From Nautilus pompilius (taxonomy: Eukaryota > Mollusca > Cephalopoda > Nautilida > Nautilidae), in NCBI GenBank assembly GCA_018389105.1, contig JACATO010001735.1, positions 1-64,000 of the forward strand: a stretch of DNA of 64,000 bases, given 5' to 3'. This document shows, one piece after another, positions 1 to 64,000 of the stretch (positions are counted from its first letter, which is position 1; every line of letters begins with the position of its first letter). The translations under genes were made by a program, and so were the position numbers. The notes beneath the pieces are model-generated. The model saw nothing but the letters and a program-made list of their open reading frames with translations. It made no database searches and was not told where the DNA came from.

Positions 1-3000
1 CCTTTTTCTTCATTTCCCCTTTCTTTCCTTTATTTCTCTATTTTCTCTATTCCCCTTTCATCTCCCTCTTTTCTCTCTTTTCCTTTTCTTTCTTTCTTTC
101 TTTATTCCTCTCTCTCCTCCGTCTATTTTTTCCCTTTCTCTCTACTTTCCCCTATTTGCTTCTCTTCCCCCTCCCCTAATTATCCATAACGTGTGAGACA
201 GTGATGAAGTCGGCCCCTCTTACAAACTGACAGGTTTCCAGAATATTTCATCCCTAATTACTCTCTGTGTGGCTCACGGTTTTAAAACCTTGAAATAAGG
301 ACACAGGTGAGACAGTTTACCTCACCTGCCATTGAGAACGAAAACAGCAGCACTTGTTTTATAACCTCAAGTATATTAATTATCGGCTCTCGCTCGCAGG
401 AGAGTTTACCTGACTGTTACAGGTGAGACAGGTATCCAACTTGATTAGAATGAGAGAAACATTAGACACAGATAAAGGAAACGTTCTGAGAGAATCAGGA
501 CTGGAATACGACAAAACCGCTCCCGATCAGTGTATTTGCGGTGTCTAGTAATATAATGGAGGGAGTCAGGTGTTTGGTCGGTCAGCGGATCTGCTGAAGA
601 TCAGTTTCCGAAGCCGGACGGTCACAGACAGGTGACCTCAATGGAAGACCCCGATAGTAGAAATGACCGGCTCAGTTTTTGGCACTAAACTAAACTACAG
701 CCACTGAAATCAGTTAATGGGGGGGGGCTACAGTGGTGACAGAAACCAGTAGGGAATTTATTGTTTTTAGTTACCTTCTAACTGAACATCAGAGAAAGAA
801 GGGAGCAGAGATGAGACTGACCCCTAATTAGCTCCACCTGGTGAGACCTTTCCGAGATAAGGGCTGATTTTATTAATGCAGAAACTTGTCTCTGTTTCGA
901 TGAACAAAACCAAAATATTCGCTAATTCGAATCCTTTAACATTTCCTCCCTCAATCATCTGGGATATCAAACATGGCCGGCCGTACCATCCCCTAATTCT
1001 GCTTGTTTTCCTGAAATCTGTTGGATCCCTAACCTCTCTCGTGCTGGAATGATTCTCTGTACAATTCCAGCCTCCGACCTCCCGGGGGGTCACGACCCCA
1101 GTTGGGAGAACCACTGGGTAGCGTAAAGGATACAGGGTCGACTCGACCAGTCCGCTTGACAGGCGACACTTTTGGAATACCCGGCTGATTAACGAGGCTT
1201 AGGCCGACTACAGGCAAAGGGTTACTGGCACGTGTGAACCGTCGATTATGCCGAGTGTTCCCTAGTAAGGCCCTATAGTTATATATATATATATATATAT
1301 ATGTAATATTCCGAGTGTTTGAAGCTTGATGGATCGCCTGTTAATGGTTTCTGTATCTTTATGGATGTGAAGCTACAACAAGGAAACTGATGTACAAACA
1401 TCTACTTCATCCGGGTCTCATCTTCCTTTATTTGGACTCACAGATTTGGAAACATTTCCAATCATTCATCATTAAAATGAAAGACAAAAGAATTTTTACC
1501 TTCTTTTATTTACGGATTCTCTTACTGATCAGGAGAATAATTTGTGTTGACCATCCTTCGTACCATCCATTTTGAAGGCCCCTATTGTTCTTTTCTCGAA
1601 ATGTGACCGAATAATATTTCTAAATGTCGTTTCCACGTTACTCAGTCTCTTCTGTATCAGAAATAATAACGGTCGGTCAAATAACCAACAATCAGGTTTG
1701 TTGTTTTAACGATGTAAACCATCTTCAGCAGCCGGAAGATACCACCAACTGATCCTTTGTTAAGGGGGGTAACGTGGACAAAAGAAGATATTGCCCACAC
1801 GTCCTTCGATAGCAGTCTTTAAAGGGTTAATTTTTGGTTGATTTCATGTAAAAACAACAATTTCAGCTGCAAAGTGGGAATTTAAAAACCGATGATTTCG
1901 GGGAAGATGTAAAACTGTGGAGTTTACACCCAGAGGTTTTGATGATGTAAACGATTCCTTTGTTTTTTCTTATTCTTAATAAAAATCTGGACAAAGGTGA
2001 ATGACCTCTGTGCACTAATTCGCTTGTGTTGTGGTTACCTGGTCTCCAATATCCACGTGTTACCTGTCCTCGGCCCTATTAACAGGTATAGGGCCAGTTT
2101 TACAGCAAATAAAGGAAATAGACGGCCCTCACCCCACATCAGAAGCTCCTGCTGTCCTGTATATTAATGTGTATGCAGATATTACTGATTATTATCGACT
2201 TCTGCTGATCTGAAATATGTAATAAATCAGCTCCATGTTCAGACGGTCCTCAGCTTTCCTTCAATGAGTAGTAACCGTGCTCTTCCTTCTACCCGTTACA
2301 GTCCGGATGTCGCTTTCTCCCTGATTACAGAAACAAATGTTTGTTTATATTTCATTCCTTGTATTAAATAAACTTTTCTTATGAACGCCGAGGATAATTT
2401 CCGACTTCTCTTGTTTCTAGTACAGTTGGTTTTCGATGGCTCTTTATCATGCAGGGGAAATAACTCTGTGCAGAGTTCTCCCTCCTTACAGTGTCTGACA
2501 GTATGATGAACAACATGTAAAAGTATGGAGAATTATAATAGTATTAACACTGTTATAGTTATGATAACATTATTGAAATGTATACAATTTGACAAAATTT
2601 AAACATTTACAAAATTTCAGTTAAAAAGTTGTTTTTGGAAAAGAAATGCATTTCCACGATCATCAGCCATCAGTATTTGTAAAGTTGTTTTTCAGTCGTC
2701 TTGAATACATGAAGGTCTTTCCGTTGTTGATGTATAACAGTTAATTCAGTCTTCAGTACTGTACAGAAATTAGATTTGTATGTTTTAATTATTCATACCA
2801 TAAACCTTGTTTCATTTAATATACAATCAGTAATAATGAATTGTCCGAATGTTGTCTTTAATAATTTCAAGTTAATAATTGTAGAGAACAAAGATCAATC
2901 ATAATAAAGACAACTTAGTGAGTTACTGGCTTCAACTATTTTATACAATTATTATTATTTACTAACAAATACCTTTCTTCAACATGTACACTCATAAATA

Positions 3001-3817
3001 CCTAGATAGAGTATAATATTTGCTGTAGGTAGGTAACTGACAGAATAGTTACTATAGTTTACTTCATAGAAGTCATCTGCAGTTGTTTATCTCTGTAGTC
3101 GTCACCTCTATGATCGATTCAGGCTCCAGTCTGGCTGTCAGAGGGACATCATCGGCAGCATCATCTTCAGTCACAAAGGGCAGCGATGTAAGATGATTAT
3201 CTTCATATATGTAAATACTTCTAACACCTTTTATGAAAAAGTAATTCATAGATATTTTGGTTTCCTGAGAATATTAATAGAGCGAAGGGGTTTGAATAAT
3301 TGACTTTGGTCAGTGGCAGATAGGTTCATCGTCTGCAGAACTTTCCTGCCACCCAGGTTTCCTACCCTGCCAGGCGACATCAGCTGATCAGTTCCGTCAT
3401 CATTCATTCTTCTGTTTCTATAAAATCTATTTTCTGACTATTTTACAAATGTTTTTTTAATCTTCAGCCTCCTCCCCTGATGATTAGATTAATTCAGCCT
3501 CACATGTCACTTATCGGAGGAAATGCAGGAGGGCAGATCGAGTCCCTCCATCTCTTTATCAAAATAAATCTTTGGTTTGTTTTTCTCTTCTGTTTCACAA
3601 ATAAAACTGAGGAAAGTCGCTTTTAATTTTAATTGTTCCATCATTTGAGATAAAACCAAAGATTACCTTTCTCTGTTGGTTCCTGTCAGTCTGCAGACCT
3701 TTGCTGACAGCAGGAATTTGTTTGCTGTAAATTGATAGAAAATCTGTGTAATTTCCCTACAGGATAATTTTGGTAATAAGCAGAATGGAATCTTCAGCTG
3801 TAGGAGACACAGGATAA
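1..3817. repeat. Spacer duplication, copy 1 (D1)
   Basis: This block is a near-identical direct duplicate of 25,545-29,381, about 25.5 kb away. It opens with a pyrimidine-rich CT tract, contains an (AT)n microsatellite, and ends at the shared string ACAGGATAAAATAG, after which the two copies diverge. Differences are mostly homopolymer or 1-3 base indels, an AT-repeat length change and a roughly 40-base length difference near 2,840. I see no convincing coding region: the short ORFs (such as 1,390-1,575) are not maintained in the second copy. In the second copy this spacer lies between the 3' end of lectin gene A and pseudogene C, so another lectin gene copy may end just left of the window. That last point is inference. 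Confidence 0.9.
1280..1302. repeat. (AT)n microsatellite
   Basis: This is a run of about eleven AT units. The corresponding tract in the second spacer copy near 26,822-26,832 is much shorter, so the tract has changed length since the duplication. Confidence 0.9.
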
Positions 3818-6383
3818 AATAGGCTTAAGTTATGAAATTATGTGGGTAAATTGTAACCTCTCCGTGGGTGTATTTCTTGATATACACCTGACACACACAC
3901 ACTCAGATTAGTTAAGATAATGGCTGATGTCACTGATGTTGTCTTGTTATAAATTGTGATATTAAGTTACACGGTGTAGACTACAGAACACCTGAGAAAG
4001 GTACACTCCCCTGAGCGCCATTATTGTCTGTTTCTTTGATGCAGTTATCCAGACCCAACAGAAACAGTAGAACCTTTCTGTTTTCCTTATCAAAATGCTG
4101 GGGCACAGATTACAGGTAATCCAAACCTCACTGGATTAGCACAGCCTCTTTTATTCTCCAAGAAGAATGGCTGCCAATCAAATCTAGAATTTCACCTTTT
4201 ACTAATTCACAATCTCAAAAATCAGAGAGAACTGATGGGGAGAATGTGGTTCTCCAGAAAGGCTTATCTATGCCGGTACCTGCAGCAGACGTTGCCAGTT
4301 GTTTTATGTGGGAGCAATTCAAATGTTGAATTGAACACATTCAGGGACAAATAAATCAGCCAAGCAGCAGCAGATTCTTCCAGCCAGAGGTCCACCGCTA
4401 TCAACTGCAGTTTTAGACATGAATCTGTCTGAAGAACTTTTGTGCTCTGAATTTTCTTCTAGTGTAAAAAACAAGCAAACAAATGAATAGGTAAGAAGAA
4501 TAAGTAGATAAAATTGGAAATTGTTACCCAGAGTTCAACCCTTTCTGCTCCCTTTTTTGTGCACATAAGGGGCTCATTTAACAAAGTGTGAAGGTTTCCA
4601 GGTCGTTACCATTGAGTATTTTTAGATTTAGTATTTGTAAAATAACATCAAATGAAGGTGTAGCAATATAATTCTAAAAGGACTGTAACAACAAAATTAT
4701 AGTCTCTAAAATCTCTGGGTAATGGATATAAACAGGCACCATTGTTCCCATGGCCCTTATAGGGGTGAGCAAGACAAGCAGTAACCTGAGGGAAGCTTGT
4801 AGCCTGACACACCATCCAGTCATGGAGAGGTCAAACAATGAGCTGTGTCCTCAAGAACATTCAGGAATGTTCAGACTTCATTGCTGACCATTTTCACATG
4901 TGTCACTGGTGTTTAATTACATCCTCAACAGTGACCACATGACAACCACATGCCTTTCATCCAACATCTGCACCCACCTTGAAGATTCTCTTAAAATATT
5001 ATTGTATCATAACAGAAAAACCAGAAATAAAGACAATTAAGTGGGTATCATTGGCCTGAGAGATATCAAGGGGAGTAACTCTTATGATAAAATGTAATTT
5101 TTTATAATATATTTGCAAAATATACAATTTTACATTCCTGATGTAGTTTGAAATGTATAAAGCTATCAATCCAAACTTACACTAATATATATTATATATT
5201 TCCATGTCAGAATTCTACATTATTTGTTGTGTATATAATGCTGGATGTTTGATCTGTTGGTGGTGAACACTGATTGTTCTGTATGGACAGGAGTTTTTCT
5301 TGTCTTTGTGTTACCTTTGTTACTCAATTGAAGTTGTGAGACCAAATTTTAGTCAGGTTCTTGTATGCATATAACAAGTACACGGCTGTTAGGAAACAGG
5401 CAACGATGATGATAGGACGTGTAATATATGTTAACGTACGTGAAGATATTTTCTCTGTGTTGATTGTCTGAGGTGAATACAAATTCTTGCTGAATGTGCG
5501 GGCAGTTTACACACTGTGGACATTATTTTCCAAGTGTGACTCAAATTAACAGCATCAGGGAGAGATGTGTCTACAATTTACTGATGATTTTTCTTGGTTC
5601 TGGATTTGTTTGACAAGTTGGTAATCAGTGAGCTGCCTACATTTACTTCTGTGATGGCAGAATAGGTTTGGATATTCCTGAAATGACTGGTCGGTTATCT
5701 GATCCTGAGGATTTCCTGAGGTCCTCATCTCAGACACTCACCTGAGGGAGACAGGTAAACATATTTTCTTTCTTTCCTGACTCTAGGGGCAGAGAATGAA
5801 TTGACCCTACAAACCAATATTTGATATTAAGCACTTCACAGGCCAATTTATGTTGCTCCACCTCTGCAACCAATTTGATTTAGATGATGATGGATGATGG
5901 TGCAGTAGAATCCAGAACATGGTAGGTGCCACTTTCTTGTGATGAAGTGATTTACTCACCCAAAAATATCAGCCACTTCTGTCAAACAACAAATGCAGCT
6001 GTTTGGATCTTTGTCAGCTGCTATACATCTTAAATCAGTCGTCCGATAGGAGATGAAATATAAAATTCACGACACAGGTTGGATTATCTATGGAGAAATT
6101 GTTGGCTTCATTAACCCTTACACAGACAGATATCTAAGTTTTGTGTGATGCTGCTGTAAGGAAACCGAGAACCTTCCAGTTCATTGCTCCTATGTATAAG
6201 AAGGGCGATGGGGTGCGCTACCTTATTTCTTCTGTATCAATTGCTTCTACATCAAAGGAACAGGATTAATTTTTCAGCAGCTTTATCTCTGTTGAAGAAG
6301 AAAAATGACTTCTTTCTTCCTCATCTCCAGTGTAATAGCAGCCAGATGGCAAATTATCTATGCTCTGCTCCTTCTGCATAAGG
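3818..6383. other. AT-rich stretch without recognised genes
   Basis: I see no domain, RNA gene or clear transposon here. The 60-codon minus-strand ORF at 5,555-5,737 has no recognised motif. The slightly less AT-rich patch around 4,700-4,990 may be a short interspersed element, but there is no second copy in the window to confirm it. Confidence 0.5.
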
Positions 6384-6404
6384 AATAATAATAATAATAA
6401 TAAC
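6384..6404. repeat. (AAT)n tract at the 3' side of the retrotransposon
   Basis: About seven AAT units lie just beyond the C-terminal coding end of the minus-strand non-LTR element. On the element's sense strand this reads (ATT)n and could be its 3' tail or the microsatellite it inserted into. No target-site duplication was identified. Confidence 0.6.
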
Positions 6405-6739
6405 AAATTGTGTTGCTGCCTCGAGGCTCAGGCTAGACTGGAATCATGTTTGGTGGACCATTTAGTTGGTGTTGAGGTTTTGTCTCGTAGCGATGTCAAA
6501 ATGGTTCTTTTCCTAAACACCTTTTATAAAGGAGATGCTAAGGTTGCTTCTTTACCTAGGAGCCCTGCACATTCGAAGATGAAGCCGGCCTTCATGGGTA
6601 AATGCTAACAGTGAGGTTAGAGCACTGGCTTTGGTTGTTGTTGTTGGTGGTGTTGAGCAGCTCTGCAGAGGGTTAATGGGGGGTGGGGGGCCGGGTTTTG
6701 AGACGTCTGGAAGGTCGGGCGCGGAGCTCCATTTCTCCC

Positions 6740-7190
6740 ATATTCTCAGCACGCCCAGCGGGGCCGTCGTGGGGCGTCTGCTCGAGAGGCGGGGGCAGTC
6801 GTAGACCACGTGTTCCGCCGTCTGCTCTCCCATTCCACATTTCCGGCACATGGTCGTCTGCTCGGCGGTCGAGTTTCTCTCCGCGTTCACCATATACTCT
6901 GCGGAGCCTCTCGCGGGTGACGGGGATCCCTCTCGTGGCTCGTCTTATTGCTGCCTTTGCAGAGTCATAGTAGCGGTGGCCATTCCCCTCTTGGCTGGCT
7001 GGCTGGCTGCTGCACCTTCCCTGGCTGGCTCGTCCGCCATTTCGTTACCAACTACGCCGCCGCAGGGCTCGGGCACCAGGTGAAGGTGATCTGGCACCCA
7101 CCCGCTGTCACCGAGGGCGGAGAGGAGGGTCGGGGTCGTTTTCTCGTCTGCGTTCTTCAGTGGGTTGGCAGGTAGCGGGACGGACTATAG
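6740..7190 (-). pseudogene. Retrotransposon RNase H end and C-terminal zinc finger
   Basis: On the minus strand near 7,015-7,090 the string GVVGNEMADE matches the C-terminal RNase H signature (HxGxxGNExAD), here with the usual His region altered to EPCG. About 150 bases further on, MCRKCGMGEQTAEHVVYDCP gives the CCHC-like finger typical of RNase H-bearing LINEs. The two pieces are in different frames, so the region carries at least one frameshift. The upstream part of RNase H, expected between about 7,200 and 7,650, is too scrambled to trace with confidence. Confidence 0.75.
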
Positions 7191-7661
7191 GGCTTTCCGA
7201 GGGGTCTCTTCTGCCTGCAAGATCTGCAACGCCATTTTGATCGCCTTCACCATTCGCCGGCCGGGATAGCATAGGAGCGGTGGATCGCTGGATCGCCTGG
7301 GTGGCCAGGGGTGGCCATGATGGCCCCACCGCCTGCAGTGGTGCCGTTCGTCGCCGGATGAGCTCCAGTCCTCCGTTAGTCGCTGCATCGCCCGTCTTTG
7401 TACCTTCCACCTCGAGTCCGCATCCAGGGCGGCAGGAGATCAGGAGCCTTCTCTGGCTGTGTTGATCCGGAGATGGACCTCCACGTGCTGCCAGCCTCCA
7501 CTCGCCAACTTCGCTTCTTCGTCCGTTGCCGGACCTCGGTCAATGCTGTTCGTCGTCTGGGGTTGGTGTCGGCCATTCGGAGGGACTTCTCCATGGTTAT
7601 CGTGCTGAGCAGGGAGGCCCTGGTGGCAACGGTCGGGAGGTTTGCTGCTGCCAGGATCGAT

Positions 7662-8994
7662 TCAACAGGGGTTGATCGCGCGGCCTGAGTACCTCTGGCG
7701 GGATTCTAACTTCTCCATTGTTGACGCTGATACCCACGGCAGCCATGCCGCCGCTGCGTACTCGACGGTCGACCTACCAGTGGCGATGTAGGTGGACCGC
7801 AGGGTGGTCTTCTCGTATCCCCAATCAGTTGACGCCAAGCACCGTAACGCTCCAGCCTGTTGCTTCATCTTGCTGCCGACAATTGATGCATGCAGGCCAA
7901 AGGTGAGCTGTCGATCGTACGTCACTCCCAGGAACTTCGGGTTTGGGTTGTACTTGATCTGTTGCCCGTTAAGGTGTAGGGTAGGGCGCCAACTAGCTTC
8001 GTGTCTGTTGGTGCTGAAGAAGGAGCATTCAGACTTTTGGGTCGATAGTTCCATCTTCCACTTGGTGCTCCAGTTCGTCACGCCGTCGAGGACCTTCTGC
8101 AGCTTCACCTCAGCAGTCCTCAGGTCAGCATCCTGTACCCATACTGCAACGTCATCTGCGAAGAGGCTGACTTGGGGGGCAATGTAGAAAAGAAACAGGA
8201 GCAGCGACAGGACCGACCCCTGTGGGACGCCTTGCTTGAACGTAACCTTCTTGCTCTTCACTCCGTCAAACGTCACCCAGTAGAGCCGATTCGACAACCA
8301 TGCTTGGACCCATCTGACCATGTGACTTGGGATGCCCTTTTGGGACATCTTCATCAACAGGGCATCTCTCCACACTTTGTCGTAAGCTCTCGAGTAGTCG
8401 ATCAGCGCCACCAGGGTCCGCTGCATTGGGGAGTGTTGGAAGCCATCACTTATCGATTGGGACATTCTGAGCAGTTGGTCTTCGGTACTACGGCCGTGGC
8501 GAAACCCCGCTTGGTTCTCTGTCAGGAGCTTTTTGCTTCGGTGAGATATCTGAGCCGGTTGGTGACAAGTCGCTCCATCGTTTTGCCTATTGTCGACGTT
8601 AGAGAGATTGGGCGATAGCTCTCCAGTTTTTGTAGGTCCTTCTCCCCTTCGGCACCGCTCGAATATCCGCAATTCTCCATTCTTGGGGGACTTTGGTGTT
8701 TGACCACGACTTGTTGAAGATCACCAAGAGCGTGGAAACTGCTACCGGACCTAAGTGGTGAAGTAGTCTCGGGTGGATCTGATCTGGTCCTGCTGCTTTC
8801 GTCGAGTTCAGGCTACGCAGGGCTGCTTTCACCTCTTCTAGCGTGAAGGCTTGACATTCTTCAGAATCCATTGACTCGCCCCTCAGTCGACTGTTTAAGG
8901 CTTTCTTCATCCCTCTCTCATGCTTTTCAATTTTGAGATTGCTCACGTCCCGATAGAGTTTGACAAAGCCATCTGCTTTTTGCTTTTTGCTCAC
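7662..8994 (-). pseudogene. Retrotransposon reverse transcriptase domain
   Basis: Three overlapping minus-strand frames together carry the RT blocks: AAGPDQIHPRLLHHLG, SYRPISLTSTIGKTMERLV, QAGFRHGRSTEDQLL, IDYSRAYDKVW with one catalytic Asp, QGVPQGSVLS, and SLFADD with the catalytic Asp pair. The longest frame (7,662-8,672) is 336 codons. Between QGVPQGSVLS and FADD the usual spacer is shortened: the INDL-type segment is largely missing. Frameshifts at about 8,600-8,700 split the N-terminal fingers from the palm. The copy is therefore degraded but fairly young-looking compared with the DNA transposon fossils in this window. Confidence 0.92.
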
Positions 8995-9299
8995 GAAGTT
9001 TTTTGCCGTTGTCTGAGATGATTCGGGCTGTAGTGGTGCTTCGATTTGTTGTCAGGCTCCGCAGGATGGACCACATCTCTTTTTTTCCCTTTCGCCGACG
9101 TCACCTTCCGCTCCCATATCTCCGCTTTCCTCTCCTTAACCAGCTCCTTGACCACACTGTCGTTACCTTTGCATTCTTCAGATTGAATGCTGAGTCTCTC
9201 CCTCAAGTCGTCCCTTTCTCTCTCTCTGCCTCGGCTATCTCTCTCGTCTTCCAGCATTCGCCGGTCATTCCTACTGCCTTCAGTCCGATGTGCCGTCGG

Positions 9300-10596
9300 G
9301 CTGCTGCAAGCACAACTTCGTAAAAATGTCGGTACAACTGCGTCAAAGGTTCTTCTTCGAGGCATTCAGGGTTGGTCAATTGATCTTCTACTGCTGCCGC
9401 AAATGCCTGGAGGTCCCCACTTTTCCAGTCCCAGACTAGCCGTTTCGTACCCTTCAACTTCTCCGCCGGGAGGTGGATTGTGATGATGATGGGTCGATGA
9501 TCAGACGAGAGGGTGTCGAGGGGCTCCCAGTCGTACTAGTGTCGGAAGGCCGCGTGGACCACCGTTACATCTGGTGAGGAGAAGGACCCTGTGGCAGGAT
9601 CTTGGCGTGTCGGTACCTCTGGGTCGGTGAGGAAGGTTCCGTTCGCGTCCATTTGGCTGTCTGATCCCATGCTGTGTCGTGAGCGTTCAGGTCTGCGCAG
9701 ATCACCTCATGCACCTTGATGTCCATCTGGAGTTCCACCAGCGAGCAACCAGTCCTCTGCAGGTAACGAGAATTCTCCGGGGGGAGATATCAGTTTGAAA
9801 CTGTGAACGTCTGCATTTGTGGGGTAGGGATCTCGATTGTCAACTTCTCCAGGGCACTCGTGTCACTGGTCTGGCTACCGGCTACCTTATATGGCAGTTG
9901 TTTCCTCACGTACGTCAGCAGACCGCCCCCTCTCGCATCCCCTTGCACTGGTCGATCCCGTCGAACAGCACAGAAGTTGCGGAGCTCAGGCGTCTTGTCT
10001 TTCGGTAGCAGTTTACTTTCTTGGATGCACACCACGTCCACATTGGTAGCTTCAAGGAGATCTTCCAAAAGAGGCAGCTCTCTGTGGATACCATTGGCGT
10101 TCCACTGAAGAATGCGGAGTTGGGGTTGGTGTACACCGGGGCTCTTTCCATCTAGCTCGGGGGTCGTTTGTTGTCCGGCATTGTCTGCTATTGGCTGTTG
10201 GGTGCAGTAGTTGCATCGCCACTTCTGCATCTGTTTCGTTCTCTCCATCTGCAATCGGCTTGTCATCATACAGCGAAAATGGTATTGGGATTTGCAAAGG
10301 CAACAGACCAGTCTCTGGGCCCCCTGTCGGATCCGAGTGGTACAGGCCGCGCATCGCGCCCCCTCTAGTGACAGGATCGTTCTGGTTTGTCTCGGCGATT
10401 CTTCAATGGCGATGCTTCGTAACTGGTCCCCTTCTGCTAGCTGCGGCGATGGCACATCGGTTTCTCTTGCTGGACTCGTATCGGGAGAGTTCTCGGCGGC
10501 GTCAGCTTGGGTCGTCACATCTTGAACTTCGGGGTCTTCTTCGTGGCATGGCTCGGGTCTTCTCTGCTGCCCGTTACTTATCGGGGTCTGGAGCAC
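9300..10596 (-). pseudogene. Retrotransposon second PHD-like finger and APE-type endonuclease
   Basis: A 268-codon frame (9,790-10,596) begins with a Gln/Glu/Pro-rich stretch, then a PHD-like finger (CAACTTRI, CCLCKSQYHFRC, WRCNYC). It continues into the endonuclease N-terminus with LRILQWNANGI, the DVVCIQESKL motif containing the catalytic Glu, and a GGGLLTYVR strand. Further downstream, in shifted frames, the motif ADLNAHDTAWD matches the family's GDFNAH block, followed by a weak tail to about 9,300. The enzyme class nicks target DNA to prime reverse transcription. Several frameshifts after the 268-codon segment make this copy inactive as written. Confidence 0.8.
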
Positions 10597-10949
10597 CCCT
10601 CACGTCTGCACTGGTTCGTCTCATCTCTCGACCGGGATCTAGTTTTTGGTTGGGATTTGGCAGCTCGTCACTTCCGCCACCACGCGCCTGTCCCTCATCA
10701 TCGGTTGGTACTTCGTCTTGTCGGCGGGACTCTACGCTGCTTTGATCTGTTGGTGGAAATTGGTTGGACTGGACATTCGAAGATGGAGGTGGTGTTGTGC
10801 CGCAGCATCGCCACTCTCGGCAGCCATCTCGGATGTTTTTCTCGTTCTCTGCGTGGGAGGCGGGTGCAGGCGAGGTGACGGGGCTGACCACACGTGACAC
10901 ATACGGCTCTCGGGCTCGTCTTCTTGATGACTCTGCGGCCCTCTGCACA

Positions 10950-11393
10950 ATTGACCTTCTCGGCTTGGCTGGTGTTGGTGACAGGGGGCCACTAAGCCCG
11001 TCCTTTCTGGCAGTTGGTTGGTGGATTGCGGCGGTTGAGATGGTTGTGGCGGGGTGGATAACTGCGGCGTGTTGCAGCAAGTCCAGCTCCTCAGGCCTCT
11101 GATCAGCTTCTCACGTTCTACTCTGGACAGGTTCGTGCAGGCAAGGTGGGCTGGGGCATTGCAGACTCCGCATGTTGCCCTGTTTTGGAGGAGTCGGAAA
11201 CCCTTCCCGCACTTGCAGCATTGGGGGCATTGATAGGCACCGGCTTGTCGCCGTTGCTCGTCTCCGCTCGCGTCCTGCCGCTACAGCGTTGGTGGATTGA
11301 CTTCTGACAGATGACACACGACAGGCTTTCTTCGCTGTTGGGCCCCCACAGACACCACATGGAGGTGCAGGTCCGGGTTCCTTTCAGCATCAC
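10950..11393 (-). pseudogene. Retrotransposon N-terminal zinc-finger region (first PHD-like module)
   Basis: The minus strand shows spaced cysteine/histidine pairs, including CVICQKSIHQRC near 11,290-11,330, then CCKCGKGF, CGVCNAPAHLAC and a closing WTCC at about 11,050-11,220. The spacing resembles PHD-type fingers found in the first open frame of several LINE clades. The pieces lie in different frames, so at least one frameshift breaks the region. A proline/serine/threonine-rich linker (168 codons open at 10,574-11,080) follows and connects to the second finger. Such proteins are thought to bind nucleic acid or chromatin; that role is family knowledge and is not visible here. Confidence 0.65.
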
Positions 11394-11559
11394 CCGGCGT
11401 CTCTCGGGGAATTTGGGTGGCCCTGTGGGTTGATCGCCTGGGACTTAGGGCCGGGAAGCCCCAGACGTTGGAAAAAACAACCTCTGCATTGCTGTGGTGG
11501 AGGACTCTTCGTCTCGCCCGACACCACGTGGAGGTGGTCCTCGAAGTCGAGCTGTTGTC

Positions 11560-13055
11560 GTTGTCCGTGTTAATTGGAAATATTTCTGCACCATTTCACT
11601 TGTTGGTGGCTGAAGCTCAAGTTAATAAGATGATAAACCTGACAGGTTGTCCATGGGGACAAAGCATTGTAATAATTAATCATGTTTCTGCAGCAGTGAG
11701 AAAGTGCCAAGATTGTATTGTTCTTCCTGTCTGTCGAGCTGTAAGGACGTCTCCCAACCAGGAGAGGGTGCTGGGGTGTTGGGGTATCAACCTTGGTGAC
11801 TGGGGTCCTGTCGTGGTCTCCTGAGCGGTGCTTGAGGAGCAAGAGGGTGAAGAATTCACTCGTGGAACCACCAGCACATGGCTACTTTTGTGTATTTCAT
11901 TTCTGTGCAGATGTTGATCTATAAGTGAATCTGATGAAATAGGAAGAGAAATCTTTGAGGTTTGTCTGCTATGATCAGTGTCCGCTATTGTTGGTGGGGG
12001 AATTAAGTTTCTTTTCTCTGCAGCTGATTGAAGCAGATTCCCGGCTGCTGGAGTTGGTTCTACGGATTGAATCTCGTGTTTACAGCAGCAACTTTTGCCT
12101 GGTCTTTCTTCACTCTGATGCCGTCTTGACAGATAATAACAAAAACCTGCTATTTGTCCTGAATCATCCTGATAGTTCAGTTATTGGAGCAGTAGTTCTG
12201 TCTGTGACCTACAGAGTCCGTCTGATTGTTTCTTCTTATGGTGGCCATTGTCAGATTTTTTACCGTTGACAAATCTCTGTGGCCTGCTCTTCCACTGATG
12301 TCATCACTGTCCATCACCAGCCGGTGCCGGGACCATGGTGTGCAGTGACGGGTATGAGCTTTATTAATTTGATTCCTGCTTCGCTGTAAGTGACTACAAC
12401 TTGTCTAGGAATTCATCTTAACTTTTACTGACAGTAGCAGTTCTGTTTTCAAGCCGGTGTGTGCCGGCTCAGCATCTTCATTTCCTGTCTCCTTTTTAAC
12501 TGCCCTTTAAATGTTGTGTTGCGCTCTGCCACATTGGTACTTTTTCTCATCCCTTATGTTCTACATCAGTGCCAAGGTTCCCTAAAATTATTTAGCTTTG
12601 CTATCGACTCTGCAGCCCCCCATCCCTTCCTCTGTATTTTCATCTCCAGTTCCTTCGGTCGGGTAAAACATGTTCTGTAATTCACTGTACAGATTCCTCT
12701 GCTTGTCCTTTGGGCTCCATCATTCAAGAGTGAAAACAACAATTTACTGGACAAACAGAAAATTCAAGACGACTTTTAGTCTTTCACAGGATAAACAGTA
12801 AAAGTTGAGCCTACAAATATTTTTTCAGTAACAGAATAATGGATAAATTTCTAAGAATTCAGAGAAATTTTAGTTTTGTTTTCCATGCTGCCATAAATAT
12901 TTGGCTGGTTAATAATATGCAAGTTGAATATAATTATATTCAGGTTGTAAATATTCTTGAGACATGAGAAATTTGATGATACATTTTGGGCAAATTTATT
13001 TTCCTTTTAGTTACATTAAAAAAAATATTCACACCTTTCAATCGATATGTTATCG
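11560..13055. other. AT-rich stretch without recognised genes
   Basis: I see no domain or RNA gene here. ORFs on both strands at 11,570-11,877 and 11,955-12,269 lack motifs and overlap each other, which suggests chance open frames in the flank of the retrotransposon. Confidence 0.5.
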
Positions 13056-13345
13056 GAATAATCGAGATCTCTGTGGAGCCGGTAACTCAGCCGGGTGGAA
13101 TAACAGATCTACTAACTGTGGGACATCTCTCTCCTGTGGCTGGAGGAGTCAAGGTGCAGGAACAACACAGAGGGCGACTTCCTCCTCATTCCCTCTGAAT
13201 TCCGTTGTTAAATTTTGAATTGCGATGACATACAGCAGCAACACTAATTTATTTCCAGACTGCCGTCTCTACCTGGTGCAGGTAGACTGATTACACCTGT
13301 ACCCGACGGAGAAATCTCTGTGCTTTCTATCCTACTGACGGTGAC
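13056..13345. repeat. Diverged dispersed repeat, copy 1
   Basis: This segment shares scattered blocks with 18,110-18,575, including CTGTGGCTGG, the ACCTGGT(G/A)CAGGTAGACTG block and GATTACACCTG. The copies are much more diverged than the other duplications in the window, with large indels. It may be an old transposon or part of an earlier duplication of the lectin-locus upstream region. Confidence 0.65.
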
Positions 13346-13653
13346 GTCCGTCGTTTGTGTTCTAGACATTTTCAGGGCTCTGGACTGATGTCTCCCGCCC
13401 GAACAGAGAGGAATATATTGCCATCGGACTACAGACCGCAGAGATTCCAGTCGGTTTCAGAGGCAGGTATTGTGGTCGGTCTCACCTCTACCCCCGGGGT
13501 CAGAGCAGTTTGGCCGGCCACCCAGAATCCCTTATTTACTTTGCTAGGAGGAAATAAACCTCACGTTTAAGAAACTGAGAGGGACAGAGGGCAACCCTAC
13601 ATTTCTGAGAAATAGGCCCAAGATTTCTGTCAGCCCCGGCCCCTCCTCCACCT

Positions 13654-14613
13654 AACCTCACTTTTCGTGCTCTGTGTCAGGCCCTCAAATCTAACCTCCA
13701 CAGGAAGTCGTGAGTGATAATCGCCAATGTTATAGTTTTCTAGGGTTCATCCAACTTAAAATGTTCTGTTCCACGAGGATGAGGGAGACAGAGGAGGTCT
13801 CCATCTGCTTCAGACCGAGAGCAGAAGTGATTGTTGTGAACTGAGCTTCTTTCATCTGAAATAATTACCATATTCGGAATTTGTATCCTCGGAAACTTTC
13901 TCGGTCTGTCTGTACCTCGGTATTCTAGCCACCTGGTTTATTACTGGTGCCGTATTCTCTAATGTATCCTGTCATCATTGATCTCATCATTACAACAAGA
14001 TCGTTGATCCCATGACCCCAGACACCAGACCCCTCCGGTCCCCGGGGACCTCTGTGTCAGCCGAGGCGGTTCGTACAGGACGGACTCTCTTCCGTGTGAA
14101 CGGACCTTTGTGTTTACAGCGAGTATTTGGCCGGGGCTGCCTGTCGACCCCTCCCACCTGCCGTTAATTCTCTATAAGCAGCCACGGCCCACATAAATAA
14201 TTCGGTAGGTAAACAATAATAAAGTAAAGAAATAAATTATCCTGTTTGCGGGAGGAGTAGTTTCATGCACTAGGTCTCGGTGCCGTTCACACCTCTGAAC
14301 AGAGCTCACAGCTCCATCGTCTCGTCCACCTGATCCTAGGATTACGTCTGGTGTTTTCTCTATTGCAGCAGCATCGGGTTACACGGATGGTGATGGATGA
14401 ACCGTCCCGCATCTTCCTCTTCACGGAGATTAATGTAATTCTAAGAGATTGATGTAGGCACGAGTGTCGTACCTCACGGATACTGCAGGAGAAGTCGGCC
14501 CAGGGATGTCTAACGACCCTTATTCCTTACTCTTCTGTCTGCGCCCTCATCTCTCTCTCTTCCAAACCAGTTCTGGTCACATGTCTGCTCTGCCTTTGGA
14601 GTTCAATGATGAC
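13654..14613. repeat. Duplicated block E, copy 1
   Basis: This stretch matches 63,044-64,000 in direct orientation with few substitutions and short indels. The shared sequence begins at CTCACTTTTCGTGCTCTG and is still continuing when the window ends. I see no coding region in it. It lies just upstream of lectin locus A, so the second copy at the window end may precede another copy of that locus; this is inference. Confidence 0.9.
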
Positions 14614-15199
14614 TTCCTCTACTTGAGATTTCTATGAGTAAAGACAAAAAACAGGTAATACCACCGACAGGTAAAGGTTCAATATTTACGTCCAAGAACC
14701 ACAGAGTGATTGGAGACACAGTAACCTGTTTTCTCTAGAACTTTGATCCTCCTCAGTGTTTGTGTAGAAGAAATTCTACTGCAGACCGAAGGGGAGAGAT
14801 GGCTGTTGACAACCGAGCTGATGGATCAATGAGATTTATAGAATCACCGAGCTGAACAAAGACAGACCGTCTGACCAGCTATTACTTATTTCAGATAAGA
14901 AACAATGAAAGAAGAGAGAAACACAAATTATTTACTACATTTTTATTGCATTAATTAAAGAGAACAATTGTTTAATTTGAGTCATTTAATTATTTTGCAA
15001 AGTTTAGGAGAAAGTACACTAGGCTAAAAAAATATGTTGGCTGTGTTATTTCTGGATACCTTTCTTCTCATTCATAACGGACACAGTGAACATCTCAGGT
15101 AAATCTGACTTTTATGTTGATCCGACTGATTCTCAATCAGTGACGGTTTATGTCCGTGTGGCTGCCGCAGAGGTGAGACTGATTATTAGTCGTGTACCG
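14614..15199. other. No recognised feature
   Basis: This is AT-rich sequence between block E and the start of the inverted duplication. I see no motif in it. Block E may extend into it, but the partner copy runs off the window end at 64,000. Confidence 0.5.
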
Positions 15200-15686
15200 A
15201 TAACGGGATGATCGGCCACCATCAGTGATTAGGTATCGATCTTTCTAGACTCCATGGAGATGTCTTAGAAGTTTGTGGGGGGAGAGGGAGAAAATTAACC
15301 CTTACTGGGAATACCTGTAAATGTGCTGAGGATATTAAACTGATAACAAAGAATCGTAGGCATAAACATCAACCTCATTTTAGCCAACTGGAATATAGAA
15401 GTCTCATATCTATTCTCCTGGCAGAGTTACCTCCTCCTACTTCAGGGTTCTTCCCGCGGACTAATTTACGGAAGTCGAATCAAAGTTGACCCTCACACGT
15501 CTGACATAATTCACGAGCTCCTCTCCACTACTGGAGAACTGGCTCCCTCATCCCTGATGATGACTTTCTGTCTGCTTTTTATGAGGTGAATCAATTTAAA
15601 TGTACGAGATGAAGATCGATTAAGTATGAATTTCTCTTACTATATCTCATTTTATCATAGAATCATCAAGAACTTGTCGAGGAGAA

Positions 15687-15687
<1 letters not shown>

Positions 15688-15748
<61 letters not shown>
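15688..15748. repeat. (AAT)n microsatellite at a rearrangement joint
   Basis: About twenty AAT units mark the left edge of the 3-kb stretch that is absent from copy B. Confidence 0.95.
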
Positions 15749-15749
<1 letters not shown>

Positions 15750-15972
15750 GATATTTTCTACTCTTCTTAGATTTGTGTTGTTTACCTTTCTGATGACCTG
15801 ATGTATTTCTGTCGAGGTCCGAGTCTCTGACATTTGGGATGAACTGGACCACAGTTTTTCTCTCTACATTTTGTAGAACCTGAGGACAAATTTAGCGAAC
15901 GGTCAGTGATGGGGAACTTACGGTGTTTTCTTACCTTTGTGCGTTAGAACTTTTCTAACTTAACAACAAGTA

Positions 15973-15977
<5 letters not shown>

Positions 15978-16015
<38 letters not shown>

Positions 16016-16092
16016 CTTATTATTTATTATTATTATTATTTATTAACTCATTTCAATACAAAGACAAACAGACGTAAATATATTTATTATTA

Positions 16093-16126
<34 letters not shown>

Positions 16127-16127
16127 G
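15978..16127. repeat. (ATT)n microsatellite cluster
   Basis: Three ATT-rich tracts (15,978-16,014, 16,018-16,045 and 16,081-16,127) are separated by short unique DNA. Confidence 0.9.
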
Positions 16128-16346
16128 TGGGACAGAGTTGGACAGGAAGGACCCCAGGTCCCGTTATTCCAGTCCCACCCACGTGTCAGCCTGGACCCGA
16201 TACATTTAAAGAGGAAGTCGGTCCCTGGACCCAGTCAATAGATCTGCCCGCTCGCTGCCATCTGACAGGACATCAGTCCCCCGGTGGCCGGGAGGTCTGA
16301 GCTTGGAATACAATGACACTGAAGAACAGCGCAACAAAGACGACAC

Positions 16347-16958
16347 CAGTTAGTAAATGTTTAGGGAAATAATGGGGTCATCATGTCGCAGACTTCTTGT
16401 CTCTCCACTGAATTTGTTATCACTGTTTTGGTATCTTAATGTTATTTAATACCAAACCGGATATTGTCTCAACGACTCGTTCCTTTACCGAAATCCTGGC
16501 TGTAAACACAAGGATCAGTTTACACCAAACTAAGTCAATCCAGGGTCGCCCCTTCTTTATTTACATACTGCAGGTCTCCCTAGAACGATGTCGGTGGAGC
16601 CGGAGAGCTCACCCGACAATACCTCCCTCCCTCTTCATCTGGAGCTGTAAGTCTCCCCTCCATGGACCCCGTCAGCGTCTGGTCAGTTGACGGTAAGGAA
16701 GAGACATTATTAGAGATATGAAACAAGAACCTCATCAATTTTCGTTATTAGTTCCTCCCATTTACCAGATTCTTCCTGGTGTCTTCTCTGTTGCTCTGTT
16801 CTTCAGCCAGGATTTCGCTAAAGGAGCGAGTCTTTGAAACAATATCCAGTTTGGTATTAAATAACAATAAGCTGCCAATTCAGTGATAACAAAGTCAGTG
16901 GAGAGACAGGAAGACAGCGACATGATGACCCCTATTATTTACCTAAACATTTACCAGC
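16347..16958. repeat. Inverted repeat (foldback), arms of about 157 bp
   Basis: The left arm 16,347-16,504 and right arm 16,804-16,958 are reverse complements with roughly 85-90% identity by eye, separated by a 300-base loop. Both arms contain GGGGTCATCATGTCGC, GTCTCTCCACTGA and GTTATTTAATACCAAAC in the same order. It could be a foldback/MITE-like element or a hairpin RNA precursor. It lies within the stretch missing from copy B. The ORF at 16,439-16,690 is a chance frame across it. Confidence 0.85.
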
Positions 16959-18109
16959 TCTACTCCATTTATTTAATCTGGAGAATTGTTGTACACCTCT
17001 ACCACCTGGCAGGTAAACAGCGTTCATCCTCAACAAGTCTGCTGCGATATCACAAAGTGTGAACTCCTCGTCTCGTTGTCAAAAAATACCTGGGATTGTG
17101 CTGAGGTCTGATCGCCTTTAGAACTCCGACAGTCGATTGTAATAGAGTAAAGATAAGCAGACAGAATATTTATGTCTCCTCCTGGCCAATGTCATGGAGA
17201 CAGTTCTACCTCACAAACTGCTAAGCTCGGCTTGTAGAAGAGAACCGGCGACTGTGAAGTTTGTACTCTCATCCTTCTGTCTGCCATCTCTAATAATCTA
17301 CTGGCTTCTGTTCAGGTATCTCCACATCAGGTCTCCTCCATCTTTTGATCAGCGACTACCTCCTGGAAGAAGAGAAGTACGTTTGATGAGATTCGTTTAC
17401 CGAGTTCAAGTTGCATCATCCTTCATTATCAAGGTTGTTTAGATGAAGAATCATTTTGCTGTATCTACAGCGGTAGATGAATTTCCCCTTCATAACAACT
17501 GAACTGAAGGGTTAATCACTTTTCCTCAGGCAGCAATAGAAGAAGTTGACGAGAGACTCGGTCAGCAGCAGAGCTGATGATGATAGCTAACATCGTGAGA
17601 GATGTCTCTCTGTCCGTTAGCTACACTTTTAAAAGACATATCGATATATCGTAACCAATATCTGATCGATACAATCAAGGTGGCCGAAGTTGATTAGGTA
17701 AATTTATTTGCATAAATACTTCATTTACTCTCGGGACAGAAGATTTCTGTGGATCTGTTGACTTTGATTTATTTACGCGGTCACGTGACAGACTTTAGAT
17801 TTTCATGTTCTAAATCCTATAATTTCCTTCCTAATTTGGATCTGTAGATCATCATCAGCAGGAAATATCGATAGGGAGGACAACGAGTCTTTTGACTGAA
17901 CAATTTGTCTATTTTGTGCAGGCAGGTATTTTAACCCTCCTACACTCCATTTCTCACCTTTATGCATCTTGTTTTTCGTTTAATTATTTTTTATATTTAA
18001 AAATCTCTGTGATCTTTAAAAGAAGCAGAAATATTAATATCGTGATATTTGCGAAGTTTGCTGTTCATTGAGCTCATTGGTTAGAACAAAGCAGATTTCA
18101 CCTGTTAAT
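16959..18109. other. No recognised feature
   Basis: I see no domain or RNA gene here. The 82-codon ORF at 17,194-17,442 has no recognised motif, and the segment has no partner in copy B to test it against. Confidence 0.5.
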
Positions 18110-18575
18110 GATTGTAAGACAGGTACCTCAGCCAGGTGGAACAGTAAATCTCGCCAATCTGTAATCTACTGATTGGGGGACATCTCACCTGTGGCTGGTG
18201 GAATGAATGTACGGAGACAGAACAGCAGGTAATTTTCTCTTATTCACTCGGAATTCCCTTTGACGTGAGGGCTGTGCACTAAATAGCTCGTGTGGGATCA
18301 AGGGGCTGCCTAATGTCACGTGATAAACATTAGTCTTGTTGATGAATGTAATATAGGTAAATTTTTTAATATTCCTCGTGGACAGAGAAAGTTCTATAAA
18401 TTTACATTAAAATTGTGATAAAAAATTGTTAATTTTAGTAGAATTGTTTATGCGACATTGCTCCGAAACCAACTTATTTTCAAATTAATCTCTTCACCTG
18501 GTACAGGTAGACTGATTACACCTGAACTTGAAGAGAAATCTCCGTTCATTCCATCATACTGGAGGTAACTTTCGA
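18110..18575. repeat. Diverged dispersed repeat, copy 2
   Basis: This is the partner of 13,056-13,345, sharing a common order of short conserved blocks interrupted by indels. It is followed by about 140 bases of unique sequence and then the (AAT)n tract where similarity to copy B resumes. Confidence 0.65.
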
Positions 18576-18717
18576 TGTTGTGCTGCTGAGGGTGAACACC
18601 TCAGGGTCCATTGGAAAGGGCCAACTTCCGGCCCTAAGTTCGGACTGAAATATAATTACATATTTCAAGATAAATTAAATATTTAAGAACCGTGTACATC
18701 ATCTAAGAATTTTCAAT

Positions 18718-18721
18718 AATA

Positions 18722-18762
<41 letters not shown>
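18718..18762. repeat. (AAT)n microsatellite at a rearrangement joint
   Basis: This tract marks the right edge of the 3-kb stretch absent from copy B. The matching tract in copy B is at 53,791-53,820. Confidence 0.95.
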
Positions 18763-19299
18763 TTAAGATTAAAATCTCGTTCCTGTTAATCTGTTGTGAA
18801 GTCTTTGGGTTAACAAAGAATGGTGGATGTTGGTAAAGAAGATGACAGAATAATGTCTCTTATATAAAGTACAAGAACGGACAGGACCCAAGGAAGTGTT
18901 ATTACAGGGGACACAACATGTTGTGACGTAAATACCCAGGGGACCCTGATCTTCTCGTTTACTGACCCCATCAGCTGAACCCGCCTTCTATTCCAGCTCT
19001 GGCGGAGAGACGGGAAGAAGAACTCAACATATCCAGCTGAGAAGATCAAGAGAATTTGATGCTCCTCAAATATTCATAATAAATCGGAACAGGACAATAA
19101 ATTAATATTCCCAAAGTAAAGACGACCGAACAAAATTATAATCCCCACTTCAATGTTTCCTTTGTTGTTGAAGTACCAAATGCCCTGATTTGACATCACG
19201 TGATCAAACCAAAGTCTGGCACCGCCCCAGCGAAAGTAACCGGATGAGGTCCCTTCTACCATCGACAATCAAACTTCCTTTTAAGGTGATGGCTGTAAC

Positions 19300-19393
19300 A
19301 GGCTACGTGGACTGATATCAGCCACGTTTATAGAACAGCTGCTGACGTAGACCAGTTGCCTTTTACGACTGTATTCGGACAGAATTAACGGAG
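19300..19393 (+). promoter_or_regulatory. Candidate core promoter/5' UTR of lectin gene A
   Basis: A TATA-like TTTATAG lies at about 19,327-19,333, some 60 bases before the exon 1 ATG at 19,394. The same sequence is kept almost base for base in copy B (reverse strand, just above 53,159). That conservation could simply reflect recent duplication. No transcript evidence is available here. Confidence 0.35.
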
Positions 19394-19995
19394 ATGTCTG
19401 TCTGCGACTTACATCTGGTCATCTTCTTAATCATCTACCTGTTTAACGGAAGATCGATAAGCGAAGAATCCCAGCTGAGAGTCGGTCAGAGACTCCTCCA
19501 GCTGGAAAACGGTTTGAACGAAATGCGACAGGAACACAGAGAGCAGCTGTCTGCCATCAGGCGGGAGCTGGAGGAGAAAAGTAGACAAATATTCAGGTTA
19601 AACACGGACTTGGAGACGTTTAAAAGATCAGCAAATAAGGGCAGCCAGGTGGTGGACGATCTACATCAGTGGACTGAGAACAAATCTGGTGGAGATGTTC
19701 CCAGATTTCACATCTTTAAGAGGCGGCCTAAACGGGACGTCTCTCTATCTAACGGAACTGGAGACAATCCAAGTTTGCTGGACCGTTTACAAAAGTCGGT
19801 ATTAAATAACACCCACTGGATTAACCAACTGTACTAGAGGGATTAAGGGCATTTATAACAGTATAGGGGAAGACGTTGAGATACTGTATGATCAGGCGGA
19901 TGACCACAGTTCAAAGATTATTGATCTGAATGCATCAGTTTTAGAAAATAGGCGTAACCTGACGACACTTGCACTAAGACTGGACTTGATTACAG
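19394..19995 (+). CDS. Gene A exon 1: signal peptide and coiled coil
   Basis: The ATG opens a hydrophobic signal peptide (residues about 1-20, core LVIFLIIYLF). Residues about 30-90 are Glu/Arg/Gln/Leu-rich with heptad spacing, a likely coiled coil. Sites NKS, NGT and NNT are potential N-glycosylation sites, and RRPKRD at about residue 111 is a furin-like basic motif. After NNTHWINQLY the frame stops at TAG: copy B has two more bases here and reads on. In a shifted frame coding continues through EDVEILYDQADD and LALRLDLIT to the donor ACAG/GTAGAT. Copy B is instead broken further downstream by an extra G. The matching start, signal peptide and coil in both copies make this exon convincing. 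Confidence 0.8.
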
Positions 19996-22900
19996 GTAGA
20001 TATCTACTTTATTATGCACCTAACTTTGCAAGTTAATCTTTGGAGCTCATTACCTGTGACAGGTATTGCCCAGTGTAGATCTCTTTGGTTGGTGACCTGT
20101 ACTTATCAGTGCTCTGACTCTTTCCGATGTGAGGCTGTCGATGGATGCTGACAACAGATAGAAACTTTAATTTTTGAAAATTTTAGTTTTTCAATGGATT
20201 TTAACGTTATGAATGCACATCTATAGGTGTGAAATGGTGGTTTGAGAAATATTAATATTACACTGACACCCACCTATCTTAATGTAGTCTGGGTGTCGGC
20301 TTGAAATTCACAATTCAGCCCTCAGGTCCATCTCTGTATCCAGGAATTTTAGAGTATCCTACATTCAATGACCCCCCTGTATCTTCCTTTTCTATCCTTT
20401 GAATACCTTCAGCCGCATAGATTATTATTTTACCTGTAACATATTTTTAAAATCCCATCTGATTAATTAGCTGCAGATTGAATATTTCAACTTCGTTTTT
20501 CAGAAATAGATTGTGGCCGACCGGCAGACCACGTTCTTAACAGCACCCTGACGGCTGTAAACGGAACCACGTGGAGAACTGAGGCCACCTACACATGTGA
20601 CAAGGGACATAACTACGTGTCTGGAAGCAACGAGTCCTGGTGTTCAGGAAACGGGAAATGGACAAAACAGATATTTTCTGCCAACGTATCTATTCCTTTG
20701 TTTTCTTTACTTTGAATTCCAACCCTCAGTTTTTTGTATTTATCTTTTGTTCTCTTATTACTTATTTATTTTCGTGCTGCCTTCATTTCCATTTTACGGA
20801 ACCAAAACCACAAAAGTCTGCTTATGGACTTCGTCTCTCCATCATGTAATTAACAATTTAAATATTTTTAAGTGAACTGGAAAATAGTTGTGTTTAAAGT
20901 ATTAATATGGCGATATTAAATGACTGAATTGTATTTCTTTTCTTAAACTTTACTTGATTTAACTTGAAGAAATTTATCACGCGACAATTTCCTGTCTTCT
21001 ACAAAAGTAATCATTCTACACACTGCACATCACTGGATCTCACTGTCTATACACAGCTTGGGAAGTTAAATATTTATCTATCCTGAAATTAGTTTATTTC
21101 ATTACTGTTTATTATTAATAATTTTCTCTTATTTTTATAAAGCAAACTGCTGAAATTGAAGCCAACACGGATAAAAAAAATCATTAGTTATAACAAATGA
21201 CATCTCTGTTTGGCCATAGTTGTATTGTAGTAATTTTAAAATCTCTAAAAATTACAAGCACCTGACTTAGGTCTTCTATCTTGTAACAGTAATTACGTCG
21301 AATAGTTTCACAGATTTTCATACTGAATTAAATATTTCCAAATAATTAATTGAACTTCAAAAGAAGAATGGCAGCGACGGCTCACTAAATTAAACATAAA
21401 AATAAATTTAACGACAATTTGTAGTTGAGGGACATTAAACTTAAAAAAGGTTCTTATAAGAGTCAGACATCAGATATTTCGGATCTCATCGTACAAGAAG
21501 AGGAACTGTACAGAGGAAACAGTCTGCCTTTTCTAATGTCGATCAGTCAACACCACAAACTCGTAAATACTTTTATATTTTTATTCTGTTATTCTTCAAA
21601 TGTAGTAGAATGTATTTTTAGACGAACCGATTTAATATAATATAGATTCTAGTATAAATATTATTCTGAAAATTTACTCTGAAATTATGGTTTACAGTGA
21701 CGATTCTGCCACAATATTAGTTACAGGTCCACTTGATCATCATTTAATCACTTCATTGTTACTTTAATTGTGGACCTCCTTTACCCCGTTATTGTTCAGT
21801 TGGTGAATAAACAGATCTACCTACGGTACTGATTGATTTGACAGATTGATTTTCACAAATATCTGAGGTCACAACTGATTGATTTCATACTTTCATTTTC
21901 GTTCTGCAGTAATAGATTGCGGCCGACCGTCAGAGCACGTGCTCAATAGTACACTGGCGGCAGTGAACGGAACCACGTGGAGAAGTAAGGCCACCTACAC
22001 CTGTGACAAGGGACATAACTACGTGGCTGGAAGCAACGAGTCCTGGTGTTCAGGAAACGGGAAATGGACAAAACCAGATATTTACTGCCAACGTATTATT
22101 CCTTTGTTTTCTTTTCTTTGAATTCCAACGGAATTTTTGTATTTATCTTTGTTCTCTATTTATTGTTTATTTTCGTGCTGCCTTCATTTCCATTTTACGG
22201 AACCAAACCACAAAAGTCTGCTTATGGACTTCGTTTCTCCATCATTTAATTAACAATTGAAATATTTTTATCTGAACAGGAAAATAGTTGTGTTAAGTAT
22301 TAATATGGCGATATTAAATGGACTGAATTGTATTTCTTTTCTTAAACTTTACTTGATTTAACTTGAAGAAATTTATCACGCGACAATTTCCTCCTTCTAC
22401 AAAAGTAATCATTCTACACACTGCACATCACTGGATCTCACTGTCTATACACAGCTTGGGAAGTTAAATATTTATCTATCCTGGAAATTAGTTTATTTCA
22501 TTACTGTTTTATTATTAAATAATTTTCTCATACTTTTATAAAGCAAGTTGCTGAAATTGAAGACAACACGGATAAAAAAAATCATTAGTTATAACAAATG
22601 ACATCTCTGTTTGGCCATTGTTGTATTGTAGTAATTTTTAAAATCTCTGAAAAATTACAATCACGTGAATTAGGTCTTCTATCTTGTAACAGTAATTACG
22701 TCGAATAGTTTCACAGATTTTCATACTGAATTAAATATTTCCAAATAATTAATTGAATTTCAAAAGAAGAATGGCAGCGACGGCTCACTAAATTAAACAT
22801 TAAAAGCAAATCTAACGACAATTTGTAGTTGAGGGAAATTAAACTTAAAATAAGGTTCTTATAGGAGTCAGACATCAGATATTTCGGCTCTCATCGTAAA

Positions 22901-24695
22901 GAAGAGGAACTGTACAGAGGAAACAGTCTGCCTTTTCTAATGTCGATCAGTCAACACCACAAACTCGTAAATACTTTTATATTATTATTCTGTTATTCTT
23001 CAAATGTAGTAGAATGTATTTTTAGACGAACCGATTTAATATAATCCATAGATTCTAGTATAAATATTATTCTGAAAATTTACACTGAAATTATGGTTTA
23101 CAGTGACGATTCTGCCACAATATTAGTTACAGGTCCACTTGATCATCATTTAATCACTTCATTGTTACTTAATTGTGGACCTCCGTTTTACCCCGTTATT
23201 GTTCTGTTGGTGAATAAACAGATCTACCTACGGTACTGATTGATTTGACAGATTGATTTTCACAAATATCTGCGGTCACAACTGATTGATTTCATACTTT
23301 CATTTTCGTTCTGCAGTAATAGATTGCGGCCGACCGTCAGAGCACGTGCTCAATAGTACACTGGCGGCAGTGAACGGAACCACGTGGAGTAGCGAGGCCA
23401 CCTACACCTGTGACAAGGGACATAAATACGTTTCTGGAAACAACAAATCCAGTTGTTCAGGAAACGGAAAATGGACCAAACCGATATTCCTGCCAATGTA
23501 GGTTTTGAAATTTGAAATAAATTGTGAATCTTTCTCCATTTCTCGTTTTGGATCTTTAACAAATTATTTAATTAAATTATGAACTAACAATAATTAACAT
23601 GTAATTAACTGATTTCCGAGATCTCTCCTGTGGATGCAGTTCTCCCAGTTTGAGGTATGAAAGCTGTTATCTGTTCATAGTCTACATCTAACGAAATTCT
23701 GCTGGAGATCTTCATGATTTCCTCCTGTATTTAAGTTTCTGCTGCTACGGTGGAGGAGAAACAGAAAAGGCTCCTTTATTTCTGTCGAGGTTGTGTCCCT
23801 CAACTTTCTGGGGAATCGGCCCCGGGACATTTTACCTCTTATCTATTAGGGGAAAACCGGTGAGAATTCCAGCGGAAGGTCAGTCAGGTCGGGAACTGAC
23901 GATAACAACATTGAGAAATCTCGGGGCTTTGTTAACCAGTAATAATAATAATAATAATAATAATATTAATAATAATAATAATAATTAATCTTCTTTAGAT
24001 ATGTATATTTTTCATATTATTGATCTACCGACGATGAACTGATTTATTGGTGAATCACTTGTATACGGCAGAAGAATATTCCTACACCGATCGATCGATC
24101 GATCAGTCTGTCAATAACCGATGTTATTCGATCTGTTACAGACGGGGCTACAGGTTCAGCGACAGGGCTCAACTCTGTACCGTCCGTACAGTGACAGGGG
24201 TCAGTGGAGGTCGTGGACTTCAGCAGCCGAGACCTGCAGGGACGAGGGAGGGACCCTGATCTCCTCAAAATATCCCCTCAGAAGAGAACTGGTCGACTCC
24301 CTCATCAGGGAACATGGAACATGTGAGTGTAAGAAGACTGCTTCATGTTGCTATGATACCGTCTCAGGGTATCTGCACTCCTCTCCACCCACTTTGCATG
24401 ATTGACAGGTGAGAACGGGAATGGGCGGGGTCGACGACATTTGTTTGTTGCCCCATGTAAACAAATGACTGTTGTCATGGTAACAGTTGTTTTCTTGTTT
24501 TCAGGGTCGTTCTGGGTCGGTTGTCTTAAGGAGGCAGGAAGATGGGTCTGGACTGACGGTACAGAGGTGGACAGGACCGGATGGGGCCCGGGTGACCCTG
24601 ACCCTTGGGACGGCTGTTGTTATCAGTATCGATCTCAGTTGAGGGGTCTGCCCTGTGATGATCCCGGACCTTTTATTTGTGAGCTGCGGCCGTAG
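19394..24695 (+). CDS. Lectin gene A: secreted coiled-coil / sushi x3 / C-type lectin-like protein
   Basis: Predicted exons are 19,394-19,995, 20,504-20,685, 21,910-22,092, 23,317-23,497, 24,142-24,322 and 24,505-24,695 (stop TAG at 24,693), with AATAAA signals at 24,795 and 24,802. Sushi exon borders are all phase 1, so single sushi exons can be added or lost without changing frame. The product would have a signal peptide, a coiled-coil neck, sushi modules and a terminal lectin-like head. This layout resembles secreted pattern-recognition proteins, but its ligand and role are not shown. As written, frameshifts in exon 1, sushi 1, sushi 3 and the first lectin exon prevent a full product: it is either a recent pseudogene or carries assembly indels. 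Copy B is in inverted orientation at 50.3-53.2 kb and decayed copy C is at 30 kb. Confidence 0.75.
20504..20685 (+). CDS. Gene A exon 2: sushi/CCP domain 1
   Basis: After the acceptor TTTTTCAG the frame reads IDCGRP, YTCDKGH, SWCSGNGKW, giving three of the four sushi cysteines in the usual spacing. One C is missing in the ACAAAACAGAT stretch compared with the other copies (ACAAAACCAGAT), so the final P-D-I-x-C-Q is out of frame. The exon is therefore 182 rather than 183 bases. The donor is CAAC/GTATCT. Confidence 0.85.
20603..23412. repeat. Tandem 1.4-kb sushi-plus-intron units (two units)
   Basis: Unit 1 is about 20,603-22,005 and unit 2 about 22,006-23,412. Each runs from the middle of one sushi exon, through a 1.22-kb intron, to the middle of the next. 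The two introns are near-identical apart from small indels. Copy B has a single such unit. The unit edges fall inside the conserved string TGTGACAAGGGACATAA. Confidence 0.92.
21910..22092 (+). CDS. Gene A exon 3: sushi/CCP domain 2 (hybrid exon, intact)
   Basis: The exon is 183 bases, phase 1 at both ends, and encodes a complete sushi module with four cysteines: IDCGRPSEH, YTCDKGHNY, SWCSGNGKW and DIYCQ. Its 5' half matches sushi exon 3 of the same gene, and its 3' half (from CATAACTACGTG onward) matches sushi exon 1. It is the only sushi exon of copy A that is open throughout. Borders are TTCTGCAG/TAATAG and CAAC/GTATTA. Confidence 0.9.
23317..23497 (+). CDS. Gene A exon 4: sushi/CCP domain 3 (frameshifted at its end)
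   Basis: The exon encodes IDCGRPSEH, YTCDKGHKY and SSCSGNGKW. It then lacks two bases within ACCAAACCGATATTCCTG relative to copy B, so the last cysteine falls out of frame. Borders are TTCTGCAG/TAATAG and CAAT/GTAGGT. It is followed by about 640 bases of intron, including the (AAT)n tract where similarity to copy B stops. Confidence 0.85.
23939..23985. repeat. (AAT)n microsatellite at the A/B duplication edge
   Basis: Similarity to inverted copy B ends inside this tract. The matching tract in B is at 49,883-49,906. Confidence 0.95.
24142..24322 (+). CDS. Gene A exon 5: first half of the C-type lectin-like domain
   Basis: The 3' part reads QWRSWTSAAETCRDEGGTL, then LRRELVDSLIREHG. This is the CTLD block W-x-x-A-x-x-x-C-x-x-x-G-G-x-L plus helix 2. 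The first part (GYRFSDRAQLC) is in another frame: one base appears missing at the CTCTGTACCG stretch near 24,173-24,180. The acceptor is taken as GTTACAG/ACGGGG and the donor as ACAT/GTGAGT. The 5' border and phase are the least certain in this gene because of the frameshift. Confidence 0.7.
24505..24695 (+). CDS. Gene A exon 6: second half of the C-type lectin-like domain and stop
   Basis: The exon starts after TTGTTTTCAG in phase 1, joining to give WSFWVGC. It continues with RWVWTDGTEVDRTGW, GDPDPWDGCCYQ and PCDDPGPFICEL, then the stop. The paired C-terminal cysteines and FICE ending are diagnostic of a CTLD. GDPD stands where sugar-binding CTLDs have EPN or QPD, and the WND calcium motif is not present, so classical calcium-dependent sugar binding is doubtful. 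An extra Cys (CC) precedes YQ. Confidence 0.85.
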
Positions 24696-24807
24696 TCCGC
24701 CTCACAGCCATCGTCCTGGTCTCCCGTCAGGAACACAAACGGTCCCCTTGTTCTCCCCTTATTTACCCTGACCCCACAAAGACTAGGAAAAGGAAATAAA
24801 TAATAAA

Positions 24808-25544
24808 GTGAGGTAACAATCGAGTCGTCGTCGTAGTTCTCTTTACATCTCCCTTGTTGTTATCGTCACGATGACGAGAGAACCTGGTCATCCTCCCACG
24901 GTCGACCGGAATGGGCTGGCTGGGGTCTGACGGTACGTGCCCGTAAGCAGGGGCCAGCTGTTCGGGGTGAACTGGTAGTTTTGACCGACTTCCGGGACAG
25001 AAGTTGTACAGCAGCTGATGTCTCCCTCCGTCCGACTGGAGAGGATATGGACTGGGGGTAGAAATTAGGGCGGAAACCCCTAAATATCTGGCTGGGAACG
25101 TCCACCTTGTCACTACTAATCTGCGGGGTCACGTGCGAGCGAGGGTACACTAACCCCTCAGCAAAACTTCCTGATATTGCCCCTTTATGATTGTACAGCC
25201 ACATCCGTCTGTCGCCACCATGACAGGTAATAATCCAGGTGGTGTCACGTGGTCTAGGAGCTGTCTTACAGCAGCCGTACAGGTGAGTTCTCCTCCTCCT
25301 GACAGTTTCGTCACATCTCGTTTACCTGGTGATTTCTACCTTTTAACAAAACCCTAATGTCTCCCCTCCCCCCCTTTATGTCCTCATTACAGGGATCCAC
25401 GATTCCCCTCTTTTCAGAAATTAATTCGGCTAAATACAACGTTTATGGATCCCTAAAGCACAGGAAGGGGCCACTCAGCTTTCGGTCTTCTCCTCTCTTT
25501 CTTCATTTGTCTGTTTGATAATTTCCCTCTTTCTGTATCTTTAT
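24808..25544. other. 3' flank of gene A, no further gene seen
   Basis: The first part (to about 24,890) is shared with the 3' flank of copy C (30,440-30,640), including TATCGTCACGATGACG. The rest has no partner in the window. The minus-strand ORFs at 24,763-25,204 lack motifs. Confidence 0.55.
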
Positions 25545-28500
25545 GTCCTTTTTCATCTTCCCCTCTTCCTTTTCCTTATTTTTTATTTCTCTTTCTATTC
25601 CCCTTCTCATCTCCCTTTTTTCTCTTCTTTTCCTTTTCTTTCTTCTTCTCTTTATTCCTCTCTCTCCTCCGTCTATGTTTTTCCTTTCTCTCTACTTCCC
25701 CTATTTTCCTCTCTTCCCCCTCCTCTAATCATCCATAACGTGTGAGACAGTGATGAAGTCAGCCCCTCTTACACAAACTGCCAGATTTCCGGAATATTTC
25801 ATCCCTAATTACTCTCTGTGTGGCTCACGGCATTAAAACCTTGAAATAAGGACACAGGTGAGACAGTTTACCTCACCTGCCATTGACAACGAAACAGCAG
25901 CATTATTTTATAACCTCAACTATATTAATTATCGGCTCTCGCTCGCAGGAGAGTTTACCTGACTGTTACAGGTGAGACAGGTATTCCAACTTGATTAGAA
26001 TGAGAGAAACATTCAGACACAGATAAAGGAAAACGTTCTGAGAGAATCAGGACTGGAATACGACAAAACCCCTCCCGATCAGTGTATTTGCGGTGTCTAG
26101 TAATATAATGGAGGGAGTCAGGTGTTTGGTCGGTCAGCGGATCTGCTGAAGATCAGTTTCCGAAGCCGGACGGTCACAGACAGGTGACCTCAATGGAAGA
26201 CCCCGATAGTAGAACTGACCGGCTCAGTTTTGGCACTAAACTAAACTACAGCCACTGAAATCAGTTAATGGGGGGGTGGGCTACAGTGGTGACAGAAACC
26301 AGTAGGGAATTATTGTTTTCTAGTTACCTTCTAACTGATCATCTGAGAAAGAAGGGAGCAGAGATTAGACTGACCCCTATTTAGCTCCACCTGGTGACAC
26401 CTTTCCGAGAAAAGGGCTGATTTTATTAATGCAGAAACTTGTCTCTGTTTCGATGAACAAAACCAAAATATTCGCTAATTCGAATCCTTTAACATTTCCT
26501 CCCTCAATCATCTGGGATATCAAACATGGCCGGCCGCACCCATCCCCTAATTCTGCTTGTTTTCCTGAAATCTGTGTGATCCCAAACCACTCTCGAGCTG
26601 GAATGATTCTCGGTACAGTTCCAGCCTCCGACCTCCCGGGGGGTCACGACCCCCAGTTGGAGAACCACTGGGTAGCGTAAAGAATACACGGTCGACTCGA
26701 CCAGTCCGCTTGACAGGCGACACTTGTGGAATACCCGGCTGATTAACGAGGCTTAGGCCGCCTACAGGGCAAAGGGTTAACCGTCGATTATGCGGAGTGT
26801 CCCCTAGTAAGGCCCTATAATTATATATATATGTAATATTCCGATTGTTTGAAGCTTGATGGATCTCCTGTTAATAGTTTTCTGCATCTTTATGGACGTG
26901 AAGCTACAACAAGGAAAGTGATGTAAAAACAAATACTTCATCCGGGTCTCATCTCCCTTATTTGGACTCACAGATTGGAAACATTTCCAATCATTCATTA
27001 AAAATCAAAGACAAAAGAATTTTTACCTTCCTATTATTTCCGATTCTCTTAATGATCAGGAGAATAATTTGTGTTGACAAATCTTCGTACCATCCATTTG
27101 AAGGCCCCTTATGTTCCTTTTCTCGATATGTGACGGAATAATATTTATCTAATGTCGTTTCCCACGTTACTCGGTCTTCTGTATCAGAAATAATAACGGT
27201 CGGTCAAATAACCGACAAACCAGGTTTTGTTGTTTAACGATGTAAACATCTTCAGCAGCATGGAAGATACCAGCAGCTGATCCTTTGTTAAGGGAGGTAA
27301 CGTGGACCAAAAGGAAGATATTACCACACGTAATTCGATAGCAGGGTTTAAAGGGTAAATGTTTGGTTGGTTCATGTAAACAACCATTTCACCTCCAAAG
27401 ATGGGGATTAAAACCGATGATTTCGGGGAAGATGTAAAACTGTGGAGTTTACACCCAGAGTTTTTTGATGATGTAAACGATTCCTTGTTTTTTCTTATTC
27501 TTAATAAAAATCTGGACAAAGGTGATGACCTCTGTGCACTAATTCGCTTGTGTTTGTGGTTTACCTGGTCTCCAATATCCACGTGTTACCTGTCCTCGGC
27601 CATATTAACAGGTATCGGCGCCGTTTTACAGCAAATAAGGAAATAGACGGCCCTTACCCACATCAGAAGCTCCTGCTGTCCTGTATATTAATGTGTATGC
27701 AGATATTACTGATTATTATCGACTTCTGCTGATCTGAAATATGTAATAAATCAGCTCCATGTTCAGACGGTCCTCAGCTTTCCTTCAATAAGTAGTAACC
27801 GTACTCTTCCTTCTACCTGTTACTGTCCGGGTGTCGCTTTCTCCCTGATTACAGAAACAAATGTTTGTTTATATTTCATTCCTTGTATTAAATAAACTTT
27901 TCCTATGAACGCCGAGGATAATTTCCGACTTCTCTTGTTTCTAGTACAGTTGGTTTTCGATGGCTTTTTATCATGGAGGGGAAATAACTCTGTGCAGAGT
28001 TCTCCCTCCTTACAGTGTCTGACAGTATGATGAACAACATGGAAAAGTATAGTGAATTATAGTAGTATTATTACTGTTATAGTTATGAAAACATTACTGA
28101 AATGTATACAATTTGACAAAACTTAAATTTATTTACAAAATTTCAGTTAAAAAGTTGTTTTTTGGAAAATAAATGCATTTCCACGATCATCAGCCATCAG
28201 TATTTGTAAAGTTGCTTTTCAGTCGTCTTAAGTCCATGAAGGTCTTTCCTTTGTTGATATATTTCAGTTAATTCAGTCTTCAGTACTGTACAGAGATTAG
28301 ATTTGTATGTTTTAATTATTCATACCTTAAACCTGGTTTCATTTAATATACAATCACTAATAATAGTAATTAGCACTTGATAGTACTCATGCCATCTGTT
28401 CCATTTAATTGTCAGAATGTTGTCTTTAATAAATTCAAGTTAATAATTGTAGAAAACAAAGATCAATCATAATAAAGACAACTTAGTGAGTTACTGGCTT

Positions 28501-29381
28501 CATTTATTTTATACAATATTATATTTTACTAACAAATACCTTTCTTCAACATGTACACTCATAAATACCTAGATAGAGTATAATATTTGCTGTAGGTAGG
28601 TAACTGACAGAATAGTTACTGTAGTTTACTTCATAGAAGTCATCTGCAGTTGTTTATCTCTGTAGTCGTCAATTCTATGAACGATTCAGGCTCCAGTCTG
28701 GCTGTCAGAGGAACATCATCAGCAGTATCATCTTCAGTTACAAAGGGCAGCGATGTAAGATTATCTCCATATATGTAAATACTTCTAACACCTTTTATGG
28801 AAAAGTAATTCATAGATCTTTTGGTTTCCTGAGAATATTAACAGAGCGAAGGGGTTTGAATAATTGGCTTTGGTCAGTGGCAGATAGGTTCAGGTTCTGC
28901 AGAACTTTCCTGCCCACCCAGGTCTCCTACCCTGCCAGGCGACATCAGCAGATCAGTTCCGTCATCATTCATTCCTCTGTTTCTATTAAAATCTCTAATT
29001 TCTGCGATTTTACAAATGTTTTTTTAATCTTCAGCCTCCTCCTGGGATGATTAGATTAATTCAGCCTCACATGTCACTTATGGTGGAAATGCAGGAGGGC
29101 AGATCGAGTCCCTCCATCTCTTTATCAAAATAAATCTTTGGTTTGTTTTCTCTTCTGTTTCACAAATAAAACTGAGGAAAGTCGCTCTTAATTTTAATTG
29201 TTCCACCATTTGAGATAAAAAACCAAAGATTACCTTTCTCTGTTGGTTCCTGTCAGTCTGCAGACCTTTGCTGACAGCAGGAATTTGTTTTCTGTAAATT
29301 GATAGAAATTGTGTAATTTCCCTACAGGATAATTTGGTAATAAACAGAATGGAATCTTCAGCTGTAGGAGACCACAGGATA
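25545..29381. repeat. Spacer duplication, copy 2 (D2)
   Basis: This is the direct partner of 1-3,817. It lies between the 3' end of lectin gene A and decayed copy C, so the unit 'lectin gene plus spacer' appears to be what was tandemly duplicated. No coding region is supported. Confidence 0.9.
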
Positions 29382-30650
29382 AAATAGAAAAACCTGAAAC
29401 ATCAATCAGCATTTACAATTTAAACTCAGGTTTTCCTTAATAATATTGTAATAATTTCTGACAAAGAGCGGGCACCTGACTTTGGTCGTCTATCGTATAG
29501 AGAATTGAGTCGAATATTAGCAGCAAATTTGCTAATCGAGGAATCGAGTATTGGCCGAATATTTTCCCAATCATTAACTCAACCTTTGAATGGACGGATA
29601 GCGGAGAAGGTGAATGGAATTAAATGGATTTGTACTAGAAATACGATTATTGTGAATCTACAGGTACGCTTCATTAGACTTTAAATAAACATTTTATAAA
29701 AGGGAGATGATCAATGGTTCTGCTGTCATCGCAGAAGCAGAAGAAATGTACAGAGAAAATGGTTTGTCTTTTGTAAGTCGATCAGTTAACAACTCGGATA
29801 CTTTTTAATTTCTATTTCGTTGAGCTGCAGACGAAATAGAATGAATCTTTGAAAAGAGAAAATGTAATGTGCAGATTTTAGTATAAATATCACTGAGAAT
29901 ATTTATTACTACAATATATTATACTGGTTTGACAGTCTGATATATCAAGATATTTAAACCCTTATCTGATTGATTTATTGCTGATCGAACTTTTCAACTT
30001 CGCTCTACAGTAATCGATTGCGGCCGACCATCAGAACACGTGATTTATAGTACTCTGACGGCTGTGAACGGAACCACGTGGTGTGTGAGGTCACCGACAC
30101 CTGTGACAAGCGACATAACTACGTGTCAGGAACCAACAAGTCCTTTTGTACCAAGAAAGGACATTGGTCTCGACCAGATATATCTTGTGGATGTTTGTTG
30201 TTCTCTGTTATAAATTTGAAAAGTTGTCACACCTGTCTCATTTATTCATCTTAGACATTTTATTGTTTTCAGGTGAGTCTTGGGTCGGCTGTCGTCAGAA
30301 GGGTGGACGTTGGGTGTGCATGGATGGTGCGGAGGTGGACAGGACCAACAGGTGGCCCTTGGGATGACTGTTGTTACCAACATCGATCTAGGTTCTCGGG
30401 TTATCCCTGTCGTTATCCCCGATATTTTATTGGTGAACCGCTACAGGAGTCCGCCTCGTTCAGGATGATAAATGTCCCCTTGCTCTCCCCTTAATTACCC
30501 TGAGTCCACAACGGCCTGGAAAATGGGAAGAAACAATAAAGTGAGATAATAACTGGTTTTTCGTCGTCTTCCCTGTTGTTCTCTTTAGATTTCTCTTGTT
30601 GGTATCGTCACGATGACGTCATAACGTGATCATCACCCCTCGAGGATACA
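29382..30650 (+). pseudogene. Lectin pseudogene C (sushi and lectin-domain remnant)
   Basis: An intron-like stretch (29,450-30,000) is a diverged match to the sushi introns of gene A. A sushi exon follows after ACAG at 30,010 (IDCGRPSEHV, AVNGTTW) with a one-base loss just after TTW. Only about 75 bases later, after TTGTTTTCAG, comes the second lectin exon (30,274 on): SWVGCRQKGGRWVCMDGAEV, then a frameshift, then DDCCYQHRSRF. The first lectin exon and most of its flanking introns are missing. An AATAAA at 30,535-30,540 and a 3' flank matching gene A follow. The W-to-C change in the RWVC position and the frameshifts mark it as dead. Confidence 0.85.
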
Positions 30651-33230
30651 ATGGAAGAAGGGGCTGGGGTTTACCAGCACGTGCCTATAACAAGGGTGCA
30701 GTACAATTCAGGTTTTCAGTGGAATGTTAGACAATGATTCAGTTTCCAAATCAGCCCCCCCTTTTCATAAATATCTTAAATTTTTATCGACATATGGCCC
30801 CCTTAACGCTCCCTTTCCTCTCTTTCACAATGCGGTAGTTACGGAGAAGGTCCCTGTTGCTGTCTCTGTGATGCAGTTACCATAGTAGCTTAGAACATTC
30901 CCCGGAGAAGGATGACGAGTTGGCTCATTACATCAGCGTCATTACGGTTGCTTACGTGCAGTAATACTGCGATCACGGGAGCCTAATTGACCCTGGCAGG
31001 TGCGCAGATTTCCCTGTGCCTCCGTGAACTTCAAATTAGATCGTCACGTGTTCAGTCATCTCGCAGCTCCACCACTTATGAGACCTCGCCAATGTCATCG
31101 ATATTTGAAAATACGGTATCGAACTGATCATTTTGTGGGAAATCTACTTTTGACTCTTATGTAAACTATTTCGTGTTGTCTGGTTTTTGGAAACATTTAT
31201 GGGGGAGAGAAATTTTATTTTGTTACATTAATCGAAGATCAGTGTTACCCATAATGATTAGCGAACAATTGTCCTAGAGATAAAGGGGTCTTTGAGCATT
31301 CAGCCAATTTTCAAACAAAAATTTCTTGATGAAATTCTTTTCGCACTAACAGAACGATACATATTGAATACAAGGTCTTTTATTGGCGATTCCACAGTCA
31401 TGTGTACACATATAGCTAAGATTAGCTGATAGTCTTAGCAGACGTTGACATGTGCATTTCGGGTGGCGAGCAGTCAGATGGAAGTCTGAGGACCGAGAAC
31501 CATCATCTCAACCAGTCGGTGCTGAATCATTTCGATTACGCTAGCAATGGCAAAGAAGTGGCTGACAAAACAGCTGGAGGACCTCAGCGATGAGTGTACG
31601 TCTTCCGTTAGGAAGCCAACGGTAACTTAAGCCTGGATCATTTGATCGCTTTTGAATAGAAAAGAACGAAGAACTAGACATTAAAGAATCAGTAAAAACC
31701 TGAAGCTTTCCGGGGTTTTCCCTCCAAGTTGTGTGAGTTCTTTCATTAGCATTGTCAGTTCCTTCAGGATCTTTTGTTATTTGTCAGATCATTACGGTCT
31801 TCCAGCGATGTTTCAGGCTTCCCGATCTCTGACAGTATGACCAGCCCAGCCCAGCCTTCTCTTTTGTCTTTACAGACCCTAACATTGCCAAAACCTGGAA
31901 ATGCATCAGCAGAATAACTCCACCAAGACTGCTCCTTATCCTCATCCAGATAGCCTCCCTCTATATCAGTTTGCCCCTGAATGGGTTTATCAATACAAAC
32001 ATTAAAAGTTTTCAAAATTAAATAAAAAATCACAGGTTTTTATCTTTAGAATTTAACTAAAATTTTTTCTTTCTTTACTATTGACTTTATACAGTAACTG
32101 AAAACCTGAATAGGTGCAGTAAACGTTGAGGTGATAAATGAGTGAGATGTCGCTATGTTCATGGTGACTTTTCCTAAAGGGGCAGATGTTTACATTCATT
32201 GAGGAAGTATTCTTTAAAAAAACCCTATATGTGATGTAGCATTTGTTGAGGATGAAATAATTTGATATTTCTATTTACATATGGCAGACACAAAGGTCAA
32301 CACTGAAGGGGTGAGATAAATAAACAATTATTTTATCATTTGTAATTAAAATTCCATAATCAAACAAGATTCTACGAAGACCCGTTTCCTTTAGTCTCTA
32401 AGATGTTTATTCAGAGTTGTTACTTTTTGGGAGGATGAAGGGAGGATTTCCAAGAGGTGAAGTATCTCTGGCTTTCAATGTTTCATTGCTAGGAAGTATT
32501 TTCCATTCCAAAGAGTGGCTCTTTTTGTTATTTTTCTCGTAAACTGCAGGCTCAAAAGACACGTGTGTTGTACGACTGGCTTTTTTAGAAAGATAATCTG
32601 GAATTGCATAGATGCGGGCTGGAGGAGGAGAACAGAGAAATGGAGCCAGAGTTTCGGAACAAGCTGCAGGACATCATCAAAAAGGCTGAGAATGCAGTGG
32701 GATGACAAAAACAAGTTATTACTCTTTCGAAAGAAAATAAGGAGCAAACTGACATGTAACGGGATTTATGAGGGAAAATGCTGGGACTAATTTATGTATG
32801 CATTTTTTAATGTGTGACGGTAAGAGCCGCCCTCATAGTTTCCTCAAAGAGACAATCCCGCAATAAAGAGCAACTAAACTTTGACATGATTCTCTTGTCC
32901 TGTCTTAACAGTTGCAAGTATAATTATGTAGCACCCAGCAGCAGCAGCAATCTAGCCAGGCTTATTGACCACCATATTTAATTGTTCGTAACCTTTGCTT
33001 ATAATACAAGTTTAAAAGAAATAAATTTACACACAAGGACTATTGTTATCCACCAGGTGACATTATCGAAAAATAACATCAATCCAGTAACAAAGATAAC
33101 ATTTACCCATCATTTATTTAGTAAAAGATAGCTTAAAACAAAATCATTTAGCTGGAAATACACATTTAGTAAACAGATTAGTAAAGTAATGAACATGAGA
33201 AAACAATCTTTGACTAAAAGAACACAGTGG
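30651..33230. other. No recognised gene
   Basis: A 90-codon minus-strand ORF (31,764-32,033) has the look of coding sequence (few low-complexity runs, mixed charge) but no motif I recognise. On the plus strand, a short stretch at about 32,620-32,700 reads EENREMEPEFRNKLQDIIKK, an amphipathic helix-like segment. Neither can be named. Confidence 0.4.
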
Positions 33231-34680
33231 TCAATTCTGAGGTGAAGATGGAGTGCTGCCAAGGTCATCAGTAAGTTCCAAGATCTGGTGGAGATGCTCT
33301 GTGCTAGAATAGTCTTCAAAAATTGCATTAAAGTTGATTGTAATTTCTTGTTTTGTCATGTCCAGCAAATCCTCTTGATGAGAATCAGTCAGATATATCA
33401 CATCATCATCGTTCGAGTCTTCAAAGTAGTAAACAGATTTTCCAAGTTGAACAACTTGCACAACAATTGAAGAGAGACTTTCAAAACCCATAAAACTGCA
33501 TACACATTCCTTCCATAAGCATTCCCATTCACTATTCGTGTTTGTGTTCATGATTCCACTCCACGCACTCTCTTGATGCTATTCATTGCATGGAGAATAT
33601 TGCATTGTCACCAGAAGTTGTGACCTGATGGCTTTTCAGGTCCATCAGTAGCATTTAGGAGTTACAATGTTGTCTTCTTCATATACCACATCTTGAAACT
33701 GGCTATAACTCCTGATTCATGGACTGGATTAGAGTTGTGATGTTGGGTGGCAAAAAATCACTTTCACGTTAGGGTGTAGATCAGTGAGGTGCGCAGAGTG
33801 CCCCGGTATATTGTTGAGGATAAGTAGTGCCTTAAATGCTGAGTTTTTCTCCTGAAAGTATTGCTTAACCTCAACACAGAAACAGTTCAGGAATCAGTCC
33901 TCTGTGATGCCTTTTTGTTCTCCTACCGATGAACTGGTAGGGTCTTCTTGCCTTTCAAGCCCAGGATTTCTGAGAATGGTACGCAGTAAGATTGTTAACC
34001 TATCTTTAGGAATTTAAAACCAGGGGCTGTTTTTTCTTTTGATGTGTATGTTCTCTTTGGCATCCTTTTCCATAATAAACCTGTTTCGCCACCATTAATC
34101 ACTTGCTATGGCAAGTGCCCCCTCCTTCCACAATAGATTTGAATTCATCAGGAAACTGCTTAGCAGATGCATAGTTCTCACTGGCAGATTTACCTGTAGA
34201 ATTTTATGTTGTGCAGGTTTTGCCATTTTCAGACATTATCGAACCAACCTTTGCTTGCCAAGAATGTCTCAGCTGAGGTTCCCCTTGTAGCTTGTTGCAG
34301 GCTTGAGCACTTTTGCGTAGACAATTGTAGAACTTAAGACTGTCTTCTTCTGGTTTTGTTCCTCTACCCATATGGCCAACATTTTCTCCACAGATGGATT
34401 CCTCGCCTCTGATGTTATTTTTGTTGATGATGATGCTGATTTGTAAACAGAATCCTTTATCTTTGTAGCATTGCTCTTGATTGTACCTCTTGTTGAATCA
34501 TCTAGGTTGGGCATGTGATCAATCTGTGTAGGGGACCCATTACCACACTTAAGCAATCATGGTTTCTCCAGTTCAGTTTCTGATATTCAGCGGTTTTTTC
34601 TGTTTCTTCATGAGGGGCTTGTCCGGTGAACTTAGACAGTGCTTTTACGATGTCATATTTTGATGATTCACACCTACAAA
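33231..34680 (-). pseudogene. Tigger/pogo-type DNA transposon transposase, degraded
   Basis: The minus strand carries recognisable pieces in order. The first is the CENP-B/HTH-type segment EKMLAIWVEEQNQKK (34,269-34,556), then a VYYGKG block near 34,080. Next comes LLILNNIPGHSAHLTDLHP with VKVIF and a PPN-like block near 33,740-33,840, and finally a 106-codon C-terminal frame at 33,231-33,551 with ECLWKECVCSFMGFE. In active relatives the PGH block is preceded by DNA, so the catalytic Asp is Asn here. Many stops and frameshifts are present. Terminal repeats were not found. Confidence 0.8.
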
Positions 34681-34689
34681 AAAGAAAGT

Positions 34690-36700
34690 GGAGTGCGTGT
34701 GTGAGCGAGCGTCACTGCAACAGCTGAGTGAGTGGTGGTTGGTGTATATAAAGCAAGTGACCAAGTGATTGTAACGACCAACAGTCTCCAACCTCCAATG
34801 AATTGTTTCTCGTTTAACACTAAATATATGTTCAGCTGTCTGAAACATGTCTATGTACAATTATTCTCATAAGTATTCATTTACTTGTTTCTCATTCATA
34901 TCACTCACTCAGTACAAATTATGGATATTCATACAAACTAGTGATGGACTCACTCTTGTCTGTCAACAGTCACATTGTTGCCAGATGCAAGAGCATATAA
35001 AGGTATTAGTGACTATAAAAATACAAATAATTTTAGTTATATCTTTATCTCTTACATATTAAATATTGTTGATGAATGTTCATTATTATGCATGAAGGTT
35101 AAAGATATCCATCATACAGAACAGTGTGTTTTCATGCTGTACAGAACGGTTGGAGAAATAGACAGGCAGTGTCTGTCGCCATTAAACTCAGCTGGTAGGA
35201 AGAGGAATCTGTGCATCATCAAACCATTCTGTACAAAAGAAATTATTTGGCATAAAAAAGATTAGTGTAGCTTCAAATTTGTGCATATCAAGACAAGTAA
35301 ATTAAGGGAATACTATGTAAAATGCTTTATGTTTTATTTGCTTTTAGACCCAAGTCAAAACCCTAAAACTGGATGCAGACTCGGAAAATATCTTTGATGG
35401 GCATCTGAAGGAGCTGTGTGCCAGCACAGTATAAACACTCCAAAAGTATGCATACTTTGACCCCTAGCTCATGCTACTGTGGATGCCGTTTTTGGATCCA
35501 TCCCAGCCTAATACGAGCAATTAATGTGGATCACATGTAATGTTAATGAGAACCTAAGAATTAAAGCTGAGCTAGAATGTCTCCCTGTCATGTGGATGTG
35601 AAATTCCAGGTTTATGGACACATTCAAGAAACTTCTTTAAAAATAGTTATTAATTTTATGTAAAATGAAAAGAAATGTGTTTAGCTAACTTATTCCTTAT
35701 CAGATTTTTTAGAAAAATTGTTCTAAAATTAATATATATATATTAAATTATTGATGTTTCCATTAGAATGAAAACATCTTACTCTCTCATCTCAGGCAAG
35801 TCTTGGTAGTAACCCTCATACAAAGTTAAGATTACAGTAATGGAGGATTGACCTTCAACTGAACACAAGAGCCAATTGAAGATGCCTGAAATCTCAATCT
35901 GTCTGTTTGTTTTGTCTATATAATCTGTACATTACATTGTAACTGATTTTATATGATCCGTCATCAACAGCATAGATGACAACTATACACATACATAGAT
36001 TGTTTGTTTTCTTTTTACTGCTAGATGAGAACTTAAGGATGGATCACTAACTGTATAAGTCGTCATCATCTGATATGTATCAGTTGTAGTACGTTTAGCT
36101 CACTATGTCTAAGAAAATGTGTCAGTGCGGCAGATTTAAATGGTGAGCTCTGATTTACTCTGCTCAGTTAGTTTCTGACTGTCCTGGGAGATCAGGGAAA
36201 GTGAGTTTATAACTGGAATTATTTCTTTACCAGACATATACTAACAAGAACACATCTCCATACACGGCCAGTCAGCAAATAAACACATTCGTTTATAAAA
36301 TTACTTGTGAGGATGATTGTGTGACTAATATAAATGATTATCATGTGAAATTCAAGAACATTATACGAATAAGCTAAATATCTGGATGCAGATTTTGGCC
36401 AGTTAATACAATTTTCAAAAGTACGTTGTGAATAAAATTCAAAAATAAAGTAGCTGATACCACCGTTTATAAGCTGATTTTGTTTTAGATTTACTCTTAG
36501 TTGGTGGGTTAGACTTTGAACGAGTTTTCATTTATAAACCAGTGTTTTAGTTGATAAAGGAAAAAAGGACGAAAGAGGAGGAGATTAAGGACGCTTTGTT
36601 GTAGTGTATTGTTGCTCACAACATAAAAGGAAGATAATGCTCCCTCCCTTTATCTGGAATAAGACAACAAAACCATTACATCACTCAGCCTGGTAGAGAG
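34690..36700. other. No recognised gene
   Basis: ORFs at 34,847-35,265 have no motif. A short in-frame stretch after a possible acceptor near 35,345 (VKTLKLDADSENIFDGHLKE) looks like coding sequence but cannot be assigned. The remainder is AT-rich without visible features. Confidence 0.4.
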
Positions 36701-36714
36701 GAATGAACTCACAT

Positions 36715-37440
36715 TAGGCTGAGCAAATGTTGTCGACAGTGGTAGCCTGGTATTTTTATACACTCAGATGTTGGGAAGGAACACTCATTTCAAGTATTTA
36801 ATTCTACAAAAACCGTATCTATGGCAAACATCCTCCTTGCCTCTAAAACAGATGGATACTGCAAAGTGCAAATTGAGACACAGGGTGTAGTAGTATATAA
36901 AGACATTGAGCTATCAGTATTGCCTGGCCTGTGTTCTGATGTGATTTTAGGTCAAGATTTTCAAAGCCAACAAGAAAGTGTGACAATGAAGAGTGCATAC
37001 CATCAAGTGACTATTTGTGCTGAAGACAAACCCTATACTGTTTTCGAGACTAGTGAGCACTTTACCAGTTTACTAAAATTCCATATGGGGTTTCTAATGG
37101 TGTAGCATGTTTCCAACGCATCATGGATACCTTCATTAAAGACAATAATCTTGATGGAAACATATGCTTAATTAGACAATACAACGATTTGTGGGGTGTC
37201 GCAAGAGGAGCATGATTTTAATCTGAACAGATTTCGAGTGGCTGCAGAGAAAGTAAATATCACTTTCAATGAAGACAAAAGCATCTTTTCAACAAAGAAA
37301 CTCTGTATTTTGGGGTATGTGACGAGAATGGTGAATTACCACCTGATCCTGAATCTTCTGAGACCTCTTAAAGGATTGCCGATACCCAGTGATATGAAGA
37401 TGCTTCGTCGTTGTCTTGGACTCTTTGCATACTACTAGAA
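36715..37440 (+). pseudogene. Gypsy protease and reverse transcriptase remnant
   Basis: VDSGS at about 36,730 matches the aspartic protease active site (D-[ST]-G), and the 36,821-37,105 frame continues with ELSVLPGLCSDVILGQDF, the protease C-terminal block. SAYHQV and FHMGF follow as RT blocks. The place of the catalytic YxDD reads stop-L-D-N before TTICGVSQEEHDFN, so the tyrosine and second aspartate are lost. The thumb region (ILGYV, LRRCLGLFAYY) is at 37,196-37,438. Confidence 0.85.
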
Positions 37441-37498
37441 CTGGATCTATAACTATTCAGAGAAAGTCCACCCGCTTATTACTACCACAACCTTTCCA

Positions 37499-38137
37499 AT
37501 GTCAGATGAAGCACAAAGGGCACTTACACTAATCAAGGATGATATTATACAATCAGTAGTACAGGCTATTGATGAAGATTTAGCATCTGAGGTCGAGACA
37601 GAACGCATCAGACAATGCCATAGCAGCTACGTTAAACCAAGCTGGACGTCCCGTGGCATTCTTCTCTCGTACTCTCCAAGGATCGGAACGACAGTTGAAA
37701 AGGAAGCCCAAGCTATCATAGAGTCAGTTGGACATTGGCGGCATTACTTAACTGGAAGGCACTTTACCATGAACACTGATCAGCTCTCTGTGAGCTATAT
37801 GTTTGACAAGACCAGAATAAAGAAGATTAAGAACGACAATATCGTGCGTTGGAGGGCAGAACTTTCTTGTTTTGACTTTGACATTGTTTATCGTCCTGGC
37901 AAGGATAATGTCTCAGCTGATGCCCTTTCAAGGTCATATTGTGCTTCCCTTATTTCTAGTGAAGGTCACTTGCAAAGTATTCATGAGTCATTATGTCTCC
38001 CTGGAGTAACACGCATGTACCATTTTGTTAGGTCCGGAATCTTCCTCATTCTTTGGAAGAGGAAAGAAGGGTCACAGAGTATGTACAAGCCGAACAGGCC
38101 CATCTCATTAAAGCTACTCAACCTTTCGAACGATTAA
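37499..38137 (+). pseudogene. Gypsy RNase H and linker
   Basis: A 212-codon frame carries the RNase H C-terminal half: EKEAQAIIESVGHWRHYLTG, FTMNTDQLSVSYMFD, WRAELSCFDFDIVYRPGKDN and SADALSR. The N-terminal half, including the TDAS-type block (present as an out-of-frame ETERIRQC stretch near 37,600), is shifted, so a frameshift lies around 37,600-37,690. Confidence 0.88.
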
Positions 38138-38139
38138 CC

Positions 38140-39050
38140 GTAGATTTTAAAGGACCCCTTCCTACTAATAGTAAGAAACAGATTTTTACTTTGCATAGTA
38201 GATGAGTATTCACGTTTCCCCTTTGCATCTCCTCGCCATGACATATCTGCACCAACAGTTATTGCATGTCTTCATCAATGTTTTCACTTTTCGGCACGCC
38301 AGTTACGTTCACTCTGATCGTGGATCTGCATTTGTTAGTAGAGAGCTAAGGACATTTTCGACCTCTAAAGGGATTGCATGTAGCCGTACGACTGCATATA
38401 ACCTGAAGAAAATGGGCAAATCGAACGCACGCTATAATGGCATTATTGGGAAATCCATTTCAATGATTCTTCGATCTCGAGGCTTAAATGTTAAAAATTG
38501 GGAAATGGTTTTGCCTGATGTATTACACTCCATCCGCTCTTTACTTTGTACGGCCACAAATACCACTCCTCATGGGCGTATGTTTAACTATTCCAGGCGA
38601 TCCCACAACTGGGGCTTCTATTCCATCATGGTTATGCGTCCCTGGTCCTGTATTGCTAGAGAGGCATGTCCGATACAATAAGACTGACCCACTTGTTGAT
38701 GAGGTTCATCTATCAGATGTTAATCCTCAATATGCACACATACGTCATCCAGACGGTCCGGTCAAACACCTGGCCCCAGCTGGTAGTGTACCAGTCCCCA
38801 CACCTGTTGAGGACGTCCTTACCGACAACTCTGGACATCCTTCTGTCGTGCCTACTCTGAAAAACTCTTTGTCATCCATTGTTCCTTCTAATGACCAAAC
38901 AGATTCTTTATCTATTAAATGAACTGTACTTGAGCCACAAAGAGTAACTTCAGAACCCCAAGATGTGGATAGCTCGTCAAGTATACCTACAGTTCGCAGA
39001 TCTGGGCGTAGTCGCCATGCCCCACACCGTTTAGATCTTTATGTTTAATT
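38140..39050 (+). pseudogene. Gypsy integrase core and C-terminal tail
   Basis: HSDRGSAFVSRELRTF is the integrase block with the second catalytic Asp. It is followed by NARYNGIIGKSI where an active element has the E-containing N-x-x-x-E-R block. The 38,488-38,922 frame gives the chromodomain-less tail with HVRYNKTDPLVDEV, ending in a shifted RRSGRSRHAPHRLDLYV just before the stop at about 39,047. Frame changes at about 38,640 and 38,922 break the protein. Confidence 0.85.
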
Positions 39051-39091
39051 TTACCCCTCAATGATTGTTCATTTTTGAAGATAGGGGTGAA

Positions 39092-39270
39092 TGTCATAGT
39101 TTGTAGTAATGTTGTAAGCGACATTTGTGCTTTTGTGTTTGTTGTAAGCGACACGCGCGATCTGACGATTATTCATCATGGCGGTCGCTATTACTTGTAT
39201 GCTTTGGTTTATGTCTGAATAAACCCTCTAATTCGGGTAATACTGCCTATGTTTCATAGTAGAACTACAA
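39092..39270 (+). repeat. Gypsy 3' LTR with polypurine tract
   Basis: A short purine-rich tract (GAAGATAGGGGTGAA) directly precedes TGTCATAGT, a typical LTR start. The segment contains AATAAA at about 39,219 and ends near CTACA at 39,269. No matching 5' LTR was seen upstream in the window. The exact right edge is estimated. Confidence 0.7.
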
Positions 39271-41030
39271 CGGGGAGACTTGAAATGCTTTGTATTAATA
39301 ATTCTGCTCAAAACTGTAAAATTGATTCATGTTCACAATGAGTAAAGATTAGAAAATCTTTGTTGACTTTTAAAGTAATCAAGTGACGTTTAATATTTAA
39401 TAGTTGGAGACAGGACGGGCAGAAATTGATATCCGTCTCTGTACAAAAGATTAACTTAACATTATTTCGATATCACCTCATACTGACAAGATTGTTTATG
39501 GAACAACTATGAATGGGAACCTAAAAGGGGAAATCATAACTCAGTGTGACCAGTCATCCAAGAAATCCTATTCTGATTTTAAAAGCACAGAGAATGGATC
39601 GACAAAGAATGAAGGAAAATCGTTGACAGTGAACGTAACCTGGATCCATCAGAATGAATCTCAGCTACAACCGTAATAAGTGAGTTTGCTACATTGTCCC
39701 GCCATCCTTTCCAGAAACTGTTATGCTTTACAACTGATTCTCTATTTACGAATTTTTCTAGAAACTAAATAAGCTCCTGCTGTTTTAGTTTTGTGGGTTG
39801 GCCTGCATATCAAGAGGCGATACAGGGCCCATCTGGTGAAGTTGTAGCTCGTCGTTTTTGTCTGATCAGCTGATCCTAGAAAGTTGGCAAGCACCAGGTC
39901 GAATGTCTGTAGACAGGTGTAATCAACAGTAGCGGTTACCAAAAGAAAAAGATCAGAGCAAATGTAGTGCATACCTACCTCATTAATTCATTATTTGCTT
40001 ATTAAGTTTATTAACACTGCAACAAAGACAGTTTTATTCTGATGAAAATGAGCTTTGCTTTCTCTGGAGTTTTGCACAGACCTACAAATCCTCAGACAGT
40101 CATAAACACCTAAACAGAGAGATGGTGAATCCCTTTATCTTTACAAACGAAAGTGTGAATTAATCGGTTTTCTGCTTCCAAAAATCGTAATATCCAACAG
40201 TGAAGTTGGGAATAAAGAAGACACAAAAAAACTTGAAAGACAGCAAAGAAGGGAGCAGTATTTTCCTCCTTTTTTGACTATAATCAACTGAATGATCGAA
40301 CAGATATTCAAAGTAGCCTCGGCTCAGCCCGACTGAGCTAAGTGTTTGTGGGAGGAGGTAGAAGATAGGGACAGACATGCCGATGATCTGAACGCAATTA
40401 GGTGCCTGCCACGCGAGACGGACAAATCGGGGAGTTTCCTCCCAAAGTAGAATAACGCATGGAAATCCACTAAGGAATAAGATACTGAAACATCTCCAGC
40501 GGCTGAGCACATGCCGCAGTTAATACAATGGTGTTTCTTTCGAGGTGATTGGTAAAAATTGTCGAGATACTTGTGTTAACGCGCTGCTATTTAGGCTGTA
40601 GCCACACCCCCTCTTCTGGTGATTCATAACACGAATTAACTGAAGGTATCCAAACGCGGCTCAGTAAAATCACCCTGACTCCACTATTCTCAGAACAACA
40701 CGAGGATGGCAGATGCTTCATTCATACTGATGTGTAGTAAATGTCTTTTTTTATGATTTAAAGTCATTCGTTATCTTAGATGCCGAATCTTTGCCTGCAA
40801 AAACCGCACCTATATTCTTCTCGAAGGCTAATCCATTTGTACTAATAAAGTCATCTTTGACATTATTTCCATTTGCCTTATTGCCGCTGCCTTTATCAAG
40901 GTTTAGGGCTTCTACGTCTGGATTCCATGGATTTTTGTGCGAGATTTTGGATTTCGTAATGTCGAGGAGCATTTTCGAGATGCTGTAGTATAAATTGAGC
41001 CTTAAAGCATATCTGGTCCTGTGTGGCAAG
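39271..41030. other. No recognised gene
   Basis: Minus-strand ORFs at 39,742-39,972, 40,160-40,510 and 40,751-41,029 have no motif I can name. The last one (92 codons, rich in Asn/Lys/Asp) overlaps the start of the Tc1-like block on the other strand and is probably chance. Confidence 0.4.
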
Positions 41031-41555
41031 AATTTCTGCTATTGCCAGCCTATACTTTTCTCCGATGAGTCCGGGTTTCAGATATTTACGTTTGGAAGTA
41101 GCACTCGGGTTTGGAGAAGACCTTCTTCAAACCTAGTGTATGAAGGTGGAGTGTTATGGCAGAGACTCCATTGTTGTGGAAAAAACAGAAGTGATGCTTT
41201 CTGAAGGGGCATCACAATTCTGCTGGTACAATGCCAGTTAAAAACAGATGTACCATTGTACTAAAGGAATAGTGATATTCAATACCAATATTCTTCAGGC
41301 GGATGAAGCTGCATGACGCACCCCTCGCGTGACCACAGTCTGCGAAAGGAATCGAGGCATTTGGATTCTTCCCTTGGTGCTCCAAAGCCCTGATATGAAC
41401 TCAACTGAGCCGGAGGGCAACTCATCTTAAGTCTTGCCACTGTGATAGAAATGAAGAGAGCTCCCGAGTAGATGTGGAGGACGTAGAACAGTTCTTGACA
41501 GAAAATATCCCTGATTCAAAGCCTGCCAATGATTATCTCGACTCGACTAAGTAAC
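41030..41555 (+). pseudogene. Tc1/mariner-type transposase fragment
   Basis: ILFSDESGFQIF followed by TRVWRRP matches the Tc1 block around the second catalytic Asp (FSDESxF...VWRRP). About 310 bases later, LQSPDMNSTEPEGN corresponds to the family's QSPDLNPIExLW block, which carries the third acidic residue. Stops and frameshifts lie between them. The N-terminal DNA-binding part is not recognised upstream, and terminal repeats were not found. Confidence 0.75.
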
Positions 41556-43666
41556 GACAAGGAGTTTCTGTGTGCGTAATTCAATGAATCAGATTAATTT
41601 TTTATTGACAGTAAAACTAATTTTTTTTAGAAATGTCTAGAGAGGAAATAAACCGTTTAAATCAGGAAGAATAAAACATAATGCATTCTCTTATCTTTTT
41701 ACAGCTGGTTTTTCAAAAAATAAAATCAACACAATCGAATTTTCCTTTTTTTTTTTTGTTTATTCATATTTTAGGGAAACGCAATTTGATAGAATTGGTC
41801 GCATCGATAATTAACTGATTACACAACTAGAGAATGATCTTAAAAATAAACAAAAAGTCGGCGTCTTTTTTTTCAAAAGCCAGATCACCGTCGATGGTCG
41901 CAGGGCGAACAACTTTCCCAAACTTTTCCGAAATATTTGCAGACAGGTGTCGCGTCGCGTCGTGTTCCAGCCGGTCTTTTAAAACTCTATCGCCGATGCT
42001 ATTTATCATAGAGATAATTTCTACTCGAAGTTGTTTGCCCGGGTAACCGAGATATTTTGAGGGTTGCATAAATGCATCAACAGCCAGCCGAGGCCACCAT
42101 TACCGGACCAGGTGCTTTTTCGCGCTCGACACCCATCCTCAAAGTAAGTATGAAGAATCTACAAAACTTCCGCTATAAAAATACTTATAAGAAGGAAATA
42201 ATTGGTAAAATTATCGTAAGTGAACGCGATATAATAATAATAATAATAATAAAAAACAGTGTTATTTATACACTTTTTCTTCGATCTACTAATATTGTGT
42301 CGGTGTATAGCGACTTGAAACTTACGGGTGGCGAACCTGGTTTTAATATAGGTGCTGTAGAGACCATGTTACAGCCGTGCACATCACTTCGGCCAGTCGC
42401 CGGTCTGATTGGGTGAACGTATCACTAGTTAACCGTGTATGGCCTGTAGATAACCCGCCATTGCTGGATAGCCCTGTCAAGCTGCGAACCTAGCGCCTCT
42501 TACGGTGATCTACATCAATGCATTTATACTTCCAGCTCTGCATAAACTCCAATTGTTTACTCTTCTTTAGGGTTTTGGTAAATATATTCGAATTCATTCT
42601 TAATTCCAAGCGATTTAATCTGACCGTAATTTGAAAGATTCCCCCCGCCATTTAAGACTGGTCTTAGGATTTATTTATTTTTTTGTTGCAAGGCATCTCG
42701 TTGTTACTTTTCTTGTTCTCTCGTCATAGTATAGCTTAACCTTAACAACCTCCATCAACGTTACCTCTTAATAATGACATCCTTAAATTGGTGATCTTCG
42801 GGTTTTGTATTCTCGAAATTGCTTTTACAACAACGGAGTCATTTCGTTTTCTTGATTTCATCTAAGCTCGGGAAAAGGAAAGAAAGAAACCTCATTTTTA
42901 GATTATTTTCTTCAACTTACTACTTTCCTGATTGTGCATAGAAACTTAGATAAATATAAATCGTGTAGTTTAGACTGTTCTGTCTGGTAACAAGGTGTTT
43001 AATATGTGCTGTAGGAACTTTATTATATCTGCATATTGCGCAAATATGACTCAACTTGGCGCCATTCTACACTACACACAATCATCAGAACTCGAGAGAA
43101 GTTTCGCACAAGGTTTTCGTGAAAGAACTATCTAATTTATTCCCTAAGTCAAAATTTACCTAAATTTCTTTGAGATTAACAATACAGGTAAGTCAATGAA
43201 TCTGTGTATCTATTAGCGATTATCCGCTTATTTTTAATATATATCTATCTCTGAAGAGTAAGTTGGAGGTGGGAAGTTTAATATTACTTCATTATCTACA
43301 AATTTGTTGTTTGTTTTATAGATTTTATTATCCAGAAAAAGTAGAAAGTTTGTAAGTCGTAAAACCTTCAGATAGCCACTGCTCATAAAGTTGGTCCAGG
43401 CCATCGTGAAAACAGATTACTGGTGATGAGCTTTTCACAGTGAGCAGAAAACCTGAAGACATCAAGTCTACTACTAAATTTAAATAATTTGAACTGGAAG
43501 CCATTTTCGCACCAATTAGTTGTACAACTAAATAAAAACAGAACTGTCTTATTCACTTATACAAAAAGCTCAGTAACGCTAACATCTTTAATCGTTCTGT
43601 TCTAAGTTACTGTACACGACAGACACAAAAGGGCCACAGATGCTGGCTTCACGTTTCGTATGCCAG
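41556..43666. other. No recognised gene; short (AAT)n tract at 42,230-42,252
   Basis: Two ORFs overlap here on opposite strands (41,827-42,069). The minus one, of 80 codons, looks compositionally protein-like (GYPGKQLRVEIISMINSIGD) but is not recognised. The rest is AT-rich and featureless. Confidence 0.4.
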
Positions 43667-43886
43667 TCTACCAAACCCACGACGGCGATCTACCACACCC
43701 ACGACGTTAGTCTACCACGCCCACGACGGCGATCTACCACATCCACGACGTTAGTCTACCAAACCCACGACGGTGGTATACCACACCCACGACGGCGATC
43801 TACCACGCCCACGACGGTGGTATACCACACCCACGACGGTAGTATACCACGCCCACGACGGCGATCTACCACGCCCACGACGGCGC
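43667..43886. repeat. 22-bp minisatellite, ten units
   Basis: The 220-base tract divides exactly into ten 22-base units of the form TCTACCACGCCCACGACGGC plus two bases. Unit variants differ at the bases after TACCA and at the 3' end (GCGA, TTAG, GTGG, GTAG). The 97-codon ORF across it is a by-product: because 22 is not a multiple of three, it reads the unit in all three frames with a 22-residue period. The tract lies about 435 bases upstream of the chitinase signal-peptide exon. Confidence 0.95.
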
Positions 43887-44321
43887 CAGTTTCTGAGGCC
43901 ACAAGAAGTCAAAACTATGAATATGAAAACTGATTAAATAAATCTACTCCATGGATGGCTTTGCTGAGTAGAATCGTCACAGGTGGATCTTTAAGCAGTT
44001 CCAAAAACAGACTGAATGCCTGGTTGGGGGAGGGAGCAGAGAAGCTCTCAGTTAAACTCCATCCCCTGGAGAGATGTCGGAGCATGATTATATTAATGCA
44101 TAAAGAAAGGGAGTGTTTTTGCACGGCGCACGTGCTCTTCCCGGGTGGACATATCCGATCCCTGCTCACAGTTTTACGAGTTCTATGAACATTTTTAATA
44201 TTTGAGGTAAAAGAGCCACAGAAATTAGGTGCTTATTTACTTGGTATGTAAAGATCGTCTTTTGACTCGTGCACGAGCACGCGCAAACCTTTTTTCCCCC
44301 TTCTCTTTTTCAATTTTGTAG

Positions 44322-49851
<5,530 letters not shown>

Positions 49852-49882
49852 GTGAAGTAGTAATTCCCGCGATCTGGGTTAT

Positions 49883-49906
49883 CTATTATTATTATTATTA
49901 TTATTA
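49883..49906. repeat. (ATT)n microsatellite at the chitinase/lectin joint
   Basis: Sequence left of it is chitinase intron, and sequence right of it is the inverted lectin-locus copy (from GACTGGTTAACAAAGCCCCG on). Confidence 0.95.
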
Positions 49907-50352
49907 TGACTGGTTAACAAAGCCCCGAGGTTTTATCAATGTTGTGTACCGTCAGTTCCCGACCTCTGACCTTCCGCTGGAATTCTCACCGGTTTCCCCT
50001 AAATAGATAAGAGGTAAAATGTCCCGGGGCCGATTTCCCCAGAAAGTTGAGGGACACAAACCTCGACAGAAATAAGGAGCCTTTCTGTTTCTCTCCACCG
50101 TAGCAGCAGACACTTAAATACAGGAGGAAATCATGAAGATCTCCGGCAGAATTCCGTCAGATGTAAACTATGAACAGATAACAGCTTTCACACCTCAAAC
50201 TGGGAGAACTGCATCCACAGGAGAGATCTCGGAAATCAGTTAAATTACGATGTTAATTATTGTTATAGTCAATTAATTATTAATAATCTGTTTAAAGATA
50301 CAAATCGAAATGGAGGAAAGATTCACAATTTATTTCAAAATTCAAAACCTAC

Positions 50353-50537
50353 ATTGGCAGGAAATATCTGGTTTGGTCCATTTTCCGTTTCCTGAACACC
50401 TGGATTTGTTGTTTCCCCCGAAACGTATTTATGTCCCATGTCACAGGTGTAGGTGGCCTCGCTACTCCACGTGGTTCCGTTCACTGCCGCCAGTGTACTA
50501 TTAAGCACGTGCTCTGACGGTCGGCCGCAATCTATTA
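50353..50537 (-). pseudogene. Copy B sushi exon 2 (frameshift and lost acceptor)
   Basis: It corresponds to sushi exon 3 of gene A. IDCGRPSEHVLNS, YTCDMGHKY and VSG are open, then two extra G bases shift the frame so the third and fourth cysteines are lost. The AG acceptor is CG here. It retains the two bases missing from A near the exon end. Confidence 0.85.
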
Positions 50538-53159
50538 CGCAGAACGAAATAAGTATGAATATCACTAAAAAGATAAGCATAATACAAATCACGTCCTTCT
50601 CGTCCTGAAGTCAATCTATTCAATCTCAATTTTCGCGTCAATCGTTTATTCTCCAAAGTAAGAAATCAATCAGTTGGACCTCAGATATTGTGAAAATCAA
50701 TCTGTCAATCATGTACCGTAGGTAGATCTGTTTATTCACAACAGAACAATAACGGGGTAAAGGAGTCAACAATTTAAAATACAATGAAGTGATTAAATGA
50801 TGATCAAGTGGACCTGTAACTAATATTGTGGCAGAATCGTCACTGTAAACCATTAATTTTCAGAGTAAATTTTCAGAATAATATTATACTAGAATCTATT
50901 AATTATATTAAATCATTTCGCCTAAAAATACATTCTACTACATTTGAAGAATAACAGAATAAAAATATCAAAGTATTTAGGAAATTCTGGTGTTGACTGA
51001 TCGACATTAGAAAAGGCAGACTGTTTCCTCTGTACAGTTCCTCTTCTTGTACGATGAGAGCCGAAATATCTGATGTCTGACTCTTATAAGAACCTTATTT
51101 TAAGTTTAATGTCGCTGAACTACAAATTGTCGTTAAATTTATTTTTATTGTTTAATTTAGTGAGCCGTCGCTGCCATTCTTCTTTTGAAGTTCAATTAAT
51201 TATTTGGAAATATTTAATTCAGTATGAAAATCTGTGAATCTATTCGACGTATTCGTACTTACTGTTACAAGATAGAAGACCTAAGTCAGGTGCTTGTAAT
51301 TTTTTAGAGATTTTAAAAATTACTACAATACACTATGTGCAAAACAGAGATGTCATTTGTTATAACTAATGATTTTTTTACCCGTGTTGGCTTCAATTTC
51401 AGTAGCTTGATTTATAAAAATAAGAGAAAATTATTTAATAATAAAACAGTTATGAAATAAACTAATTTCCAGGTTAGATAAATATTTAACTTCCCAAGCT
51501 GTGTATAGACAGTGAGATCCAGTGATGTGCAGTGTGTAGAATGATTACATTTGTAGAAGGCAGGAGATTGTCGCGTGATAAATTTCTTCAAGTTAAATGA
51601 AGTAATGTTTAAGAAAAGAAATACAATTCAGTCATTTAATATCGCCATATTAATACATTAAACACAACTATTTTCCTGTTCAGATAAAAATATTTAAATT
51701 GTTAATTACATGATAGAGAGACGAAGTCCATAAGCAGACTTTTGTGGTTTTAGTTCCGTAAAATGGAAATGAAGGCAGCACGAAAATAAATAAGTAATAA
51801 GAGAACAAAAGGAAAATACAAAAAACTCAGGGTTGGAATTCAAAGTAAATAAAACAAAGGAATAGATACGTTGGCAGAAAATATCTGGTTTTGTCCATTT
51901 GCCGTTTCCTGAACACCAGGACTCGTTGCTTCCAGACACGTAGTTATGTCCCTTGTCACATGTGTAGGTGGCCTCACTTCTCCACGTGGTTCTGTTTACA
52001 GCCGTCAGGGTGCTGTTAAGAACGTGGTCTGACGGTCGGCCACAATCTATTTCTGAAAACGAAGTTGAAAAATATTCAATCTACAGCTAATTAATCAGAT
52101 GGGATTTTTAAAATATGTTACAGTTAAAATAATAATCTATGAGGCTGAAGGTATTCAAAGGATAGAAACAGAAAGATACAGGGGGATCATTGAATGTGGG
52201 ATAATTCTAATATTCCTGTATACAGAGACGGACGTGAGGGCTGAATTGTGAACTCCAAGCCGGCACCAAGACTACATTAAGATGGGTGTCAGTGTAAGAT
52301 TAATATTTCTCAAACCATTTCACACCTATAGATGTGTATTCATAACGTTAACATCCATGAAAAATTAATTTTCAAAAATTAAAGTTTCTATCTGTTGTCA
52401 GCATCCATCGACAGCCTCACATCGGAAAGAGTCAGAGAACTGATAAGTACAGGTCACCAACCAAAGAGATCTACACTGGGCAATAGCTGTCACAGGTAAT
52501 GAGCTCCAAAGATTAACTTGCAAAGTTAGGTGCATAATAAAGTAGATATCTACCTGTAATCAAGTCCAGTCTTAGTGCAAGTGTCGTCAGGTTACGTCTA
52601 TTTTCTAAAACTGATTGCATTCAGATCAATAATCTTTGAACTGTGATCATCCGCCTGATCATACAGTAACTCAACGTCTTCCCCCTAAACTGTTATAAAT
52701 GCCCTTAATCCCTCTGTAGTACAGTTGGTTAATCCAGTGGGTGTTATTTAATACCGACTTTTGTAAACGGTCCAGCAAACTTGGATTGTCTCCAGTTCCG
52801 TTAGATGGAGAGACGTCCCGTTTAGGCCGCCTCTTATAGATGTGTAATCTGGGAGCATCTCCACCAGATTTGTTCTCAGTCCACTGATGTAGATCGTCCA
52901 TAACCTGGCTGCCCTTATTTGCTGATCTTTTAAACGTCTCCAAGTCCCTGTTTAACCTGAATATTTGTCTACTTTTCTCCTCCAGCTCCCGCCTGATAGC
53001 AGACAGCTGCTCTCTGTGTTCCTGTCGCATTTCGTTCAAACCGTTTTCCAGCTGGAGGAGTCTCTGACCGACTCTCAGCTGGGATTCTTCGCTTATCGAT
53101 CTTCCGTTAAACAGATAGATGATTAAGAAGATGACCAGATGTAAGTCGCAGACAGACAT
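50353..53159 (-). CDS. Lectin gene copy B: signal peptide/coiled coil and two sushi exons
   Basis: Exons on the minus strand are 52,554-53,159 (signal peptide and coiled coil), 51,870-52,052 (sushi, 183 bases, fully open) and 50,353-50,537 (sushi, broken). Exon 1 reads past the point where copy A stops but is frameshifted downstream by an extra G (at IYNSLGG) and again near the NA-ISF stretch. The second sushi exon has two extra bases (TTTCGGGGGAAAC against TTTCTGGAAAC in A), and its acceptor reads TTCTGCG/TAATAG, lacking the A of AG. No lectin exons follow before the chitinase joint. It is therefore a truncated copy, probably non-functional unless the indels are assembly errors. Confidence 0.78.
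51870..52052 (-). CDS. Copy B sushi exon 1 (intact)
   Basis: A complete sushi module: IDCGRPSDHVLNS, YTCDKGHNY, SWCSGNGKW, DIFCQ. It corresponds to sushi exon 1 of gene A but keeps the base that A lacks, so it shows the undamaged form of that exon. Phase 1 at both ends. Confidence 0.88.
52554..53159 (-). CDS. Copy B exon 1: signal peptide and coiled coil
   Basis: Near-identical to gene A exon 1, with the same ATG, signal peptide, coil, glycosylation sites and RRPKRD motif. Substitutions include Val to Met (QVMDDL), Phe to Leu (RLHIYKRR) and Thr to Arg in the coil. It reads YYRGIKGIYNSL where A has a stop, then breaks at an extra G. The donor is ATTACAG/GTAGAT. Confidence 0.8.
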
Positions 53160-53790
53160 CTCCGTTAATTCTGTCCGAATACAGTCGTAAAAGGCAACTG
53201 GTCTACCTCAGCAGCTGTTCTATAAACGTGGCTGATATCAGTCCACGTAGCCTGTTACAGCCATCACCTTAAAAGGAAGTTTGATTGTCGATGGTAGAAG
53301 GGACCTCATCCGGTTACCTTCGCTCGGGCGGTGCCAGGCTTTGGTTTGATCACGTGATGTCAAATAAGGGCATTTGGTACTTCAACAACAAAGGAAACAT
53401 TGAAGTGGGGATTATAATTTTGTTCGGTCGTCTTTACTTTGGGAATATTAATTTATTGTCCTGTTCCGATTTATTATGAATATTTGAGGAGCATCAAATT
53501 CTCTTGATCTTCTCAGCTGGATATGTTAAGTTCTTCTTCCCGTCTCTCCGCCAGAGCTGGAATAGAAGGCGGGTTCAGCTGATGGGGTCAGTACACGAGA
53601 AGATCAGGGTCCCCTGGGTATTTACGTCACAACATGTTGTGTCCCCTGTAATAACACTTCCTTTGGTCCTGTCCGTTCTTGTACTTCATAAAAGCGACAT
53701 TATTCTGTCATCTTCTTTACCAACATCCACCATTCTTTGTTAACTCAAAGACTTCACAACAGATTAACGGGAACGAGATTTTAATCTTAC

Positions 53791-53820
53791 ATTATTATTA
53801 TTATTATTATTATTATTAAT
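53791..53820. repeat. (ATT)n tract joining two separated parts of copy A
   Basis: Left of it the sequence matches the reverse complement of 18,770 and below; right of it, the reverse complement of 15,690 and above. The intervening 3 kb of copy A is not present. Confidence 0.95.
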
Positions 53821-54318
53821 TTCTCTCCTCGAGAAGTTATTGATGATTCTATGATAAAATGAGATGTAGTAATAGAAATTCATACTTAATCGATATTCAT
53901 ATCGTACATTTAAATTTATTCACCTCATAAAGAGCAGACAGAAAGTCATCATCAGGGATGAGGGAGCCAGTTCTCCAGTAGTGGAGAGGAGCTCGTGAAT
54001 TATGTCAGACGTGTGAGGGTCAACTTTGATTCGACTAACGTAAATTAGTCCACGGGAAGAACCCTGAAGTAGGAGGAGGTAATTCTACCAGGAGAATAGA
54101 TATGAGACATCTATATTCCAGTTGGCTAATCAGAGGTTGATGTTTATGCCTACGATTCTTTGTTATCAGTTTAATATCCCCAGCACATTTACAGGTATTC
54201 CCAGTAAGGATTAATTTTCTCCCTCTCCACCTACAAACTTCTAAGCCATCTCCATGGAGTCTAGAAAGATCGATACCTAATTACTGATGGTGGCCGGTCA
54301 TCCTGTTATCGGTATTGA

Positions 54319-54704
54319 AGGGTCGTGGTGATATCGAGCGTATAAACAGTAATAGTCTGTGTGATAAATCGTCACATTAACAAGGACCGAAATATTTCCC
54401 CGTCTCAGGCTGACTGGGTCAGGGTCTTTGATTAGTAGATAAAAAGGTAAGCGCCCGTATTCAGAAAGTTACTTCGTTATCTTTCTTACGTGACTCCTGG
54501 AATTTACCTAATTAAAGGTATTCGGGTAATATTCAGACAACACGTTTCTGAAAATCATTGCTTACTTGCAGGCTCCGCTGTATGTAACAACAGGGGTCCT
54601 GACGATATCCCATTGGCACTGAACCACCGCTGATCTCCCCTGATGGATCTCCTTCACCAAACAAGAATTAATATTTTAAAATAATTAATTATTATATTTT
54701 ACAC
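54319..54704. other. No recognised feature
   Basis: Unique sequence right of copy B. I searched it by eye for the missing chitinase GGAMxW-type exon and did not find one on either strand. Confidence 0.45.
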
Positions 54705-54951
54705 CTGTGGATGCACCAAAATATGGCGCGGTACAGGATGACGATGAAAGATGTGTGGTGCAATAGTAAAAAAATCATGATGAAGAGGGCACCAGGCATC
54801 TTCTCTAGGGACTTGTAAACGTCATTAAAGTTTGCAAAGAATACTGCAGTTACGGCAACAGAGTTCGGGATTTTTTGTGAAATTCCAGGAATGTCGTCAT
54901 AAAAAGATAATTCTTTCTTATTCCAAGACCAGGGAAGCTCCATGAACATCA
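54705..54951 (-). CDS. Possible exon of a membrane protein
   Basis: A 247-base open stretch is flanked by a good acceptor (TCTCTGTTATGCAG) and donor (CATCCACAG/GTGTAA). It reads MFMELPWSWNKKELSF, YDDIPGISQ, then NFNDVYKSLEKMPGALFIMI and a hydrophobic segment (FLLLHHTSFIVILYRAIF). The pattern of an acidic/polar loop, KMPGALF and a long hydrophobic helix loosely recalls mid-protein segments of SLC6-type transporters, but the match is weak. No neighbouring exon was identified. It could be a chance open frame. Confidence 0.3.
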
Positions 54952-57015
54952 CTGCATAACAGAGACAATTAAAGTTTAAAAAACCTGTGTAGGGCCGATT
55001 TTATTGAAAACAGCCTTTAGGGAAATGTTAGAAAACCCCAGCAGTCTTCAGCCAGGACAGCTTCAGTGGCTAGCCCTGCAGAACTAGCACCTGGTCACAG
55101 CGGCCACATACAACTCCCCTGCACCAAAACACCTGCATACAACGACCACCTGGCTAATGCAGCCACATAAACCTGCCCCCTAGCAATCTTTGCTAATGTA
55201 CACAATGTCTTCATTTGATACGTTTTAGAAATGATGTAAGTTAAGGGTACATAATGTACACTCGGAACATTATACCTCTAGTACGTTAGCAAGACAAACC
55301 AAACATGGCTGTTACCAATTCTAAAGGGTTAATTAGTTATCATTTATCGTTGAAAATTTACACCCGTCAGGTCGTTCACGTCCTCTAGTTTTATATATCC
55401 CTGTATATATATTTATATGTACATATATTTTTTTTCCTTTTTGGCTAAATCATGTACACCTGTTTTCACGTAATTTCTCGTTTCGTAGTATTTATCTTTC
55501 ACCTGTCGCCTGCATATAATTACGGTAACAACAAGTGACCTGAAAATATCCTTCCTGCGGGATCTCTGTGAGCTCGAGTTCTCCGCTGACCATTAGACCA
55601 AACTTAGCGTCTGGATTACAGCCTTTGTTAATGTAATATCTTCACTTACAATCAATAAAAATCAATTATCCATGTCCATGTCCTGCACCACTGATCCAGT
55701 CTTCCCTTCTAGGTCTGTCTACCTGTAATACGGATGTTCAATGAAGCACGGATGGATGAGCATCACCCTAATGATATCCAGCCCCTTACTCCTCCCTTGT
55801 TTCATTTCAACATCCCTAATAGCTTCAAAATTTCCGTAAGGCAGGTCTACCTCACCTTCTGTTAGTAGTTTGGAGCAGATTTCGATTTTTTCCGATGTGT
55901 ATAATCCTAATCATATGAAAGGAATTCAGAGATTCCGATATATAGAGAATATCTTCCTGCAAGCATTTATCAGTCTGGGGGATTCTACTGTCAATTTTTT
56001 TTCTTGTTTTCAACTACAGGAGCTGAACAAGAGCTTTTACAATTGCATGAATTCAATCATTACACCAAGTGCTTAAACATGCTGTTTTTATAAAAACGGT
56101 ACCGCGTCAGTGTCTTTTAATAATGTCCTCATAAACCAGCTTTTATCATCATGATCAACGTTGATATGTCCCTTTTTCTTCTTTAACTCTGATGGCTGCA
56201 TGTTTCTAAGATGCTGGAAATTGGATTCCAGAGAAATGACAACAGTGTAATCCTGATAAAATGAAATAGAGGAAACCAGGTAAATAATTTCTTGTTAGCA
56301 TGCTTTTATGTTAACAAATGTCTATGTGCTACCAAACTATACAACCATATTCAAGGAAGAACGACTGTCTTATAGCATCAACACAGCAGCAAAAGAAAGA
56401 CAGGGAGAAATGTAACGAGAGCAATCATCATTTGTGAGTTACAGCCTTTAGTCTCAGCTGTACAGTATTGAGTCCATGACACACAGCACATTGGGTTGGT
56501 ACATATTCCCCACTGTTAGTCTATCTATCTCTGCAGCTGTGATTTGCTTTTGGGTTTACTTTGTAGACACGTAACATATTCTTTGCCTTACACCAGTCTC
56601 TAAGCACATTTATTGTTGAGATCGAATGTCCTGTGTGTGGCCATATTATCACCATTTTTTTCAGCTAACTTAACAACTTCCAGCTTAAGTCGAGGATGCA
56701 GTCTTGAAATACTCTACACTGTTCCGGTGGTTGGGTCTGGAATATCTGTACTAGGAATTTTGTATATTTTCACAAAAAAAGATGACTAATTGATCTCATT
56801 ATTTAACAGTATGTTAAATGTTGTATAGATGGCCATATTGAAACATTTAAAATGTATAAAACAGATATTTATTTATAAAGTTCAATTAATTGAAAAAAGT
56901 AATCAGTATAACAAATGCTCTATATTATTTAGTTGTTTGTATTTTTTCTTAATCTCTTATTGCTTTTGACCAGTTAGGTCTTTTTCACAAAAATAAGTCA
57001 TCTTCACTGCAGTAA
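54952..57015. other. No recognised gene
   Basis: AT-rich DNA with short ORFs such as 55,870-56,076 and no motifs. The segment at about 55,070-55,190 has loosely repeated CACCTG/GCCACATA words but no clear repeat period. Confidence 0.5.
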
Positions 57016-57385
57016 GTCGGCTCACACATTGTGGCTGTGCTCCTTGCACACTTCATGGAGCTTCTGCAGTCTTTCTTCAAAAGTCAGCATTCAAGTCTCT
57101 TATTTGGTGGACCTTGCTTCTGGACATATGGCTGGTGTTCTTCCATTGCTACACCACGCTTCTCCATTGAGGTAACAACAGCTTTAGGAAGGTTTAGACT
57201 GTCTTCCAAACAACTTCACGTGTGTGTTGTGACAAGTTCCGTCACAAGCTCTTTTAGAAATAAGCCTCACTTGTGCCGGGCCTTCTCCATAATCTCGGTG
57301 CTGCTGTGATCTGTATTGAGAGTGATAGGCATTCAGGCAGGCCACACCAACAACATCGTACCACAATACCGTAGGTCACCTTCTC
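57015..57385 (-). pseudogene. Possible piggyBac-like transposase C-terminus
   Basis: Across shifted minus-strand frames I read DVVGVACLNAY, LNTDHSS, LFLKELVTELV, then a Cys-rich tail (CRSSMKCARSTATMCEPTYC). The order of a V-N-A-Y block, an F-L-K-E-L-V-x-E-L helix and a C-terminal Cys finger is that of piggyBac-type transposases. The pieces are short and frameshifted, so the assignment is tentative. Confidence 0.4.
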
Positions 57386-58015
57386 GATTGTCACTTACAG
57401 GAATGAGTACACACCAGCTCTCTAATAAATGCCTGTTTTCTTATCTTGTGTTATAATCAGTTGTATTTTGATATTGTTGAGATGTTAACCTATCACGACA
57501 AAGCTGAGATTAAAGTGTCAGGGACACTTGGAGCTTGCAGTGATTGCCATTTTGTCTAATCTAGAAATCTTACCTAAATACTGAATTGTTTTTCTTTTCA
57601 TGTCTCTGCAGAACAGTGACCCTTTAAGAACGTGTTCTTTGAGTTGGCAGCTGCCATGCAACTGTCCTATTTGATGTGGATTAATTGGGAACAAAACAAA
57701 TCTGATCTACAGATCAACAAAGTGAGGACATGATTGAAACAACAGCATGACCGAATGTGGTAGGGTGAACTGAAAGAGATGGCTGACTGTTTTGTTGTAT
57801 TCCACGAACACGTGTGTGTGGTTTGAAAATTTACTATCAACAAAATTAGAAAACAACATTTTTCACAATCATTCTTATAAAATATGTATTTATTGCACTG
57901 TCTCGTTGGTCTTCTCACGCTTTTCTGCGTGATTTTGTATCCCAGGTTTCTTGGCATGTAATACATCCCAGCTTAACATTTGCCTGTATTCATGTCAGAT
58001 GAAGAAGGGATCTCT

Positions 58016-58069
<54 letters not shown>

Positions 58070-58564
58070 GTGAGAATCTCATCTACTTGTATCAATACAT
58101 CCAACAAATATCGGATAGCCCCCGAAATATCTGAAAACTAATCTAAGAGAATTCTCACTGAGACGGCGAAAAATTGCATCGCGAGTCTTTAGTGGATGAA
58201 AATGGCCACGTGAAGTTCGGTTTATTTCGTAGAAATTATGCAATGAATGATGTCACGTGCTGAGTGTGAATATTAGTGTTTTATAATTACTGTTTTCTTA
58301 GGTAGAGCGGAACCCGCTTAACCCGACCTAAGCAAACTTCCCTAGAAAGTACAGTACGTACTATGCAGGTTCGCCACACGTCCCGGCCAGGTTGATATGC
58401 TGCCTTCTCTATTATGACTTTTATCCTCGTTTGGCAGCAAAGGCGCCAGGCAGAGATACTAGTTAGTCTTTAACTAGCGCTTTGTGAGACTCTTTTACTG
58501 CTCGAGAAAAGGGGGCAGCCCTGTGGGTTAGTCGACCTTTTCTGATTTTAAAAGGACAGCGCAC
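57386..58564. other. No recognised gene; contains a (CT)n tract
   Basis: The minus-strand ORF at 57,667-57,966 has no motif. A CT microsatellite lies at 58,011-58,067. GC content rises from about 58,300 toward the hAT-like block. Confidence 0.5.
58011..58067. repeat. (CT)n microsatellite
   Basis: About 28 uninterrupted TC/CT units. Confidence 0.97.
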
Positions 58565-58699
58565 GTGCGCGAGGCTGTTGGGATTCCGCCAAAAGTAGGT
58601 GACCGGGGCTCCGCTCTCCGGCCGGCCTCGACCAGTATCCCTTTCTGCTATTGTTCCATGTGTCCGCTGTATTCTGTACTTTGGTCAATGGAACAACAC

Positions 58700-59990
58700 A
58701 TAAAAGTCGGTATTCCGAGACAAAGGGTTAGTGTTTCTGTCCGGTGTCATCGCACTTTTTGTGAATGTTTGGTCCTGACTCCACCGGAATCGAGCTTCTC
58801 TCCGCTGTGATCAGATTTGTCAGCAGACACGGACTGCGACGGAAACACTTCTCCGTCCCTACGACTCGGACGGATTTGACGAGACATCGCTGGAGAGGCT
58901 CTCAGGCCGTGGAGCTGTTATTGGCGCGATGCTATGACGGTGCGTCTGCCATGTCGGGGAAACACTCGGGGGAGCAGCGGAGAACTGTTGATGAAGGTCA
59001 GAGAAATGCCAACCATCAGCTTCACCTTGTTGTTGTTCACCTGTGTCAGAAAGTAGCTATTGTGCAAGAGTTCTTCGACGTATGCCAGTTATTGAACGAC
59101 TTCTTCGCCAGACCCAAAGTTCGCGCCGTGTACAACAAATCAGGTGTAACGGCATTGGCCGGTTTGATGGAGCATCGCTGGCGTGGATACTTCAAGACGA
59201 CGGACGTCAGAGTCCAGAACTACGAAGATGTCATCGCAACGCTGGATTCCTTCGCCACAAGAGCTTTCCCGGATCTGTCAGTGACTGCAATTGGATTGAG
59301 AAAGTCCACGTACCAAGCGCGTTTGGTCTTCGCAGGCCTGGTCATGAAGCCGGCCGACAAAACGCTGCAATCCAGAGCGAGCTCCGTTGTCAAGGAGACT
59401 GTCCAGATTGTGCGCCAAATGAGAACCGAGGCGAAGTCTTCGGAACCCGTCGAAGTCTGCCAGCGGAGACGAGGCGGCACCTTGACGGCCACCAAAACGA
59501 GATCGGAAAACTGCCAGTAGTCTGGACTCGCTCGTTGTGACCGCTCCCACCGGACGAGAGCAGCCACTCATTGCTATCTCGCTCACCCTAGTCAACACCC
59601 AGTTGGTTGTGTCCGTTGCTGCCGTACCGTCTAGACCCAGTCTGCGACTCGGTCGGCGAGACGGGGCGACTTTCGATCGGTCGCCTCTTCGTCACGAGGT
59701 TGAGATGTCCCGAACACGGTTGGGAACGAGCTGCCGTCCACATGTCGGGGAGAATCGAAGCAACATCGACAAGTTTCTGGGATGGTTCCGTGGAATGGAG
59801 TTCAAAACACCATTTCCGAATCTCCATACTCTTCTCCGCCCAGCCCAGCTTGACGATTGGTGCATCGTCTGCTACCCGTGAGGCCGCATTCTCCACTGCG
59901 ACGCGACTGTTGACACCGTACAGGAGATGCCCGAGTCACAATCGCAGATGTGGACTCGCTTTCCTCGGATTTGAGGACAAAACGGCTGCT
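58700..59990 (+). pseudogene. hAT-family transposase (ZMYM1/DUF4371-like), degraded
   Basis: A 251-codon frame (58,765-59,520) contains DSTGIELLSAVI, LLLARCYDGASAMSGKHSGE (the CYDGAxxMSG block with a catalytic Asp), NHQLHLVVVHLC, EFFDVCQLLNDFF and MEHRWRGYF. These are in the order known from hAT transposases. A shifted frame at about 59,875-59,985 gives REAAFSTATRLLTP, then RRCGLAFLGF, the C-terminal dimerisation block. The stop at 59,518 and later frameshifts break it. In the first block, the cysteine-rich NPxA-H-C-x-x-H stretch of active relatives is reduced to NANHQLH. The block is GC-richer than its surroundings. Terminal inverted repeats were not found. Confidence 0.82.
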
Positions 59991-60059
59991 CTGTCAGCGG
60001 CCGAGTTTATGCCGAGGTTCAGACCGACAAATCGACGACTGTCGGTATGAATCAGGTGA

Positions 60060-62380
60060 CAACTGCTCCACTGCTGCTCCAAATCCCCTAAATTATTCAT
60101 ATGAAAGCTAATTGTTTCCAATTTAAATTATCTGTTTTCACCTGTATTACCTGTATCTATGTAAGTATTGCATCAATGATTCAATTAATAATTTACGTTT
60201 TTATTTGTCCCTGAGTTTAAAAATAAGAGAAGAATGTTACAGCGTCTCATCCGTTTTTATTTAAAAAAACTTAGATTGAATTAGTTTTCAATATAATGAC
60301 AAAATATCGACTTTTGTTCACCTGTTGTGAATACCTGTATTTTGATTTGCACTCATGCAATTGTGAATGTCTATGTTGTATACGTATTGATTGTGTGAAT
60401 TATAATAATTTATTATTTTTACTATATTCCTTGTAAATTGAAGGAAAAAAAGAATTTTTGATTGTGATGATTGAAAATTTATTACATATCATTTCAGTAA
60501 TCTTCCTGGAAACTGGATAGGAATTTACCTGATCATTAGGCCACGGCTATGATCGGGCTGTTGCCTAATAGACAGGTGAATCCTTTATATTTTGGGGATT
60601 GTCCACAACATCGCATTCAAAATAGAATATATCATGTACTAAGAGGAATATTAAACATTTTAATGTCTAAAAATCAATGAAAAATCTATATAAAATTTAG
60701 AAATTTTTAATTTATTAATTTAGTCAATTGTATTTTTGTATTTATGTATTAGCATTCTATTCCATATACTTTTCCTGTTTGGAAAGTGCGGGAATAGTTC
60801 AGCCCCTTCTATAATGAAGGGAGCCTCCTCAAGTTCTAAGCTCTGGCTACGGGCCTGCTTTAGGGTCGTGATCAATGTCTACTATATTGGTTGATTTAGA
60901 CAAGGAAATGAGAATTGGTAACTCTATTGTTTTGTTCTCACAGGTGACGAACAATCCAAGATACCTTGGCTTTAAATGTTGTGCTAAATTGAGTTATATG
61001 TCCGCCTCCACGAGGAACTGCATGGAGTCCAGCTTCTAATAGGTATTGTAAGTCTACCATTCTTAATGAAAGACAGGAGAACTTGGCTGCTTTCTTATGC
61101 TCTCAGACCTTCGTGTTTAGAGAGTGAGAGGGACTTTCATCTAGCAGAAGGAGCCTCTACATCAAAGGACTGTATCCACGTGTTCAGCTAAAAAAATATT
61201 CACTCGGGATTTTCTTTAAGGCAAATTTTCACAAAATGTTTTGAACCAGGTGTCTGTCTGCTTTACAATGGAGATGATTGCGTATTAATGCCTGCATATG
61301 TGACATCACAGTGAACTACTCCACCAGGTGTCATCAGCAGTCACATAGGAATCCTGGGCTGTCATCTTAACAGTAAGTACAACTAATAACGTACAGGCCC
61401 GACAACTTAATTACCTGATGGACCTAAGTAAATAAAAAATCAGCTGAACAATAAAAACACAGACATACAGGTGTTTGATTTGTTGCAGGTGTGAAATGTT
61501 AAAGGATCAAAGGAACTATTCATCTATTGTAACATTTTGGTTTTTATTTCCATTTTAAATTGTAAATCCAGTTTCTGTCTGTCCTGTTTGGTAGGGAGGG
61601 GTATAGAAGAGACACCTGGACACTCGCTGATGGAATCGTCCGGTAGGGAAGTCCCCTATCAAACTGAGGGGATAATTATCAGAGGTTTTAACGATGAGAA
61701 TTATCCGAGCAGTACAGAAACCTCCTCTCGCAAGTTTGCATTGTACTATACAATGTTTTCCTGGAGAAAAGTCATCTTCTATGACCCGCAAGGTTCCTAA
61801 GATATAATCAGAAACCTGTTTGTCATGAGATATCTGTGGGCTCCAAATACGTTTCAGCTGAGCTTACAGTTACCATGGCAATAATGCAAATAAAACACCG
61901 TGAACCTGAATTTATTAGGTTGAATCACTTTTTACTCTTTCTCTCGGTAGTTTACAGTAAACGTTGATCCTACAGAAAATTCTCAAAAGTTCATGTCTTC
62001 CTTCCTGGTCTAAAGCAGAATTCATTCTCTATTTCAGACTTAGCTTGGCCAGCTAATGGCATCCTATTGTGTGTTCTTAGAGGGAAACAGTGAAATTCTG
62101 AGATATGACAGCATAAAACCGTATAAGTGCCATTGAGGACACGACCCCCGTTGTTTCCTTTTACGGTATTTTATGGATGTAAGTTAGTTACAGTTGGCCA
62201 CTTATCCTTGTTGATGACTTTAGCTGGGGATCATTAGATCTCCAGAAAGCCTCTGTTCTGCCGGGTATCTGTGTACGTAGGTAAGCATCATCTTGTCACA
62301 CCTGTGATGCTTAGGTGAGGAAAGAGCTGATAATTTATCCTTCCAACCGCCAGAGTCTAGTTCTGTAGCCGTGAACATTT
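60060..62380. other. AT-rich stretch without recognised genes
   Basis: ORFs at 61,537-61,800 exist on both strands with no motif. The 60,520-60,560 segment can form a short stem (CCACGGCTATGATCGGGC), but it matches no RNA gene I know. Confidence 0.5.
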
Positions 62381-62386
62381 TACGTG

Positions 62387-62545
62387 TTACAGAGGTAAAC
62401 TGGCTGACATGTTGCGGCCAGGTTACAGTTCTTTCTGGATGGACCTGGTAGGTGTGAGCCGGACAGGCCGCCATCCTGGCCAGTACTGCTACGGAAACCC
62501 CTTTCAGATCCTCTGTAAACTGAACCTTGATAATTTACTAGTGTG
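62387..62545 (+). other. Possible C-type-lectin-like C-terminal fragment
   Basis: The frame ending at TGA (62,543-62,545) reads SSFWMDLVGVSRTGRHPGQY, then CYGNPFQILCKLN and a short tail. A Cys-x-G-x-P-F-x-I-L-C-x-L ending resembles the last strand of lectin-like domains, but only about 35 residues fit and no upstream exon was found. It may be coincidence. Confidence 0.25.
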
Positions 62546-63043
62546 ATTGTTTCTGACAGGGTTTATAGCCAGATTGGTCCTATGTAAATTTGGAACGACC
62601 TGAAACAGGTGACACTTTGGGGCCGTCCTGACCAGAAACATAGACCAGTTGCGGAGACAGAATTGTCACGTGAGCCGAGCTTTGAGTTGACGAAGAGTAG
62701 AAGGAAGACAAAACCATCTTCAATGTAAAGAGTCGTAGAGAGAAATCGTCAGAAATATACTTAGTCGGGTTCGCTCGCTATGTGTGTACACTGAGAGATT
62801 AGAAACTCGTTCAATATTTCAATAGTTTGGTAAATGTTTGTAAAATAAGGTTAGTAGCTTGATTTCAGTCTCCTCTGACAGGACATTTTGTCGTCTGATG
62901 TCGATGTGTCGTTGATCATTTGTGACCAAACATGGCGCAGAGAGTCGAGTGACAAAGTTTCAGAACTGTTCAGCCACAAGTCCAAAGATAAGAGATGTTA
63001 TTCCAGCTAAGGTAGCCATCGGGAGTTTCTAGACTGGCAAACC

Positions 63044-64000
63044 CTCACTTTTCGTGCTCTGTGTCAGGTCCTCAAATTCTAACCTCCACAGGAGTCGTGA
63101 GTGATGATCGCCAATGTTACAATTTTCTAGAGTTCATCCATCTTAAAATGTTCTGTTCCACGAGAGATGAGGGAGACAGAGGAGGTCACCATCTGCTTCA
63201 GACCGAGAGCAGAAGTGATTGTTGTGACCTGAGCTTCTTTCATCTGAAATAATTACCATATTCGGAATTTGTATCCACGGAAACTTTCTCGGTCTGTCTG
63301 TACCTCGGTATTCTAGCCACCTGGTTTATTACTGGTGCCGGTATTCTCTAATGTATCCTATCATCATTGATGCCATCATTACATCAAGATCGTTGATCCC
63401 ATGACCCCAGACACCAGACCCCTCCGGTCCCCGGGGACCTCTGTGTCAGCCGAGGCGGTTCGTACAGGACAGACTCACTTCCGTGTGAACGGACCTTTGT
63501 GTTTACAGCGAGTATTTGGCCGGGGCTGCCTGTCGACCCCTCCCACCTGCCGTTAATTCGCTATAAGCAGCCACGGCCCACATAAATAATTCGGTAGGTA
63601 AACAATAATAAAGAAGAGAAATAAATTACCCTGTTTTCGGGAGGAGTAGTTTCATGCAGTAGGTCTCGGTGCCGTTCACACCTCTGAACAGAGCTCACAG
63701 CTCCATCGTCTCGTCCACCTGATCCTAGGATTACGTCTGGTGTTTTCTCTATTGCAGCATCGGGTTACACGGAGTGGTGATGGATGAACCGTCCCGCATC
63801 TTCCTCTTCACGTAGATTAATGAAATTCTAAGAGATTGATGTAGGCACGAGTGTCGTAACTGACGGATACTGCAGGAGAAGTCGGCTCAGGGATGTCTAA
63901 GGACCCTTATTCCTTACTCTTCTGTCTGCGCCCTCATCTCTCTCTCTGCCAAACTAGTTCTGGTCACCTGTCTGCTCTGCCTTTGGAGTTCAATGATGAC
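63044..64000. repeat. Duplicated block E, copy 2 (runs off the window)
   Basis: Direct partner of 13,654-14,613, still matching at the final base of the window. In copy 1 this block precedes lectin locus A by about 1 kb, so a further lectin copy may lie to the right of the window. Confidence 0.9.

Follow-up and report, generated by a model that had tools for sequence, protein, structure and literature searches.

A hybrid sushi exon shared by a large, recombining C-type lectin gene family of Nautilus pompilius

The window, i.e., the whole stretch of 64,000 nucleotides that was analysed (C1657:1-64000 in the searched genome of 727.6 Mb and 2,558 contigs), was found to contain a gene with three sushi exons and two C-type lectin exons (gene A), an inverted, truncated copy of it (copy B) and a diverged relative (gene C), with the following parts:

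19394..19995, plus strand: gene A exon 0, whose N-terminus is hydrophobic and which also encodes a charged, heptad-like stretch; as assembled, the frame breaks close to the end of the exon
20504..20685, plus strand: gene A sushi exon 1 (E1 type), 182 nt; that of copy B is one base longer (183 nt)
20686..21909, plus strand: gene A intron i1, which clusters with i1 of loci L009 and L010
21910..22092, plus strand: hybrid sushi exon E2 (H type), 183 nt, open, left part E3-type and right part E1-type
21966..21982, plus strand: putative crossover interval, a 17-bp tract in which E1 and E3 are identical, flanked by E3-type 21,965 and E1-type 21,983
22093..23316, plus strand: gene A intron i2, which clusters with i2 of L009 and L010 and not with gene A i1
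23317..23497, plus strand: gene A sushi exon 3 (E3 type), 181 nt, two bases short
24142..24323, plus strand: gene A first C-type lectin exon, one base short at one run compared with all 19 other aligned loci
24508..24692, plus strand: gene A second C-type lectin exon, which holds the stop codon; start set by the AG ending the intron
29,388-30,480: gene C, a diverged relative with one sushi and one lectin exon; frame disturbed as assembled
30012..30194, plus strand: gene C sushi exon, used as outgroup for polarisation
50354..50537, minus strand: copy B sushi exon 2 (E3 type); past it, the match to gene A stops at 49,884, before the lectin exons
50538..51869, minus strand: copy B intron, nearest to i1 of L014 or L011 over approximately its first kilobase
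51870..52052, minus strand: copy B sushi exon 1 (E1 type), 183 nt
52554..53158, minus strand: copy B exon 0; frame broken as assembled

Using Pfam profiles, E1, E2, E3 and the copy B exon B1 scored 30.5, 32.2, 33.6, and 34.1 bits, respectively, against PF00084 (cut-off 20.7; the queries for E1, E3 and B1 were frame-limited and lacked the last residues), and the translated hybrid exons inspected as examples contained four Cys. PF00059 was detected on 24,498-24,692 (29.6 bits, cut-off 22.6, covering 41-106 of the 107 profile positions); by itself, gene A's first lectin exon matched no Pfam family. Exon 0 of gene A, which matched no Pfam family above cut-off, was read by eye as a signal peptide or anchor plus a coiled coil; unlike this exon, exon 0 of L010 is open. 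The product of the family would be a secreted or anchored recognition lectin. The homology of copy B to gene A spans 53,818 to 49,884 on the minus strand, without lectin exons. A GH18 chitinase-like gene (46,972-49,857, plus strand; PF00704 with 69.6 bits for one open frame, remaining exons read by eye) ends approximately 25 bases away from where copy B is truncated. Elsewhere in the window, retroelement open frames (reverse transcriptase, PF00078; RNase H-like, PF17917) were found at 7,662-8,720 (minus strand) and 37,439-38,134 (plus strand), and a short tandem repeat region with shifted copies 86-87% alike was found at 43,665-43,885.

The middle exon E2 was compared with its neighbours at 20 diagnostic sites that are fixed between the E1 type and the E3 type and were chosen via copy B without using E2. 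Over these sites E2 reads 3333333333-11-3-1111111, i.e., E3-like on the left and E1-like on the right, as the earlier note on this DNA had described. A single switch leaves one misfit site, which was equalled in 25 of 200,000 site shuffles; the sites are not scattered along the exon. The introns agree with the mosaic, also as proposed: the left part of E2 and its upstream intron resemble those of E3, and the right part and the downstream intron resemble those of E1. E2 is a true mosaic of its two neighbours and not a product of chance. The best switch lies inside the 17-bp tract at 21,966-21,982 that is common to both exon types. A junction after ACACCTGTGACAAGGGACATAA had been proposed earlier, and this placement could not be upheld: a switch after the ACACC site leaves two misfits, at the E1-type positions 21,983 and 21,986, neither of which the note had listed, and its sole support over the earlier tract is the E3-like base at 22,001, which is polymorphic.

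Screening of the genome with E2 as query gave 293 candidate places, of which 40 were scored and the other 253 were left unscored, so that the count of hybrid exons is a lower bound. All 20 scored places with at least 94% identity to E2, the window's own included, were hybrid exons. Two queries combined showed that at least 56 loci on 47 contigs bear these exons, some of which may be haplotypes of one locus and of which the unfetched ones were read at the sushi match only; contigs with two or three copies approximately 25-130 kb apart were present. The loci typed numbered 35 (gene A and copy B in the window, L009-L028 and L049-L061, but neither gene C nor the small duplicate loci L001-L008), and since they were picked by similarity to E2, the shares given here are biased and are not those of the whole family. 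The hybrid junction was found at 19 of these 35 loci, on 18 contigs, in 20 hybrid exons. Fifteen loci were E1-E3, 14 were E1-H-E3, one was E1-H-H-E3, two were E1-H, two were H-E3 (one of them, L025, cut by a contig end) and one, L061, a cut stretch, was E1 only.

At the nine sites in alignment columns 10-55, all 20 hybrid exons were E3-type. Positions 21,983 and 21,986 (columns 73 and 76) were each E1-type in 19/19 readable hybrids and E3-type in 32/32 E3 exons. The E3-like base at 22,001 (column 91) was found in 13/20 hybrids and the E1-like base in 7/20; this site is not diagnostic, because it is polymorphic within exon-1-type exons themselves, where 9/33 have the 'E3' base and 24/33 the other. 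Likewise, column 130 was E3-like in 11 hybrids and E1-like in nine, with polymorphism among exon-1-type exons (7/33), and a single E3-like base was seen among hybrids at column 115. The shared junction would have a single origin. Rather than a local event, the E2 hybrid is a feature of long standing in a large lectin gene family that is still recombining.

The breakpoints of the duplicated stretch lie at homologous positions of paralogous units, and the sushi unit in gene A has a constant length (a period of 1,406/1,407 bp), as in tandem duplication by unequal crossover. The earlier note had attributed E2 to one unequal crossover in a two-sushi gene. The hybrid exon and a crossover-type event inside the exon hold, and a single mispaired crossover is the most likely origin of E2; its placement in gene A was not supported, since introns cluster by position across loci (see below). 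No single-sushi gene with an E1/E3 fusion was found among the 35 typed loci, the single E1 exon of L061 lying in a cut stretch; joins were seen as H-E3 in L020 and as E1-H in L016.

Intron trees were built from 36 and from 48 introns, and 13 loci have both i1 and i2 in the tree. Gene A, L009 and L010 were found to cluster by i1 (93/94; 99/96 in the 36-intron tree) and by i2 (100/100). The same was shown for L017/L022 (100/99 and 100/99), for L011/L014 (100/100 and 95/88) and for L013/L023 (100/87, and 99/90 with L025). In the 48-intron tree, in which 20 of the 45 inner branches (deeper order) are open, i1 and i2 of one locus were sisters in none of the 13 loci. A clade of a locus's own i1 and i2 was rejected by the AU test in the three of these 13 loci that were tested (gene A, p = 0.018; L017, p = 7e-5; L011, p = 0.013). 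Clustering by position across loci indicates that duplication of the unit most likely came first and copying of these genes later. As judged from these trees, the unit duplication most likely predates gene A, and the three-sushi genes were most likely copied as such; concerted evolution could also produce clustering of introns by position.

A rival reading is a duplication inside gene A after the split of A and B, with B in the ancestral two-sushi state. It agrees with the organisation of B (E1-E3, one intron) and with a comparison of A and B only, polarised with gene C as outgroup: eight shared sites joined unit 1 and unit 2 of A, one joined unit 1 and B, and six joined unit 2 and B, five of the last lying in the right half of the exon, i.e., the hybrid's E1-type part. 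For the intron alone the numbers were 7, 0, and 1 in the same order of pairs. The grouping of A's two units as sisters excluding B was set aside after the 36- and 48-intron trees and the AU tests. As an outgroup, gene C is distant and rich in gaps; the test that used it was judged weaker and gave way to the 48-intron tree. The identical junction in 20 hybrid exons from 19 loci, the clustering of A's i1 and i2 each with other loci, and the nesting of B with three-sushi loci in two separate stretches make a duplication private to gene A very unlikely.

The 5′ (exon 0) region of copy B clusters with L011 (96/96), inside L011/L014 (100/99), and its intron clusters with L014 i1 (97/76), inside L011/L014 i1 (100/100). 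For the intron that follows the last sushi exon, the tree had no starred branch and is uninformative on B. As the relatives L011 and L014 both have three sushi exons, the simplest reading is a loss of the hybrid exon and one intron from B. B has two sushi exons and one intron (E1-E3), as reported earlier, and the part of that claim by which it still keeps the two-sushi ancestor was not supported, given that three-sushi loci enclose both its 5′ region and the greater part of its intron in the trees; by these tree positions, copy B is probably no relic of a two-sushi ancestor. At the 3′ end of its intron, an unmatched stretch of approximately 86 nt (about 50,560-50,650) lies beside the second exon. 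This stretch had no match in any fetched locus, and it may be a scar of the loss of the unit.

A single clade of all 15 two-sushi introns was rejected by the AU test (p = 0.0007), which shows that two-sushi genes have more than one history. Most introns of the E1-E3 loci (15/35 typed) fall outside the hybrid groups, so most E1-E3 loci, and with them most two-sushi loci, may be ancestral; among the two-sushi loci, B and L028 alone look secondary.

A very recent exchange separates the three-sushi locus L018 from the four-sushi locus L019. These loci showed no differences in exon 0 (0/604) or in the first and second sushi exons (0/183 each), and five differences over approximately 2.85 kb of near-identical DNA (L018 2,354-5,204). 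Just upstream of this part lies a patch of differences at 2,176-2,353, and dense differences begin at 5,205, a sharp breakpoint approximately 840 bases into intron 2. Past 5,205, L018 continues to E3, and L019 continues with a second hybrid exon, a third intron and E3. The split between three and four sushi exons in this pair is one recent intron exchange, one unit out of register, in either direction. In L020 the first base of exon 1 is joined to the hybrid, and in L016 the hybrid is followed by the last intron; these two loci look like further exchange products with joins at exon edges. L026 is without E3, by deletion between introns.

Patches such as that of L018 versus L019 at 2,176-2,353 resemble gene conversion, and the nearest intron neighbours shift along the intron length; E2 might on these grounds be a pre-existing third sushi exon partly overwritten by its neighbour. 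However, the whole 1.2-kb intron is duplicated as well, the switch in the exon tracks the identity of the flanking introns on both sides, one tandem duplication covers exon and introns without a second event, and a non-hybrid middle exon was found in none of the 14 E1-x-E3 loci. Conversion is therefore a quite unlikely origin of E2. The position of the junction in a tract of 17 bp that is perfect in both exon types would also be expected from replication-based template switching at this tract, with no meiotic crossover. Ordinary recombination would account for the L018/L019 pair and for the large number of near-identical copies. Template switching, though less improbable than conversion, is regarded as unlikely, and a crossover is the presumed physical mechanism.

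As a whole, we consider it highly probable that the family arose by an ancestral crossover inside an exon, which gave a three-sushi gene that was spread by segmental duplication and later altered by unequal exchanges, with B as a probable loser. In the ancestor, two copies of a two-sushi lectin gene would have mispaired, sushi exon 2 against sushi exon 1, and recombination would have occurred within the 17-bp identical tract in the exon. The product would have gained one 1.4-kb unit, consisting of a hybrid exon (left half from exon 2, right half from exon 1) and one intron, and because the borders are phase 1 and the exon has 183 nt, this would be one whole sushi module. The three-sushi gene would then have been multiplied by segmental duplication in blocks of more than 10 kb, and later unequal exchanges in exons and introns would have removed or added the 1.4-kb unit, to give two-, three- and four-sushi genes; the direction of each of these later gains and losses is presumed. 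Copy B probably lost one such unit.

The claim that phase 1 borders keep the added module in frame is true of E2 and of four open paralogues and not of gene A as assembled, in which the three sushi exons have 182, 183, and 181 nt. Gene A has frame-breaking indels in exon 0, E1, E3 and its first lectin exon, and those of copy B lie elsewhere; they would be either decay or assembly error. Three of 22 loci examined were incomplete, and 4 of the remaining 19 were open from Met to stop: L010, L013 and L018 with three sushi exons and L019 with four. None of the five two-sushi loci readable end to end (L016, L020, L026, L027, L028) was open. The indels of 1-2 bases at different places in A and B could be uncorrected long-read errors, and haplotypes or paralogues might likewise have been falsely joined to give the third sushi exon. 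With the hybrid present at 19 loci on 18 contigs, expansion of one locus by assembly is unlikely; the flanks of these loci differ, and the four loci named above are open end to end, which leaves an assembly artefact very unlikely as the source of the hybrid.

Average pN/pS values were calculated as simple pairwise averages rather than as a formal test of selection, after exons with any indel not a multiple of three were dropped. The values were 0.42 for exon 0 (n = 8, 13 dropped; the L013 exon 0 that was kept reads locally unlike the others), 0.59 for E1 (n = 17, 3 dropped), 0.49 for H (n = 15, 5 dropped), 0.17 for E3 (n = 10, 10 dropped), 0.76 for the first lectin exon (n = 14, 6 dropped) and 1.07 for the second (n = 13, 7 dropped; leave-one-out 0.98-1.64). 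These values suggest that the hybrid module is kept much like other sushi modules and that change in the lectin loop exon is either unconstrained or actively driven. The second lectin exon (24,508-24,692; 19 fetched loci) was found to be the most variable part of the gene: 15 of the 19 loci showed 86-91% identity to A, and the other four 75, 93, 96, and 99%, compared to 92-98% in introns. Its loop region contains in-frame differences of 3 and 6 bases between loci.

Depending on the locus, flanks were found colinear with those of gene A within the range of approximately 13 to 29 kb, with differing insertions and gaps. For the flank segment 26,000-26,600, 95 candidates were detected in the genome, of which 40 were scored and showed 96-100% identity. 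The spread of the family looks like repeated segmental duplication of large blocks. A compact mobile element was rejected as carrier: the flanks are colinear far past the gene, with many indels and no common end seen. AAT arrays (15,686-15,748, 18,715-18,765, 23,940-23,987, 49,884-49,907, and 53,791-53,820) lie at several block ends or joins, including the outer end of B at 49,884 and, in B, L011 and L014, the place where about 15.7 kb is joined to about 18.7 kb. The approximately 3 kb at 15,749-18,714, which lie in A between two AAT arrays and are missing in B, L011 and L014, contain an inverted repeat of about 156 bp (16,353-16,508 with 16,797-16,954). The downstream flank of gene A recurs at the start of the window as a direct repeat of 3.8 kb (1-3,822 and 25,547-29,387; 92.6 and 94.7% identical), and a second direct pair was found at 13,656-14,613 and 63,043-64,000.

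Duplication of modules within a gene by unequal crossover is known from human haptoglobin Hp2, the repeats of complement receptor 1 and the kringles of apolipoprotein(a). The nautilus family resembles these systems in that mispaired module-coding repeats add whole modules in frame, and differs from them in that the exchange point falls within the exon coding for the module, leaving a hybrid exon that can still be traced, and in that the product is found at 19 loci. The Sp185/333 genes of the purple sea urchin are likewise clustered, similar genes with segmental duplications edged by short tandem repeats and a mosaic second exon (PMC5103432); in the accessible part of that account no sushi or lectin domain is described, and the repeats are GAT and GA, compared to AAT at some joins only in the nautilus family. 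Expanded C-type lectin repertoires, some with sushi domains, are described for bivalves (PMC10140915), and one of 81 genes for Nautilus pompilius (PMC8257504). These are also large lineage-specific families, and sushi and lectin are combined in bivalves; the parts of the two accounts that were consulted mention neither hybrid exons nor gene copies that differ in their number of sushi modules. The fester gene of Botryllus schlosseri (PMC3549757), an invertebrate recognition gene, also has a sushi exon and intragenic recombination. It has, according to the sections consulted, one sushi exon (exon 5), with diversity from alleles and alternative splicing. Literature searches yielded no paper on nautilus that treats both C-type lectins and sushi domains, and none that brings together two or more of the topics unequal crossing-over, hybrid exon and complement control protein.

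The process behind the hybrid is of a known kind; what stands out is that a single genome holds such a range of its products. In most cases, gain of modules by unequal crossover has to be inferred from old, blurred repeats. Here, genes with two, three and four modules occur together, with a shared hybrid junction located to within 17 bases and the very recent L018/L019 pair, whose members differ by one module. This comparison also shows how a local reading may misplace or misdate such an event: the two copies in the window suggested a fresh event with B as the ancestral form, and the 35 loci point the other way. Tentatively, the family may represent a recombination-driven recognition repertoire, in which unequal exchange would set the number of sushi spacers (2, 3 or 4) and the lectin half, whose second exon gives no sign of purifying selection, would be reassorted independently. 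An example of lectin reassortment is L019, which consists of the front of L018 and the lectin end of another gene, nearest to that of L024 among the fetched loci. With these forms side by side, it becomes possible to test directly, step by step, how an animal lectin family gains and loses modules.
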